Shown here in pieces: positions 1-54,718 of a stretch of 54,718 nucleotides of DNA (the stretch's first letter is position 1; each line of letters begins with the position of its first letter). The position numbers and the translations under genes were made by a program. The notes under the pieces were generated by a model. The model made no database searches. It saw only the letters and a list, made by a program, of their open reading frames with translations, and was not told the DNA's origin. This DNA is from a virus: the IMG/VR virus record IMGVR_UViG_3300034374_003298, positions 1 to 54,718 of that record; one strand, given 5' to 3'.

Positions 1-156
1 TATACCAATAGTAAAAGTCCCTGCGTTAGCATCATCACTAGCATTTGTACCATAAGGTGCTTGTGTAGGAACATGGTCAGCCATAGCAATAGGTAAAGGA
101 TAAATAAGTAAGCCAACGATTAATAAACGAGCTAAGGTATTAAATTTACGAAGCAC
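1..156 (-). CDS. Secreted or membrane-anchored protein, 3' end cut by the window edge
   Basis: The reading frame opens at a GTG (156-154) preceded by AGGAAG and runs off base 1 after 52 codons. The N-terminus is a clear signal peptide: positive MLRKFNTLAR, a hydrophobic core LLIVGLLIYPLPIA, then a likely signal peptidase site after AMA, followed by a polar Thr/Asn/Asp-rich stretch. It lies directly downstream of the nuclease gene, 14 bases after its stop, in the lysis end of the operon. The start codon is inferred, because GTG fits both the spacing and the signal peptide. The function is unknown; the full protein is needed. It could be a cell-wall-active or surface protein. Confidence 0.6.
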   Translation of the reverse strand, partial: MLRKFNTLARLLIVGLLIYPLPIAMADHVPTQAPYGTNASDDANAGTFTIGI

Positions 157-170
157 TTTCTCATCACTTC

Positions 171-515
171 CTACCTCTTCCCACCATCATATTTTACGGC
201 ATGTCCCTCATCAACCATTAAATCGTTGATACTTACATCATTAATAAAAATCTCACCTAATACACGACCATATTTACCAGATCCGTGTGATTTCATTTCT
301 AGATCTGCTTGTGCATTTTCTAATGTTTTAATTAGCCAATCTTTTGCAGCCAACCCTCGTTTTTTCTCTTCAAGATCTCTTGTTCTAGACTCTGGAGCGT
401 TAATGCCCATAAGTCGTACACGGCATTTATGCCACACATTAAAACCCAAATCAATTCTGACATCTATTGTGTCTCCATCTACTACTCGTAATAATTCAAT
501 TTTATAATAATACAT
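171..515 (-). CDS. Thermonuclease-like (SNase family) nuclease
   Basis: A protein of 114 residues with the staphylococcal nuclease fold signature: VVDGDTIDV near the N-terminus (calcium-binding Asp), RLMGINAPE with the catalytic Arg and Glu region, and GKYGRVLGEI with the second conserved Arg. This family cleaves DNA or RNA with calcium. The length matches a minimal SNase domain, with no signal peptide, so it would act in the host cytoplasm. I chose the ATG at 515 with GAGAG just upstream; a TTG at 533 would add six residues. It sits between the holin gene and a secreted-protein gene. The role, such as host DNA breakdown, is inferred. Confidence 0.85.
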   Translation of the reverse strand: MYYYKIELLRVVDGDTIDVRIDLGFNVWHKCRVRLMGINAPESRTRDLEEKKRGLAAKDWLIKTLENAQADLEMKSHGSGKYGRVLGEIFINDVSINDLMVDEGHAVKYDGGKR

Positions 516-534
516 ACATCTCTCAATTGACAAA

Positions 535-550
535 GGGGGCTAACGCCCCC
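535..550. terminator. GGGGGC/GCCCCC hairpin, possible terminator or processing site
   Basis: A 6-bp perfect G:C stem (GGGGGC, loop TAAC on plus, GCCCCC) lies between holin and nuclease. On the transcribed minus strand only three T follow it, so termination would be weak. The same 16-base element occurs in inverted orientation at 38853-38868 after the capsid gene. Next to it, 567-584 forms TGATCC-CTTTCA-GGATCA, a second small hairpin. Confidence 0.5.
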
Positions 551-588
551 AAAGTCTTTGCGCACCTGATCCCTTTCAGGATCAAATC

Positions 589-813
589 TTAACCTTTTGG
601 AAAGTTCGACATAAATTTAAAAGGTGCTTCCTCTATTACATTTTGCAATGCTGAGAAAAATGCTGCACCAGCAGCTACTACGGCACCCTCTAAAATAGAC
701 ATTTCTAGCCAACCTGATTGTGCAGCGACTATCACTCCAACACCAGCTTGCAAGCCAGTTCTGACTGCTCTAACTAATGACACTTTAAAAGCATCAGTGA
801 GTTCCCATTTCAT
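589..813 (-). CDS. Putative holin
   Basis: A small protein of 74 residues with a charged N-terminus, a hydrophobic stretch with Gly/Ala/Val (AGVGVIVAAQSG), a short turn and a second Ala-rich hydrophobic helix (GAVVAAGAAFFSALQ), ending in a polar tail. The layout resembles the r1t-type holins common in actinophages, which make the membrane lesion that releases endolysin. The ATG at 813 has GGAG eight bases upstream. It follows the endolysin gene by nine bases, the usual lysis pairing. Topology and small size support holin; there is no diagnostic motif, so the call rests partly on position. Confidence 0.7.
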   Translation of the reverse strand: MKWELTDAFKVSLVRAVRTGLQAGVGVIVAAQSGWLEMSILEGAVVAAGAAFFSALQNVIEEAPFKFMSNFPKG

Positions 814-822
814 ATTTATCTC

Positions 823-1632
823 CTACTGTTTTGCAAAAGAAATGTCCCAGGTTTTTTTACCTAGAACACCATCTTCTTTTAGCCCAAACTCCTTTTGAAG
901 TTCGAGTACTTTTTTCCTTGATCCATTTCCATACCAACCATCAGGACTTAAACCTACAGCTTTTTGCCATGCTTTAAGATCTTCTGATTTTATCATAGGC
1001 ACTTGTACCTTGAAGTGTATGTTAGGCCATTTAGGAAAATCTTTTGAAAAATCATATATTTCTGTTTCTTTTTTTCCGATATCGGAAACTTTTGAATCTG
1101 TAGGACTTTCTGAATATATAGGTTCTTTTCCTGATACAGCAATATATTCGTTATCACCAGTATCGTCAAAATCTACATATTTTACATAAACATCTTCACC
1201 TGACAATATTGCGTCTCTCACTTTAGGATAAAGAAATTTGTACGCAGAAACGCTTGATCCAACCCAGCCATCTTTTTTAACAAGATTACTTTCTTGATTT
1301 TGGCCAATAATGAGACAACCAGAGGTCGACTCATCATTGTTCCCAGTATGCCAAAGAATCCACTCGAAATTAGGTACATTATTTACATAAATCATACCTT
1401 TGTGAAACTCAGGTCCATACTTCTTAAGATACCTCGAATGAAAACCACCTTCAGTTCTTAAAGTTAACTTATATGTTCCAGCAGGTATTCTTGTTTCGTG
1501 TTTTACTTTTTTTGATCTATATTCATCTTCAACGGTATAACAAAGAAATTTTCTTTTATCATCTGTAATATCAAATAAGATACCACTTGTTGAGTCTGGT
1601 TGTGAGCTGATTCTTAATACTTCTAAAAACAT
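823..1632 (-). CDS. Endolysin-like protein: DUF5675-type domain plus peptidoglycan-binding domain
   Basis: 269 residues in two parts. Residues 1-150 resemble the DUF5675 family: CYTVED, IPAGTYKLTLR, then WHTGN (94-98) and SGC (104-106), a His/Cys pair like that of the L,D-transpeptidase or carboxypeptidase-like folds. After a polar linker (about 155-210), residues 215-269 form a PG_binding_1 repeat (LKAWQKAVGLSPDGWYG, VLELQKEFGLKEDGVLG). This suggests a wall enzyme anchored to peptidoglycan. No signal peptide is seen, so export would need the adjacent holin. The linker DNA carries the 16-base palindrome at 1073-1088. The enzymatic bond cleaved is not deducible from sequence alone. Confidence 0.75.
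   Translation of the reverse strand: MFLEVLRISSQPDSTSGILFDITDDKRKFLCYTVEDEYRSKKVKHETRIPAGTYKLTLRTEGGFHSRYLKKYGPEFHKGMIYVNNVPNFEWILWHTGNNDESTSGCLIIGQNQESNLVKKDGWVGSSVSAYKFLYPKVRDAILSGEDVYVKYVDFDDTGDNEYIAVSGKEPIYSESPTDSKVSDIGKKETEIYDFSKDFPKWPNIHFKVQVPMIKSEDLKAWQKAVGLSPDGWYGNGSRKKVLELQKEFGLKEDGVLGKKTWDISFAKQ
1073..1088. promoter_or_regulatory. Palindrome TTTCCGATATCGGAAA inside the endolysin gene
   Basis: A perfect 16-base palindrome in the interdomain linker of the endolysin. The 10-base core CCGATATCGG recurs at 48792-48801 and 54196-54209. At this base composition one would expect about 0.01 copies of the core per window, so the three copies look selected. A protein-binding site is inferred. 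Confidence 0.45.
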
Positions 1633-1672
1633 ACATAGCTAGTTTAATTTACTAGATATGGGTTTTAGGTAT

Positions 1673-2911
1673 TTAACAGTTATATGGGAAAAATTTTAAA
1701 TTATCCCAAAAGTACATTTTATTTTCACTACTTACAGTAAAACCTACTTGAGCAGGTGGCGACCAATCGCCTGAAATATCTTTGTACCACTCGGATCCAC
1801 CATCGACTGACGGACATTGCATAAACCATCTTCCACGATTAGATATACAAAAATAATGATGAAAATGACCAGAAACTATGAGATCGCTGTCACCTATCGG
1901 CTCACGCCCCATACATTGTCCTGCAAACCATTTAATACCTTTATCAAAAGCAAATCTACCTGTTTTCACAGATACTCCAGATCTAAACTGATGACCATGA
2001 ACTAGACCAACCAGTTTTCCAGAAATCTCAACTGTAGCTGATAATTCGCTTTCAGGAATTAAAAACTTAACATGACCAAACGCTTTTTTATTTTGAGATA
2101 ATATTTCTTGCACTTGTTCATATATCGCTACATCGTGATTATCAGCAAAATCCGTAAAAGTTTTTCCGTTATTACGATTTTCACCATGATTTCCGTGAAT
2201 TGCCGAAACTGTTACAGTGTCGAATAATGGAGCCCATTCTGTAATTGCTTTTACAATTATTCTACGAGCTACCTTAACTTGATCACGAAGATTGAGCTGT
2301 ACTCCATAAATTTGCGTGTCGTAATGGCCAGTACAATTTTCGATAATATCCCCTAAAGATAATATGTGTAAATGCTTTAACTTCTTTCCACTTTTTCTCA
2401 TCTTTAAGACATAATCAGTAAAATCAGGAATCATTTGATTTAAACGATCTACTATTGCTGTAGTTCCATCTCCATCAGGTTTACCTAATTGCCAATCAGA
2501 AAAACAAATGACAGCACTATCGTCTTTATCAACCTTAGGTAATTTAGGTTTTTTAACCTTTTTGACTTCAGCTAATAATTTGTCATAGTCTGGATCATTT
2601 GGATTTCTAGGTTTCTTAGATACTATCTTTGCTTTGTAATAAAAAAGTCGTGTCCCACCATCGACCATACTATCCCAACTTCTAACCTCTACAGGCTCTA
2701 CAACATCATATAATTTAGGATCTAGTTCTAGTTCCTTTAATATATGCGTAAAGTCAGTGATGTTTCCATCTTTTTGTGGTTTAGAAGTTATTTCACCCTC
2801 GTTACCTTTTAATTTGTAACCAGGATCATAACCTTTTAGATTTTCGTTGTTCTTTCTTTTTGCATTAGAAAGATCACTTCTATTTTTTGCGTACTCTTCA
2901 AGACTTGACAT
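1673..2911 (-). CDS. Calcineurin-like metallophosphoesterase
   Basis: 412 residues. The C-terminal two thirds carry the metallophosphatase metal-binding motifs in order: FSDWQLG (Asp139), LGDIIE (Gly-Asp 187-188), IHGNHGE (Asn-His 241-242), LVHGHQ (His 305-307) and VSGHFHH (348-352). The first ~130 residues are charged and unlike the catalytic domain; they may bind DNA or a partner. Such enzymes hydrolyse phosphodiesters (nucleases, cyclic nucleotide or protein phosphatases); the substrate cannot be read here. The start overlaps the preceding small gene by 14 bases. It is the last gene before the endolysin, outside the structural block. Confidence 0.85.
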   Translation of the reverse strand: MSSLEEYAKNRSDLSNAKRKNNENLKGYDPGYKLKGNEGEITSKPQKDGNITDFTHILKELELDPKLYDVVEPVEVRSWDSMVDGGTRLFYYKAKIVSKKPRNPNDPDYDKLLAEVKKVKKPKLPKVDKDDSAVICFSDWQLGKPDGDGTTAIVDRLNQMIPDFTDYVLKMRKSGKKLKHLHILSLGDIIENCTGHYDTQIYGVQLNLRDQVKVARRIIVKAITEWAPLFDTVTVSAIHGNHGENRNNGKTFTDFADNHDVAIYEQVQEILSQNKKAFGHVKFLIPESELSATVEISGKLVGLVHGHQFRSGVSVKTGRFAFDKGIKWFAGQCMGREPIGDSDLIVSGHFHHYFCISNRGRWFMQCPSVDGGSEWYKDISGDWSPPAQVGFTVSSENKMYFWDNLKFFPYNC

Positions 2912-3137
2912 AGCGTTCCATTGTATTTCTTAGTTGGGTTCTTATATAATCTACGGCTAAAGGACAGCCTTGATCTTCTACTAACCAAATAGCAGCACCT
3001 CTAAAGGTAACAGTGCCATTTTTAACACCCTCTAATGCTTCGATCCACGCAGCCCTGTTTGAATCGGATTGATCACGCCACGGAATTGGTCCAGTCCTAG
3101 AATTATAATTATCTGAAAACTCCTTTAAAGAACTCAT
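2898..3137 (-). CDS. Hypothetical protein upstream of the phosphoesterase
   Basis: 79 residues, soluble, with an MSSLKEF start that echoes the MSSLEEY start of the phosphoesterase next to it. Residues 40-75 (FRGAAIWLVEDQGCPLAVDYIRTQLRN cut in two: FRGAAIWLVEDQGC and PLAVDYIRTQL) could form a helix-turn-helix, but this is weak. It overlaps the phosphoesterase start by 14 bases and its own ATG overlaps the stop of the gene before it, so the three are probably translated together. I do not recognise the family; an accessory DNA-binding partner for the phosphoesterase is a guess from context. Confidence 0.65.
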   Translation of the reverse strand: MSSLKEFSDNYNSRTGPIPWRDQSDSNRAAWIEALEGVKNGTVTFRGAAIWLVEDQGCPLAVDYIRTQLRNTMERYVKS

Positions 3138-3355
3138 TATTCTTCTTCAGCTTTTGGTGTATTTTTACCTGATACTTGTGCAAGAACTTGTTGTAAATTT
3201 GTGTTTTGAACTTTCATTTCAGAGTTCTTTAACTCAAGATTCGCAATTTTTTCTGCTGTATCAGCTAACATTTGTCTAAGAGTTCTGTTCTCAGCTTGTA
3301 GCTTATTAGCTATATCTGCAACTTGCTCTGGACTTAATTGTTGTTGATCTGCCAT
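3137..3355 (-). CDS. Small coiled-coil protein
   Basis: 72 residues, almost entirely helical and polar: Gln-rich N-terminus, then heptads of Leu/Ile (IANKLQAENRTLRQML, IANLELKNSEMKVQNTNLQQVL) ending in an acidic tail. It is likely a parallel coiled coil, perhaps a multimeriser or virion-internal protein. The ATG at 3355 is preceded by AAGGA; an in-frame GTG lies three bases upstream. A promoter-like TATAAT lies about 40 bases upstream. The function is unknown. Confidence 0.65.
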   Translation of the reverse strand: MADQQQLSPEQVADIANKLQAENRTLRQMLADTAEKIANLELKNSEMKVQNTNLQQVLAQVSGKNTPKAEEE

Positions 3356-3392
3356 CACAATCCTTTCTTAATAATTAATTAATTACTACATA

Positions 3393-3398
3393 ATTATA
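3393..3398 (-). promoter_or_regulatory. Possible -10 box (TATAAT) for the 3355-to-left operon
   Basis: The minus strand reads TTGTATATAATTATG here, in one of the few non-coding gaps of the left arm (3361-3430), after the ferredoxin unit ends. There is no convincing -35 box. The gap is very AT-rich, so a chance match is possible. Confidence 0.3.
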
Positions 3399-3430
3399 TA
3401 CAATAATATTTGAGATTTCGACTTTATGAA

Positions 3431-3565
3431 CTATTTTTTACAGCCACAGTCACACTGATCTAGATCATCAATATGCTGTTTTATATCAATATTTGACTTT
3501 GGTGAACGATTAGTAATGTTACTTTTTTTAATAAGTTGCCATTCTAGATCGTATAAATTTACCAT
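3431..3565 (-). CDS. 44-residue protein with Cys-rich C-terminus (CDCGC)
   Basis: A short open frame starting three bases after the ferredoxin stop codon: MVNLYDLEWQLIKKSN..., ending HIDDLDQCDCGCKK. Three cysteines within five residues plus nearby His and Asp suggest a metal or cluster site, or a redox-active tail. Its placement directly after a ferredoxin gene fits a metal-related role. There is no strong ribosome binding site; translational coupling to the ferredoxin is likely. It is small, so it could be a chance frame, but composition and position look genuine. Confidence 0.5.
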   Translation of the reverse strand: MVNLYDLEWQLIKKSNITNRSPKSNIDIKQHIDDLDQCDCGCKK

Positions 3566-3568
3566 AAT

Positions 3569-3832
3569 CTATTCTACTATATAAATACACTCACCTGGGC
3601 ATTCTTCAGCTGCCTCACGCACTATATCTTCTTGACCTGTAGGTATTCTTGCTAAACCTTCAGCACCCTGTGAATTATTATGTATTGCACTAAATATCTT
3701 TAATTCGCCAAAATTACCTACTGTTTCTTGTACATAAGCTAAACCATCATTTTGCATAATAAAAACATCAGGTGCTATTTCAGCACAAAGTCCGTCACCT
3801 GTACAAAGATCTTGATCTATATAAACTTTCAT
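3569..3832 (-). CDS. Ferredoxin of the actinobacterial [3Fe-4S] type
   Basis: 87 residues. Cys10-x5-Cys16 (CTGDGLC) followed by AEIAPDVF, then a distal Cys78-Pro (AAEECPGEC), is the layout of single-cluster ferredoxins that serve cytochromes P450 and other oxygenases in actinobacteria. A fourth Cys at 82 and an insertion at about residues 38-65 (ELKIFSAIHNN region) are unusual. It should be an electron carrier in the cytoplasm. Its ATG overlaps the preceding gene's stop (ATGA), so it belongs to the cassette 3431-10503. Its partner enzyme is not identified; typical 2-oxoglutarate oxygenases do not need a ferredoxin. Confidence 0.85.
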   Translation of the reverse strand: MKVYIDQDLCTGDGLCAEIAPDVFIMQNDGLAYVQETVGNFGELKIFSAIHNNSQGAEGLARIPTGQEDIVREAAEECPGECIYIVE

Positions 3833-4527
3833 ATATTCTTCCTTATATTTTTAATATATCTGCCTTGAAACATAGTTCCTAACTTCCAACGAGTTTCCTT
3901 TAATTTTTGTTGAATATCTTTGTATTCTAGCATTTCAATTTGCCAGTTTTCTCTTTTAAATGGGTACAAGTAGAACAATGGTTCGCCTTGCTTAATCAGT
4001 ATTTCTCTATCTTTAGATGTAACAATTAATTGTGGATTCAAATCATGGTATTCATCACTATCTAATAATCCCCACGGAAAGTACCAGTCAGGATTATTGT
4101 GATATAAAAGTGGTATTTGCATTACGCTATAACCTTTTGGTGTAATTACAGCTAATGGGTGCTTAATTTTAAAAACACCTTTTATATTTTTGTTAGGATA
4201 ATGATCTTTAAATTGATAATCTGCATGATATTCAAGTTCTATTATATTTGTAGGTGTTCGCCACATCCATTCATCGTGTGTTGCATTTATATATATATCG
4301 CATGGTGCAGGAATAACAATTCCATATTTCCATATATCTCTGAAACTAGGACACTTCTTTATTGTTGACATATCTAATTGATGTAATAAAGCTGTTTTAG
4401 GATCATCTATTGCTTTATGAACTGGCATATCTTTAAACCAATCAGGTATAAAATTTTTTGCAGGTTGAGGTAATGTTTTACCTATAGGTACATAGTCCTC
4501 TCTGCGTGGTGCAAATTGGATCTTCAT
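3829..4527 (-). CDS. Paralogous unknown family, copy A
   Basis: 232 residues, soluble, no signal peptide. It shares an ordered set of motifs with the genes at 4524-5264, 6578-7393 and 23356-24120: a PxWFK segment (IPDWFKDMP) near residue 30, KKCPSFRD near 57, a VIPAP segment (IPLWxD in others), ITPKGYSVMQ, and LLDSDEYHDLN in place of ETDSxHxxN, then FYLYPFKRE. Copy A is the most diverged of these four. The family resembles a bacterial family I recall as DUF6065, unverified, of unknown function. The start ATG overlaps the previous stop (ATGA) in a tight operon. Confidence 0.8.
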   Translation of the reverse strand: MKIQFAPRREDYVPIGKTLPQPAKNFIPDWFKDMPVHKAIDDPKTALLHQLDMSTIKKCPSFRDIWKYGIVIPAPCDIYINATHDEWMWRTPTNIIELEYHADYQFKDHYPNKNIKGVFKIKHPLAVITPKGYSVMQIPLLYHNNPDWYFPWGLLDSDEYHDLNPQLIVTSKDREILIKQGEPLFYLYPFKRENWQIEMLEYKDIQQKLKETRWKLGTMFQGRYIKNIRKNI

Positions 4528-5264
4528 TTGTACCTTCTAGTAATTTCTCTGTAGCCACCTGTCATCTTTGATCGAAGTTTAAAACTTTCATCACGCATTG
4601 CGTCATTTTCAAAATCATCAAACTCTTTAGCAACCATATTTGTTTTCTCTCTTTTAAATGGTATGACATGTAAAAATGGACTACCTCTTTTTAACAACCT
4701 ATCACCCTCACTATGCCAAATGCTAGGAAAGTTTACTTGATGAAATGAATCTGTCTCAACAATACCAGGTATCAAAGTAAAATCTCTATTAGGGTGCATT
4801 TGTGGTTGCAAGAACAATGTTGACCAACCTGGTGGTGTCCAAAAGAACCAAGGACTTGTAAACTTAACAGCATTTCTAAAATCATTTCTTTCAAAAGGAT
4901 ATGTACTAAGTTGTTCATTGTTATGAAACTCTATAACAGTTGCAAAAGTATCATCAGGATGGTTAGTTTCAAAGTGAAATTGATCACCATGTCTTTGAAC
5001 TAATATATCTGTCCATAAAGGAATAATGTATCCCTCAGTAAAATAATCTACAACAGCAGGACATTTCTTAACAGTATGCGAGTTTAGATCTTTAAGTATT
5101 GGTCCTAACTTAGGAAATGGCTTATCGTTCATACGAGGTAGATCAAGTGGTAACTTTTTAAACCACTCAGGGATCATTTGACCTGCTGGAACAGGTGGTG
5201 CTACCTCCAATAAGGACGGAACCATAGTTGCAAAAGTTATATTATTTTCTTTTTTCTTAAACAT
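4524..5264 (-). CDS. Paralogous unknown family, copy B
   Basis: 246 residues from the ATG at 5264, which has AAGGA upstream and overlaps the previous stop by eight bases; an upstream in-frame start at 5300 is less likely. Motifs in order: PEWFKKLP, VKKCPAVVDYF, GYIIPLWTD, FTSPWFFWTPPGWSTLF, GIVETDSFHQVNFP, and RGSPFLHVIPFKRE. The paired ETDxxHxxN motif could be a metal site, but no HxD...H oxygenase triad is evident. It is a member of the cassette and is flanked by an oxygenase-like gene. The function is unknown. Confidence 0.82.
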   Translation of the reverse strand: MFKKKENNITFATMVPSLLEVAPPVPAGQMIPEWFKKLPLDLPRMNDKPFPKLGPILKDLNSHTVKKCPAVVDYFTEGYIIPLWTDILVQRHGDQFHFETNHPDDTFATVIEFHNNEQLSTYPFERNDFRNAVKFTSPWFFWTPPGWSTLFLQPQMHPNRDFTLIPGIVETDSFHQVNFPSIWHSEGDRLLKRGSPFLHVIPFKREKTNMVAKEFDDFENDAMRDESFKLRSKMTGGYREITRRYK

Positions 5265-5766
5265 TTTTATCCTTATAAAACCAATGATCTGGTTCAACAT
5301 AGTGAAGAAACAACATACCTACTTTGTTATTTTCAGGATCTGGGAAATCTTCACGCCAATGTTCTTGTTCCTCACCATAAAATGCAAGAGCTTGATTAGG
5401 TTGTAATGTGTAAGCTCTGCCCTCTATAAATAAATCCCACGCTGTTTCTTGATATAGACAAATATCTAAAGTGTATGTACAAGCATTATTATCTATATGC
5501 TTTTCTAAACTTGCTTTCTCGCCCTCATAATGTGCAAATAAGGCATAGCTAGGCAGCAAAGTATCTGATTCAAATATATTCCTCGCTAATTCCACGGATC
5601 TGGCATAAAAAGGCTCTATTGCTTTCCATTCGTGATTATTTACAAAGTATCTACCAAAATCTTCAGAATAGGGAAATCTTTTATAACTTCTTTTACATAT
5701 ATTTACAATACGATCAAATACTTGATCTTCAAATATATTTTCTATTACTTTCTCTTGTCTTTCCAT
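5257..5766 (-). CDS. 2-oxoglutarate/Fe(II) oxygenase-like protein 1
   Basis: 169 residues. The core resembles a small prolyl-4-hydroxylase-type double-stranded beta helix: EKHIDNNACTYTLDIC gives the His-x-Asp iron ligands, AFYGEEQEHWRED gives the distal His, and the strand GMLFLHYVEPDHW follows. It is a close relative of the gene at 8102-8659 (shared ARxxF, LLPxxA, HxD, and Y-x-EP/TPxxxHW/F). These enzymes hydroxylate protein or small-molecule substrates. A basic residue for 2-oxoglutarate is not certain. The start overlaps the preceding gene by 22 bases. The substrate is unknown. Confidence 0.7.
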   Translation of the reverse strand: MERQEKVIENIFEDQVFDRIVNICKRSYKRFPYSEDFGRYFVNNHEWKAIEPFYARSVELARNIFESDTLLPSYALFAHYEGEKASLEKHIDNNACTYTLDICLYQETAWDLFIEGRAYTLQPNQALAFYGEEQEHWREDFPDPENNKVGMLFLHYVEPDHWFYKDKNV

Positions 5767-6581
5767 ATTCTCTGTTTTCTAGGCATTAGTTTCTTTGGTC
5801 GTCTAGCTAAAGCCTCTGTATACAATTCATTAGTGTTTCGTCTATTTACAGATGATTGACTAATTAAGTTCCATTGCTTACTAAAAGTTTCGTTCCACGG
5901 CACATACTCTAACTTGACTGGTTTAGAAAATAAAAGATTAAACATTACTGTATCGTGATTTAATAGTAATTCCTCTTGTTCTAAATCAACCCACTCAAAT
6001 GCCCATGATAAACCACGAGACCATGCGTGTATTGGCATAAAACCAGGTATTGTTGTAATTGGTAAGTTTTTACCAACATTACGATCAGAGGGTAATACAT
6101 CCATCCAAACATCAGGATCATCAGTAAATAACATAACAGGCATAGAAATTTGCATTGTAGGAATACCAGGTCTAGCCCAACCCTCTTTTTCTTCCATAAT
6201 TAATTCTGTAAAAGGACCATGATGTTTAACATTGCCATAGTAATTAGCTGACACATTGTAACCACCAAAGCGATCAACTTCATCAGCAAATTTATTTTTT
6301 TGTAATTTAATCTTTACATAGCTATATGGAAAATTTACTTCATATAATCTACTACGCATAAACTGTGTAGATACACAACCATTAGGTGCTTTTACAAACT
6401 TTTTAGGTAATTCATAATTAATAGGTGGCAACGAACTACTTTCATTGTTTTCCAATTGTCCCCAAGCTAAATTACGAGTAGGAATTGTATAGGCAACTCT
6501 TGGCGCATTTCTTAGATTATCTTTCATAGGTTGCGACCATATATCAGTTAATCTAAAATTCTTTGGTACTGGACATTTCAT
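5745..6581 (-). CDS. Paralogous unknown family, diverged copy C
   Basis: 278 residues from the ATG at 6581 (AAGGA upstream; ATGA overlap with the preceding stop). It begins MKCPVPKNF and lacks clean copies of the KKCP and ETDSxH motifs, but keeps the same length, the aromatic-rich strands and a late PGFMPIHAWSRG / VKLEYVPWNE section that aligns by position with the others. It is either a rapidly diverged member or a structurally related protein. It is flanked on both sides by cassette genes. Function unknown; family membership is less certain than for copies A, B, D and E. Confidence 0.7.
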   Translation of the reverse strand: MKCPVPKNFRLTDIWSQPMKDNLRNAPRVAYTIPTRNLAWGQLENNESSSLPPINYELPKKFVKAPNGCVSTQFMRSRLYEVNFPYSYVKIKLQKNKFADEVDRFGGYNVSANYYGNVKHHGPFTELIMEEKEGWARPGIPTMQISMPVMLFTDDPDVWMDVLPSDRNVGKNLPITTIPGFMPIHAWSRGLSWAFEWVDLEQEELLLNHDTVMFNLLFSKPVKLEYVPWNETFSKQWNLISQSSVNRRNTNELYTEALARRPKKLMPRKQRIWKDKRK

Positions 6582-7393
6582 AATATTCCTTGATCCTTCC
6601 ATCTTTTCTTATTCTGTTGGGTAAGCCAACGATAAAAACCATTTTGTCTTGTTCTCTCTGCTGATCTACTCTTTGCATAATACTTTTTATCAAGCTCATC
6701 CATTTCTCTTGTCACACCAACTTCAAGATCCCAACCATCTCTACGATAGGGGATAACCTGAATTAAAGGCATGCCTTGTCTAAAAGTTCTTTCTCCTGTG
6801 CCATGATATAAAAAAGGTATGTTCATTTGATGATATGAGTCTGTTTCGACAATACTAGGCATTATTTCTATTTCCCAATGTCTGTGATACCACGGTGACA
6901 TAATCAACACTGACCAACCTGGTGGTGTAATAATATCCCACGGATTACTAAATTTTAAAGCTGTGTGATAACTTTCAGGTGGTATAGGCATATTTCCTAT
7001 TGAAGCAGGATTATGATATGTTACCGTATCGTTATATGCGTGTTTGTTATACCAATTAAACCCTGTATCTTTTGAGTGACTTATCTTTAGATCTAACCAC
7101 AAAGGTATAATGTAGCCACTAAACATAATATCTTTAACCGTTGGACATTTTTTTAGTGAGTTATCTTTGTATGGTACACTATTCCAACTTTCATCATCAG
7201 CCCTCATCTCTGTCCACTCTCTTTGCAAATGCTTATACCAAGCTGGCATAAATTCAGTTGCAGGTTTAGGTGGTGCGAGATCTACATATTCAGGATCTGC
7301 TGTAAGAAATAAAATCTTATCATCACCAACTTTGTGTTCTTTTTCCTCTAGAAATCTTGAATATTTTTTTGTTTCCCACCATCGTTTTGCCAT
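6578..7393 (-). CDS. Paralogous unknown family, copy D
   Basis: 271 residues. Motifs in order: PAWYKHLQREW, LKKCPTVKDI, GYIIPLWLDLKI, FSNPWDIITPPGWSVLI, SIVETDSYHQMNIPFLYH, RQGMPLIQVIPYRRDGW. The Trp-rich N-terminus (MAKRWWETKKYSR) is basic. It overlaps copy C by four bases and lies two bases after the FkbM-like gene. Of the copies it is closest to B and E. No export signal is present, so it acts inside the cell or is built into the particle. Confidence 0.82.
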   Translation of the reverse strand: MAKRWWETKKYSRFLEEKEHKVGDDKILFLTADPEYVDLAPPKPATEFMPAWYKHLQREWTEMRADDESWNSVPYKDNSLKKCPTVKDIMFSGYIIPLWLDLKISHSKDTGFNWYNKHAYNDTVTYHNPASIGNMPIPPESYHTALKFSNPWDIITPPGWSVLIMSPWYHRHWEIEIMPSIVETDSYHQMNIPFLYHGTGERTFRQGMPLIQVIPYRRDGWDLEVGVTREMDELDKKYYAKSRSAERTRQNGFYRWLTQQNKKRWKDQGIL

Positions 7394-7394
7394 A

Positions 7395-8105
7395 TTACTC
7401 CAATAATAAATGTGCTTGTTGAACTACTTTTAAACCATCTTCAGGATTATCTCCTGTAAATTGTGACTTCAATGTAATAGTATTATCAGAACTATTCCAG
7501 TGAATAATATTTATTGATGTAAAACCCCAATTTCTTAATGCAGTAAAATCAGTATTTGGACTTGCTTTTAGATCATTATTCCAATACATAATAACTTTAC
7601 AGTCAGGATTATTAGTTAAAGTATCTGTACAGCCACTTAGAACATCCATTTCTTTACCATTGACATCTATGACAATAAGATCAAGATCAGTCAAAGACAA
7701 ACTATCTACAGTTATTACATCTACTGCCTCACTGTTATCACCAAATAACAGATCTAACTTTGCACCTGATTTGTTATCATCAAAATAGTACATAGTTCCA
7801 GATCCAGATGTGCTATCGCATGCTTTATTAATATTTGTAGAGTTAGGACAATTAGTTTCTAATTTAGCAAAACGATCACTTTGTGGTTCTATATTTGTTA
7901 GATCAACATCTGCATCTTCTAGTATTTTACTGGCCACACCAACACCTGCACCTACTATGAGAGCTTTGTTAATGCTGCCAAAGTTTTGATCTAGCCAAAA
8001 TTCTAAACTTGGTGCCAATGTGCTAGTTTCATTTAATAATTTATATTCAGATTTATCATTTTCATCTATATCAACTGTTGTGTTGTTTAGTAATGTCTTG
8101 TTCAT
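7395..8105 (-). CDS. FkbM-like SAM-dependent methyltransferase
   Basis: 236 residues from the ATG at 8105, which overlaps the previous stop (ATGA). SAM-binding features: ALIVGAGVGVASKIL (motif I), then NIEPQSDRFAKLE with the acidic residue that holds the ribose, VDVITVDSLSL, and DLIVIDVNGKEMDVLSG, matching the IDVEGxExxVLxG signature of FkbM-type O-methyltransferases. These usually methylate hydroxyls on sugars or small molecules. Its neighbours are oxygenase-like genes, so sequential hydroxylation and O-methylation of one substrate is a reasonable inference. Confidence 0.75.
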   Translation of the reverse strand: MNKTLLNNTTVDIDENDKSEYKLLNETSTLAPSLEFWLDQNFGSINKALIVGAGVGVASKILEDADVDLTNIEPQSDRFAKLETNCPNSTNINKACDSTSGSGTMYYFDDNKSGAKLDLLFGDNSEAVDVITVDSLSLTDLDLIVIDVNGKEMDVLSGCTDTLTNNPDCKVIMYWNNDLKASPNTDFTALRNWGFTSINIIHWNSSDNTITLKSQFTGDNPEDGLKVVQQAHLLLE

Positions 8106-8659
8106 AACCAATCTTTCTCAATTTCACTAAAATGCCTACCTGATGGAAATTGTGCATTACCTGTACTGTATTCACCTAATATAAAATGGTAACTACTAGG
8201 GGTTGCATAGTTCAAGTATAGTGCAAGAGTTATACCACCTGGGTTATTTAATCTACTATGATTTTGTTTAGATCCGTGATATGCTACTGATTCTTCGTTT
8301 CCTAATTCAATAATATGTCCACCAATATCTATTTTCCAAGTATTCTCAGAAAAATAATTGTACATAATAGTGTATTCAACTGGATCAGTGTCTTTATGAA
8401 CAGGATGTTGTTGATCAAACTCATACCAGTTAAGTGTCGCAAATGTAGGTAGCAAGTCATGAACATCAAACACTTCTCTTGCTTTGTCTATTGTATAAGT
8501 GTGTAGTGTATTTAACTCTGGACACATTTTGACCATGTGTCCTGTATTTTTCTTAAACCATGTGTCATCGTTGTTATAAGGCGTTTCACTATCTAACCAA
8601 TATCTCATTTCCTCTAATTGATTACCTTTAAATAAATCTGGTATAACAACTGCGTCCAT
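8102..8659 (-). CDS. 2-oxoglutarate/Fe(II) oxygenase-like protein 2
   Basis: 185 residues; paralogue of 5257-5766. HPVHKDTDPVEYT supplies His-x-Asp, VAYHGSKQNHSRL the distal His, followed by the LALYLNYATP strand. It continues 20 residues longer at the C-terminus (SGRHFSEIEKDWL). Its ATG overlaps the previous stop (TAATG). Iron-dependent hydroxylation is expected; the substrate is unknown. Confidence 0.7.
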   Translation of the reverse strand: MDAVVIPDLFKGNQLEEMRYWLDSETPYNNDDTWFKKNTGHMVKMCPELNTLHTYTIDKAREVFDVHDLLPTFATLNWYEFDQQHPVHKDTDPVEYTIMYNYFSENTWKIDIGGHIIELGNEESVAYHGSKQNHSRLNNPGGITLALYLNYATPSSYHFILGEYSTGNAQFPSGRHFSEIEKDWL

Positions 8660-9336
8660 TAGACACCCTCTGGTCTGTAGTTATGAGGCATACCATCAAG
8701 ATCAAGTCTATGACCTAGCCATGTTACGATTGCATACTTTGTACCATTCACAACAGGCATAGCTCTGTGAGTGTATGCGTAATTGCTAGGAAATAATACT
8801 AGAGCAGGTTTTTCTGGTTTCACATTTTCGTCAAAATGTACGAAGTATGTTCCACCACCTTCGTATTCACTTGGGTTTAATAAAATTAAAGCTGATAAAT
8901 AGCGAGGTATATGTGGTGCATAATCACTATGTGGCTTATACTCTTGCCCACCTTGATATCTTAATAAGGTATATCCCTCATCATGTTGAATAGGAAATTC
9001 GTACTTTTCTGTATATTCATTAACATACTTCATTAAAATACCATGAATTAGATCGTTAATGTTTCTGATGTCGGAAAAGTATTGATCCTTACCAGATTTT
9101 ACAGCTTCACGATAAAGTCTTGTTTCTTGTGGAGTAAAAGCTAATTGAGAAATGTTAAATAATTTATTTGATCTAATATCGCCACCTTTGTGACCTTTAC
9201 CTACTGAGGCATCTTCATATCCTATTTCAATATCAGTATCTTTATCTATTTCCTCAGTAACTGCAATTATTTGCTTGGCTTGATCTTCTGTAATTGCGTC
9301 CTCATATATTTCTACGCAACCCATAACTCTTTTCAT
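8659..9336 (-). CDS. Prolyl-4-hydroxylase-like 2OG/Fe(II) oxygenase 3
   Basis: 225 residues with a textbook P4Hc core: LLRYQGGQEYKPHSDY (His-x-Asp), LSALILLNPSEYEGGGTYF, LFPSNYAYTHRAMPV (distal His) and NGTKYAIVTWLGH (basic residue that binds 2-oxoglutarate). Of the four oxygenase-like genes it has the clearest full ligand set. The start overlaps the previous stop by ATGA. Related phage proteins are common in marine cyanophages, where substrates are mostly unknown. It acts in the cytoplasm. Confidence 0.88.
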   Translation of the reverse strand: MKRVMGCVEIYEDAITEDQAKQIIAVTEEIDKDTDIEIGYEDASVGKGHKGGDIRSNKLFNISQLAFTPQETRLYREAVKSGKDQYFSDIRNINDLIHGILMKYVNEYTEKYEFPIQHDEGYTLLRYQGGQEYKPHSDYAPHIPRYLSALILLNPSEYEGGGTYFVHFDENVKPEKPALVLFPSNYAYTHRAMPVVNGTKYAIVTWLGHRLDLDGMPHNYRPEGV

Positions 9337-10058
9337 CTTAACTCCCTTGCTTTTACTTCTGCCAATGGCATACCACTATTATAACTATCCATATCATAAT
9401 TACTGCTACAGGGAACTAAAAATGCTGCCTTTCTACCATTTAATAATGGTGTAGTTGCATGTGAATACATATAATTACTTGGCATTATAACAACTGATCC
9501 TGCTGGTGGTTTATATGGCATTGCTTCAGGAAAATACTTAAATACTAAAGCACCACCATCAAAATCATCATTAAGGTATGTAAGTACAGTACATCTTCTT
9601 AAATAAGGTGCCATATAAAACTTATTATTTTTAGGATTTCTTACTGAGTGATTATCACTATGAAATGTCATGTGTTTTGGTGGTCTATATGTAATGTATT
9701 GCCAATTTTCCATCCAATTGACTTCTCGTTCTAGATCTGGAAATAATTCAAAATACTGAGATATTTTATTTAAAGCATTAGTTTGTACTTGCCTTAAAAA
9801 TGTATAATGTTCAGGTTTTGTAAATTCTAATTCAGGATTAAATCGTATAGGTCCATTATCATTGTAAACAGTTTTCTTGCTATCATTTTTCTTTACATCA
9901 TCAGTAGTAACAGCTTTAGACCAATTATCTACATCTTGATTCATTGATTCGATAATACCCTCAGGAACTGTTAAACAATTTTCCCAAGCATAAACACCTT
10001 TAACAACTTCTTTAGGATTGCCATCTATCCAAAGATTACTCTTCTTCATAAGCGTCAT
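9333..10058 (-). CDS. 2OG/Fe(II) oxygenase 4
   Basis: 241 residues. ITYRPPKHMTFHSDNHS gives His-x-Asp, RCTVLTYLNDDFDGGALVF the central strands, IMPSNYMYSHATTPL the distal His, and LNGRKAAFLVPC the basic residue. It is more diverged from protein 3 than the two small paralogues are from each other. Two in-frame ATGs (10058, 10049) lie in the overlap with the gene before; neither has a strong ribosome binding site. It belongs to the cassette. Confidence 0.83.
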   Translation of the reverse strand: MTLMKKSNLWIDGNPKEVVKGVYAWENCLTVPEGIIESMNQDVDNWSKAVTTDDVKKNDSKKTVYNDNGPIRFNPELEFTKPEHYTFLRQVQTNALNKISQYFELFPDLEREVNWMENWQYITYRPPKHMTFHSDNHSVRNPKNNKFYMAPYLRRCTVLTYLNDDFDGGALVFKYFPEAMPYKPPAGSVVIMPSNYMYSHATTPLLNGRKAAFLVPCSSNYDMDSYNSGMPLAEVKARELR

Positions 10059-10503
10059 AAGCCGTAATTTCTTTAACTTCTACTTCCTCGTCATCTTTTT
10101 TAAAAACTAAATTATACCAACCTGCATTTAGCTTGATGTGATCTGTGTAAAACCAACGGTATATTTTTTCATATTGCATAAAGTGTTGATCTATTTTTAT
10201 TTCAGGATCACTAGGATTATCTAAGTTCTTTTTCCAAACTTCCATAATGTATTGTGGAAGATCATTTTGATCAACGAAGTCATCTACATAATTGTATGAA
10301 ATGTAATCTTTACTAGCTACATTTTTTTGAACTCTTGCAAATTGATATTCAGGTATTTCTACAAATTGTGCTTTATCAGGATCTGTAACTAATCCTTCTA
10401 AACTTTTAGACATACCACAATGAACCTCATTGGTTTTATGTTCCCATTGATCTTTGTAATCTGAAACAGATTCACCTTTAGGTATGTAGAATATATATCT
10501 CAC
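10036..10503 (-). CDS. Hypothetical protein at the head of the cassette
   Basis: 155 residues, rich in Tyr, Asp and Lys, with no recognised motif. It begins MRYIFYIPKGESVSDYKDQW and ends with an acidic tail. It is soluble with mixed alpha/beta potential. It overlaps oxygenase 4 by 23 bases and follows 10523-11446 by 19 bases, so it links the fibre genes to the cassette. It might be a fibre-associated or chaperone-like protein; this is from position only. Confidence 0.65.
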   Translation of the reverse strand: MRYIFYIPKGESVSDYKDQWEHKTNEVHCGMSKSLEGLVTDPDKAQFVEIPEYQFARVQKNVASKDYISYNYVDDFVDQNDLPQYIMEVWKKNLDNPSDPEIKIDQHFMQYEKIYRWFYTDHIKLNAGWYNLVFKKDDEEVEVKEITAYDAYEEE

Positions 10504-10522
10504 TGCACCTCCCTTAATATTA

Positions 10523-11446
10523 TTAAGCTGTGAGTGTTGCTTGAATATTGAGCTGTTCTTCTAGATAGTCGATTGTTGGTCCAAAAGAAAGAGAAAATCC
10601 CTCTTTGTAACCATCTACATCAGCTAAAAATGCAACTTCATCAAAAGCATCGATATCTTCACCTAATTTAAAAAGACAGTTTGCAATTGCCTTTTCGCAC
10701 ATTTGTAAAGCGTCAGCCTTTTCAGAAGCTAATGCCTCAGCACTTATGTTTATATCCATATCTTCTCCTATAGTGTAAGATTTACCTAGTAAGTATAGCA
10801 CGAGATACTCTCGAATATCTCTTTCAGCGAACTCACCTGCCATAGGAAATTCAGCCTCTGCTGGAATATCCAATAGCAATGCTTCGCCTTTACTATAAAA
10901 TATTTTAAATTTTTCAAATGATCCTTGATCAGTTCCGTCATCACCGTCATCAACTGCTAATGGATCCTCGTCTTTATCAAATACTGTTGCACCTGTCATA
11001 GTTATATCCATAGGACACAACATATTCCAATTACTATCAGTAAATACATAAGGACTATCATTTTTTACATAAAACTCTGTATATGGTGCAACATTTGTAT
11101 TTATGTCCCACACATAACCAACTTCATAACAGTATTCACATAATGGGCTGTTTTCCATTTTAAGAGGTTCACAATACTCATCGTTGTAATCAAATATAAA
11201 GTCTTTTCGTCTTATATAAAAAGAGAATTGTTTAGCTGTGTTTAGTTCTACATCAACATAGCCAAAGTTACCTTCAGAGGTAAAATCTAGTTTTTTTCTT
11301 GGTCCATAAGGAAATATAAAATCTATAGTGTCATCAGGTAACAAGTTCTCGTGTGTGTCATCTTTGAAAGTACCAGGAAAATAAAATAAGTTCCAGTTAT
11401 CGTAATCTTGATCTTCTCTACTGTAGTAGATTCTTACAGTAGCCAT
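10523..11446 (-). CDS. Hypothetical protein, probably virion-associated
   Basis: 307 residues, strongly acidic, aromatic-rich, with predicted beta strands in the N-terminal two thirds (MATVRIYYSREDQDYDNWNLFYFPG) and a helical C-terminal third (ALASEKADALQMCEKAIANCLF). A pair of cysteines lies in LCEYCYE. No family is recognised. It directly follows the glycine-rich adhesin genes in the same operon, so a tail fibre accessory or small capping protein is plausible. No export signal. Confidence 0.6.
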   Translation of the reverse strand: MATVRIYYSREDQDYDNWNLFYFPGTFKDDTHENLLPDDTIDFIFPYGPRKKLDFTSEGNFGYVDVELNTAKQFSFYIRRKDFIFDYNDEYCEPLKMENSPLCEYCYEVGYVWDINTNVAPYTEFYVKNDSPYVFTDSNWNMLCPMDITMTGATVFDKDEDPLAVDDGDDGTDQGSFEKFKIFYSKGEALLLDIPAEAEFPMAGEFAERDIREYLVLYLLGKSYTIGEDMDINISAEALASEKADALQMCEKAIANCLFKLGEDIDAFDEVAFLADVDGYKEGFSLSFGPTIDYLEEQLNIQATLTA

Positions 11447-11447
11447 G

Positions 11448-12107
11448 TTAAACCTTAAATGTCTTTACAGTACCGTCTGCGTATCCTGTTACATCTGTAG
11501 CTATACCTGTTAGTGGTAAGTCTTGAGAAACAATAAAAATAACTCCACCACCTGTAGTAGATTCACCACTAGCCTCTATAGTTCCATATCCTTGTAACCT
11601 TCTAGCACAAACTACTACCACACCACCACCATGATTAACGCTGTCACCTGCGCCACCTTGTAAAGCTGAAGGGGTAGTTGATCCTGCATGAACAATGACA
11701 CCTGATATAGCAATGTCAGGATGATTAAAGTATTCAGCACCCTCTGTTGGTACAGTAGCTGTGTAACCATTACCATTACCACCAAGAGAATCTGTAACGC
11801 TTTCAATAGCGCCACCTCTTAATGTTCCTGATGTAGATACGCCACCAATACGACCGATAATAGTATCTGCTTGATTTGCTGATGTAGTAGCCATAGCTAA
11901 TACATTTCTTACAAAAACTCTATAACCTGCTGTATCTAAAGTAATACCAGGATCTATTGTTAAATTGTTGTAGTACATATCTCTTGTTAAAGATGTATTT
12001 GATGATATGGTAATATTTCCGTCCATACCAGATCCATATATGCTGTCTGGTATAACATCAAATGATTCGTAGTCTGTCGGTATTTTACCTATAAATTGTT
12101 CACTCAT
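11448..12107 (-). CDS. Glycine-rich tail adhesin-like protein (short)
   Basis: 219 residues from the ATG at 12107, which sits two bases after the preceding stop with GGGG upstream. Residues 25-70 carry YGSGMDGNITISSNTSLTRD, MYYNNLTIDPGITLDT and GYRVFVRNVL, which closely match the N-terminus of the next gene (12109-13452): YGYGQDGDVTI, MYYNDLTI, GYRVFVRGTL. Then come glycine-rich loops (GGAIESVTDSLGGNGNGY; GGGVVVVCARRLQG; GGGVIFIVSQ) typical of receptor-binding adhesins at fibre tips. It probably contacts the host surface or caps a fibre. It is a clear duplication with its neighbour. Confidence 0.68.
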   Translation of the reverse strand: MSEQFIGKIPTDYESFDVIPDSIYGSGMDGNITISSNTSLTRDMYYNNLTIDPGITLDTAGYRVFVRNVLAMATTSANQADTIIGRIGGVSTSGTLRGGAIESVTDSLGGNGNGYTATVPTEGAEYFNHPDIAISGVIVHAGSTTPSALQGGAGDSVNHGGGVVVVCARRLQGYGTIEASGESTTGGGVIFIVSQDLPLTGIATDVTGYADGTVKTFKV

Positions 12108-12108
12108 A

Positions 12109-13452
12109 TTAAGCCCCTGGATCTGTATTATCTGCACCTATGTTATAAACTGTTACCACTGTTCCTGCACTTGCTGTACCTGTTCCACCTGTTCCTGCTG
12201 CTGCTGCTAAAGTCAAACCTGATGGTAATGGCTTAGTTCCTGAAACAAGTATAACAGTTCCACCTCCAGCATTGTAGCCATCTGTAGCTGTCCCACCAGA
12301 TCCACCTGCACCACCTGGATGGTAGACAGTTGGATTTGTGTCATTGTTAGTTGGATTTGTTCCGTAGTTAGTTGGATTAGAACCATAGTTAGAACCATAG
12401 TTAGCACCGTAGTTTGTTGGATTAGATCCGTAGTTAGTTGGGTTAGAACCATAGTTTGTATTTGAACCATAGTTAGTATATGGATGCCAGTGATTGTAAT
12501 GATAGTGATAAGTACCTGTTGAGTAGTTATTTACAACAACTGGATGCCAGTGATAATGTGTATGAGGATTAGATCCTGAATAAGAGTAGTTGCTTGTATA
12601 AGAATAATTATTTCCTGAGTAAGAGTAGTTGCTACCAGGATAGCTATATCCGTAGCTATATCCATAAGAATAATTGTTTCCTGAATAAGAGTAGTTATTA
12701 CCAGGATATGAATAATTATTACCTGGTGTACTTGCGTCTGGTGCTGGAGATCCATCAGTTCCTTGTGTAGCTGATGTAGAGTCATCGCCGTCAGCTCTTA
12801 CTGTTCCATCTCCTGAAATAGTTTTTGCACACACTACTACAACTCCACCACCTACTGCGCCTGTGCCTGCTGAGGCAGCATTTCCTGAACCACCTTTACC
12901 ACCTGCTGCACCAACTGTTTGGTAATCACCCCAGTTAGAGTCGCCACCATCAGCACCTGATTGTGCGTTTGCTGTAATAGATCCATCGCCTGCGCCAGAT
13001 CCACCACTAATAAATTTATACCCACCACTATCTACATCAAATTTTCTACCTTGTATAGCTACTGATAAGTTGAACATTTCATTTTCACCAGCAAAAAACT
13101 CATTACCTGAGGGGTGAGATCCTGATTGTTCACCTGAGGCACCACCTAAAGTATCTGTTGCTGCTGTACCTTTAGCAAAACCACCTTTAAGAGTTCCTGT
13201 ATTTGTTTTGTTTGTAAATCTACCAATTCTTGAAGTTGAGTCTGTAAAAGTTAAAGTACCACGAACAAATACACGATAACCATTTGTATCTAATGTACAA
13301 GATGAATTAATTGTAAGATCGTTGTAATACATATCTCTAGACAGTGTGGTGTCGGCTGTTATAGTTACATCTCCGTCTTGGCCGTAACCGTAAACTTCAT
13401 CGCCACCTAACCTGTCCAGAAAGACTGGTTCAGGTATTTCTATGTAAGGCAT
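12109..13452 (-). CDS. Glycine-rich tail adhesin with Tyr/Asn/His-rich repeats
   Basis: 447 residues. The N-terminal ~75 residues match the shorter adhesin downstream. Next are glycine-rich segments (SGGSGAGDGSITANAQSG; GGKGGSGNAASAGTGAVGGG), then a low-complexity insert at about 240-395: repeats around NNYSY / GYSY, two His clusters (HTHYHWHP and YHYHYNHWHP), and repeats around NPTNYGS. The C-terminus returns to Gly/Ala-rich strands. His-x-His strings resemble the iron-holding motifs of phage T4 fibre tip gp37. It is likely the receptor-binding adhesin. The repeat DNA should be prone to slippage. Confidence 0.68.
   Translation of the reverse strand: MPYIEIPEPVFLDRLGGDEVYGYGQDGDVTITADTTLSRDMYYNDLTINSSCTLDTNGYRVFVRGTLTFTDSTSRIGRFTNKTNTGTLKGGFAKGTAATDTLGGASGEQSGSHPSGNEFFAGENEMFNLSVAIQGRKFDVDSGGYKFISGGSGAGDGSITANAQSGADGGDSNWGDYQTVGAAGGKGGSGNAASAGTGAVGGGVVVVCAKTISGDGTVRADGDDSTSATQGTDGSPAPDASTPGNNYSYPGNNYSYSGNNYSYGYSYGYSYPGSNYSYSGNNYSYTSNYSYSGSNPHTHYHWHPVVVNNYSTGTYHYHYNHWHPYTNYGSNTNYGSNPTNYGSNPTNYGANYGSNYGSNPTNYGTNPTNNDTNPTVYHPGGAGGSGGTATDGYNAGGGTVILVSGTKPLPSGLTLAAAAGTGGTGTASAGTVVTVYNIGADNTDPGA
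12310..12745 (-). repeat. In-frame short repeats coding for NNYSY, GYSY and NPTNYGS
   Basis: Imperfect short direct repeats whose unit lengths are multiples of three, so length changes would keep the frame. On the plus strand the first array reads around TAGTTGGATTAGAACCATAG, the second around GAGTAGTTGCTAC / GAATAATTATT. Two His-rich stretches separate the arrays. Confidence 0.75.
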
Positions 13453-13781
13453 TAGCTAACCTCTACACCAGATACATGTATATTCACAGAGCTTGCTGCT
13501 GAACATAATGCAGCTACTGAAGCACTAGCAGGTATAACCATAGCTAAGTCAATAACTGTAGTTGTATTTGCTTGAACAGTAACATCACCAAAAATGATAT
13601 GTTGATCACCAGTAGTATCTCCTGATGGAATAACTTTGATCTCCACTGTTCTGTCAGTTGCTGTATAGTTAGCCAACATAATTTGCTTGATAATGCACTT
13701 ATTAGAATTGCTGAAAACTTCTGTTTCAGATGTTCCTAATGCAGTTACCTCTGCAAGTTCTGCTGCGTTATATATAGCCAT
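13452..13781 (-). CDS. Small virion structural protein
   Basis: 109 residues, beta-rich, with alternating hydrophobic pattern (NKCIIKQIMLANYTATDRTV, TTTVIDLAMVIPASASVAAL). It resembles the small structural proteins found between fibre genes in marine siphoviruses, but no named family is recognised. The stop overlaps the next start (TAATG) and it is eight bases from the gene upstream. It is probably a fibre or tail-tip component. Confidence 0.55.
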   Translation of the reverse strand: MAIYNAAELAEVTALGTSETEVFSNSNKCIIKQIMLANYTATDRTVEIKVIPSGDTTGDQHIIFGDVTVQANTTTVIDLAMVIPASASVAALCSAASSVNIHVSGVEVS

Positions 13782-13789
13782 TTATTCTC

Positions 13790-14245
13790 CTATAATCCCA
13801 TCCATACCAACGCCTCATTAGTGAAGAGTTGTACTGGATTAACTTTTACCATTGCACTAGCTGAATTGTCATAGATCATAACTAAATCGTTATCTTCATC
13901 TATATCAATGCTTGTACCATCAGTAAGTCTTGTTGCGTCAATTGAAATGTCTACAGCACCTGAAGTTGCACCACCTGAAATACCAGATGTAGTGCTTGTG
14001 GTAACACCTGTAACATCACCAATATCTAATTGTATCCATGAGCTTGAAGTTCTTAGCTCTAAACGATCATCATCAGTATTGTATATAAGCATACCTTCAG
14101 TTGCTGATGTAATAAGATCTCTTTCTGCCTCTGTATAAGCAGGTATTAATGGACCACCATCTACATGTCCGTCTTGAAATTCTGCTAGACCTGTAGAGTC
14201 AGATCCTGTCATTTTTACTCTTAAAAGTTGTTGTCTATCAGCCAT
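13790..14245 (-). CDS. Short tail fibre-like protein
   Basis: 151 residues. MADRQQLLRVKMTGSDSTGLAEFQDGH-type start (shown in part: LLRVKMTGSD, LAEFQ) parallels the start of the giant fibre (IRLNYDAENN, FAEFQ). It continues TEGMLIYNTDDDRLELRTSSSW, cut here as MLIYNTDDD and ELRTSSSW, a motif very common in marine phage fibres, and Ser/Thr/Gly-rich strands. It is probably a short fibre subunit sharing an attachment module with the long fibre. It is separated from a membrane protein gene by two bases. Confidence 0.6.
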   Translation of the reverse strand: MADRQQLLRVKMTGSDSTGLAEFQDGHVDGGPLIPAYTEAERDLITSATEGMLIYNTDDDRLELRTSSSWIQLDIGDVTGVTTSTTSGISGGATSGAVDISIDATRLTDGTSIDIDEDNDLVMIYDNSASAMVKVNPVQLFTNEALVWMGL

Positions 14246-14247
14246 AT

Positions 14248-14439
14248 TTATTTACCTTTTCCTAAATAATTTTCTGGATCAAACTTAGAGTTTACGATTT
14301 CTCTAAGCGTTTTCCCACCACCATTATTATATTCTAAACTTTTATGATCTATGGCTTTTAGCTCTTTCAAACAAAAAATAAACCATACGCTAGCCCAACC
14401 TATTGATAAACCTGCTAGAAATGATATAAATACTTCCAT
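14248..14439 (-). CDS. Single-pass small membrane protein
   Basis: 63 residues: a short N-terminus, one hydrophobic helix (FISFLAGLSIGWASVWFIFCL, about residues 4-24), then a basic/polar tail. The start ATG overlaps the stop of the 2411-residue fibre gene. The layout could suit a second holin, a spanin-like or superinfection-related protein, but no motif decides. Its place between two fibre genes, away from the lysis genes, is odd. Confidence 0.6.
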   Translation of the reverse strand: MEVFISFLAGLSIGWASVWFIFCLKELKAIDHKSLEYNNGGGKTLREIVNSKFDPENYLGKGK

Positions 14440-17400
14440 TATGTATCTCCTAGTCTTGTAAATGTTACAAAAGTTCTATTTTGGTTGGTGTCTCCTTCTA
14501 TTTCGCCACTGTTATTGAAATATTGAAATTTGACCTTATGATTTGTTAAATCTGTTATATCTAGTACTGCTGCTGTATATGCAGTGTCTCCATTACCACC
14601 TTCTTGAGTTATAGCTCTTGCTACAGGTGCTTGAGTGCTGAAATTATCATCTGAAGTTATAATGTATAATATATGATGTGCAGATCCAGCAGTACCATTT
14701 TGACCTTTAACTACTGCTTCTACTTTATAAAAACCTGTTTTACTAAATGTAAATATACCAGAAGATTCTGATACATTATTACCAAAGTTTGCTTGTAATG
14801 TGCTATCTGGAACTTCCCAACCTGAGGTTATGTCTGTACCAGCACCAGTAGTAGTTTGATTTGCAGTTAATCTAAATTGTTGAACGCTAAATTCTACACC
14901 ATTTGAATAACCAGCTAAGTCTTTACCATTTGCTTTGACTTCACCTGTGCTTTCAATAATAAGTCTTTCAGTTCCAGCAGTAGCCATCTTAATTGTGTCA
15001 TCATCAGTAGTATCTTCTACTTTAATGTAAGTATCTGTATCGCCATCTCTGAATACTGTTGCAGAGTTTGAAGTCCCTACAATCTGGATAGGATCAGAAG
15101 TACCGTCTGCTAAAACAAGATCAAGATCAGTAGCTGATGTTCCAACATTTGTAAATTGTATAGGATCCGAGGTACTGTCAGCAAGTGTAAGTGGTAATTC
15201 ATCATTTACGCTAAAGCTGACTGCTGCTGCAATGTTTGATTTTTGAACTTTCTTTAAAGAACTAGCACTTACATCATAAGTAACTAAATAATCACCTTCA
15301 GCAGGGGAAGTATCCTCTGTTAGATCTGTAATTGCAGTTGCTTGTATATTTGTTGCCTCACCCTCAAAAGTTCCTGCAACGAAAGTTTCAGATCCGACTG
15401 TCCACTTATCAGTAGTTTCGTTCCAAATAAGTGTCTTATTAGTATCGTCACCTCTCTCAATTTCAATACCACCATCTTCACTGGCTGAACCAGTAGCATT
15501 GGAATTAAGAGTTATTGTATTATCTGCTAGGTTAATTGTTTCTGTGTTGACAGTAGTTGTAGTACCAGAAACAGTTAAGTTTCCACTTACAGTCATATCA
15601 TTAAAAGTTACATTGTCAGTAGTACCAACAGCCTGTCCAATACTGAACTCACCAGATCCACTAAGTGTTACACCTGTACCACCTGATAAGTATGATTGAA
15701 CTCTTGCATTTGTATAAAAAAGATTGGTTGATCCCTCTGTAATACTATCAGTATCAAATTCAGTAAAGTCAATAGCTATTGTTCCTGAAGTATTAGATAT
15801 TCCAGTTCCACCTGTTATAGAGGCTTGCGCTCTTGCGTCTGTATAATAAAGGTTTGTCGATCCTTCAGCAACATCATCAGTATCAAGTGTTGTGTTAACC
15901 CAGTTAGTTCCGTTATAAACAAGGAGATCATCAGTTGCTAAAGAAGTTAATGTTACATCTGTTAATTGTGATACTTGAGAACTTGCGTCACCAGGTTCCC
16001 ATTGTGATCCTGACCATTTAAGTGCTTGACCACTTGTAGGTGCAGAAGTAGTAGTATCTACATCTGATAAGTGATCAATTGATACAGTACCTAGATCTAT
16101 ATCTATTTCATCGTTAGAAGTATCATTTGTAACTGTAATTTTCGTTGATCCAGCATTGATACCTCTAAATTCAAGATCTTCACCAGTTTTTTGTTTAAAT
16201 ACACCGATACCTGCAACATTTGAATTAGAAGCTGTGTTTACTTCACCAGATCCAGACAATCCTGCAAGAGATGACAATACAAAACCACCTGATGTATCAC
16301 TATAACTAATGACTTTTGCGTCATCTGATGATGTAGGATCAGCAAATAATATATCATTTAAGTCATTTACATTGGCAGCAGTAATTCTTGCGTCTGCTCT
16401 AGCATTAGTGAAGTATAAGTTAGTAGAACCTTCAGACAGATCATCTGTATCTTTTCCACCAAATGCAGTATCAAATCTAGCTTGTGTGTAATAAAGATTA
16501 GTTCCTTCCGATAGATCTGTAGTTGATTTCCCTGTAAATGCTGTATCAAATCTGCTTGTTGTGTAATAAAGGTTAGTGCTACCTTCTGGTACATTGTCTG
16601 TATCGATATCATCTATAACATCAAGTGCTGCTTGAACTGTTGTCTCAGAAGTACTTAATATTCCAGCAAAGGCTGATGTATCGGTTTGGACATCTACTGC
16701 TTCTTGGTCGTGTATAATTAATGAAGTCTGTACTGGGAAGTTACCTCTTACAGGACCTGTTCCACCATATCGGAAATCATAAGTTGCAGAACCAGATAGG
16801 TTGGTTGCAAACCATTTGAATACAACTCTATCTGTAGAAGTAAATTCTTGTGGGTTATTAAGTAAAGCATCTGCATAGAACTCTTGATATGTAGTGTTTG
16901 TAACATTAGATGTAGAACTAGAAGTACCCATAAGTGTCTCAGTACCACTAGAGTCTCTATGGAAAACTTTAAAGTAAAATCCTGCACTACCACCAGATGT
17001 GTTTCTTATACTACCTACAACATGAACATTGATATAACCTGGATTGCCAGTAAATAAGTCTGCATCTGCTATTACTGCACCTACTTCTTGGTCATTAGCA
17101 GTGATATTACCTGTTGATACATTTACAGCAGTTGTATCATAATCAGTATCAGATATAGAAGTAACCATTCTGTAGTAACCACTAATACTTCCATCTGCTG
17201 TATCAGTAGGAAAAAAAGTTAATGTAGATGCTAAAGTAGATTTATCAACTTTAGCTAAGTCTAATTCATCTAATGCACCTTTAACATTTGTTGCAGTTAA
17301 GGTATCAGCATCAGAGTTATCGTAAGATAAGTCAGCAGCGCCTTTACCACTAAATGCTGTATCAAATCTTGCTGTTGTGTAGTAAAGATTTGAAGCGCCC

Positions 17401-20400
17401 TCTGATAGATCATCTGTATCTGCTGCTGCAAGTTTAGTATCAAAATCAGTATTTGCTCTAGCTGTTGTATAGTATAAATTAGTAGAACCCTCTGTTAAGT
17501 CGTCAGTATCATGATTACTTATATCACTAACAGTTCCTGTTAAATTACCTTCAAAGGTAGAGGCTACAAATGTCTCGGATCCAACAGTCCATTTATCAGA
17601 TGTTTCGTCCCAAATTAAAGTTTTATTAGCGTCATCTCCACGCTCTATTTCAATTCCTGCATTTTCTGTTGCTGAACCTGTAGCGTTAGAGTTAAATACA
17701 ATTATGTTGTCTGCTAATTCTATTGTTTCAGTATTTACAGTTGTTGTGGTTCCTGAGACTGTAAGATCTCCTGAAACAGTGACATCATTAAATGTTACAT
17801 CAGAACTTGTACCTACTGCCTGACCGATACTTATTTCACCAGAACTTAAAGTAACTCCTGTACCAGCAGAAAAATGTGATCTAACTTCGGATGCTGATGG
17901 ACCTGTGTAAGTAAACACTCCTGTCGTGTTGTCGTAACTTAGCGATCCATCTCCACCAGCATCAGTAACTGAAATTGCACTTCTAGCCCTTGTATCTGTG
18001 TAATAAAGGTTAGAACTACCTTCAGCTAAATCATCAGTATCACTAGCAGATAATGATGTTCCTTGAACAGATATTACTGCATCATTAGCCATACCAGAGT
18101 GAGCTGTACAGTAATAATACAAAGTATCTGCTGTGGCAGCGTCAACAACGATTTGTAAATAAGCACCAACAGATCCTTGTGATCCATTGGTTGTAACACC
18201 TGTTGTGTAAGAAGATCCTGAATTATGTGTTCCGTCTTGAGTTGTTGATAATGCAAAAGGATGTCCAGATGTTGAACCATCAGACAAATCAAATCTATAT
18301 GTAACACCAGGTATTAATTGAATACTTGCTGCTAATTCACCATCAAGATAAAACTTATTTGATCCACTTGCATTAGATACTGTAACTGCAAATTCTATAA
18401 TTGGTGTATTGTCCTCGAAGTTTATTGTTTTGTTAGTTAAAGTATCTGTGCTTGTTGGTGTAAAGTCTGCACTTAAAGATCCAGATGAATATGTTAAACC
18501 AGATCCAATTTCATTTTCACCAATTAACTCAACCCAATTTCCTGCATGTGCGTAGTAAGCTCTACCAGTTCCATGAACATGAGCAAACATACCATGATAA
18601 GTTGAGGCACTTGGTAAATCACCCTCTGCTGAATAGATGTTAGCAAATAAGACTTTTCTACCACCCATATCTAGATCAGTTGAATTATCAAATGCTATTG
18701 TTCCTGAGCTAAAGCTAATATTTGTACCACCACTAAAGTCAGCAAGAGTTGTAAATGCTGATGTTGTGTTGTCGTAATTAGCTAAATCGTTATCAACTAC
18801 AAAGTCAAAATCATTAGTACTGTCTTGATAGGTAACAGTTATGAGAGTTTGTGTTCCCATAGTTAAAGCTGTACCTAATGCGTCCTGCGCTCTTTCATCT
18901 GTATAGTAAAGATTGGTCGAACCCTCAGTTAAATTATCTGTAGTCTTTCCTGAAAAAGCAGTATCAAATCTTGCAGTAGTGTAATAAAGATTTGTTCCTT
19001 CAGCTATATCGTCTGTATCAGGCGCAATGTTAACCCAAGCAGATCCGTTATATTGTAAGAAATCTCCTGTGGTACTAGATGTTAAAGTAACATCATTCAT
19101 CTCACTTAATTCATTTTCACTGGCTACAGCATTATCAACATAAGTTTGTGTTGCATAGCTGTTTGTTGTCAGGTAAGTTCCGACTCTTGTGTCGGTGTAG
19201 TATAAATTAGTTGATCCTTCAGTAAGATCATCTGTGTCGTGATTAGAAATATCTGAGACAGTACCTGTGACATTTCCAGTCAAGGCACCCTCGAATGTCC
19301 CTGCTACAAATGTCTCTGAGCCTACTGACCATTTATCAGTACCCTCATTCCAGATCAAAGTCTTATTAGTGTCATCGCCTCTTTCAACTTCTATACCTGC
19401 GTTTTCACTTGCAGATCCTGTTGCATTTGAATTTAATATAATTACATTGTCAGCAAGAGTTAAGGTTTCAGTGTTAATGGTTGTAGTAGTACCACTGACA
19501 GTTAGATTTCCAGAAAGAATTAAATCATTAAATGTTACATCATCAGAAGTCCCAACAGACTGTCCAATTGAAATTTCGCCTGATGAAATAGATACACCTG
19601 TACCTGCACTGAAATGCGCTCTTACTTCAGTTGCACTAGGACCAGTGTATGTAATTGTTCCAGTACTGCTGTCGTAACTAAGTGATCCGTCACCACCTGC
19701 ATCTGTATAACTAATTGAAGATCTAGCTCTAGCATCTGTATAATAAAGATTTGTAAGTCCTTCACTGAGATCATCAGTATCATGATTTGATATGTCAGAA
19801 ACTGTACCAGTAACATCTCCAGTTAGATCACCTGTAACATTACCTGTTAGGTTACCTATTACAGTTCCGACTGCTAGATCATCACTGTTAATGCTAAATC
19901 TATCGTTGGTTTCATCCCAAAAGAAATGTTTGTGTTGTAAGTTACCTCTTAAAAATTCTATTTCTACATTTAAAGTATTATCAGTACCATCTGCGTCTTG
20001 ATTTATAGATATAGTATTAGTTCCGTGGACTACTTGACCACCAGTTGTTAAGTCACCATCTATTTGAGTGTCTGCAAACTGTACATTAGAAGTTGTTTCT
20101 ACAGCTTGACCTATACTTATCTGACCAGAAGAAACTGTTACACCAGTTCCACCAGTAACATAACTATCTATCTCTGTATCAACTCTTGCATTTGTATAAA
20201 AAAGATTTGTACCCTCAGTAATATCATCTGTGTCAGGTACTACATTTACCCAAGCTGTACCATTGTATTGTAAAAATTCACCACTAGCTAAAGATGTCAA
20301 TGTGACATCATTCATTTCGCTTATTTCGTTTTCAGTTGCTACAGCACTATCAACATATGACTCAGTTGCATAACTATTAGTTGTTAAATAACTTCCTACT

Positions 20401-21674
20401 CTTGTGTCTGTATAGTAAAGATTTGTCGATCCTTCTGTTAAATCATCAGTATCAAAAGCAGTCATATCTACTGAAACAGTAGGAGTTGATGTTTCACCAC
20501 TATTATTTGTTAGGGTTATACCTGTTCCAGCTACAAGACTTGCAACATAATCACCTTCAGTGTCAGTACCTAAGTTAAGTGGTTCGTTTATAAAAGCTGA
20601 TCCATTGTATCTAAGTATGTCACCTGTGGCAGTAGATGTCAGCGTTACATCTGCTAGATCTCCAATACTAGCTAAACCAATACGAGCATCTGCTCTTGCA
20701 TTTGTATAGTAAAGATTAGAACTACCTTCTACAACATTGTCAGTATCAAATTCTGTAAAGTCAATACTTATTGTTCCAGAGGATTCTGTTATACCTGTTC
20801 CACCTGTTAGATAAGTTGAAACTCTTGCGTCTGTGTAATAAAGATTTGTAGAACCTTCAGTAACATTGTCTGTATCAAATTCTGTGAAATCTACACTTGC
20901 AGTAATTGTTCCTGAACTTTCAGAAACTGTAATTCCTGTACCATCGCTGAAAGTGATCGTTCCACCTAAAGCAATATCTGTAGAGTTCGTCCCATCGGTT
21001 ACTGTTATAGAACTATTACTAAATGCAGAGTTTGGAATATTAGTAAGAGTGTTAGTAGATCCGTCAATAGATTTATTTGTTAATGTATCTGTAGAGTCTT
21101 GTGTTAGGATTTCATCGTATGATCCATTTTCGCCAAGTACCCAACGATTATTTGAAACATCATAAAATAATCTTGCGTCATCAGTATCTGAAGTTTCAAC
21201 AATAATACCTGAGTCAACTTCACCATTGCCATTATTTAGTTTTACAAAAGCGTCATCTACTACGACAATTTCTGCTGTAGTATTTAAGAACTCACCCTGA
21301 ACATCAAGATTACCTTGTATTGTTACCGATCCTGTAGTTGTCAAAGTAGCAAATGTTACATCATCACCAGTTCCTAAAGATAAACTATCTCTAGCTGTTG
21401 ATCCACTTTCAACTACCCATGTAGTTCCATTTGAAACAATGAAACCACCATCTATATGTGTTAATGCTGCAATTGCGCTGAGATCTGCGTCATAGGCTTG
21501 TATATCTGAACCAATTTCTAAACCTAAACCTGTTCGTAGATCTGCTAAAGAGGAATAAGATCCACCTGTACCACCATCTGATAAACCTATGTAATCAGCA
21601 CTCTGAAATTCAGCAAAACCCTCTGGATTATTTTCAGCATCATAATTCAGTCTTATTGGATATTTTTGTGCCAT
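14439..21674 (-). CDS. Giant tail fibre with 16 NLYYT repeats, cupredoxin-like domain and C1q-like tip
   Basis: 2411 residues. A 16-fold motif, DTDxxxEGSTNLYYTxxR, recurs along the chain with spacers of different length, each probably one trimeric fibre segment. Three near-identical blocks share NTETxxLADN and NSNATGSA (around 15360-15590, 17555-17770 and 19290-19510). Residues about 1088-1203 form a cupredoxin-like beta sandwich with SGHPFALS and YYCTAHSGM, matching His, Cys, His, Met type-1 copper ligands; such domains occur in marine phage fibres. The last ~150 residues (SGIFTFSKTGFYKVEAVV onward) look like a C1q/TNF-type trimeric head. It is the main side or tip fibre for host contact. 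Confidence 0.82.
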   Translation of the reverse strand: MAQKYPIRLNYDAENNPEGFAEFQSADYIGLSDGGTGGSYSSLADLRTGLGLEIGSDIQAYDADLSAIAALTHIDGGFIVSNGTTWVVESGSTARDSLSLGTGDDVTFATLTTTGSVTIQGNLDVQGEFLNTTAEIVVVDDAFVKLNNGNGEVDSGIIVETSDTDDARLFYDVSNNRWVLGENGSYDEILTQDSTDTLTNKSIDGSTNTLTNIPNSAFSNSSITVTDGTNSTDIALGGTITFSDGTGITVSESSGTITASVDFTEFDTDNVTEGSTNLYYTDARVSTYLTGGTGITESSGTISIDFTEFDTDNVVEGSSNLYYTNARADARIGLASIGDLADVTLTSTATGDILRYNGSAFINEPLNLGTDTEGDYVASLVAGTGITLTNNSGETSTPTVSVDMTAFDTDDLTEGSTNLYYTDTRVGSYLTTNSYATESYVDSAVATENEISEMNDVTLTSLASGEFLQYNGTAWVNVVPDTDDITEGTNLFYTNARVDTEIDSYVTGGTGVTVSSGQISIGQAVETTSNVQFADTQIDGDLTTGGQVVHGTNTISINQDADGTDNTLNVEIEFLRGNLQHKHFFWDETNDRFSINSDDLAVGTVIGNLTGNVTGDLTGDVTGTVSDISNHDTDDLSEGLTNLYYTDARARSSISYTDAGGDGSLSYDSSTGTITYTGPSATEVRAHFSAGTGVSISSGEISIGQSVGTSDDVTFNDLILSGNLTVSGTTTTINTETLTLADNVIILNSNATGSASENAGIEVERGDDTNKTLIWNEGTDKWSVGSETFVAGTFEGALTGNVTGTVSDISNHDTDDLTEGSTNLYYTDTRVGTYLTTNSYATQTYVDNAVASENELSEMNDVTLTSSTTGDFLQYNGSAWVNIAPDTDDIAEGTNLYYTTARFDTAFSGKTTDNLTEGSTNLYYTDERAQDALGTALTMGTQTLITVTYQDSTNDFDFVVDNDLANYDNTTSAFTTLADFSGGTNISFSSGTIAFDNSTDLDMGGRKVLFANIYSAEGDLPSASTYHGMFAHVHGTGRAYYAHAGNWVELIGENEIGSGLTYSSGSLSADFTPTSTDTLTNKTINFEDNTPIIEFAVTVSNASGSNKFYLDGELAASIQLIPGVTYRFDLSDGSTSGHPFALSTTQDGTHNSGSSYTTGVTTNGSQGSVGAYLQIVVDAATADTLYYYCTAHSGMANDAVISVQGTSLSASDTDDLAEGSSNLYYTDTRARSAISVTDAGGDGSLSYDNTTGVFTYTGPSASEVRSHFSAGTGVTLSSGEISIGQAVGTSSDVTFNDVTVSGDLTVSGTTTTVNTETIELADNIIVFNSNATGSATENAGIEIERGDDANKTLIWDETSDKWTVGSETFVASTFEGNLTGTVSDISNHDTDDLTEGSTNLYYTTARANTDFDTKLAAADTDDLSEGASNLYYTTARFDTAFSGKGAADLSYDNSDADTLTATNVKGALDELDLAKVDKSTLASTLTFFPTDTADGSISGYYRMVTSISDTDYDTTAVNVSTGNITANDQEVGAVIADADLFTGNPGYINVHVVGSIRNTSGGSAGFYFKVFHRDSSGTETLMGTSSSTSNVTNTTYQEFYADALLNNPQEFTSTDRVVFKWFATNLSGSATYDFRYGGTGPVRGNFPVQTSLIIHDQEAVDVQTDTSAFAGILSTSETTVQAALDVIDDIDTDNVPEGSTNLYYTTSRFDTAFTGKSTTDLSEGTNLYYTQARFDTAFGGKDTDDLSEGSTNLYFTNARADARITAANVNDLNDILFADPTSSDDAKVISYSDTSGGFVLSSLAGLSGSGEVNTASNSNVAGIGVFKQKTGEDLEFRGINAGSTKITVTNDTSNDEIDIDLGTVSIDHLSDVDTTTSAPTSGQALKWSGSQWEPGDASSQVSQLTDVTLTSLATDDLLVYNGTNWVNTTLDTDDVAEGSTNLYYTDARAQASITGGTGISNTSGTIAIDFTEFDTDSITEGSTNLFYTNARVQSYLSGGTGVTLSGSGEFSIGQAVGTTDNVTFNDMTVSGNLTVSGTTTTVNTETINLADNTITLNSNATGSASEDGGIEIERGDDTNKTLIWNETTDKWTVGSETFVAGTFEGEATNIQATAITDLTEDTSPAEGDYLVTYDVSASSLKKVQKSNIAAAVSFSVNDELPLTLADSTSDPIQFTNVGTSATDLDLVLADGTSDPIQIVGTSNSATVFRDGDTDTYIKVEDTTDDDTIKMATAGTERLIIESTGEVKANGKDLAGYSNGVEFSVQQFRLTANQTTTGAGTDITSGWEVPDSTLQANFGNNVSESSGIFTFSKTGFYKVEAVVKGQNGTAGSAHHILYIITSDDNFSTQAPVARAITQEGGNGDTAYTAAVLDITDLTNHKVKFQYFNNSGEIEGDTNQNRTFVTFTRLGDT

Positions 21675-22859
21675 TTATTCACCCATATTAATTTCTTGTT
21701 GTTCTGTAGTTCCGTCATTTAGTGTTGAAGTTAACAGTAATGATCTACCACTTGTTGTTGGTGGCATAATAAACCTTGATAATGTGCTTCCATCTCTTTC
21801 TAGCACTTCTACAGCTCTAGTGCTAACACCAAAGTCTGATCCACCACCATTTACTGTTACACCACTTACACTCATAGGAATAAAGTGATTTTTTAAAGGA
21901 ACACCTGATGACGATCCTCCACTTAACACTATTGGCATTTTACCACTGTGACTGTGAGTTATCGGTATCTTTGATTTCAAAGTAACAGATCTTGCTGAAA
22001 CATCTGTTTCGATTTCTATTTTCGCCTCTCGTTCAGTTCTTGTAATACTTGGTGTAAAAGTATCTAAACTCAAAGTATCAGTGGTGCTTGTCGCAGAAAT
22101 AGTACTTTGATTTGGGGCTGTAATAAATTTGAATAGATCTTGTTCTCCTGAAGCACTGGCAGTTGATGCAATTGTGATTTGATCATTATTAGCATCTGAT
22201 GTAAGAGTTATACCAGATCCAGCTATAAAAGTAAGAGTATCAGTGCTACTGTCTGCCTCTATATCTGATCCACTTGCTGAACCAGATCCTGCTGTCACAT
22301 TAAATGTAGTAAAAGCATTCGCAGCAGTATTAGTATTGCTAATAGTTATTTTTTTTGGATCCGAGGAAATATCCGTGCTTATAGCAATTCCAGATCCAGC
22401 TTCAAATTCAACATTTTCTGAAGTTGAACTAGCAGTGATTGTAGTAGAACCATCAACGACAAAACCAGCAAAAGCATATTGTGTATTATCTACTGACGAC
22501 CATGATATATTACCAAATCCATCTGTAGTCAAAACTTGACCAGGATTACCATCTGATCCATTTATGCGAAGTTTCCCTGATAAAATATCTATTCTTTGGG
22601 AACTATCTATTTTAAGAGCTTTAGTACTTGCTGTACCTAAAACAATATAAGTATCTGTTTCAGAAGTTGCAATAGATAAATTGCCATCAGAAACTATAGT
22701 TTTACCATCTAAATATAAATTGTTATTTAGTGAAACTATTTGTACAGTAGCATTTGATAGTGTATATCCTTCGCCCTCAGATGAAGTATCAAAAAAATCA
22801 TCTTGAGTAGATAAATTGTTTATTTCAAGAGTATCTCTACTATGACTTGTCAGTGACAT
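21675..22859 (-). CDS. Tail fibre protein
   Basis: 394 residues, Ser/Thr/Asp-rich and beta-rich, with GSGIAISTDIS, GSGITLTSDANNDQITIAS and GNPGQVLTTDGFGNISW. The last is a typical phage fibre motif (xGxPGQVLTTDGxGNxxW). It shares sequence style with the giant fibre and the hub protein. It lies one base upstream of the giant fibre gene. It probably forms a shaft or connector for the giant fibre. No enzymatic motif. Confidence 0.7.
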   Translation of the reverse strand: MSLTSHSRDTLEINNLSTQDDFFDTSSEGEGYTLSNATVQIVSLNNNLYLDGKTIVSDGNLSIATSETDTYIVLGTASTKALKIDSSQRIDILSGKLRINGSDGNPGQVLTTDGFGNISWSSVDNTQYAFAGFVVDGSTTITASSTSENVEFEAGSGIAISTDISSDPKKITISNTNTAANAFTTFNVTAGSGSASGSDIEADSSTDTLTFIAGSGITLTSDANNDQITIASTASASGEQDLFKFITAPNQSTISATSTTDTLSLDTFTPSITRTEREAKIEIETDVSARSVTLKSKIPITHSHSGKMPIVLSGGSSSGVPLKNHFIPMSVSGVTVNGGGSDFGVSTRAVEVLERDGSTLSRFIMPPTTSGRSLLLTSTLNDGTTEQQEINMGE

Positions 22860-23097
22860 TTCTTATCTCCTGTATTTCATAAGTGCCACCTAATTTTTCA
22901 TAAACTTCTTTCATATTTGCAATTTCTTTTTTCATTTCTTCTAAGCTATGCTTCCATTCAGCATAATCTGGATGATTTTCTGCCATAGGTTTAAGTAAAA
23001 CACCAAATATAGCGACTTCACCTTGTAAGATTTGGTCTAATAAATATTGGCGTTTCATTCTGTCATTAAACACATTGAACTCGTAAGATTCTGCCAT
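22840..23097 (-). CDS. Small helical protein
   Basis: 85 residues, largely helical, with a charged heptad segment (HSLEEMKKEIANMKEVYEKL). It overlaps the start of the next fibre gene by 20 bases. Possibly a fibre assembly chaperone, from position. No family is recognised. Confidence 0.6.
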   Translation of the reverse strand: MAESYEFNVFNDRMKRQYLLDQILQGEVAIFGVLLKPMAENHPDYAEWKHSLEEMKKEIANMKEVYEKLGGTYEIQEIRNVTDKS

Positions 23098-23154
23098 AAA
23101 TACCTTTTAGATACTTTTATATTACTTATTCAATTATAGATTTAAGGTAATTGA

Positions 23155-23346
23155 TTAACCCTCTAGTTCAGAAAGTTTAGCTTTTAGATCAGTAATTCTT
23201 GATGTGACCTCTGCTATTTCATCGTCATGTTCGCCATCTGTATTTGATAGCTCCATTTCAAATATTCTTTCTTCTTCACTTTTAATTCTTGCTTGAACAA
23301 AGGATATTTGATCTTCATTTGATAAGTATTCATATGTATAAGGCAT
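23155..23346 (-). CDS. Small coiled-coil protein
   Basis: 63 residues: YEYLSNEDQISFVQARIKSE then a heptad tail EVTSRITDLKAKLSELEG. It is acidic and soluble. It lies nine bases after the fifth copy of the unknown paralogous family and 57 bases before the next gene. The function is unknown; the genes on both sides of the paralogue are both coiled-coil proteins, perhaps partners. Confidence 0.6.
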   Translation of the reverse strand: MPYTYEYLSNEDQISFVQARIKSEEERIFEMELSNTDGEHDDEIAEVTSRITDLKAKLSELEG

Positions 23347-23355
23347 AACTAAATA

Positions 23356-24120
23356 TTACCTTTCATTTTTAAATCTTTGCGTAATTGACCTATAAGCATT
23401 TTTAAATTTTGTATTTAATTCATTTTTTTCTAATAAATCATCTTGTATTTGTTTATCTGTCATTTGTCCTACATCTAGATCAAATTCGTCTCGTTTAAAT
23501 GGAATTACTTGAATAAAAGGTGTTCCTCGATCTATTACTGCATCTTTTGTTGTGTGCCATATTGTTGGAAAGTTTATATGATGATAAGAATCTGTTTCTA
23601 CAATACCTGGTAATACAGTAAATCTGTTTTCAAATTGATAAGTTGGTTGCATAAACATTACTGAATAACCTTTAGGTGTGTAAATTCTCCACGGATTTAT
23701 AAACTTTACTCCTTCAGGAAAATCAGTTTTTTTTAATTTCCAACCTGTTATTTGCTGTTTCCCATGAAATTCAATTCCGTATTGCAACATACCTTTGTTG
23801 TCCCATTCTAATGTTTCCATATCTCTTTGAACTAAAAAATCTGCCCACATAGGTATTATGAACCCTTCGGTAAGAAGATCTACAATTGCTGGACATCGTT
23901 TCACTGTTCCACCAGCAGTTTTAATAGCAGTTTCTTTACTTCTACCAAAGTAAAATTTTTTACCTTTTTCGTGTACAGCGTCTTGAGTAATATATTCATC
24001 CATATCTTTAAACCACTGTGGTAAAAAAAACTTAGATGGTTTAACAGGTGCAAATTCGTCTAGACCTTTTAGATCTGTTTTAAATTCTATATATTCTTTT
24101 CCCCCCAAATTAAACTTCAA
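23356..24120 (-). CDS. Paralogous unknown family, copy E, among tail fibre genes
   Basis: 254 residues with the full motif series: LPQWFKDMDEY, VKRCPAIVDLL, GFIIPMWADFLV, FINPWRIYTPKGYSVMF, GIVETDSYHHINFPTIWH, DRGTPFIQVIPFKRDEFD. It is about 13 kb from the other copies and lies between the hub/fibre gene and a fibre gene. Its location argues that the family works on, or is part of, the fibre apparatus. The start overlaps the upstream gene by four bases. Confidence 0.82.
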   Translation of the reverse strand: MKFNLGGKEYIEFKTDLKGLDEFAPVKPSKFFLPQWFKDMDEYITQDAVHEKGKKFYFGRSKETAIKTAGGTVKRCPAIVDLLTEGFIIPMWADFLVQRDMETLEWDNKGMLQYGIEFHGKQQITGWKLKKTDFPEGVKFINPWRIYTPKGYSVMFMQPTYQFENRFTVLPGIVETDSYHHINFPTIWHTTKDAVIDRGTPFIQVIPFKRDEFDLDVGQMTDKQIQDDLLEKNELNTKFKNAYRSITQRFKNER

Positions 24121-24329
24121 TCGAAAGTTCCTCCAGCATCTGAATATTCACTTTTTTTAAGAGTTATTTCATTTTCAATTGATAAAAGAATATCATCCTC
24201 TTTATCATCGCGATTTTCATAGTTATAATATTTCATTTCTAATTCTTTTATTTCTGTTAATAATCTGTCCAATAATTCTTCATTGGTTTCAGGATCTGGA
24301 ATATTTAATGTGTCATAAGTAACAGTCAT
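24117..24329 (-). CDS. Small acidic helical protein
   Basis: 70 residues: EELLDRLLTEIKELEMKYYN is an amphipathic helix; the rest is acidic and polar. Its ATG overlaps the stop of the hub/fibre gene, and its stop overlaps the start of paralogue E. Function unknown; a partner or chaperone of one of these neighbours is plausible. Confidence 0.6.
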   Translation of the reverse strand: MTVTYDTLNIPDPETNEELLDRLLTEIKELEMKYYNYENRDDKEDDILLSIENEITLKKSEYSDAGGTFD

Positions 24330-27300
24330 TATACACCTTCTAATTCGTCCACTCTAGCCTCAAGTACTTCTATCTTAGCAGACAATTGTTGGACTGCTTT
24401 TACTAATGGTGCAATAAATTGTGTGTAATCTACTCTTCCAAAATCATCAGCATCAGAAGTTGTAGTCTTTTCAAAATCACTTACATCTCCTAAAGTTAGC
24501 CCACCAAAAGCATTGTTACTTCCTGTTTCTTGATAAACTGCATCCTGAACTTCTTGTGCAATAAATCCTTGTTGTAAGTTACTTTGAAAACCTTTAAGTT
24601 TCTGTGCCTGTAGATTTTCATCATCAGACCATATATAATCCAAATAATCTGATTTCCAAGTAAAGTCTCTTGGTTGTAATCTATTTATAAAATCTAGACC
24701 TAAATTAGTTTCTGATATATTTTCTTTCAACCTTTCATCAGAGTGATAGTAATCAATTCTATGTTGTAAGATTTGTCCATTTACATAGTTTTCAGTTGCG
24801 TAGTTACTGTGATTGTGATTATTACCTGATATTGAGTGTGGGTTGGTGGTGTTAAGAACATGATTTACTGATAAATAAGCACTGTGATCATGATTATTAC
24901 CACTAAATCCTGTTATGTCAGCACTAAAATTGTGAGTGTGATTAGGCAAACTTGTTAAATAGTTTGAGTGGTTATGGTTATTTTCACTAACACTTGTTAA
25001 ATAAGGATGGTTATGTCCTGCTGATAATGTATTAGAGTCATTACCTACGGATATATTGATAGTAGAGTTTGTATTATTTATTGTTACTGCGTTATTACTA
25101 TTAGTAAAAGTAGATGTTGTATCTACATTTCCCCAAGACATACCATTAGCATTACTTTTTAAAACTTGTCCTGAATTTCCTGAACTACCTGATAATGTAA
25201 GTTTTGTTCCTACAGTAGTAACAATATTTGTTCCACCAGAGATATTAAGAGTTCCTTGATTTAAAGATAATGTACCAGCACCACCTAAACCACCTGCATA
25301 CATTTCAATGTTATCACCAGTTGTATAGCCTCTAATTCTAAAAGTATCACTACCTACAGCCTCTACTATTCCAACTGTTCCTGAATTATAAATAAAGTCT
25401 ATTGCAGCACCAGATCCTGCACCAAAACGAACTCTGTTTGCACCAGATCCAGATTGTATATATCCTGAAGATCCTGCATTTAAAGTTGTATCAACAGTTC
25501 CACTTATTGTTCCTCTAGCAAGAACATTTAAAAAGTTTGCATTACCACTAGAAGTAATTTCAAAACCTGAACTAGGATAGCCTGAAGTATGTATGCTATC
25601 ACTATCTATTGATATACCACCTATTGATCCACTATCAATGTTTTCGCCATCTGTGTAAGGTGTAAAATTTAGTTGGTTAGTTGTTATAGTGCTTGAGGCT
25701 ATTTGACTTGCTGTGATACTGTTAGCAGTAATTGATCCACCATCAATAGTTGTAGATCCTGAGTTTACATCACTTGCTGCACCACCAACTGCTATAAAAT
25801 CAGTATCAAGTCTGTCTGAAGATAAAGTACCTGCTGTAATATCACTAGCATTTAGTGATCCTCTAATAGTTGCATTTCTAAATTCTGCTGTTCCGTCTGA
25901 ATTAATTGCCCAACCTGTAGATCCTGATACATAATTAGATGATTTTATTATAGAGTCAGCACCAGTGTCGCCACTAGCATCAAGAATAATTGTTTGACCT
26001 GATATCGTACCTGCTGTTAATTTACCTGCTGAAACATCTACAACTTTAAGATCCGTGACAGCCGCATTAGCAAGAATTGCATTAGTAACTGCTAAGTTAG
26101 CAATATTTTGTGTGTCAACTAAATCTGCATTACCTTCTTGTTCATCTGATGGTTCAGACTCATTGCCTGATGTATCAACTGCTGTAACTCTAAAATAATG
26201 AGTATCTGCATTATCCAGATCAATATAACCTATTGCTGCAATTGTATTAAGAATATGCGCACTACCAGCTTTAAGTTCACCTATTTTATAACCTGTTTGT
26301 GAGACTCTTTTAGTTACAGAGTTATATTCCAAATCAAAACCTTGAGTAGTAGAGGCATAAATGTTTAGATGATCAATATCTTTAGCTAAGGTAAAATTAA
26401 CTATTGGACTAACTGCATTACCATCATTATCTTTAGCTTGTCCTAAATTATGAATAAATTGTACTCTAAGTGGGTTTGAAGCTATTGTGGCAAATCCGTC
26501 TGGTTTATTTGGCGCACCACCATCTCTAGTAGTTTGCAATGAGGCTATACTAGTAAATTCGCTATCAAATCCAGAAGTATCAACAGCTTGTACACCAACT
26601 GAGTAATAAGTATTTGGTGACAGATCATAAATAACAAATTCTCTTTTATCGAAAGCTAAAGTTGAATAATTGTATTCCGTTGCTTGATCGTCATTACTAT
26701 CAATAATATTATTACCATCAGTATCTTGAACTACACGCCACCTTACTCTGTAATACGATCCGTCAGTTATTGATGATCCGTCAGTATTCGTAGGTTCTGT
26801 CCAAGACATTTTAATAAATGCTTTTGAAATACCATTACCGTCAGAATACGATCCAGCTACAGTAGTTAAACCTGATGGTGTATCTGGAACAGATTTGTCT
26901 GGACTACCTACAAGATCTACAGTGTGTCCACTTAAATTTAAACTTTCACTAATTGAAGGTGCTACATCACCTATTTCTAATTGTACATCGCCTGATTCCC
27001 AAACAACATAATCAGTAAGTTCAGTGTATGAACCATTTTTATCTCTATAAAATACGCCATATCCATTCAATACTGGCCATGTAATTGATAGTATTCTAAT
27101 TTTTGTAGGATTAAGTACTTGTCCTTGATAAACAGTTTCGTATAAAGAGTCTCTTCCATCACTTATTCTATCAACTTCAGTGTCTTGAAAACCTATGTCA
27201 GGATCAAAAATAAATATTTTGTCTCCAACTTTAAAATCCCCACTTATGTCATACTCCTCAAGAGAAACATTTAAACTTTTTTTGACTAAATTTAATTCAG

Positions 27301-28168
27301 ATAAATAAGCCCCTGCTCTTTCAGTTTTAGTAGTTCCCTCAGTTTGTGGATCAGATACATATTGTGTTCTTAAAAGGTCACTACCAAACAAATCTTTATA
27401 AGGATTTGATGAAACAGTAGCGTTTCCAATATTTGCCTCAGCACCATGCTTACTCGCAATTAATTCAACAGAACTGACAAATTCACTAGCGTCAAATTGT
27501 GCAACTAAACTTGTTGTATTAATACCACTTATATTTGGATCTTGTCCACCACCACCTCTAACTATTATTGCTGTTGGATCGCTGTCAATTCCAGCAAATA
27601 ATGTACCTGATGGACCAGCAGATAAATAACCCTTAGTATCAATTTTAAATTCAACATTTAGATCTTGACATATGTACCTGATTGCTTTTAAAGCTGACTC
27701 TGTGTAATGCTTACCAGTATATGTAGAACTATCTGTTGGTTCAGTTATTGTTCCTTTTCTAATAGGTCCCTGACCACCTGATTCTGTTCTTAAAATACCT
27801 TTAGGAGATCCAGTACTGTCTAATACTTGCTCTAGAGTTTTATTTTTATAAGATCTAACACCTGATGGACCACCAGTAGTAGCAATAGGCATACCTCTAG
27901 TTTCACTATCACCTAAGTATGAAACTAAACCTACACCTGCAATATTTACATCATCTTCTAAACCTAGTTCTAAAGATTCTACAATTCCGACATATCTAGC
28001 TGAATCTAATAAAGTTGCGTCATCAAATTCCTGAACATTTAGATCTGCTGGGATAATTACGATGTGTCCCCAAGCGTCAATAGTATTGATTACTGAATTT
28101 GGTGTGTTTTGCTTATTTAGTACAAGACTAAAACCACCTGGTGCCATTAATTTTTCTGTTACGCTCAT
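24329..28168 (-). CDS. Tail hub/fibre protein with Fn3 region, His-x-His segment and S74 chaperone
   Basis: 1279 residues. N-terminal ~400 residues resemble the hub or minor tail proteins of actinophages (LVLNKQNTPNSVINTIDAW, VGIVESLELG). A fibronectin type III-like region follows (about 420-680: VPDTPSGLTTVAGSY, LSPNTYYSVGVQAVDTSG). Then long beta-helical fibre repeats, and a His-x-His-rich stalk (NNHNHSNY, PNHTHNFS, NNHDHSAY). The C-terminal ~137 residues begin HSDERLKENI, the Ser-Lys dyad and cleavage site of peptidase S74 intramolecular chaperones, which trim themselves after trimerisation. The mature protein therefore probably ends near residue 1142. Confidence 0.8.
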   Translation of the reverse strand: MSVTEKLMAPGGFSLVLNKQNTPNSVINTIDAWGHIVIIPADLNVQEFDDATLLDSARYVGIVESLELGLEDDVNIAGVGLVSYLGDSETRGMPIATTGGPSGVRSYKNKTLEQVLDSTGSPKGILRTESGGQGPIRKGTITEPTDSSTYTGKHYTESALKAIRYICQDLNVEFKIDTKGYLSAGPSGTLFAGIDSDPTAIIVRGGGGQDPNISGINTTSLVAQFDASEFVSSVELIASKHGAEANIGNATVSSNPYKDLFGSDLLRTQYVSDPQTEGTTKTERAGAYLSELNLVKKSLNVSLEEYDISGDFKVGDKIFIFDPDIGFQDTEVDRISDGRDSLYETVYQGQVLNPTKIRILSITWPVLNGYGVFYRDKNGSYTELTDYVVWESGDVQLEIGDVAPSISESLNLSGHTVDLVGSPDKSVPDTPSGLTTVAGSYSDGNGISKAFIKMSWTEPTNTDGSSITDGSYYRVRWRVVQDTDGNNIIDSNDDQATEYNYSTLAFDKREFVIYDLSPNTYYSVGVQAVDTSGFDSEFTSIASLQTTRDGGAPNKPDGFATIASNPLRVQFIHNLGQAKDNDGNAVSPIVNFTLAKDIDHLNIYASTTQGFDLEYNSVTKRVSQTGYKIGELKAGSAHILNTIAAIGYIDLDNADTHYFRVTAVDTSGNESEPSDEQEGNADLVDTQNIANLAVTNAILANAAVTDLKVVDVSAGKLTAGTISGQTIILDASGDTGADSIIKSSNYVSGSTGWAINSDGTAEFRNATIRGSLNASDITAGTLSSDRLDTDFIAVGGAASDVNSGSTTIDGGSITANSITASQIASSTITTNQLNFTPYTDGENIDSGSIGGISIDSDSIHTSGYPSSGFEITSSGNANFLNVLARGTISGTVDTTLNAGSSGYIQSGSGANRVRFGAGSGAAIDFIYNSGTVGIVEAVGSDTFRIRGYTTGDNIEMYAGGLGGAGTLSLNQGTLNISGGTNIVTTVGTKLTLSGSSGNSGQVLKSNANGMSWGNVDTTSTFTNSNNAVTINNTNSTINISVGNDSNTLSAGHNHPYLTSVSENNHNHSNYLTSLPNHTHNFSADITGFSGNNHDHSAYLSVNHVLNTTNPHSISGNNHNHSNYATENYVNGQILQHRIDYYHSDERLKENISETNLGLDFINRLQPRDFTWKSDYLDYIWSDDENLQAQKLKGFQSNLQQGFIAQEVQDAVYQETGSNNAFGGLTLGDVSDFEKTTTSDADDFGRVDYTQFIAPLVKAVQQLSAKIEVLEARVDELEGV

Positions 28169-29397
28169 GACTTAACTATCCTCACAACTTCATAAATATT
28201 ATCAAGATATTGATCCCTAATACTATCAGCAGTATCATACGAAGTTGCAGAGGTCCCATCATATACAAAACCAATAAATGATTTCATAGTTGCTGTATTC
28301 GATGTAGTACTAATACCACCATTAGTTGTATCAACATCAAAATTCTGTGGAGATCCCATAACAAGTTGATTTCCGTCAGCATCATTATTTGTCATCACTG
28401 CATAACTTGTGTTATCAGTAAAAGGTAAAGTTGCAGTTGGTTTTATATTAAATTTACCAGATGACCACTGAGTAGTAACTAATGAAAAATGCCTAGCACC
28501 CCTACGAAGTGTAACATCAAAAGTAAGTCTTTGATCTCTACTATCAGTATCGTAATAACTAGTTAATCTAATAGTGGCAACTTCTGGTTCATTTTTGAGT
28601 ATCTGTATAGATCTCCAACCTAACCACTCTTGTTCACTTGCGCCTCTAGATATGGCTATTTCTTTTGCAGATTTATAACCATCACCATCATAACTATAAA
28701 CTGTAAATCTGGATTGTGAATTGTTGTTATCAAATGTCATTTTTACTAAGCCATTTTGCAATATTGCCGATGTCGGAAAATTTGGTGTTTCAAGACCACA
28801 TCTTAGTCTTGATACATCAGAACTATCATTTGTAAATATTTCACAAGAATTTTTATAAAAATCATCTGGATCTACTAAAAATTTAGCATTATAAGATCGT
28901 AAGCTAGAACTAAATTTTGCGTAAATAGATCCATCTTCACCCACTCTTTCAAAGTTAGTTGGATTAGATGAATGACTATGAGAATAGCTATCAACAGGTG
29001 GTGCATAAAACTGATCAGTGGTAGAAGTAATTGAGTGATCATTTTCAAGTAACGCCCCTGAAAATTGACTTTCCATTTCTATTTCACCTATATTACCTAG
29101 CCACTCCATAGAAACTGCATAATCGTAACCACCTACAACTGTTCTTGCAGTATTCACAGAAGCACTAACAACTCGTACATAGCCAGAAACTGTATCATCA
29201 CCAGTCCAGCTAAAAGGAACTACATAATATCCATTAGCACAAGCTAGTAATTCATCTCTTAAATGTTTGACTTCTGCAATTGTGTCTGCAACAAACTTAC
29301 CTTGTATAGAAAATTCACGAGACGATCCACTTCTGCTATCTGATAAAGCTGACGGAGAAGTAAATGTTAATCTACCTATAGTTACTGTATTAGCCAT
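28165..29397 (-). CDS. Distal tail / minor tail protein
   Basis: 410 residues directly after the tape measure unit and before the hub protein, the usual place for the distal tail protein. The N-terminal part (RSGSSREFSIQGKFVADTIAEVKHLRDELL, shown as SIQGKFVADTIAEVKHLRD) is the ring-forming domain type of phage distal tail proteins; the C-terminal ~230 residues are beta-rich and may be a carbohydrate-binding or galectin-like insert. The ATG overlaps the zinc-ribbon gene. The identification rests on gene order and the N-terminal pattern. Confidence 0.7.
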   Translation of the reverse strand: MANTVTIGRLTFTSPSALSDSRSGSSREFSIQGKFVADTIAEVKHLRDELLACANGYYVVPFSWTGDDTVSGYVRVVSASVNTARTVVGGYDYAVSMEWLGNIGEIEMESQFSGALLENDHSITSTTDQFYAPPVDSYSHSHSSNPTNFERVGEDGSIYAKFSSSLRSYNAKFLVDPDDFYKNSCEIFTNDSSDVSRLRCGLETPNFPTSAILQNGLVKMTFDNNNSQSRFTVYSYDGDGYKSAKEIAISRGASEQEWLGWRSIQILKNEPEVATIRLTSYYDTDSRDQRLTFDVTLRRGARHFSLVTTQWSSGKFNIKPTATLPFTDNTSYAVMTNNDADGNQLVMGSPQNFDVDTTNGGISTTSNTATMKSFIGFVYDGTSATSYDTADSIRDQYLDNIYEVVRIVKS

Positions 29398-29503
29398 TTT
29401 TTAACCTACACCTTATACATACTTCAGCACTTGGCATTTTATAATAATAATCACCACAACTATCACAAGGTTCCAAATCTTTTCCTGTTAAATTATCAAC
29501 CAT
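29390..29503 (-). CDS. 37-residue zinc-ribbon protein between tape measure and distal tail genes
   Basis: A short frame with start codon overlapping the tape measure stop (TAATG) and stop overlapping the distal tail start by eight bases. It reads MVDNLTGKDLEPCDSCG then YYYKMPSAEVCIRCRLKNG: two CxxC pairs separated by 14 residues, a zinc ribbon. AGAGGTAG lies just before the start. The two-sided overlap, the CxxC...CxxC pattern and the ribosome binding site make it a likely real gene. Its role may be in tail assembly or regulation of tail gene expression. Confidence 0.65.
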   Translation of the reverse strand: MVDNLTGKDLEPCDSCGDYYYKMPSAEVCIRCRLKNG

Positions 29504-32500
29504 TATCTACCTCTTATGCCTGTTCCAATTAAACCTTCTCTATCTAACTTATGTAGTGCTTTTTTAATTTCTATTGCAGCCTTTCTAGCTTGTCCTGGAT
29601 CAGATGGAACACCAGTTACATTTACATTAAGATTTTGAACTGTAATACTACTGTTCCCAGTATTTCCTAAAGGTGTAATGTCAACACCACCACCAGGTAT
29701 AGCTCTAATTAACTCTGGTCCATATTCGCCAACTAAACCATATCCACCTCTAAGTTTTCCACCATTAGCATACATTGGTATACGGCCACCTTTTGCATAC
29801 ATTTCTAAACCAGGTACTGTAAAGTTGGGCTTTGCTGAATTTCCCTCAATAAAATCTTTTGCTATTGCATAGTCATTTATGAGTTTTTTAAACGCATTAT
29901 CTGCTTGAGTTGTATCAACTTCTATATCTATTTTCTCTTGTTCAATTTTCAAATTAGTATCAAAATAATTTTTTGCCATATCATCTACAACACCACCAAA
30001 CTTAGTACCAATTGTATTTGCTAATTCACTAGTCTTTGTAGAAACTCTATCTATCAATTGAGAATCTACACCTAATACATCGGCTATTTCTTTAAATTGA
30101 TTTAAACCTTCAGGACCTAGTTGTAATATTTGATAAGCCTGTTGTGCTAAGTTAAGCAATGCTTGAGCTTGTTGTAATTCAGACTGCTCAACTTGTCTAT
30201 TTATTTCATCTAATTCTTTTTGTCTTGCATTTTGTGCGTCAGTAAGTTCTTGTTCTGCTATTGCCAACTCTTCAGCGCTTATAGTACCTTCTTTATATGC
30301 AATTCTTAAAAAATCAACTTTATCTTGAGCCTCTCTAATAGATATTATTTGTTCTGCTGTATTACCTTTTAGTAATACATTTCTTTTTTCTAATAATTCG
30401 TTGTATTTTTGTTCATTTTGTATTAAATTATTTTGCGCACCAAATAAACCAAATTGAGTTCCGAATACAGTGTTGATCCTATTCATAGCATCACCAACAC
30501 TTTGCTCTATAACTGTTACTAAATCAATAACAGTCTCTTTCCAAGTTGTTTCTAGTTGTGGGTAATTATCTTTAATACCTTTTACAAAACCCAATATCAT
30601 GAATTTAGATATTCTAGCTGTTTTCCATGATGGAGATTTGTTACCAGCAGCTAAATTAGCTACAGTAATACCATTTGATATTATCTTATCAATTGTTTTG
30701 TAATACTCTTCTTCTTCAGCTTCTAGTCCATCAATAGCACCCTGCATCATATTAGATGCTAGATCTTTACCTAATTTTGCATATGTATCACCGTAAGTAT
30801 TAATGACTTTAGCTGTATTCTCTTTTAAATTTTCACTTGCAGTTATTCTTTGTGCCTCTAAACCAGCTTCAATAGCATTCATTACTTCTGGATCTTTTAA
30901 TAAGTTTGCAAGACTTGGTGCAAATTCTGGACCTAATGATGAAACTAAAAGCCCTAAATCATCATAACCTGCATCTTCAAGTTGCTTCATTTGATCTTTA
31001 AATATTTGTGCTATTGCAAATCTTTCTTTAAAGTTTTTTAACATTTCATCTGCTGTCATGGCAGTTGCTTCAGGCAAAGCCTCAAGACTTGCTACAAAAC
31101 TATCTGTATTCTTTTTAATATTGTCAGTTATTGTTGAATAAACTGTATCAAGCTCTAAGATAGCCTCTCGTTCTTCTTGATATTTTTTAGCTGCCTCATC
31201 ATGTTGTTTGTTATTTTCTATGTAGGCTTTTATCTGCTCTTCTTGAACATATCTAAAATGTGTTCCCTCTTCAGCTAACTTATCTATACCAAGAGCTTCT
31301 ATTGCGTCATTTCTTATTTTTTCATCTCTATTTTTTTCATAAATTTCAAGAGCTTTAGTAAGATCTTTTGCTATACCTAATTCATCTTCTAACAATCTAT
31401 TTTGATTTCTTAAATTATTTTCTTGTTCTTGTAGGTAGCCTCTATAATTTGACATCTTAAATGCTTGGAATAACATTTGTGATGATTCTTCACTCATATT
31501 TCTAAACGGTGATGCAATTGAAAGATTGTTGATACGCTCCATTTCAGCTACAAATTCTTCATAATCCATTGTTCCATTTCTAACAGCTTCTCGCATATCT
31601 CTACCAAAAGCATGCTTTAACAAGCCATTTGTTACATTTATAAGATCTTCATTTTTATCAATGACTTGTTCAATACTGTCTATATATGCTTGCCTCTCTT
31701 CTGGTGTACCTGTTAAATTATTTATAAGATTTTCTTTGATAGTTTTTCTTGCTTCTTCGTTGTATCCTCGAAGTGCTTTTTCAAATTCTTGTGTTGTATC
31801 TATTAAACCTTTTATTGTATTTCTTGTTATATCACCGTCTTGTACAAATGTTTCCACGGATCTGACCAACTGATCCATTTCGCCTTTTGCGTTAGCAATT
31901 TTAACTGCTAAAAATGCAAGCGCAGCTGTAATAGCTGCAATCCAAGCTGCTGGTCCTGTAAAAGCATAAGCAAAAGAAAACTGTAACTGTTTTAAAACTT
32001 TTTTGATAGAGTACATATGAGCAATTGCTCTTAAGATCATAATTGAGAATACAGCTACTGATCCTACTAATATGTTAAATGCCGCACCAGAATTAGTTAA
32101 ACCTATAATTGTTTCTTGAATAATATCGTTAAATCCTTTTACTGCTGGTGCAACATTTTCACCAATTTGAACCTGTAACTCGTTAAATGCGTTTTTTGTT
32201 ATTTGTAGCTGAGATTCTAAAGTTGAATATCTTTTAATAGCCTCTTCAGTAGCTGCTGTATTTGCCTCATGAGCATCTCTACTAGTGTTCATTGCTCTAT
32301 CTAATAGATCTTCTGCTTCAGCTAAACCTAATATCGCAAGAGTAGTTCTTCTTTGTGATAATCCTAATTTATCAAGTACTGTTATGACATCTTCACCAGC
32401 TTCATTCATATTACCTAAGCCCTCAATAAATAATTGAGCTGCATAAGCTGGATCCTCACCAAACATTTGTGCAAAACCTTCAGCACTTACTTTTCCAGAT

Positions 32501-33273
32501 CTTGAAGCAACTTTAGCAAATATTTCTGCATCTTCACCAGCTTGTATTATTGCTGATTGAATACTCTGAAATACACGAGCTACAGCAGTACCACCAGCCT
32601 GAGCTGGAACACCAATAGCTTGAAGTGCAGTTGCAAAAGCTAAAGCATCTTGTGTTGTTGCACCAACCTGTGCTGCTGCCTGAGCAATACGCAAAACAGT
32701 TGTCATAATTTCAGATTCAGTAGCTGCAAAGTTGTTACCAAGATCTACAATTGTTGAAGCTAAATTAGAAAATGTTTCACCATTAGTTTGAGCAATTGCG
32801 TCAAGTCGTGCAAGACCAAGCGCTGCATTGTCAACTGTTAAGTTAGTAGTAGTTGCAAGAGTAGAAACAGTAGAAATAAATTCTGGTAAGTTTTGTACAG
32901 ATATACCTAACTGACCACCTAACTCACCAATTCTTGCCAGCTCACCTGCTGATACAGGTATTGTTGTTGACATTCTTAAAATAGATCTTGATAAATCTTC
33001 AAATTGAGACTCACTAGCCTCTACTGTTTTTCTTATTCCTGCAAAAGCACTTTCAAACATTGCTGTAGCTTGTACAGCTTTTATCAATTCAAATGTTACT
33101 GCTGCTATACCAACTAAAGCACCTGAAATAATTGCATACTGCGCTGATTGAAGTTTTTTGGTGGCATCGGACATAGCCTGACCACTTTGTTGTATGTCAT
33201 TACGAAGTGCATCACCTACTGGTGTAGCACCGATCATTAATTTTAGAAATCCAACCTTAGCTTGTGGGGGCAT
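29503..33273 (-). CDS. Tape measure protein
   Basis: 1256 residues, the longest helical protein here. The N-terminal third fits the PhageMin_Tail type tape measure domain (FAGIRKTVEASESQFEDLS, IPVSAGELARIGELGGQLG, NLASTIVDLGNNFAATESEI). Hydrophobic helices occur near residues 46-66 and 440-460 (AAWIAAITAALAFLAVKIA), followed by long heptad-rich stretches. It sets tail length and may take part in DNA entry. By the common rule of ~0.15 nm per residue the tail would be near 190 nm. The start overlaps the frameshift chaperone gene end by 17 bases. Confidence 0.92.
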   Translation of the reverse strand: MPPQAKVGFLKLMIGATPVGDALRNDIQQSGQAMSDATKKLQSAQYAIISGALVGIAAVTFELIKAVQATAMFESAFAGIRKTVEASESQFEDLSRSILRMSTTIPVSAGELARIGELGGQLGISVQNLPEFISTVSTLATTTNLTVDNAALGLARLDAIAQTNGETFSNLASTIVDLGNNFAATESEIMTTVLRIAQAAAQVGATTQDALAFATALQAIGVPAQAGGTAVARVFQSIQSAIIQAGEDAEIFAKVASRSGKVSAEGFAQMFGEDPAYAAQLFIEGLGNMNEAGEDVITVLDKLGLSQRRTTLAILGLAEAEDLLDRAMNTSRDAHEANTAATEEAIKRYSTLESQLQITKNAFNELQVQIGENVAPAVKGFNDIIQETIIGLTNSGAAFNILVGSVAVFSIMILRAIAHMYSIKKVLKQLQFSFAYAFTGPAAWIAAITAALAFLAVKIANAKGEMDQLVRSVETFVQDGDITRNTIKGLIDTTQEFEKALRGYNEEARKTIKENLINNLTGTPEERQAYIDSIEQVIDKNEDLINVTNGLLKHAFGRDMREAVRNGTMDYEEFVAEMERINNLSIASPFRNMSEESSQMLFQAFKMSNYRGYLQEQENNLRNQNRLLEDELGIAKDLTKALEIYEKNRDEKIRNDAIEALGIDKLAEEGTHFRYVQEEQIKAYIENNKQHDEAAKKYQEEREAILELDTVYSTITDNIKKNTDSFVASLEALPEATAMTADEMLKNFKERFAIAQIFKDQMKQLEDAGYDDLGLLVSSLGPEFAPSLANLLKDPEVMNAIEAGLEAQRITASENLKENTAKVINTYGDTYAKLGKDLASNMMQGAIDGLEAEEEEYYKTIDKIISNGITVANLAAGNKSPSWKTARISKFMILGFVKGIKDNYPQLETTWKETVIDLVTVIEQSVGDAMNRINTVFGTQFGLFGAQNNLIQNEQKYNELLEKRNVLLKGNTAEQIISIREAQDKVDFLRIAYKEGTISAEELAIAEQELTDAQNARQKELDEINRQVEQSELQQAQALLNLAQQAYQILQLGPEGLNQFKEIADVLGVDSQLIDRVSTKTSELANTIGTKFGGVVDDMAKNYFDTNLKIEQEKIDIEVDTTQADNAFKKLINDYAIAKDFIEGNSAKPNFTVPGLEMYAKGGRIPMYANGGKLRGGYGLVGEYGPELIRAIPGGGVDITPLGNTGNSSITVQNLNVNVTGVPSDPGQARKAAIEIKKALHKLDREGLIGTGIRGR

Positions 33274-33951
33274 CTTCTTTACCTATTCTCTTTTGATCTG
33301 TGATCATATCATCTATGGAAGTGGCAACTCTTTGCCTTTTCGATCTACCTCTGCGTTTGTCTAGTTCCTCTTTATACCAATTTTTTGGTGGATCTTTAGA
33401 CAATGCTTCCGTTGGATCATCACCATCCACTATTGCCTTATATGCGTCTGCAAAGAATAATGATTGATCTATAGGAATTGTACCAAGCAATCTGTAAAAT
33501 TTGCGCCATTCAATTTCTAATGGTTCATATATGTTATATATTTTTATAAAGTCTGATTCAACTGCTGACCATTTATCTAGTATGTCATCAATTGAATAAC
33601 TTATTTTGGGCTATCACCCTCATCCTCGTCTTCAACTGGTACAGCATTAAGATCTTCTGGTGTCATACCGTATTCAGACATAAGATGTTGTGATATTTCT
33701 TGCAATGTAGGTAGATCTACCTTTGCTGATATTTTATCAAAATTGTCTTGTCCCATAATTGCGACAAACCATTTTGGTAGATTTGGTGCTGCGATTGAGC
33801 CATCTTCTTCCAGCCATGTTAACTGTGTTAAAACAGTCTCTGCTGTAAGGAAAGGTGGAAAAGTAAATTCTTCTCCGTCTACCCCAATCACAATTGGTTC
33901 CTTATTAACGCCCTCTTTCGCAGCACTAAAATCTTTAAAACGCTTACTCAT
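33257..33951 (-). CDS. Tail assembly chaperone, long form made by -1 frameshift
   Basis: The short chaperone frame (33951 to 33601) ends at CCC-AAA-A directly before TAA. Slipping back one base at 33604 reads through IS-YSIDDILDKW and on through EIEWRKFYRLLG into IPIDQSLFFADAY and the rest, ending at 33257. The frame before 33490 has no start codon with a ribosome binding site, so the fusion is the way to express it. The long form would have 231 residues (116 shared, 115 after the slip). This is the G/GT arrangement conserved in long-tailed phages just upstream of the tape measure gene, and is needed for tail assembly. Confidence 0.85.
33601..33951 (-). CDS. Tail assembly chaperone, short form (G-like)
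   Basis: 116 residues: MSKRFKDFSAAKEG then a beta/alpha core (GEEFTFPPFLTAETVLTQL, FVAIMGQDNFDKISAKVDLP) and an acidic tail ending GDSPK at the slippery site. It lies between the tail tube and tape measure genes. It should bind the tape measure protein during tail assembly and not be in the mature particle. ATG at 33951 has GGAGGAG upstream. Confidence 0.85.
   Translation of the reverse strand: MSKRFKDFSAAKEGVNKEPIVIGVDGEEFTFPPFLTAETVLTQLTWLEEDGSIAAPNLPKWFVAIMGQDNFDKISAKVDLPTLQEISQHLMSEYGMTPEDLNAVPVEDEDEGDSPK
33604..33610 (-). promoter_or_regulatory. -1 ribosomal slippery heptamer C CCA AAA
   Basis: On the minus strand AG C CCA AAA TAA: the X XXY YYZ heptamer abuts the zero-frame stop codon of the tail assembly chaperone. 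The -1 frame is open upstream and downstream and encodes the second chaperone domain. Confidence 0.85.
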
Positions 33952-33979
33952 GTGTTTCTCCTCCCATCTTTAAAGCGAA

Positions 33980-34633
33980 TTAGTTAACAACTCCTTCAGT
34001 TGAGCCGTTAGTATTTTCTACTATTCTAAATAGATTTTCTTTTCCATCAGTTGTTCCAACAGATGTTGAACTTGAATCTGGAACTAGAATTTTAAACTCA
34101 ACAGCAATAAGCACTTTTTGAGGTGCTTTTTGATGAGCCATAGAAAATGCACCAACATTGACAGCTCTAGGAATTTGAAAGTGTCTGATTGCACCAGAGG
34201 CACCTTCAGTTACTAACAATAATGACTTTTCGTTAAAACCAGTTGTAGCTGGTGGCACTAATGTGTCATATCCATCTCCGTATGCTGTGTCATCTTCATC
34301 TAGAGTTCCACCACCAAAAGCAAGGTTTAAGTTTGTTAAACTTGCTTGAGCTAGTGTTCCAGTGATTCTTATTTCTTGTGCAGTTTTAACTGATTTAATT
34401 GGATCAATTTCCTCTGCAACCATGATGTCCTCAAAAGACTTATCGTACTCTAGAGTCCATCCATCTTCGGAATAACCAACATCTGACCACCCAGAGGCAA
34501 TTTCTGCCCACTCAGTAGCTGTAGTGCTGTCTGCACCTGGGAACGCTGTTCCTTTATTAGCTGCATACAAAACACCTGTGCCGATAAGCACATCAGATAT
34601 TGTACCTGATGTATTATATGATGTTGTTGACAT
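33980..34633 (-). CDS. Major tail tube protein
   Basis: 217 residues, beta-rich, with an N-terminal half resembling phage tail tube proteins (ISDVLIGTGVLYAANKGTAFP, cut as LIGTGVLYAANKGTAFP; DVGYSEDGWTLEYDKSFEDI) and the pattern EIRITGTLAQASLTNLNLAFG seen in actinophage major tail proteins. It lies right before the chaperone genes, in the expected order. A perfect 18-base palindrome is found just upstream at 34659-34676. High-level late expression is expected. Confidence 0.85.
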   Translation of the reverse strand: MSTTSYNTSGTISDVLIGTGVLYAANKGTAFPGADSTTATEWAEIASGWSDVGYSEDGWTLEYDKSFEDIMVAEEIDPIKSVKTAQEIRITGTLAQASLTNLNLAFGGGTLDEDDTAYGDGYDTLVPPATTGFNEKSLLLVTEGASGAIRHFQIPRAVNVGAFSMAHQKAPQKVLIAVEFKILVPDSSSTSVGTTDGKENLFRIVENTNGSTEGVVN

Positions 34634-34658
34634 ACAATACTCCTAACTTATACTTCTA

Positions 34659-34676
34659 ATATGTTTGCAAACATAT
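34659..34676. promoter_or_regulatory. 18-base perfect palindrome ATATGTTTGCAAACATAT before the tail tube gene
   Basis: It sits in a 46-base gap between 34680-34988 and the tail tube start at 34633. There is no T-run after it, so it is not a standard terminator. It could be an operator or an RNA processing hairpin that separates the abundant tube message. AGGAG lies before the tube ATG. Confidence 0.5.
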
Positions 34677-34679
34677 CTT

Positions 34680-34988
34680 TTACTCTTCCTCGGATCCATA
34701 CCAATCTTCAGAAATGTCAGGCTCTTCAACAACTGGATCAACCATATTGTCTATAGTCAATTCAGATTCTTTGACTCTTGTAATTTTCCAGTCTTGATCT
34801 TCTGTGATAAATCTTGGCATGCTATGATCCCACATACGACCTCTGGATTCTTTTAACCTACTCCAGTCTTTAAGGCTTACTTCTTCCCATACATCTTTGG
34901 TAAATTTAATACCAGTAATAGCGTCACCAATACTATCTGCTGGATAGATCGGATTAACTTTAACTTTAATCTTTTTACTATTTGCCAT
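34680..34988 (-). CDS. Hypothetical protein between tail terminator and tail tube genes
   Basis: 102 residues. MANSKKIKVKVNPIYP gives a beta start, followed by KDVWEEVSLKDWSRLKESRG and an acidic tail ending in EEPDISEDWYGSEEE. Marine siphoviruses often have a small gene here; I do not recognise the family. It may be a tail or neck accessory. It is preceded by a ribosome binding site (AGGTAA) and separated from the tail terminator gene by 46 bases. Confidence 0.6.
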   Translation of the reverse strand: MANSKKIKVKVNPIYPADSIGDAITGIKFTKDVWEEVSLKDWSRLKESRGRMWDHSMPRFITEDQDWKITRVKESELTIDNMVDPVVEEPDISEDWYGSEEE

Positions 34989-35034
34989 AATTTACCTCAA
35001 GCAATATATTAGAGGATTAATTTGCAGATTAGTG

Positions 35035-35508
35035 TTATTCGGAATGTCTATAGAACATAGTTACGCCTATAGAAAAGTTAGCTACGAGTATCTCTTCTTC
35101 CTCAACTCTTGTAGGCATAGAAGTTATTTCAAAACCATATATTTTTGCTTTAGTTCCACCAGAAGTTTCCACCATTGAACTTCCAGCTTTAAATATTTGT
35201 GAAGATATTACTTGTGCTACATTTGAAGCTGTAGAATAATCTGGCTCTGGTTTAGTTCCATCTCCACCCCAACGACCTGCATAACAATCAATAGAAAAAT
35301 CTGACTCATTGATAGCTGTTTGGCTTGCAGGGTTAATTAATGCACTACCTCTATTAGTTATGACAACAAATGGAAGTGTTGGTTCTAAAGGTAGCCTTGT
35401 AGCAACTCTTGTACTAATTAGATCTGTAATTGCTGTTTGATCTAATAACCATTGGCGAAATATAATTTCAGCGTCAGGTGGCATATTTGCATATTCAATT
35501 CCTTGCAT
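35035..35508 (-). CDS. Tail terminator / completion protein
   Basis: 157 residues with the tail-terminator pattern (DUF3168-like): AIFRQWLLDQ-type start (IIFRQWLLDQTAITDLI), RVATRLPLEPTLPFVVI, DFSIDCYAGRWGG, and FSIGVTMFYRH end. It caps the tail tube and joins head and tail. Gene order (connectors, gp10-like, terminator, tube) agrees. Its ATG overlaps the upstream stop. Confidence 0.78.
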   Translation of the reverse strand: MQGIEYANMPPDAEIIFRQWLLDQTAITDLISTRVATRLPLEPTLPFVVITNRGSALINPASQTAINESDFSIDCYAGRWGGDGTKPEPDYSTASNVAQVISSQIFKAGSSMVETSGGTKAKIYGFEITSMPTRVEEEEILVANFSIGVTMFYRHSE

Positions 35509-36566
35509 TATCTCATCTTTCCTGGTACACCTGCTTCATACCCCATTGCTCTTAATAAACTACGATCCTCATCTGTAACATTTCTAGCTGAAAGCTCAAA
35601 AGAGTTCCAACCACCTTTAGGAATACCTGGTTGTAAATATTTAGGTGTTAAAGCACTTTGAGGTCTAAATTGAAACTCCCAGTTTTCTATATGCTTAGTA
35701 GCAACTTCTAATCTTTTAGGTAATTCGTCTGCTATAGCCATTTTAACTGCATGTCCCCACCAATAAGGTTTACTAGAATTTATCCACTGACTATGATTAT
35801 TAATTCCAAATTTACGAAGATCATAAAATGCACCTTTGTATATTGTTTTCCACCAATAAGGTGCTAGATCAGCAACATCGCCAAAATTACCTTCAGAAGA
35901 TCCTACTGTAATAGTTCCTGCAACTAGCGCTTCTGGATCATTAGTTGTAAATCCACGATTATTAATACTATCAATTAATGAACCAGAAAGAATAGGCGCA
36001 CCTGCCATTCCACCTGAATTTAAACCAATCATATATGCTTGTATAGTTGACAAAAACTTTACTGGGCTATATTCCGACACACTAACGCCAGAAGTTTCAT
36101 AACTAAACTTTGCTGCCTGATATTGCCTTTGCATTTTAGGTTCTAGTAAAATTGCTTTCTTGGCTTCTTCTGTCATAGCATATCCATTTATGTATGCTTG
36201 AATTTGTGTTTTTCTATTAAAGAACTGTTGTATTTCTCTACCAACATATCTACCGTAAAAATTGTTAGCTAATCGTGACGCAAATCCTAAACCCTGTGGA
36301 ATTACAGCTTGACCAAATTTACCAGCAATACGACCTGCAACTCTACGACCTACCCTAAACTTTATACCCTGACCACCAGGTGATATAGATTTTATATCTG
36401 AAGTAAGCCTTGCTGTTGTAAGAGAAATCCTACGAATACCTCTTAAATTATTTTGATAAACATTTAAAGATATTAAGTTACCAGTTCCGTATCTTGCTGA
36501 TGAAGTATTGTATAAAAAATTTCTAAACCTGTTAACTTTTGAAGGATTTATTTGTTTTACACCCAT
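35508..36566 (-). CDS. HK97 gp10-like neck protein, long form
   Basis: 352 residues, about twice the typical length of gp10-like neck proteins. The C-terminal part (residues ~180-300) shows the pattern APILSGSLIDSINNRGF, APYWWKTIYKGAFYDL, typical of this family. The N-terminal ~170 residues are basic and Gly/Arg-rich (GRRVAGRIAGKFG), an extra segment. Called mainly from gene order between the stopper and the terminator. It overlaps both neighbours by one base (TAATG). Confidence 0.6.
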   Translation of the reverse strand: MGVKQINPSKVNRFRNFLYNTSSARYGTGNLISLNVYQNNLRGIRRISLTTARLTSDIKSISPGGQGIKFRVGRRVAGRIAGKFGQAVIPQGLGFASRLANNFYGRYVGREIQQFFNRKTQIQAYINGYAMTEEAKKAILLEPKMQRQYQAAKFSYETSGVSVSEYSPVKFLSTIQAYMIGLNSGGMAGAPILSGSLIDSINNRGFTTNDPEALVAGTITVGSSEGNFGDVADLAPYWWKTIYKGAFYDLRKFGINNHSQWINSSKPYWWGHAVKMAIADELPKRLEVATKHIENWEFQFRPQSALTPKYLQPGIPKGGWNSFELSARNVTDEDRSLLRAMGYEAGVPGKMR

Positions 36567-36901
36567 TAACCACTCCTACGCATTGTGACTGTTTTGATTA
36601 CTGGGTTTGAATATCTATTTTTCTTTTCCTCAATACCCAATACATCGTAATATTTACTATTCAATACTGCTCTGTGTGAAGTTTTTACATTTACATTTGC
36701 AGGAATATGGATATCAATTTCAGATACTTCAGTATCTCTAGTTCCACTATCCTCATCTGATGTCCTTGGATCAATACGACATTTTGTAGTAATATCATCA
36801 ACCCAATCAGAATTATACAATCCTCTTTCATCGACTGTAGATGTTCCAGCAGATTGGAATACGACAGTTTCTTTTAGATATGTTTGGTAGTTGTAAGACA
36901 T
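36566..36901 (-). CDS. Head-tail stopper-like protein
   Basis: 111 residues, a small beta-barrel-type protein: KETVVFQSAGTSTVDERGLY, TTKCRIDPRTSD, EIDIHIPANVNV, DVLGIEEKKNRYSNPVIKTV. This is the pattern of head closure proteins that follow the adaptor. Its position upstream of the gp10-like gene is as expected. It starts at ATG 36901. Confidence 0.7.
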   Translation of the reverse strand: MSYNYQTYLKETVVFQSAGTSTVDERGLYNSDWVDDITTKCRIDPRTSDEDSGTRDTEVSEIDIHIPANVNVKTSHRAVLNSKYYDVLGIEEKKNRYSNPVIKTVTMRRSG

Positions 36902-36931
36902 ACCTATACTTTACTAATTAAAAGCTATTTT

Positions 36932-37477
36932 TTAGGTATCTAAACTTTTTCTAAGTTTATCTAACCTGCTACGCATATCTTCTAAATTATTTAATTTTTC
37001 TTTTATATCAATGTTGGTACAATCTGGATAATCTTTACAATATTTTGAATATCCGTCAATATATTTAGCAGATCGCTTATATTGATCAATAGGCTTTTTT
37101 TCTTTACAGCCCTCACAAACTTTTTCAGTAGGGTTCATTTTTTGATTATATGCCCATTGTTGAGCCTCAAGAACAGCGAGATATATGGCTGGATCCTCTT
37201 CGTACCAACTTACAAACTTTTCATAACCAATAGGAAGGTCAGCATATGTAATTCGCCTAGTTAATGTGTATTCACCTGATCTAATTCTTTCAACTACTTT
37301 CCTAGATATCTTGTAATCTATTTCTGATATTTTCGGAAATCCTGCTTGATCTCTTAACTGTCTAACTCTTTCGTGTGAACAGTCCCATTCTTTAGCCCAT
37401 TCACTTAAACGCTTATATGGATCTTTTTTAAATAATTCATATGCTTCTTCTACACTAGGCAATCTTCTACTTGGCAT
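36932..37477 (-). CDS. Putative regulator: HTH domain plus zinc-ribbon
   Basis: 181 residues. Residues 1-60 are basic with a helix-turn-helix pattern (LSEWAKEWDCSHERVRQLRDQ). Residues ~118-155 hold a Cys4 element: CEGCKEKKPIDQY, then YIDGYSKYC and YPDC. The end is a coiled coil (LEDMRSRLDKLRKSL). It is probably a DNA-binding protein, either a transcription factor or part of a homing or recombination system, although no HNH core is seen. It overlaps the WhiB start region by 11 bases and lies inside the head-tail connector genes, an odd place for a regulator. Confidence 0.6.
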   Translation of the reverse strand: MPSRRLPSVEEAYELFKKDPYKRLSEWAKEWDCSHERVRQLRDQAGFPKISEIDYKISRKVVERIRSGEYTLTRRITYADLPIGYEKFVSWYEEDPAIYLAVLEAQQWAYNQKMNPTEKVCEGCKEKKPIDQYKRSAKYIDGYSKYCKDYPDCTNIDIKEKLNNLEDMRSRLDKLRKSLDT

Positions 37478-37760
37478 TTTTCCTACGCTTTCTAGTTAAT
37501 CCTCTTTGTTTACGAATTTTCCTACGCTCTCTTTCAGATAAGCCACCCCATATTCCAAACTTTTCTGCATTTACTATTGCATATTCTAAACAGTGTTCTT
37601 GAGCTTTACAGGAATTACATAATTCTTTTGCTTGTCTAGTGCTTGCACCTCTTTCAGGAAAAAAGATGTCTGGATCAGCGTCTTTACAGTTGGCATCGAC
37701 TTGCCACCATAGTTCTTGTAATCTTAATAAATTACTTAGAGATTCCTCTTTATATTCCAC
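37467..37760 (-). CDS. whiB: WhiB family iron-sulfur transcription factor
   Basis: 97 residues with the complete WhiB signature: Cys25, Cys48, Cys51, Cys57 (C-x22-C-x2-C-x5-C) for a [4Fe-4S] cluster, then FGIWGGLSERERR and a basic C-terminal tail (RKQRGLTRKRRKNAK) for DNA contact. WhiB proteins are restricted to actinobacteria and their phages and bind the primary sigma factor. The start is GTG at 37760 with AGGTGA upstream. It lies in the late gene block, so it may reprogramme host transcription late, or could be a moron expressed with neck genes. High confidence in family, low in target. Confidence 0.95.
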   Translation of the reverse strand: MEYKEESLSNLLRLQELWWQVDANCKDADPDIFFPERGASTRQAKELCNSCKAQEHCLEYAIVNAEKFGIWGGLSERERRKIRKQRGLTRKRRKNAK

Positions 37761-37906
37761 TCTTCACCTGCAATAATTTCACTAAATTTTTGGTTGACAT
37801 AACTTTCCATATCAACTCTCTCTCTTGTGTAATTATTTAGGTAAACAGACATTAAACCGTGATAGTTTAGAAATCCTATTAGATACACATATGTTGCAAG
37901 ATCCAT
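37736..37906 (-). CDS. Small 56-residue protein between adaptor and WhiB
   Basis: The ATG at 37906 overlaps the adaptor stop (TAATG), and the frame ends 25 bases inside the WhiB gene. It reads MDLATYVYLIGFLNYHGLMS (hydrophobic and aromatic) then YTRERVDMESYVNQKFSEII, ending KRNL. The tight coupling on both sides argues that it is real. Possibly a membrane-associated small protein. Unknown family. Confidence 0.5.
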   Translation of the reverse strand: MDLATYVYLIGFLNYHGLMSVYLNNYTRERVDMESYVNQKFSEIIAGEEWNIKRNL

Positions 37907-38544
37907 TAAACGAATACCTGCTTTTTATATGGTTGTAATAAGAGTTTATCTGATTGCTTGAGAACTTCGCCATCGAAATATGCTAAAGGATCAGCAAATC
38001 TCACAGCAAGATCTCCAATGCGTTCTTCAATTACATTTGTCATAGTAGCCCCATTAGTTGAATCACTTAAATGTGTTTCAACTGTGCCTGTCTTAGCTTG
38101 ACTGCTCAAGTTTAAGGCAGACATGACAATTCTTGCAGAAACTCTTGCACTTGTAAACTTTATGTCGTCAGGAATTGTAGAATATCCTGCGTTATAAACA
38201 ATTGTGATGTTTTTAGGTTTAGCACCAGACCAACGACCTAGTACTCTTTCGACTCTACCATTACTATGGTAAACATAATCAGATTCATTACCCTCTGATA
38301 AACTATTACCATCTTCAGTGATTGATGTTATCGAATTTACAGGAATATGCTTTAAAGCAAGTTCCCTGATATTATCACCGAATAATATTTCTGTATGATC
38401 TGCTAATTCAATATCATAACCTAAATATGTTTTAATAACCTGATCAGCAAATGGAATAATATTATTTGTGATTGATGTTTGTAATGTAGAGCTAAAGTCA
38501 ATTTGGACAATAGCTTCTACATCAGAATAACTACAGAGAGCCAT
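37906..38544 (-). CDS. Head-tail adaptor (connector) protein
   Basis: 212 residues, helical: MALCSYSDVEAIVQIDF, FADQVIKTYLGYD, LKHIPVNSITSITEDG, ITIVYNAGYSTIPDDIKF, then a C-terminal helix bundle. The NAGYxxIPxDIK motif is typical of phage gp6/gp15-like head-tail connectors. It binds the portal and starts the neck. The gene lies 11 bases after a small gene following the capsid. High-confidence placement. Confidence 0.82.
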   Translation of the reverse strand: MALCSYSDVEAIVQIDFSSTLQTSITNNIIPFADQVIKTYLGYDIELADHTEILFGDNIRELALKHIPVNSITSITEDGNSLSEGNESDYVYHSNGRVERVLGRWSGAKPKNITIVYNAGYSTIPDDIKFTSARVSARIVMSALNLSSQAKTGTVETHLSDSTNGATMTNVIEERIGDLAVRFADPLAYFDGEVLKQSDKLLLQPYKKQVFV

Positions 38545-38555
38545 TTAGGATCTCC

Positions 38556-38792
38556 TTACTTATCTTCTACATCTTTTGGCTTAACAGCCTTATTTTCAAC
38601 TTTCTTTTTAGAAACTTTCTTTTCTGGCTTAATATATCCAATTTCTTTCAAATAACTTTCTGGGTAGCTTTTACCAGCGCCACCTAACTTAGAAGCATTT
38701 GATTTTGGAAGTTCAGCTTTAGGTCCTTCAAAAAAGGATCCATCGCCCATTTGCCATAAATCTTTCTCTAATGTTATAAATTTCTCTGCCAT
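38556..38792 (-). CDS. Small Lys-rich protein after the capsid gene
   Basis: 78 residues: MAEKFITLEKDLWQMGDGSFF, then GPKAELPKSNASKLGGAGKS and a basic KKVSKKKVENKAVKPKD tail. No family is recognised. Position between capsid and adaptor genes fits head decoration or neck accessory proteins. Preceded by a strong hairpin downstream of the capsid stop. Confidence 0.6.
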   Translation of the reverse strand: MAEKFITLEKDLWQMGDGSFFEGPKAELPKSNASKLGGAGKSYPESYLKEIGYIKPEKKVSKKKVENKAVKPKDVEDK

Positions 38793-38848
38793 AATGATTT
38801 AATCCTAACTTACTTTTAATACTTTTTGGGTTTTTGCCTCTTAAATGC

Positions 38849-38872
38849 GTATGGGGGCGTTAGCCCCCATAC
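38849..38872. terminator. 10-bp perfect hairpin after the major capsid gene
   Basis: GTATGGGGGC-GTTA-GCCCCCATAC is a perfect 10-bp stem. It lies 19 bases downstream of the capsid stop on the transcribed strand and has no T-run, so it may be a partial terminator or an RNA stabiliser for the capsid message. The core GGGGGC-GTTA-GCCCCC repeats in reverse orientation at 535-550. Confidence 0.6.
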
Positions 38873-38890
38873 TAAAACTACTTAATAAAA

Positions 38891-40129
38891 TTAAGCGTTT
38901 GTGATCTTATGGAATGCTGCTTGTCTGTAAACAGGGAATCCAACACGCATTGTAGCTCTGATCACCATGATGTTCTTTGTAAAGTTTTCACCATGTGAAT
39001 CAGAAACTGCGATGTCAATACCTTGTCTCATGACAACATGTGCAGCTTCTCCACCACCAAATTTACCAACTAGCATGGTACCTTCGGAAATAGCTGTTGA
39101 AGGAACGACTTTAAGTCCCCACAATTGATTAGCTACTCCTCCAGCAAAACCACCTGCGCTAGCAAATACAGGGCTTTTAGCTGTATATCCAGCAGAGCTT
39201 GTGCCTGCAAAGTCTTCATCTAATTGAAGTACGATTTGCGCCCAATCATTAGGGTGGATAACAACAGCATCTGGCTCAGTAAAAGCATTTACACGAATAT
39301 CGGTAATTGCATTATAAATTGCGCCAATTCTGCCTAAGCCACCTGCGTAGCTGGAATAATCAGTTGATCCAACGCTTGCTTTACCAGCGTCTAAGATACC
39401 TTCTAGGTTTGGGGAAGTACCATCTCCTGAAAGAAGTTGGCTGTCCAAACGAAGTCTGATCATTGTTTGTAATCTTGAGTTCAAATATCCCTCAAGGCCA
39501 GAAACATCTGCCATTAATTCATCAGTAACTGGTATATTTACACCAAGTTTTGAAATTGTGGCTGTTCTCTCTGTGAATGCTAATGCTGCTTCACCAACTG
39601 CTGCTGCCTCTGCGGCTTCAGCTGCGTTATTTGTGAAAGTTGTTTCTTCCAAATAAACGAAAGCGTTTTGATCTGTTTGAATTTGATCAAACAATCCAAT
39701 AACTGCATTAGGATCACGAAGAGCTGTTTCCAAAATACCAGGTTGTCTTAAAGACTCTGGTGGGTATCCAGTTGTAGTTAAGTTAGTCTTAACTTCAAAA
39801 GGAACTGTGCTTTGAATATTCTTAGCACCATTTTCAACATAGCTTTTGTAAGCTGCTGATTTTAGAACTTCTGCACCAAAAGATGAACCTTTTGATTCTT
39901 CTGATGGGTTAGGTATGCTTGCTACAGGGCTGTCGCTCATATCTAATTTAGATTTAGCTTCAGCTACTTTAAGATCATCTCTTAAACCTTTAAGAGCTTC
40001 ATTTCTATCAACGATAGATTTTTTTTGCTCTGAAGTAGCGCCACCGTCTTGTTCTGAGATTTGGTCAAAAAGACCTTTTAATTCAGCAGATTCTTTAGCG
40101 ATGTCTTCACGGATTTTTTTTACATCCAT
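38891..40129 (-). CDS. Major capsid protein, HK97 fold
   Basis: 412 residues. An N-terminal coiled-coil delta-like segment (residues 1-~100: IREDIAKESAELKGLFDQI...) is followed by the HK97 domain with PFEVKTNLTTTGYPPESLRQPG, NAVIGLFDQIQTDQNAFVYLE, EAALAFTERTATISKLGVNIPVTDELM (seen in part) and RLDSQLLSGDGTSPNLEGIL. The last motif is widespread in HK97-like capsids. The delta segment should be removed by the protease encoded 17 bases upstream. Late gene; strongest expression expected. Confidence 0.93.
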   Translation of the reverse strand: MDVKKIREDIAKESAELKGLFDQISEQDGGATSEQKKSIVDRNEALKGLRDDLKVAEAKSKLDMSDSPVASIPNPSEESKGSSFGAEVLKSAAYKSYVENGAKNIQSTVPFEVKTNLTTTGYPPESLRQPGILETALRDPNAVIGLFDQIQTDQNAFVYLEETTFTNNAAEAAEAAAVGEAALAFTERTATISKLGVNIPVTDELMADVSGLEGYLNSRLQTMIRLRLDSQLLSGDGTSPNLEGILDAGKASVGSTDYSSYAGGLGRIGAIYNAITDIRVNAFTEPDAVVIHPNDWAQIVLQLDEDFAGTSSAGYTAKSPVFASAGGFAGGVANQLWGLKVVPSTAISEGTMLVGKFGGGEAAHVVMRQGIDIAVSDSHGENFTKNIMVIRATMRVGFPVYRQAAFHKITNA

Positions 40130-40146
40130 TATTACTCCTCGATAAT

Positions 40147-41625
40147 TTATTCTGTGTCTTCTAATTCAATGTCGGTTAATGTAATGTCAGACAATACTTC
40201 TTGACTTTCTAGCCAAAGATTATCTAACTCTGTGTCTACTTCTACTTCTACTTGATCAACAGGTTCCTCAGTTTCTCTTTCATCACCTGTATCAACCTCT
40301 GGTTCTTCAGCAGGATCTACAACCTCAGCCTCAGCTTTTGGTTCTTCCTCTACTACTTCCTCTTCAGTTTCAACTTCGTCTGAAATTTCTACTTCAGTTT
40401 CTGCTATTTGATCTTCTATTTCGGTATTTTCAACTGTTTCAGTTTCCAATGCACCCTCACTTCCAAATTCTTCTACGAATTTATCTAGTTCATCAAAAGC
40501 ATCTGCGACACTTTCTTGAACTGTTCTGAGAGCTTCTGTTGCTGAAACCCCCAACTTCCTACCATTCTTTTGTCGGAGTTCTCCTATAGCTTGAACTCTG
40601 GCGACTAGGCTATTCAATGCTGCAAGCACATCTTTTACCTCATCAGAAAAGCGTTTACCTTGCACGCTGGCACTCTTTTCCGAAACTTCTAAATTTTGTA
40701 TCTTTTCAGGATCAGGTTCTATAAGATTGTCTTTAACCTGTTTCATTTTTTCAGCAACTTCCCTGACTAAATCAACCCACCACTGTGGCAAGTCTGCATT
40801 TTCATCTTTTGGAATTGCTTGTAAAATATCTTTCATGTCATTTGCAATATTTCCAAGAGCTTCCATTGCTGCATGTTGTTCAGTGTGTGTCTTAGCTTCT
40901 TTTTTCATACTTTCCTCATATTGTTCATGAGTTGCGCATGGCATAAAATACACGGATCCATTGCTATCTATACTATGAGATCCAGAACAGCCAAGTTGTT
41001 TTGCTCTTTCCTCAGCTTCTTCTTGTGTGTTGTATAGATCTCCAGCTAATTTATTTTTCTCTTCAACTTCTTCATCTTGATCTTCAGATTGGAAACTGTC
41101 GTGTCCAAGAACACCTTTCTCATCGGTGTCTTTGTTTGTTGACTTAATTGCCATAGTGAATGTATCTTGGTTAGCTCCAACCAAAACTGGGCTAACTTCA
41201 TATACCGATAAATTTTTGAGGTATCGAACATCTTGCTCATCTTGATCAGATGATTTTTTAAACTTTCCATATTCTGAATCTTCTACTCTAAAACCAAAAG
41301 ACCATTGTTGCAAATTACCCATATTCTTGACAAGTTTGTAAGCCTCTGATCCACTGTCAGTGTCCATAAAAAACTCACCGTCAAAAACTGCTTTTTCACC
41401 ATCTTTTACAATCTTTCCTCTACCTATTGGCTTATCCCATTGGTGCGCCCAGACCATTGGTACTTCTTCATTTACTGGATCAAAACCTGATTTGATAGCT
41501 GTAGGTAAAACGACATCACCGTCACTGTCCACATCGTTGAAAACAGAAAATACAGCTTTGACTTTGCCTTCTTCACCTTCTGATTTACTAAACTCTACAT
41601 CTATTTTTTTATACTCTTCAGACAT
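40147..41625 (-). CDS. Prohead protease with long acidic scaffold-like tail
   Basis: 492 residues. Residues 1-160 are an HK97-type (U35) prohead protease: VWAHQWDKPIG with His61, LQQWSFGFRV with Ser109, then VYEVSPVLVGANQDT. A small Cys/His segment follows at ~205-240 (AKQLGCSGSHSI, VYFMPCATHEQY), a motif common in marine phage structural proteins. Residues ~240-370 are helical; the last ~120 are extremely Glu-rich (EEVVEEEPKAEAEVV). The tail could act as the scaffold, as no separate scaffold gene is seen. Confidence 0.88.
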   Translation of the reverse strand: MSEEYKKIDVEFSKSEGEEGKVKAVFSVFNDVDSDGDVVLPTAIKSGFDPVNEEVPMVWAHQWDKPIGRGKIVKDGEKAVFDGEFFMDTDSGSEAYKLVKNMGNLQQWSFGFRVEDSEYGKFKKSSDQDEQDVRYLKNLSVYEVSPVLVGANQDTFTMAIKSTNKDTDEKGVLGHDSFQSEDQDEEVEEKNKLAGDLYNTQEEAEERAKQLGCSGSHSIDSNGSVYFMPCATHEQYEESMKKEAKTHTEQHAAMEALGNIANDMKDILQAIPKDENADLPQWWVDLVREVAEKMKQVKDNLIEPDPEKIQNLEVSEKSASVQGKRFSDEVKDVLAALNSLVARVQAIGELRQKNGRKLGVSATEALRTVQESVADAFDELDKFVEEFGSEGALETETVENTEIEDQIAETEVEISDEVETEEEVVEEEPKAEAEVVDPAEEPEVDTGDERETEEPVDQVEVEVDTELDNLWLESQEVLSDITLTDIELEDTE

Positions 41626-41732
41626 ATTGCTATAGCTCCTATCTAATATATATATTTAATTGGTGCGCACAGCTCTACTGCCTAAACAGTACAACAATGG
41701 TATTTTATAGAAAAAAAATTAAAGTTAGTGTA

Positions 41733-41779
41733 TTTCCGATTGCCACTTGATATTTGCCAATCACTGCTATACTAATATT
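41733..41779 (+). promoter_or_regulatory. Plus-strand promoter with TTTCCGAT half-site
   Basis: TATACT (41768-41773) is six bases before the GTG start of the next gene, so the transcript probably starts at the start codon (leaderless). Upstream are ACTTGA at 41745-41750 with 17-base spacing, and TTTCCGAT (41733-41740), half of the palindrome seen at 54194. The string CAATCACTGCTATAC here is nearly repeated at 48819-48833. Confidence 0.55.
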
Positions 41780-42016
41780 GTGAATTTAGAGATAGTAAAA
41801 ATATCAACTTTGCACATTGGATCTGGATCTTTCAGGCTTGAAGTCATGTCTGACGGTTCAGCTACTTTGGATATTTTTGATCGTGAGGTCCCATTGTCTT
41901 TAAATGATTTTAAAATAAGAGTATCGGACAATTTTAGCGCTAAAGATTTTACATATGGCGCTGAGGATAGGAACGAGTTATTAAAATGGCTGAAGAAAGA
42001 ACTACAAAATCTGTAG
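41780..42016 (+). CDS. Small plus-strand protein of unknown function
   Basis: 78 residues from the GTG at 41780: MNLEIVKISTLHIGSGSFRLEV then FDREVPLSLNDFKIRVSD and a helical end NELLKWLKKELQNL. Beta-rich N-terminus, amphipathic helix at the end. It is opposite in direction to almost all genes. The start was chosen because the -10 box is six bases upstream and the frame further up would overlap it. Its end overlaps the second plus-strand gene by 31 bases. Function unknown. Confidence 0.68.
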   Translation: MNLEIVKISTLHIGSGSFRLEVMSDGSATLDIFDREVPLSLNDFKIRVSDNFSAKDFTYGAEDRNELLKWLKKELQNL

Positions 42017-42195
42017 CACCTTTTCACATGTTCATGGACGCTTTAGCGAAAGCTGATAAATCCAACAGAAATAAGTTAATTACTGATGAATTAGCATTAA
42101 TTAATTCTGATGAACAAGTTAAGTTAGTTAATGAATTGAGATCTAGAGGTATTAATTATATCCCTAGCGAAAATCGGAGATTTTACGAAGTTTAG
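41986..42195 (+). CDS. Second small plus-strand protein
   Basis: 69 residues: MAEERTTKSVAPFHMFMDAL, AKADKSNRNKLITDELALI, LVNELRSRGINYIPSENRRF. Mostly helical and charged. It starts with ATG inside the preceding gene, so the two form one operon. Its last 32 bases are antisense to the end of the portal gene, a tail-to-tail overlap. Such islands of opposite orientation often hold host-control genes expressed apart from the late operon, but nothing here shows the activity. Confidence 0.7.
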   Translation: MAEERTTKSVAPFHMFMDALAKADKSNRNKLITDELALINSDEQVKLVNELRSRGINYIPSENRRFYEV

Positions 42196-44839
42196 AAACT
42201 GGTTGTATTACTGATCTATCAGTTTCTGTTCTAGATCCATCTTCATTAATAGCCCAAACTTTAATTTTAGCTATAGGCTTTTCTGGTGTTGCGTCCATTT
42301 TTTCTTGACCTACTGAGATAGATCCAGATGTAGCTACACTTGTCACAATTCCATTAGCTGTTGAGGCTGGTTGTGGATCTTTATTTATACTCCATGAAAC
42401 AGCGTCACCTTTTTTAATTGATCCTGCTGGTGCTTTTTCAGATCTTGCACTTTCAAACTCAACTTCAAAAAGAGCTTCTGCCTCTTCAGTGCTTACATTG
42501 ATCTCCTCAATAATATTTTCATTATTTTTTTTAGAGCTTAAAGGATGATTGCTTGGTAACAAATCTGTATCATAAGCAGTCCTCTTGAATTTACCAGTTC
42601 TTAAAGCTGTTAATAGTCCATTCACTCTGGCCATTGCCCATTGTTGTGGTGAACTTACATTACCCCTGACAGATCCAGGATTATTTTGATATGCTGCTAA
42701 ACCTCTGTTATAACTTGCAGTCAACATTCTTAATGTAGCTCTGTATTTAGGATTTTTTGCATTATGATCTTCCACTTTTTTCTTTAAAGAATCTTTAACT
42801 ACTTGTGATAATGCTTTGCTCTCAATTTCAGCGAGTAATTCCTCTTGTATCTTTCTTCTTTCCCTGACAACTTTTTTGTATTCATTTACAGTTTTTTTCA
42901 TAGCAGAAACGCCAGTTTTAGTAACTCCACCCCACTTCATAACTGCAATGTAACCATTTAGTTTTGTATTCCCAGAATGTCTTGCCATAAAACTTTCTCT
43001 ACGCTTTACCCAATTTAAAACAGATTCTGATCTATCGCCTGATCTGTACTTAGTCCATCTGTTAAATGCGTCATTGCCAGTAAATGAAGTTGGTGGATTA
43101 CCACCTGTACCAGCTCTACGCCAAATCTCTGGCCAGTTTTCTTTTAAGTCTTTTACATAGTTATAATCTGGAAATTGTTTAAATTTGCTATTACTGATCG
43201 ATATAGTTTGATTATCACCTGAACTAGGAAAGTTAGTTTTCTTAGGTGCTTTCACATCTTTTTTCATTCTCTCAAGTTCATCTCTTGCTTCACTTTCAGA
43301 TGAAAAACACTCTATAACATCATTAGTATCATGATCTAAAATACACCATGCACCATTTGGCATTTCAGCAACATATTTCATTTCCTCTTCATCTAGATAA
43401 GTTGGTGTTGGTTTTACCACTGGAGATCTAGTTGAGTCAACGCTTGCGCCACCAGTAGTCAAAACTTTATCAATTAATTGTTTTGCAATTTGCAAAACTG
43501 GATCTTCTTGTACAGGTTCTGTTTCCTGTTCTTCTTGAGGTATATTATTTTGACCTGGTGCTGTTTCGATCATATTCATTGGTCTTAAATAAACCTCATG
43601 ACTGTCATCAACATCAAGTCCTACTGCTTTTCTAGCCTCACCAATTGTTATCCAACCACCTTGAACAGCAGTATTCATTCTTTTATAAAGATCATCTTTA
43701 TCTTGTGATAATGCCCTTACATCTTCAAGATCGTATTTAATACTTAACCCTTCAGCTTCATAATCTTTTCTTAATAATTGATGTGTAAGCTCTGATGCTA
43801 CAGATTTCCATAAAGGTACTAATTTTTGTTCTGTAAAAAATTCTCTTAATTCACGAGTATTGTTATATGTCGCTGCGTCCAAACCAGCTCCGAGTCCAGC
43901 GAGAATTGCTGGGACACCTAAAACAGCAGATACTCTCTCTTCAGGCAATTTCCTAAGTTCAGTTAAGTTCATTTGATCTGGTGAAAAAGACACGACTTCA
44001 ACATTCATCGCACCTGACAAGATCATTGGCGCACCTCTGTTCTTGCCACCAAACTTCTGCTTGTACATCGCAGAGATAGCCTCAGCTTCCTCTTTCGATG
44101 GACCACCCATTGAGTCATCTTTTGGAGAGAGTATGACACCTGGTACAGCCATGTTATGTAAGAGTGCTGCTGCATACTGTCCTGCCGCCTCATCTCCTAA
44201 GATTTCTCTTAATACTGATTTTAGAGGAGCGAAACCTCGTCTATGGTTATTTGGATCTATTCCTTGACGAATATGCACTATATCGTTAGTTGGAACGATT
44301 ATACTATTACCTCCAAGTCCACCATAAGGACTGTATTTAAAATGTGTAATTAAAGTATTTTCATCACCTTTAGGTTCAACCATATTTGGCATTAAAGGTA
44401 CCAGCTCTACCACATTTCCATCTACATTTCGGTTTTTATACAGATAAGCATCTCCATAAGCTGATAATGCTGTAACAATATAATGAGCCATTAACACACC
44501 TGAAGTAAATGGATTTGGTCTATTTAATAATTTTAAAACTGGATGATTTTTTATTCGATCATTTCCATATTCTGCTTCATCATCAATAACAATATTTTTT
44601 GGTTCTGCAAAAGATGTTGTCAATACATTCAAACAAGCAACTACTGCTGAATTGTTTGATCCATCTCCGATATCATCTAATTCTGAAACTGGCCAGTAAC
44701 CAGCATCTGTATTGTAACCGTAAACTGCTCTGTCTAAACTTGTTTGCTGATTATATCTACTATATTTTTGTTGTTGTCTTTGTGTTGGTTGATTAAGGTA
44801 ATCAACAAATCTACCTATTCTTGATTTATTATCTGCCAT
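42164..44839 (-). CDS. Portal protein fused to extra C-terminal domains
   Basis: 891 residues; ordinary HK97-type portals have 400-500. Residues 1-~440 are the portal: PVLKLLNRPNPFTSG, HIRQGIDPNNHRRGFAPL, VLGVPAILAGLGAGLDAATYNN. After a linker (~440-500) come at least three segments: a NYVKDLKENWPEIWRRAG / ESVLNWVKRRESFMARH block (~560-650), a LRMLTASYNRGLAAY / WAMARVNGLLTAL block (~690-760), and a Tudor-like GDAVSWSIN end (~795-890). These are usually found in other phage head proteins. The 3' end overlaps a plus-strand gene. Confidence 0.88.
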   Translation of the reverse strand: MADNKSRIGRFVDYLNQPTQRQQQKYSRYNQQTSLDRAVYGYNTDAGYWPVSELDDIGDGSNNSAVVACLNVLTTSFAEPKNIVIDDEAEYGNDRIKNHPVLKLLNRPNPFTSGVLMAHYIVTALSAYGDAYLYKNRNVDGNVVELVPLMPNMVEPKGDENTLITHFKYSPYGGLGGNSIIVPTNDIVHIRQGIDPNNHRRGFAPLKSVLREILGDEAAGQYAAALLHNMAVPGVILSPKDDSMGGPSKEEAEAISAMYKQKFGGKNRGAPMILSGAMNVEVVSFSPDQMNLTELRKLPEERVSAVLGVPAILAGLGAGLDAATYNNTRELREFFTEQKLVPLWKSVASELTHQLLRKDYEAEGLSIKYDLEDVRALSQDKDDLYKRMNTAVQGGWITIGEARKAVGLDVDDSHEVYLRPMNMIETAPGQNNIPQEEQETEPVQEDPVLQIAKQLIDKVLTTGGASVDSTRSPVVKPTPTYLDEEEMKYVAEMPNGAWCILDHDTNDVIECFSSESEARDELERMKKDVKAPKKTNFPSSGDNQTISISNSKFKQFPDYNYVKDLKENWPEIWRRAGTGGNPPTSFTGNDAFNRWTKYRSGDRSESVLNWVKRRESFMARHSGNTKLNGYIAVMKWGGVTKTGVSAMKKTVNEYKKVVRERRKIQEELLAEIESKALSQVVKDSLKKKVEDHNAKNPKYRATLRMLTASYNRGLAAYQNNPGSVRGNVSSPQQWAMARVNGLLTALRTGKFKRTAYDTDLLPSNHPLSSKKNNENIIEEINVSTEEAEALFEVEFESARSEKAPAGSIKKGDAVSWSINKDPQPASTANGIVTSVATSGSISVGQEKMDATPEKPIAKIKVWAINEDGSRTETDRSVIQPVSKLRKISDFR

Positions 44840-46099
44840 TTAAAATGCTATCCATTCTCTACGCACTTGAGCGCATAAAACTCCGTATGCTAATGCATCC
44901 ACTACATCATCATGATGACCTACTGGAAATGTCATTAATTCTCTTTCTACTTCAGGTAACCACATCGCACCTTGTCTAAAGTATACATCTCCAGACTCCA
45001 TCCTTGCTGCTAAAGGCATGGCACGACTAATTTTATCTTTGTCAGCTTTCAATTCCTTGACAGCTAGACCATCTCTTTTAGCAAACTGGATAAGCGAAAG
45101 TTGGAAACCTGCTCGTTCCATACCAACCCATTGTAAATCAAATTCTTTCATTTTTTGTCTTATTTTAGGTATTATGTCTGGTGCTTGCATCCTTTCACGA
45201 TGAATATCCAAAATAAGTATTTTACCTTGTGGTGTGACTGCGCAACTGGCTATAACTGTATAATCTGCGTTTTCATCAATGCTAGTTGCAAGATCTACTG
45301 TAGCAAATCTTGTACATTCTGATAACTCTACATTTTCAGAACCAGTAAAGTATCTACCATTTTTTTCTTTAAAATAACTAAGCCACTCAGGTTTTAATAA
45401 ACCTTGTCCAGCCTCTACAAATTCAGCTAAATATTCCTGAGCGTAAACAATAGATCCAACTTCTGTTTTAGCTTGTTCAACTTCTGCTTTATCTACAAGA
45501 GGATTAGACCAGCTAGGAAATTGGAATCTTTCCCAATCCTCTCTACCCTCAGCCATTTCCCACAATTCATAAAACCAATTGTTCATACCTATTGGTGTTG
45601 AGATAAATAAAGCACCACCTTTTCTTTCAGTAAGAGTAGGTCTTAGAACTTGTTGCCATACATCAGGCTTAACGAATGCTGCCTCATCCATTACTAAGAA
45701 ATCCAAACCTTCACCACGAAGTCTATGTGGTGTATCAGCAGATCTAACTGCAATAGATCCACCTGTTTGAGGGAATTTTACTTCCATATTGACTAATGAA
45801 ATATTAGGTTCTAAAAGTTCTGGGAATGATCTTGCTGATTCTTGAATATCACGCCAACCAACTCTTGCGATTGAATAAGTAGGTGCAACCCACCAAGCTC
45901 TTTTACCTTGCAAGGCTTTTTCCATACATAATTGGACACCAAGTCTTGATTTACCAAATCGCCTACCAGCACACAAGATCTTCCAACGAGCATTACTATC
46001 TGAAACTGTTTGCTGTGCTTCGTGTAAAGCTGGGAAACCAATAACAAAAGTATCAGCACCAACTTTGACTTCTAATTTTTTTATATTTTGTGACTCCAT
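44840..46099 (-). CDS. terL: Terminase large subunit
   Basis: 419 residues. Walker A CAGRRFGKSR (about residues 43-52), Walker B LDFLVMDEAAF, coupling motif FISTPIG, and the nuclease domain with VDLATSIDENADYTVI (first Asp), VGMERAGFQ and HHDDVVDALAYG (distal Asp pair). It cuts and pumps the genome into the head. The ATG at 46099 is preferred to TTG at 46102. The portal gene starts one base after its stop. Clear call. Confidence 0.95.
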   Translation of the reverse strand: MESQNIKKLEVKVGADTFVIGFPALHEAQQTVSDSNARWKILCAGRRFGKSRLGVQLCMEKALQGKRAWWVAPTYSIARVGWRDIQESARSFPELLEPNISLVNMEVKFPQTGGSIAVRSADTPHRLRGEGLDFLVMDEAAFVKPDVWQQVLRPTLTERKGGALFISTPIGMNNWFYELWEMAEGREDWERFQFPSWSNPLVDKAEVEQAKTEVGSIVYAQEYLAEFVEAGQGLLKPEWLSYFKEKNGRYFTGSENVELSECTRFATVDLATSIDENADYTVIASCAVTPQGKILILDIHRERMQAPDIIPKIRQKMKEFDLQWVGMERAGFQLSLIQFAKRDGLAVKELKADKDKISRAMPLAARMESGDVYFRQGAMWLPEVERELMTFPVGHHDDVVDALAYGVLCAQVRREWIAF

Positions 46100-46116
46100 C
46101 AAATGAAGTCTAACAG

Positions 46117-47211
46117 TTAAAACTGAGAAGAATCATCAATAACTTCAAGAACTAATACATAACCAAATTTGTTAAGTAGCTCTCTATTAGCTATTGCTTT
46201 AACCTCATCATCTTTTGAGTAACTAATTTTATTAGGAATAGATACAAATTCTACAACTGAAAAATCATTTTCCTCATAAATTAAAGAAAAAGTATTTTCT
46301 AATTTCCAATCATCTAAATCTTGACATATGAGAAAAAGTTGAGATCCTGGTTTCATTGCTACCCCAAGATCTACAATTTGTTTTCTTAAAAAATTCTCTG
46401 GATCAATGTCGCTTGCATTATCTAAGTAATCTAAAATATTTAAAATTACAATATCTGCCTCATGTACAGGATCAGGGTAATTATCTACTGTCCAATCTGC
46501 TTGTTGGACTTTCTTTGCATCTGCATGAGGATAAAGATCATAACTATTGCATTGAAAAGCAAAATCTCTACAAACATCATATGTCACTTGATATTTATCA
46601 GTAAGATCAACTACTTTTGTATTTTCCTCAAGTTCTCTATTTTCAAACCAATAAAACAAATTCGCTATCATTTGAGGTGGTGTTTTCTGATCGTCCTCAA
46701 CACCATAACTTCCTAATGCCTTTCCAAAAGTCCAAACATTACTAGATTTAATATTTATATTTTGATAAAGCATTACATCATTGCTTGTACTTGGATCAAC
46801 TAATTTTTGTACTTTATGTTTCTTTACTTCTTCTCTAGCTCTAGCTACTGTAAATTTTTCATCACGAGCTTTAATTAAAAACTTATCCTGATCTTCTTGA
46901 TCTAACTGTGCAATTTCATTATGAACAGACCATGAAACTTCTGGAAGTCTACGCTCTTTGTCAATTTGCCTAGCTACATAACTGGCTTTACTAAAAGTAG
47001 AATAAGGTATTTCCATTGATAAAGCCTGACTTGCTGCCTCGCCGTATTTTCTTTCACCAAAGTTCCACCAATCACCTAGCCACCACATAATATTTTGTGT
47101 AGTTTGTATAAGTTTTGATCCTATGTCCAACCATTGTTCAAAAGTTGTTTCATCAGACAACTGCATATAAGTTGCCTCTCTACGATTTTCTGTATTTATT
47201 ATCTCTCCCAT
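46117..47211 (-). CDS. ParB-like DNA-binding region fused to a degenerate methyltransferase-like domain
   Basis: 364 residues. Residues ~15-140 fit the helical DNA-binding region found in ParB-type and phage regulatory proteins (WWLGDWWNFGERKYGE, SYVARQIDKERRLPEVSWSVH, KFTVARAREEVKKH). The C-terminal half resembles a SAM methyltransferase fold (TKVVDLTDKYQVTYDVC, YDLYPHADAKKVQQADW), but where DPPY would lie it has ADIVILNILDYLDN, so catalysis is doubtful. It lies just upstream of TerL. It could be a packaging-site binding or regulatory protein. The family assignment is from pattern alone. Confidence 0.55.
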   Translation of the reverse strand: MGEIINTENRREATYMQLSDETTFEQWLDIGSKLIQTTQNIMWWLGDWWNFGERKYGEAASQALSMEIPYSTFSKASYVARQIDKERRLPEVSWSVHNEIAQLDQEDQDKFLIKARDEKFTVARAREEVKKHKVQKLVDPSTSNDVMLYQNINIKSSNVWTFGKALGSYGVEDDQKTPPQMIANLFYWFENRELEENTKVVDLTDKYQVTYDVCRDFAFQCNSYDLYPHADAKKVQQADWTVDNYPDPVHEADIVILNILDYLDNASDIDPENFLRKQIVDLGVAMKPGSQLFLICQDLDDWKLENTFSLIYEENDFSVVEFVSIPNKISYSKDDEVKAIANRELLNKFGYVLVLEVIDDSSQF

Positions 47212-47267
47212 AACTAAAAATTATAACATATCTTTGTGACAAAATCTAAAAAAATAAAAAAGCATGT

Positions 47268-47311
47268 CAGGATCAGCTAGGGAAAAACAAATAAAAAACC
47301 TAGAGATCCTG
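47268..47311 (-). terminator. Terminator after the thioredoxin gene
   Basis: On the minus strand CAGGATC-t-CTAGG, a 17-base loop, CCTAG-ct-GATCCTG, followed after ACATGC by TTTTTTATTTTTTT. The stem is 7+5 bp with small bulges. It separates the thioredoxin transcript from the ParB-like/TerL operon. Confidence 0.65.
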
Positions 47312-47319
47312 AACGAGTA

Positions 47320-47643
47320 TCAGACTAAGAACTTTTCAAATGATGATTTAATATTTCCAATGTTAACTCTTGAACGAACTTCAGAAACTGGCTGACCATT
47401 CTGAAAAGCTATAAAAGTTGGTACACCGAAAATACCGTATTGATTAGTAATGCTTGTGTCACTTTCAATATCAAAAGCAACAAATTCGACCTTTCGGTCT
47501 TTCCATTCCTGATTTAGAGATTCAACTGCTGGCGTAATTTCTTTGCATGGCATACACCAATCAGCTTCAAATTTAACTACAGTGGTAATTTCATCTCTAT
47601 TAATTGTTTCGTTAAAGTTACTTTCATCGACTTTCTTAATCAT
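47320..47643 (-). CDS. Thioredoxin
   Basis: 107 residues from the ATG at 47643 (TATGGAAAAACT upstream); a longer frame to 47733 has no ribosome binding site. The active site is WCMPC (29-33) rather than WCGPC, and GVPTFIAF gives the cis-proline loop. It is a dithiol-disulfide reductase, possibly supporting ribonucleotide reduction or protein folding. No ribonucleotide reductase is in the window. It is transcribed divergently from 47701-47871. Confidence 0.9.
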   Translation of the reverse strand: MIKKVDESNFNETINRDEITTVVKFEADWCMPCKEITPAVESLNQEWKDRKVEFVAFDIESDTSITNQYGIFGVPTFIAFQNGQPVSEVRSRVNIGNIKSSFEKFLV

Positions 47644-47700
47644 AGTTTTTCCATAGTAGCATAAGCAAGATTTTTTTAAAACTTTTAGTATTCTTAAATT
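47644..47700. promoter_or_regulatory. Divergent promoter region, thioredoxin / plus-strand small gene
   Basis: Plus strand: TATTCT at 47689-47694, six bases before the ATG at 47701, which again predicts a leaderless transcript. Minus strand: TATGCT at 47658-47663, 14 bases before the thioredoxin ATG. No good -35 boxes are seen for either. Confidence 0.45.
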
Positions 47701-47871
47701 ATGAAGAAAATATTTACAGTAGAGAAAGATCACGCACCTACTTTAAACAGAAAAGAGCGTAGAAGACTTGCTAAAAAAATTCGAGACGATTTAGCAAGAG
47801 AAAAAAAGATCCTTAAAAAAAATAAGGCTGTACCGTTAGATACAGCCGATGATGGGAGGAAGTCGGTTTAG
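47701..47871 (+). CDS. Small basic plus-strand protein
   Basis: 56 residues, very basic in the middle: MKKIFTVEKDHAPTLNRKER, RRLAKKIRDDLAREKKILKK, ending ADDGRKSV. NRKERRRLAKKI is a string common in small phage and bacterial proteins. It could bind nucleic acid. The 3' part of the gene forms a hairpin (GGCTGTA...TACAGCC), and another lies over the stop codon (AAGTCGG...CCGACTT). A bidirectional terminator follows at 47921. The ATG lies six bases after a -10-like TATTCT. Confidence 0.6.
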   Translation: MKKIFTVEKDHAPTLNRKERRRLAKKIRDDLAREKKILKKNKAVPLDTADDGRKSV

Positions 47872-47920
47872 TAGCCGACTTAATAATCATAGACTATCCC
47901 TATAAAGTTTAAGGTAAATA

Positions 47921-47953
47921 AAAAAGCGAGGTGGTTGAAGACCTCGCTTTCTT
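47921..47953. terminator. Bidirectional rho-independent terminator
   Basis: AAAGCGAGGT (47923-47932), loop GGTTGAAG, ACCTCGCTTT (47941-47950): a 10-bp stem. On the minus strand it ends in CGCTTTTTTATTT, a classic T-run; on plus in CTTTCTTATT. It separates converging transcripts from 47701-47871 and 48033-48604. Confidence 0.88.
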
Positions 47954-47994
47954 ATTCAGTCAGTAACACGAAAGGCGTTTTCTGTTACAGCTTA

Positions 47995-48012
47995 CTATGG
48001 ATTGATCCATAG
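47995..48012. repeat. Inverted repeat CTATGGAT-TG-ATCCATAG
   Basis: Eight-base arms with a two-base centre in the gap between the terminator and 48033. Too tight for an RNA loop, so a DNA-binding site is more likely. The rest of 47954-48032 holds a weak GTAACA...TGTTAC repeat and nothing else I can identify. Confidence 0.45.
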
Positions 48013-48032
48013 ATGAATACAAAAAAATTATA

Positions 48033-48227
48033 CTACTCAGGAATTTCTTTGCAAACTTTTAAATATAAATTTACTAGATCATCTGCGTCTTGTACTAAAT
48101 TAATTCCTTTGATCCTCATGTAATTAAATTGTTTTAAAACAACTTCCATAAAATCATCAGAATCAATTAATTCATGCAGTGCATCTTTTCTTTTTGTTCC
48201 TGCTGGAAAATTAAATTCACTTGCCAT
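48033..48227 (-). CDS. Small hypothetical protein
   Basis: 64 residues: ASEFNFPAGTKRKDALHELI, DDFMEVVLKQFNYMRIKG, ending YLKVCKEIPE. Helical and soluble. Its ATG overlaps the stop of 48227-48604. It ends about 80 bases before the bidirectional terminator. Unknown family; transcribed from the control region with 48227-48604. Confidence 0.6.
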   Translation of the reverse strand: MASEFNFPAGTKRKDALHELIDSDDFMEVVLKQFNYMRIKGINLVQDADDLVNLYLKVCKEIPE

Positions 48228-48604
48228 TATGCTGTCCCTTCTGCTTTGATCCCAGTTAAAAGTTCATACTCATCATTTATAACTGGCTCAACAATTGGTG
48301 GTATATAGTCTAGCCCACCTTTCATCATTTCGTGGAAATTGTCTATAGCATCTTCTGGACTTTTTCCAGTCATAACAAATGTGACTTTATAATCTAAAAC
48401 AATATTGTCTTCTTCTTGATCTTCTACTTCAACATACTTCTTACTAACATCAAGTGAGTAATCTATGTCATATTGCTTTAATAGATCGTTTTGTGATTCT
48501 TGTTTATGATCCCAAATCATTTGTACTATTTTTATTGCTTCAGTTTCATTTTCAGCTTTTAAGATATAATCTTCAGTGCTTTCAAAACTAACCATAATAT
48601 TCAT
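48227..48604 (-). CDS. Hypothetical acidic protein
   Basis: 125 residues, acidic: MNIMVSFESTEDYILKAENE, TEAIKIVQMIWDHKQES, then DYKVTFVMTGKSPEDAIDNF. Alternating beta and helix suggest a small compact fold. It is the first gene to the left of the control region; TATAAT at 48630-48635 and AAAGGTCAGG before the ATG serve as its expression signals. Unknown function. Confidence 0.62.
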   Translation of the reverse strand: MNIMVSFESTEDYILKAENETEAIKIVQMIWDHKQESQNDLLKQYDIDYSLDVSKKYVEVEDQEEDNIVLDYKVTFVMTGKSPEDAIDNFHEMMKGGLDYIPPIVEPVINDEYELLTGIKAEGTA

Positions 48605-48635
48605 TTCTTACCTGACCTTTCTAATATATATTATA

Positions 48636-48683
48636 TACTCTTCTCTACTCTAGTCTACTCTTCTCTACTCTACTCTACTCTAG
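48636..48683. repeat. Pentanucleotide array (CTACT / GAGTA) in control region
   Basis: About nine TACTC-like units with variants (TTCTC, TAGTC). A 20-base unit at 48641-48660 recurs at 48661-48680 with one change. On the minus strand it is a purine-rich GAGTA tract just upstream of the -10 box for 48227-48604, so it may be a slippage-tuned promoter spacer or a protein-binding tract. Confidence 0.8.
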
Positions 48684-48686
48684 CCA

Positions 48687-48729
48687 CGGAATTCCGAGGT
48701 GGTGTCACACGGAATTCCGCGGAATTCCG
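48687..48729. repeat. Three CGGAATTCCG palindromes (iteron-like)
   Basis: Exact 10-base palindromes at 48687-48696, 48710-48719 and 48720-48729. The first and third continue as CGAGG and then GTGTCAC or AGTGAC. The block is GC-rich in an AT-rich gap. This looks like a multimeric protein-binding site. Confidence 0.8.
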
Positions 48730-48791
48730 AGGAAAGTGACTCGGACACAAAAAAAATCAAAGTCAATGTTTATGGGCGTTTTTCAATGTAG

Positions 48792-48834
48792 CCGATATCG
48801 GAAAAATTCACTGATTGGCAATCACTGTTATGCA
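48792..48834. promoter_or_regulatory. CCGATATCGG palindrome and conserved CAATCACTG string
   Basis: CCGATATCGG at 48792-48801 is followed by AAAAA and, 17 bases on, CAATCACTGTTATGC (48819-48833), nearly identical to CAATCACTGCTATAC before the plus-strand gene at 41780. TATGCA at 48829-48834 may be a -10 box, but no start codon follows closely. Confidence 0.5.
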
Positions 48835-48838
48835 ATTT

Positions 48839-48924
48839 CACAATTTAACAACTTTGTAGCAAATTTTTTGTATTTTTTCACAATCTAAATACTTTGTGAA
48901 ATATTTTTAACATATTTTTAACAT
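48839..48924. repeat. AT-rich direct repeats
   Basis: CACAATTTAACAACTTTGT (48839-48857) and CACAATCTAAATACTTTGT (48879-48897) match at 16 of 19 positions, 40 bases apart. Directly after, ATTTTTAACAT is repeated twice in tandem (48903-48913, 48914-48924). Such an AT-rich repeat block beside palindromes resembles a DNA unwinding element. Confidence 0.75.
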
Positions 48925-48940
48925 AAATTGTTTTTATAAA

Positions 48941-48960
48941 TCGAACAAATGTTCTATTAT
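48941..48960 (+). promoter_or_regulatory. LexA-like box overlapping a -10 element
   Basis: TCGAAC-AAAT-GTTCTA (48941-48956) differs from the mycobacterial SOS box TCGAAC-N4-GTTCGA at one position and fits the Gram-positive CGAACRNRYGTTYC at 13 of 14. TATTAT (48955-48960) overlaps its right end, nine bases before the ATG at 48970. This suggests repression by host LexA or a phage repressor. Confidence 0.5.
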
Positions 48961-48969
48961 GGAAAACTT

Positions 48970-49143
48970 ATGTTAGATATAAAAGATTACTTAACTCAAA
49001 TGGCAGTAGGAATGACAGATGGTAAATCTCTGTATGAAGCCAAATGGGGTAAAGTAAAGAAACACAAAAGAATAAGGCAAGTTTCATCACACGCTAATTT
49101 TCATGCTATTAACTTTAAACTTACTGAGGACGATCTACCTTAA
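48970..49143 (+). CDS. Small plus-strand protein, possibly damage-inducible
   Basis: 57 residues: MLDIKDYLTQMAVGMTDGKS, LYEAKWGKVKKHKRIRQVSS, ending KLTEDDLP. Basic middle, acidic end. I prefer the ATG at 48970, downstream of the -10 TATTAT; an in-frame ATG at 48949 would lie inside the LexA-like box and add seven residues. Its end is antisense to the last 23 bases of the C5 methyltransferase gene. A small regulator or host-interaction protein is a guess; no family is recognised. Confidence 0.55.
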   Translation: MLDIKDYLTQMAVGMTDGKSLYEAKWGKVKKHKRIRQVSSHANFHAINFKLTEDDLP

Positions 49144-50731
49144 CGATTTCTGGATCAAAGACTAAAGTTTCTGCAATCATGGATCTGATGATTAATCGAC
49201 CTACAAGCTCAGAGAATTGTGGCACTACGCCATTTCCTAGAGCTTTAAGTCTGTCAACATCATTATCTTTGCGTTCAGCTACTCTTTCTTGTCCTTTTTC
49301 CCACTCGCTATCAATTCCCCAATCGTTAGTTAGTCCAAGTTCAGCCAACCATCTGGGTAACCCATAAGTCTGTTCACCCATGCTGGGTTGAGGCGCTTGC
49401 CAATCAATGTTGGATCTCGTTCCCCAATGTCCTGTTCCAAAGTAGAGCCGTGTTTCCCTGCTCTCGCTGATGGGGTATGGCGATTGACTGGCTTTGAGGC
49501 TTGACTTGCTGCTGGTGTCGAAAAAGTTTCCTTTTCCCTCACTTGCACTTTGTCTGCTAGATTGAGGGATCTGCTCTCGCCCCCACTTTTCGCTACTCTC
49601 CTGCCCTTGTCGTTCAGTTCCAAATTCTTGTGTTCGTTGTCCTGTGTCGATGGTGTCGGCCACATCTCCATTTCCTCTTTGGTTTTCCACTCCATCACTT
49701 CCACTGTCATCAATTCCTTGTCGTATTTGATCTCCTGTAGATGAGGTTTGATCTGAATCCATTGATCCACTGTTGGATGACTGAAGTATTTGTCTTTCCT
49801 GAACCAATGATCCACTGTTGATTTCTTTATTCCTGTCAATTTCTGAAGTTTGGTTGCTGATGTCTGACTCCTCAGATATTCCACGAACTCCATTTGATCT
49901 GGAAGCATTGGTCGTTTCACTATCTCGTGATCCTGGTAATACTCCATTAGGCTCGGATCCTTTTCTATCATGTCCATCCAGACTTGATCGCTCAAAGTTC
50001 TCTGTATTCTGTGACCTGTCGCTCTGCGTGTTTTCCCCTGCATGAGTTTCGTTGCGTGTTTCAGGCTGTCCTCTTTCTGATCCATTGTTGTGGGTGTTAA
50101 CCAAATTTTCGGATTCTCTCGCAAGTTGCCAGTAGATTTTCTTTTGCTCTTCCTCTCTGGATCTCCACGATACAAGGCTCTCTCCAAAGCGTCCCCTGAT
50201 CTCGCTGGCAAGTGATCCATAGTGTTCGGTGTCTCCCACGATTCCAACTCCCACCCATCTTTGTCTTTTGTGCCTTGCTCCAACGAACTTTGCTGATATA
50301 AGTTGCCATTCAAATCTATAATGGCGCATTTCGGCCACACCTTTGAGGACACGATTAATGGCTTCTCCGTTGCTTGCTCTGAGGATGTTGGGGACATTTT
50401 CCAACATGAAGACTGGTGGTCGTAACTCATTAATAAATCTTTCGACTTCATCCCATAACCATCTTTCATCTAATACTCCTTTCTGGTTTCCTGCCACGCT
50501 TACTGGCTGGCAAGGAAAACCTGCTGTGATAATATCTACCTCTGGTAAATCTTTTGTGTTTATTTCCTCAACATTTTTGTTTAAAACTAAACTATCAGGA
50601 AAATTTTTTTTTAATATTTTTGTACAAAATTCATCGTTATCTATTTGCCATTTGACATCAGTAACAAGTCCTGATCTAACTAAGCCAAGTTCTATACCAC
50701 CAATACCTGCAAACATGCTGCCAAGTCTCAT
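49121..50731 (-). CDS. C5-cytosine DNA methyltransferase with long polar insert
   Basis: 536 residues. Motif I FAGIGGIE (7-14), motif IV GFPCQPVS with catalytic Cys74, motif VI ENVP (110-113), motif VIII-like RHKRQRWVGVG (~152-163), and motif X DRLKALGNGVVPQ (~493-505). Between ~170 and ~430 the chain is low complexity, rich in Ser, Asn, Asp, Glu, Gln and Arg, where the target recognition domain would be expected. That stretch lies over a separate 379-codon frame. The 3' end overlaps a plus-strand gene. It methylates cytosines, likely to protect phage DNA from restriction. Confidence 0.87.
   Translation of the reverse strand: MRLGSMFAGIGGIELGLVRSGLVTDVKWQIDNDEFCTKILKKNFPDSLVLNKNVEEINTKDLPEVDIITAGFPCQPVSVAGNQKGVLDERWLWDEVERFINELRPPVFMLENVPNILRASNGEAINRVLKGVAEMRHYRFEWQLISAKFVGARHKRQRWVGVGIVGDTEHYGSLASEIRGRFGESLVSWRSREEEQKKIYWQLARESENLVNTHNNGSERGQPETRNETHAGENTQSDRSQNTENFERSSLDGHDRKGSEPNGVLPGSRDSETTNASRSNGVRGISEESDISNQTSEIDRNKEINSGSLVQERQILQSSNSGSMDSDQTSSTGDQIRQGIDDSGSDGVENQRGNGDVADTIDTGQRTQEFGTERQGQESSEKWGREQIPQSSRQSASEGKGNFFDTSSKSSLKASQSPYPISESRETRLYFGTGHWGTRSNIDWQAPQPSMGEQTYGLPRWLAELGLTNDWGIDSEWEKGQERVAERKDNDVDRLKALGNGVVPQFSELVGRLIIRSMIAETLVFDPEIVKVDRPQ
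49330..50469 (-). CDS. Overlapping gene inside the C5 methyltransferase gene (+1 frame)
   Basis: 379 codons on the same strand, wholly within the methyltransferase gene. The ATG at 50469 has AGAAAGGAG (50476-50484) six bases upstream. The protein has ordered features: SSKVWPKCAIIDLNGNLYQQ, ETPNTMDHLPARS (79-91), WLTPTTMDQ, a helix-turn-helix-like block (ATKLQKLTGIKKSTVDHWF, about 205-223, then HPTVDQWIQIKPHL), WPTPSTQD (270-277) and LNPAWVNRLMGYPDGW (360-375). These match, by recall, a family of phage proteins found beside C5 methyltransferases. A 379-codon frame without stops is unlikely by chance in AT-rich DNA. Confidence 0.72.
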   Translation of the reverse strand: MKDGYGMKSKDLLMSYDHQSSCWKMSPTSSEQATEKPLIVSSKVWPKCAIIDLNGNLYQQSSLEQGTKDKDGWELESWETPNTMDHLPARSGDALERALYRGDPERKSKRKSTGNLRENPKIWLTPTTMDQKEDSLKHATKLMQGKTRRATGHRIQRTLSDQVWMDMIEKDPSLMEYYQDHEIVKRPMLPDQMEFVEYLRSQTSATKLQKLTGIKKSTVDHWFRKDKYFSHPTVDQWIQIKPHLQEIKYDKELMTVEVMEWKTKEEMEMWPTPSTQDNEHKNLELNDKGRRVAKSGGESRSLNLADKVQVREKETFSTPAASQASKPVNRHTPSARAGKHGSTLEQDIGERDPTLIGKRLNPAWVNRLMGYPDGWLNLD

Positions 50732-51390
50732 TTGATTCTTTCTTTTGCTATTTCTAAATATTCTGGTACTAATTCTATACCAATAAAACTTCTTTGTCTA
50801 TTCATGCAAACTACTCCAGTTGTTCCACTACCTAAGAAAGGATCTAGTACAATTTCACCCTTTTGTGTGTAATTTTTAATAAAATGATCAGCTAAAGAAA
50901 GAGGCATTTGTGCATTTAAGTTTTTTATATACTTAGTTCCTTTATTTATTTCAACATGATTTCTTAAAAAATGTTTATTTCCTTTTACCTTAGATTTAGA
51001 AAAACATAAAATATATTCAACTACATTTGAAACATAATATTGTTTTGAACTAGGTGTTGCATTAGGCTTATACCAAATAAAGTTTTGTTCTAAAATATCT
51101 GCATAATGACCTATTAGTTTAAAAACATCTTTTTTATTTTGTGAGTTTGCTTGTATATTCCAAAAAACATACCCACTAGAAACTCTTAAAAGCTGGTCAA
51201 TGATTTTTGTACACCAATCAAAATAGTTTTCATTACTATCTTCAAAATGTTCATATTTACCTTTTGCTTTTGATTGTATAGATCTACTTCTGCCAATATT
51301 GTATGGTGGACTAGTAAAAACATGATCTACATAGTCATCTTGCATTTCTTTTAATATTTCTAAAGCGTCACCTTGAAATAATGTTATCAA
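50728..51390 (-). CDS. SPPY-type amino-methyltransferase
   Basis: 220 residues. Starts MITLFQGDALEIL, then VFTSPPYNIG (motif IV), and near the C-terminus LDPFLGSGTTGVV (motif I, beta-class order) and FIGIELVPEYLEIAKERI. It modifies adenine N6 or cytosine N4. The start is TTG at 51390, with AAAGGA five bases upstream that lies in the coding region of the upstream gene's AKERI motif; no ATG fits before the catalytic motif. It ends four bases into the C5 gene start (ATGA). Confidence 0.85.
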   Translation of the reverse strand: MITLFQGDALEILKEMQDDYVDHVFTSPPYNIGRSRSIQSKAKGKYEHFEDSNENYFDWCTKIIDQLLRVSSGYVFWNIQANSQNKKDVFKLIGHYADILEQNFIWYKPNATPSSKQYYVSNVVEYILCFSKSKVKGNKHFLRNHVEINKGTKYIKNLNAQMPLSLADHFIKNYTQKGEIVLDPFLGSGTTGVVCMNRQRSFIGIELVPEYLEIAKERIK

Positions 51391-52291
51391 TTCGTTCCTT
51401 TGCTTTTTCGTAAAACTCTGGATCTAACTCGGATCCTATAAAATTTCTTTTTAATTCTAATGCTGCAACTCCAGTACTGCCACTACCCATTGTAAAATCT
51501 GCAACAAGATCTCCTTTGTTGGTAAAGCTGTAAATAATATCCTTTAAAAGATCAACAGGTTTCTGTGTTGGGTGTATTTTTTCCTCATCTCTAGGATATT
51601 TCAATATGTTGCTTTTTATTTTTTCGCCTTTTTTTAAATTAAATGTTTGTAAATGCTTGTTGTTTATTTTTTTTAATTCTTTATAAGGAATAAATTTTTC
51701 GTTATTTTCAAGGTTGAATCTTTCAATGAGATCGTTATAAGCCTCTTCGGTGCATAATTTGAACTGTGTGCTTTCTGTTCTAAAGGTATGGTCTATTCTT
51801 TGTCCAAATTCTAAAATTAATTTTGCTTTACTCCAACCTATATGTTTTTGTAACCAAGAAAAATATTGTCGCAATGGATTATTGTTCATGGTGTCGTATC
51901 TTTTTGTAAAAACAATAATATCTTCAAAATAGTTAAGAGGCGCTCTCTTAGCCTGAAAAGCGTTTGCAAAGTGATCCTTTTCCCAGATCATTGTGTAAGA
52001 AAAGTTTAAATTATAAGAACTATGATTTATAAGGTTTGTTGTAAACGGTTGTACTCCAAAAAGTATTAATCTACCTGATTCCCTTAGTAATCTTTCCGAC
52101 ATCAGAAAAAACTTGTCTAAATCTATTGAGCTGTCCCAATCAAACTTTCCAAGCATACCATTAGTGTATCTACCATCATCTTTGCCTATATCTTTCATTA
52201 ATCCATAGGGAAGATCACATAAGATAAGATCAACAGAAGAATGATCTAAAGTTTCCATAAACTCTAAACAATCGCCATTAAATAGCTTCAA
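51368..52291 (-). CDS. DLPY-type adenine methyltransferase
   Basis: 307 residues. MKLFNGDCLEFM start, ILCDLPYGLM (motif IV), FEDIIVFTKR, HPTQKPVDLL, and ADFTMGSGSTGVA (motif I). An internal segment (about 125-215) is longer than in the neighbours and is probably the target recognition part. The start is TTG at 52291 after AAAGGAGA in the preceding gene's last codons, the same junction as the next gene. Likely N6-adenine specificity. Confidence 0.85.
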   Translation of the reverse strand: MKLFNGDCLEFMETLDHSSVDLILCDLPYGLMKDIGKDDGRYTNGMLGKFDWDSSIDLDKFFLMSERLLRESGRLILFGVQPFTTNLINHSSYNLNFSYTMIWEKDHFANAFQAKRAPLNYFEDIIVFTKRYDTMNNNPLRQYFSWLQKHIGWSKAKLILEFGQRIDHTFRTESTQFKLCTEEAYNDLIERFNLENNEKFIPYKELKKINNKHLQTFNLKKGEKIKSNILKYPRDEEKIHPTQKPVDLLKDIIYSFTNKGDLVADFTMGSGSTGVAALELKRNFIGSELDPEFYEKAKERIDNIISR

Positions 52292-52967
52292 TTCTCTCCT
52301 TTGCTAATTTGTAATTATCGTTGTTTAATTCAATTCCAATAAAATCTACATTGTTTTTTATACAAGCGACACCAGTAGTTCCACTTCCCATAAAATTATC
52401 TAAAACAACATCGTTTGGTTTTGAGGCAATTTTTAATATTCTGTCTGCCAGAGCTAATGGCATTTGTGTAGGGTGTATTCTTTCTGCTTTTGGTATATTG
52501 TGTGGTACATACCATACAGAAGTTAATGGATCATCTATACCACAATCACTGTTTAAATAAATATCATCTCCTTTTGCAAGGTGATATATAATTTCGTAAT
52601 CTAAATGGAATCTAGCTTTGGAACTATCAAAGCTACCAGCATATTTCCAAATAATGTAACTTTTGAAATCAAGCTGTTGAAAAGCATTTGTAAATTCTAA
52701 CCAATGAGGTGTCCTTAATTTTTTTTGCGCTGTTTTGCTTTTAATATTAAAAAACAACTGGCCGTTAGGTTTTAAGATCCTGGCGTATTGTTCAAAGACT
52801 TGATCTATAAATTCTGAGTACAGCTTTAAAAATAGAATATCTTTGTTACTAGCTTGATATCCTGCACCAGAAATATCTTCATAAGGTGGACTTGTAACAA
52901 TTAAATCAATAGAGTTATCTGGTAACTCTTTCATAACTTCTAAACAATCACCATTAAATAATTTCAT
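52278..52967 (-). CDS. SPPY-type amino-methyltransferase
   Basis: 229 residues. MKLFNGDCLEVM, VTSPPYEDISG (motif IV), HPTQMPLALADRI, DNFMGSGTTGVA (motif I), FIGIELNNDNYKLAKERI. ATG at 52967 with GGGGAA upstream. It is a paralogue of both neighbours, so the three arose by tandem duplication. Substrate base N6-A or N4-C cannot be told from SPPY. Confidence 0.85.
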   Translation of the reverse strand: MKLFNGDCLEVMKELPDNSIDLIVTSPPYEDISGAGYQASNKDILFLKLYSEFIDQVFEQYARILKPNGQLFFNIKSKTAQKKLRTPHWLEFTNAFQQLDFKSYIIWKYAGSFDSSKARFHLDYEIIYHLAKGDDIYLNSDCGIDDPLTSVWYVPHNIPKAERIHPTQMPLALADRILKIASKPNDVVLDNFMGSGTTGVACIKNNVDFIGIELNNDNYKLAKERIEAI

Positions 52968-53502
52968 TTCCCCAACTATCCCAACCCTCTACTTTTTGTC
53001 TTGCAAATAATTCTATACGAGGTAGATCTCCACAAAGCTCTACAATTTTATTTCTAACTACATCTGGTTTTTTTGAGTGTTCTTGTATTCTTTCATCAAC
53101 GATTGAGTGAACACTAGCACTTTCTCTTTGAGGTTTTCCTTTTACACCTAGAAAGCAGACCTCAGCATTAGCTCTAGTCCAATGTCCCATACCCCAAAAC
53201 CAAGTGTCTGCTTTCTTATTCCTTTTAACCCAAGTAAACGCTGCACTGCGATACTTGAATCCCCAACTTTCCATAGCTTGTAAACCTATAAGTAATTTAG
53301 GATAAGTGATCCACATAAACAAAATACAATTATCGTCTGCTATATCTTGCACTGGTAGATCATAGATCTCCTGTGGTTTCATCTGATTGTACTTACCGTC
53401 CCAATTTCTTTTAAGAAAACCTGAATCATAAGACCACGGTGGATCGGCATAAATAATATTATATTTTTTCTCTGGAAAAGGTATTAAATCTGATTCCCCC
53501 AT
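52954..53502 (-). CDS. MT-A70 family adenine methyltransferase 1
   Basis: 182 residues from the ATG at 53502, which has AAGGA eight bases upstream (an in-frame ATG at 53511 has none at a useful distance). IPFPEKKYNIIYADPPWSY holds the DPPW motif, then FMWITYPKLLIGLQAMESWGF, EVCFLGVKGKP, and PRIELFARQKVEGWDSWGNE at the end. This family methylates adenine N6 in DNA or RNA. It overlaps the second MT-A70 gene upstream by 19 bases. Confidence 0.88.
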   Translation of the reverse strand: MGESDLIPFPEKKYNIIYADPPWSYDSGFLKRNWDGKYNQMKPQEIYDLPVQDIADDNCILFMWITYPKLLIGLQAMESWGFKYRSAAFTWVKRNKKADTWFWGMGHWTRANAEVCFLGVKGKPQRESASVHSIVDERIQEHSKKPDVVRNKIVELCGDLPRIELFARQKVEGWDSWGNEII

Positions 53503-54029
53503 ACATCCCATCCTTTAGTCGTATTCCTTGCAAACAATTCAATTCTAGGGAGATCACCACACAAGTCAATAATATCATCTCTAATTCTGTCTGGTTTTTT
53601 GCTGTGTTTAGATCTAGGCTCTATTACTAATTCTTTCACAGCTTTAGAAACTCTACTTGGTTTACCTTTTGTTGCTAATAAACATATTTCTGGATTTCCT
53701 CTTGTCCAATATCCTAAACCAGTGAAAAATCCCTCAGATTTCATATTTTTTTTAACCCAGTTGAAAGCTACTGTCTTGTAAGTAAACCCCCAGCTTTCAA
53801 TAACTTCAAATGCCTGTGGTAAAGAGTGGTTCACTACCCATAAAAATAAAACACAATCTTTATCAGCTATGTCATTTACAGGTAAAGACTTGATCCAGTT
53901 CAGATCTTGTGTTGCATAATGCTGATTAGGATTTCTACCCTCGCCTTTTTTACTAAAGTTCTTAAATGACCAGGGAGGATCTGCGTAAATAATGTTGTAT
54001 TTTTTATCAGGAAAAGGTATTACCGTCAT
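53484..54029 (-). CDS. MT-A70 family adenine methyltransferase 2
   Basis: 181 residues; paralogue of 52954-53502 with the same start (IPFPDKKYNIIYADPPWSF) and end (PRIELFARNTTKGWDVWGNQ). Both keep DPPW, so both may be active. Two related MT-A70 proteins coded side by side recall the paired MT-A70 complexes of eukaryotes, in which one partner is often inactive; here both motifs are intact. First gene of the methyltransferase island, 183 bases from the terminase-like gene. Confidence 0.88.
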   Translation of the reverse strand: MTVIPFPDKKYNIIYADPPWSFKNFSKKGEGRNPNQHYATQDLNWIKSLPVNDIADKDCVLFLWVVNHSLPQAFEVIESWGFTYKTVAFNWVKKNMKSEGFFTGLGYWTRGNPEICLLATKGKPSRVSKAVKELVIEPRSKHSKKPDRIRDDIIDLCGDLPRIELFARNTTKGWDVWGNQI

Positions 54030-54093
54030 AAAAATATTTTAATATATTGTTGCATATAAATCTACTTATGGTTAAATAAGTACTGAATCAAAA

Positions 54094-54138
54094 GAGTCCT
54101 CTTCGGTCTTTCTAGACCACAGGACGACTCCTTTTTTT
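54094..54138 (+). terminator. Plus-strand hairpin with T-run
   Basis: GTCCT (54096-54100) pairs AGGAC (54121-54125), and inside GGTCT (54105-54109) pairs AGACC (54114-54118), loop TTCT; GACTCC then seven T. It acts as a terminator for plus-strand transcription, though no plus gene ends nearby. It may be the end of a short RNA starting near 54050 (TTGCAT with TAAATA 17 bases on). Confidence 0.55.
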
Positions 54139-54156
54139 CGTATTACTGGCAACAAG

Positions 54157-54179
54157 CCCTCCAGCAATGGAGGGTTTTT
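54157..54179 (+). terminator. Plus-strand rho-independent terminator
   Basis: CCCTCC (54157-54162), loop AGCAAT, GGAGGG (54169-54174), then TTTTT. A second plus-direction terminator 20 bases after the first. Together they shield the terminase-like gene from antisense transcription. Confidence 0.7.
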
Positions 54180-54193
54180 GTCTTGTGTAACAC

Positions 54194-54211
54194 TTTTCCG
54201 ATATCGGAAAA
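54194..54211. promoter_or_regulatory. Palindrome TTTTCCGATATCGGAAAA
   Basis: A perfect 18-base palindrome one base after the stop of the terminase-like gene, between it and the methyltransferase island. Longest of three copies of CCGATATCGG. Probably an operator that controls the methyltransferase genes; inferred. Confidence 0.6.
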
Positions 54212-54212
54212 C

Positions 54213-54718
54213 TTATGAACTGTATTTAATATTAAATTCTATTGTCTTACCCTCTGAATGAGCTTCAAGTTCTCGCTTGTCTTTACCCCAATCTTGTGGA
54301 TTAGATCGCTCTAAGAACCAAGCACTAGCCTGCCATACTCCATTATTCGCTGCCTCTGTGATTACAGCTATATGGGAAAGCTCACCCTCGATCTTTGCCT
54401 TTTTTAAGGACTGCCAAAACTCCCATAAATTGAGATCATCAGCGTTATTTATACGATCTGGGTTACCTAAACAAGCCTTATCGATCTTCTGGAACTCTCT
54501 TTGCCACCTATAAAAAGTAGTTTCTGATATTCCAGCAAAATCTGCTGCTTTTTTCTGACTTAAACCCATTTTCAAGCCAGAGGATAATTTCCTTACTGTG
54601 TCATCGGTTAATTTGCTTGGCCTACCAACAATCTCTATATCGAAATCCTCTTGATCCGCAACAGCTATATCTGTATTCCCGCTGCGATCAATTTCATCAA
54701 CCGAGTCAATAATTTCTA
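54213..54718 (-). CDS. Small terminase-like HTH protein, 5' end cut by the window edge
   Basis: The frame is open to base 54718 with no start codon in view, so at least ~168 residues. VGRPSKLTDDTVRKL then SQKKAADFAGISETTFYRWQ is a helix-turn-helix, and the end HIAVITEAANNGVWQASAWF with LERSNPQDWGKDKR matches small terminase proteins that recognise the packaging site. A TTG (54575) and ATG (54569) inside the frame would cut the HTH domain, so the gene must start beyond the window. TerL is 8 kb away, so this is unusual spacing for TerS/TerL. Confidence 0.75.
   Translation of the reverse strand, partial: EIIDSVDEIDRSGNTDIAVADQEDFDIEIVGRPSKLTDDTVRKLSSGLKMGLSQKKAADFAGISETTFYRWQREFQKIDKACLGNPDRINNADDLNLWEFWQSLKKAKIEGELSHIAVITEAANNGVWQASAWFLERSNPQDWGKDKRELEAHSEGKTIEFNIKYSS

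Follow-up and report, generated by a model that had tools for sequence, protein, structure and literature searches.

A conserved phage cassette of oxygenases, a methyltransferase and predicted dUTPase-fold proteins as a probable maturation module for a repeat-rich fibre tip

The many 2OG oxygenases encoded in cyanophage genomes have been assigned to nitrogen signalling, DNA repair or protein modification in general (PMC3037559, PMC9964418). The window analysed here, the whole 54,718-nucleotide stretch of IMG/VR virus record IMGVR_UViG_3300034374_003298, carries a run of genes in which such oxygenases lie beside a methyltransferase, a ferredoxin and several members of one phage protein family (PHROG 7084, here termed U), which raises the question of what this set of enzymes acts on. 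An initial annotation had proposed a multi-step modification system for either the fibre proteins or a host surface glycan.

The cassette and its upstream fibre tip

The locus comprises 12 minus-strand ORFs in a tight run from 3431 to 10503, the genes immediately upstream of it and a further family member elsewhere in the window:

3431–3565, minus strand: conserved 44-aa ORF, which follows the ferredoxin in 49 of 55 loci
3569–3832, minus strand: small ferredoxin (Fer4_15, 6.5e-18; C10, C16, C78 and C82 invariant)
3829–4527, minus strand: U1, diverged member of the predicted dUTPase-fold family (PHROG 7084, E 9e-47); optional, present in few relatives
4524–5300, minus strand: U2, predicted dUTPase-fold family (PHROG 7084, E 7e-57; DUF6065 borderline); likely start 5264
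5257–5766, minus strand: ox4, probable oxygenase (PHROG 2954, E 5.5e-15; H90-I-D)
5745–6602, minus strand: U3, very conserved, with a low-confidence prediction of a dUTPase-like fold; likely start 6581
6578–7393, minus strand: U4, predicted dUTPase-fold protein by structure model and fold search (PHROG 7084, E 6e-52)
7395–8111, minus strand: FkbM-type methyltransferase (PF05050); likely start ATG at 8105
8102–8659, minus strand: ox3, probable oxygenase (PHROG 2954, E 5e-6; H88-K-D); missing in some relatives
8659–9336, minus strand: ox2, 2OG-Fe(II) oxygenase of prolyl/lysyl-hydroxylase type (PF13640, E 3.1e-14)
9333–10058, minus strand: ox1, 2OG-Fe(II) oxygenase (PF13640, E 2.7e-8; H133, D135, H200 and R209 invariant in 31 sequences)
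10036–10503, minus strand: u155, present in both lineages described below
10523–11446, minus strand: g307, always the cassette head in lineage 1
11448–12137, minus strand: second tip-like ORF, 229 aa, with a paralogous N-terminus and no repeats (lineage-2 homologue, E 2e-50)
12109–13452, minus strand: fibre-tip ORF, 447 aa, with PGNNYSY, GYSYGYSY, HTHYHWH, YHYHYNHWHP and NPTNYGS repeats; proposed substrate
23356–24120, minus strand: U5, family member amid fibre genes (PHROG 7084, E 1.6e-75)

The genes and strand of the eleven-gene run described initially hold, with the 44-aa ORF bringing the number to 12; most junctions are indeed ATGA or TAATG, but a few joints have longer overlaps. The order g307–u155–ox1–ox2–(ox3)–FkbM–U4–U3–(ox4)–U2–(U1)–ferredoxin, in which brackets mark optional genes, recurs in some 50 IMG/VR contigs even though identity among the relatives falls as low as ~57% for U2 and U3, and the arrangement is therefore not due to chance. 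The cassette is thus real and highly conserved. The boundary first drawn around it left outside the repeat-bearing fibre-tip gene immediately upstream, and the same kind of tip lies upstream in 62 of the 62 cassette loci that have enough upstream sequence (27 distinct sequences). The motif NNYSYxGNNYSY occurred in 27 of the 2.9 million viral contigs scanned, every one belonging to this lineage, and in 13 related tips without a cassette the Tyr-rich insert was also missing. Since the 62 loci represent a single phage lineage and the 13 cassette-less homologues align with a short part of the tip only, shared descent may account for much of this association. We nevertheless regard the tip at 12109–13452 as the likely substrate of the cassette. 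The tip sequence contained no Gly-X-Y collagen run. A poly-Gly tip was also considered as a marker specific for U and was rejected, because such a tip also occurs in 11 of the 13 U-free fibre loci used as controls.

Oxygenases, methyltransferase, ferredoxin and a second lineage

Four oxygenases had been reported, and the assignment is firm for ox1 and ox2, which exceed the Pfam 2OG-FeII_Oxy_3 cut-off; ox3 and ox4, which are probable oxygenases, gave no significant match in the Pfam search and have H-x-D motifs and a match to PHROG 2954, with H90, D92 and H136 of ox4 invariant in 38 sequences. The label "ferrochelatase" attached to PHROG 2954 was taken as a misnomer, since clear oxygenases match the same label. 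The nearest solved relatives of ox2 are the prolyl 4-hydroxylases of collagen-like proteins represented by the Bacillus anthracis structures 5iax/3itq (E ~1e-6), followed by LH3 (3e-4), and ox2 retains the HxD...H iron ligands and the 2OG-binding lysine (H136, D138, H190 and K200, invariant in 31 sequences). Peptidyl-proline hydroxylation is its putative activity. The cassette differs from the collagen systems in having several oxygenases per operon, a phage fibre context and, in the window, a Tyr/Asn/His-rich tip. The FkbM-like methyltransferase noted earlier was confirmed, scoring 27.9 bits with PF05050 (cut-off 22.7). The ferredoxin was likewise confirmed, by its Fer4_15 match; it adjoins the cassette in almost every lineage-1 locus and has no evident partner.

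A related block in a second lineage consists of a tip, u155, ox1, ox2, mostly ox4, and three U genes. Its tip is ~50% identical to that of lineage 1 and likewise Tyr-rich (maximum Tyr per 60 aa, 0.17–0.25), and two of the lineage-2 tips give weak Pfam Collagen matches, making them partly collagen-like. In the place of FkbM, lineage 2 has a PF11397 GlcNAc-transferase (E 2e-11 to 6e-15), which also occurs inside two lineage-1 cassettes (L041 and L051); the window's cassette has none. Neither the ferredoxin nor the 44-aa ORF was found in lineage 2.

The grouping of ferredoxin, oxygenases and methyltransferase would also fit a pathway for a secondary metabolite or for a modified short precursor such as the 44-aa ORF, whose N-terminus is constant and whose C-terminus is variable and often contains CxCGC, and the cyanophage versions of the cluster have halogenases. 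We consider such a pathway very improbable: no precursor-binding or export gene was recognised, the 44-aa ORF is missing from several cassette loci in addition to lineage 2, and the constant neighbouring tip would be left unexplained.

The U family and its predicted fold

U1, U2, U4 and U5 belong to one family (PHROG 7084, E 9e-47 to 2e-75), so that of the four cassette copies claimed initially three stand, together with the fifth copy at 23356–24120 among the fibre genes, which keeps the same position in most long records. Membership of U3 is not supported at the sequence level: it matched none of the U-family profiles, a KCP tripeptide being the only part in common, and its kinship with U is suggested, at low confidence, by its predicted fold. 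Structure prediction, which had been proposed for this family, gave U a dUTPase/dCTP deaminase-like fold, and the matches listed by Foldseek and VIA for the predicted monomer were all members of that superfamily (beta-clip; Z up to 9.9). In register with dUTPase motif 3 (GVIDxxY), U has IVETD/TIDAD, a weak match (E 0.003, probability 10.5%) whose acid is Glu in U2, U4 and U5 and Asp in U1 and most relatives; an Asp also stands at the motif-1 place. In contrast to dUTPases, U is extended at both its N- and its C-terminus, and a search of the window with PF00692 (Pfam dUTPase) found no match. Motif 2 (PRSxxA) and the Gly-rich motif 5 are missing in every row of the U alignments, so the U proteins are not dUTPases. 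Polar residues invariant in U are C83, H127, K147, N191 and R218. A search of the PDB by sequence with the U and U3 profiles matched nothing useful.

Against the bacterial family DUF6065 (PF19541, cut-off 26.6 bits), U5 (26.9) and U2 (26.8) score just over, U4 (21.1) scores under, and U1 and U3 have no match, while the phage profile detects bacterial members at 1e-4 to 1e-10. The bacterial genes (199 genomes, one phylum) mostly lack cassette-like neighbours, one locus adjoining an ox4-like stretch, and DUF6065 was named in no paper in the literature searched. A scan of a genome collection covered two loci, one of them resembling a phage contig.

The retained motif-3 acid and predicted fold, together with the lack of a PF00692 dUTPase in the window, could also point to U as a set of divergent dUTPase/dCTP-deaminase-like enzymes working on nucleotides, perhaps modified ones, with oxygenases whose targets are bases or nucleotides in the manner of TET/JBP. 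Two loci point the same way, since a thymidylate synthase adjoins U in halovirus HRTV-7 and a ThyX-like gene, an oxygenase and U are consecutive in L105. Such nucleotide or DNA modification appears improbable to us, given that motifs 2 and 5 are gone, that the closest solved relatives of the oxygenases are protein hydroxylases, and that the block accompanies fibre tips and FkbM or GlcNAc-transferases and not replication genes.

The co-occurrence of U with oxygenase genes, which the initial annotation named as a criterion, holds in part. U genes have multiplied independently in two lineages, both with oxygenases, but halovirus HRTV-7, L106, L107, L109 and L131 have U without a PF13640 match, and U is therefore not tied strictly to oxygenase systems. 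dUTPases are trimeric, as are tail fibres, and U might accordingly serve as a fibre-assembly factor or minor structural part (a trimeric cap or chaperone) and not as a partner of modifying enzymes. The common trimeric state, the position of U5 and the arrangement in L106, L107 and L109, where U comes after the tail-tip gene and a small gene that by inspection looks like a tail-assembly chaperone gene, favour this role, which we consider less likely than not; the parallel expansion beside oxygenases, the five invariant polar residues and the presence of DUF6065 in bacterial genomes speak against it. The earlier suggestion that U supplies substrate binding or a new catalysis remains plausible, the predicted fold being compatible with either.

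A proposed route of fibre-tip maturation

Taken as a whole, the locus is in our judgement probably a maturation module for the receptor-binding fibre tip, and the chemistry that we favour on balance is hydroxylation with O-methylation here and with O-glycosylation elsewhere. Between the two targets named initially, the fibre protein is supported by context, namely the invariable upstream tip and the recurrence of the block in lineage 2, whereas nothing was found to support a host glycan. The tip would be made with its Tyr/Pro/Asn/His-rich repeats, whose side chains the 2OG oxygenases would then hydroxylate, ox2 in the manner of a prolyl/lysyl hydroxylase and ox1, ox3 and ox4 perhaps at other residues or sites. 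FkbM would O-methylate the new hydroxyls, which in relatives would be glycosylated by the PF11397 GlcNAc-transferases, and the U proteins, perhaps as trimers, may bind either the tip itself or a ligand, and may aid presentation or folding of the tip. Electrons would come from the ferredoxin, perhaps keeping the iron reduced. The finished tip might be stiffer, stickier or protease-resistant, or altered in receptor binding, before host attachment. Against the maturation reading stand the lack of a Gly-X-Y run in the window's tip and of a GlcNAc-transferase in its cassette, the U genes without recognised oxygenases, and a ferredoxin that has no evident partner and is not seen in lineage 2. A more specific version, which we think rather unlikely, is that fibre modules of tailed viruses have co-opted the dUTPase fold. 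As a trimeric partner, possibly of mixed composition, it would capture the tip repeats so that they can be hydroxylated and O-capped, and the outcome would be a matured adhesive tip resembling hydroxylated adhesives of the mussel or collagen kind.

The cassette offers a concrete candidate protein substrate and connects hydroxylation with either methylation or GlcNAc transfer; it also provides an unnamed phage family near DUF6065 with a predicted fold. If the maturation reading is true, common marine phages carry receptor-binding tips that have undergone chemical finishing, and sequence alone would not suffice to read their receptor binding. Our literature search found no direct report of phage tail-fibre hydroxylation; the viral prolyl 4-hydroxylase of PBCV-1, as cited in PMC9301287, is a further comparison for prolyl hydroxylation of collagen-like proteins. 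The hydroxylase beside PF11397 in lineage 2, L041 and L051 resembles the Skp1 hydroxyproline GlcNAc pathway (PMC3515798, PMC11570480), from which the window differs in having FkbM in place of the GlcNAc-transferase, no Skp1 and a substrate that is a candidate. The T4-like cyanophage cluster (Syn9 gp41–gp54; S-CREM1 ORF69–ORF80) likewise combines a U homologue with several consecutive 2OG/JmjC oxygenases, among them relatives of ox2 and ox4 (for ox4, Syn9 gp54), directly behind Gly/His/Asn/Tyr-rich fibre genes; unlike the cassette, it has a single U and one or two Trp halogenases, and it lacks U3, an FkbM match and the PGNNYSY repeats.

Gene content and conservation of the cassette

Within the window, which is one entire IMG/VR virus record, the features considered here are:
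3431-10503, minus strand: twelve closely packed ORFs, with g307 (uncharacterised) lying just before them, in the order u155 (uncharacterised), ox1, ox2, ox3, FkbM, U4, U3, ox4, U2, U1, ferredoxin and a 44-aa ORF
3431-3565, minus strand: the 44-aa ORF
12109-13452: fibre-tip ORF of 447 aa, transcriptionally upstream of the cassette
23356-24120: U5, among the fibre genes

The initial annotation had described eleven tightly joined cassette genes; the packing held, and the count becomes twelve with the 44-aa ORF. The identities of FkbM and ferredoxin were confirmed. Of the four oxygenases proposed, ox1 and ox2 are assigned by Pfam to the 2OG-Fe(II) oxygenases, while ox3 and ox4 are probable members whose sole match is a PHROG misnamed 'ferrochelatase', ox4 additionally having an invariant H-x-D...H set and being akin to one gene of a cyanophage oxygenase cluster. 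PHROGs 2954 and 3531 both carry this label yet are matched by ox1 to ox4, and the label recurs in several cyanophage records. U1, U2 and U4, together with the copy that had been placed among the fibre genes (U5), form one family (PHROG 7084, bordering Pfam DUF6065), but U3, the proposed fourth cassette copy, showed no sequence kinship to it by profile comparison.

Two IMG/VR scans yielded 52 and 56 cassette loci (many contigs common to both) with a single shared order, g307-u155-ox1-ox2-(ox3)-FkbM-U4-U3-(ox4)-U2-(U1)-ferredoxin, in which U1, ox3 and ox4 are optional; in most long records an additional U lies among the fibre genes. U3 had no match in the annotated phage collection. In 49 of 55 loci the ferredoxin gene is followed by the 44-aa ORF, whose start is constant (MVNxYxLExxLLKKS) and whose end varies, often containing CxCGC; it resembles an iron-binding peptide or one of precursor type.

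The fibre tip carries the repeats PGNNYSY, GYSYGYSY, HTHYHWH, YHYHYNHWHP and NPTNYGS. Such a tip was present in 62/62 cassette loci with 2.6 kb or more of sequence upstream of g307, many of these contigs being redundant (one set comprises 27 distinct sequences). A scan of 2.9 million viral contigs for NNYSYxGNNYSY returned 27 contigs, all of lineage 1 (the window and its relatives with the FkbM cassette); the three previously unseen ones lacked U3 because they end within the region. The tip is likely the substrate of the cassette enzymes.

Predicted fold and neighbours of the U proteins

The AlphaFold2 model of U4 (38-sequence alignment; pLDDT 78.7, pTM 0.70) was searched with Foldseek and VIA-align, and every listed match was a dUTPase or dCTP deaminase (Z up to 9.9; for 3ecy_A, Z is 9.4 and rmsd 2.9 across 119 residues). 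A separate, low-confidence model of U3 (pLDDT 62) also returned dUTPases (Z 8.2, rmsd 3.2 over 127); since profile comparison found no sequence kinship, the link of U3 to U by predicted fold is tentative. A 65-sequence U profile aligned in register with planctomycete dUTPases in one comparison (E 0.003, at a probability of only 10.5%), pairing TPPGW/IPDGY, IVETD/TIDAD and QGMPLIQV/HGDRIAQL; E was 0.17-0.78 for other cassette profiles. At the putative motif-3 position, U2, U4 and U5 have Glu; U1 has Asp, as do the relatives in cyanophages and haloviruses. The U proteins are not dUTPases, since they lack both motif 2 and the Gly-rich motif 5. Residues invariant in the alignment are Cys83, His127, Lys147, Asn191 and Arg218 (U4 numbering).

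The co-occurrence of U with oxygenases seen in the window extends to some viruses only. Like the window, T4-like cyanophages have U and oxygenases behind fibre genes, the oxygenase run including ox2- and ox4-related genes; unlike it, they have a single U, adjoining one or two Trp halogenases. In five loci (L057, L058, L059, L097, L102) the halogenase genes separate Gly/His/Asn-rich fibre genes from the oxygenase run, bordering directly on both, and these enzymes may halogenate fibre residues, not free tryptophan. In locus L105, genes for a ThyX-like protein, an oxygenase and U stand consecutively. Haloviruses have one U; that of HRTV-7 adjoins thymidylate synthase with a poly-Gly tip nearby, and its genome has no PF13640 match. 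Such a tip was rejected as a U-specific neighbour, being also present in 11/13 control fibre loci. In L106, L107 and L109, U follows a tail-tip gene without PF13640, and in L131 it lies among head genes. For U alone, the chief rival explanation is that it serves as a structural protein or a chaperone. A planctomycete DUF6065 gene adjoins a long ORF with an ox4/gp54-like stretch (L150, 7100-9812).

Thymidylate synthase genes adjoin U homologues in two unrelated virus types (L105, 3195-5176; L004, 5753-7789). These neighbours and the predicted dUTPase fold make nucleotide modification the main chemical rival to modification of the fibre tip.

Recurrence in a second lineage

A search with the N-terminal 110 residues of the window's tip found 33 lineage-1 loci and 18 others. 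Five of the 18 encode tips of ~50% identity with a Tyr-rich insert, followed downstream by tip2 (a second tip-like ORF with a paralogous N-terminus and no repeats), u155, ox1, ox2, ox4 (4/5), a PF11397 GlcNAc-transferase and three U genes; both of the two such tips scanned gave weak Pfam Collagen matches. The other thirteen had neither insert nor cassette, but matched a short part of the tip only, so relatedness is a confounder. Almost all genes common to the window and this lineage 2 lie within the tip and cassette block. The three lineage-2 U genes form one clade (98/95) separate from U2/U4/U5, and U therefore multiplied independently in both lineages. PF11397, a family that includes the Skp1 hydroxyproline GlcNAc-transferase, also occurs between U2 and ferredoxin in two lineage-1 cassettes (L041, L051).

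A candidate fibre-tip modification module

The initial annotation had suggested a modification system, perhaps for fibre proteins. The families, their order and their association with the tip, constant upstream of the cassette and recurring with it in lineage 2, are observed; taken with the modelled folds, they are most simply explained by a module that modifies the fibre tip. Its chemistry would run as follows: hydroxylases, among them ox2 (nearest solved relatives the prolyl 4-hydroxylases 5iax and 3itq, E about 1e-6, and LH3, E 3e-4), would act on residues of the tip repeats; FkbM would methylate, GlcNAc-transferases elsewhere glycosylating instead; and the predicted dUTPase-fold proteins would assist. 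The Skp1 hydroxyproline GlcNAc pathway has been described (PMC3515798, PMC11570480). Collagen hydroxylation in viruses and bacteria is already known, as is glycosylation of hydroxyproline (discussed or cited in PMC9301287, PMC8968730 and PMC3515798). In the literature searched, with few subscription journals, no phage fibre module was found that combines a YSY/PGNN repeat tip with several oxygenases, a transferase of methyl or GlcNAc groups, and paralogues of predicted dUTPase fold.

Elsewhere in the window, a DNA methyltransferase (49121-50731, minus strand) is followed by three ORFs within 49121-52967 (minus strand), each with a match to the putative DNA methyltransferase of cyanophage Syn9 or of P-TIM40; this may be a split or repeated gene.
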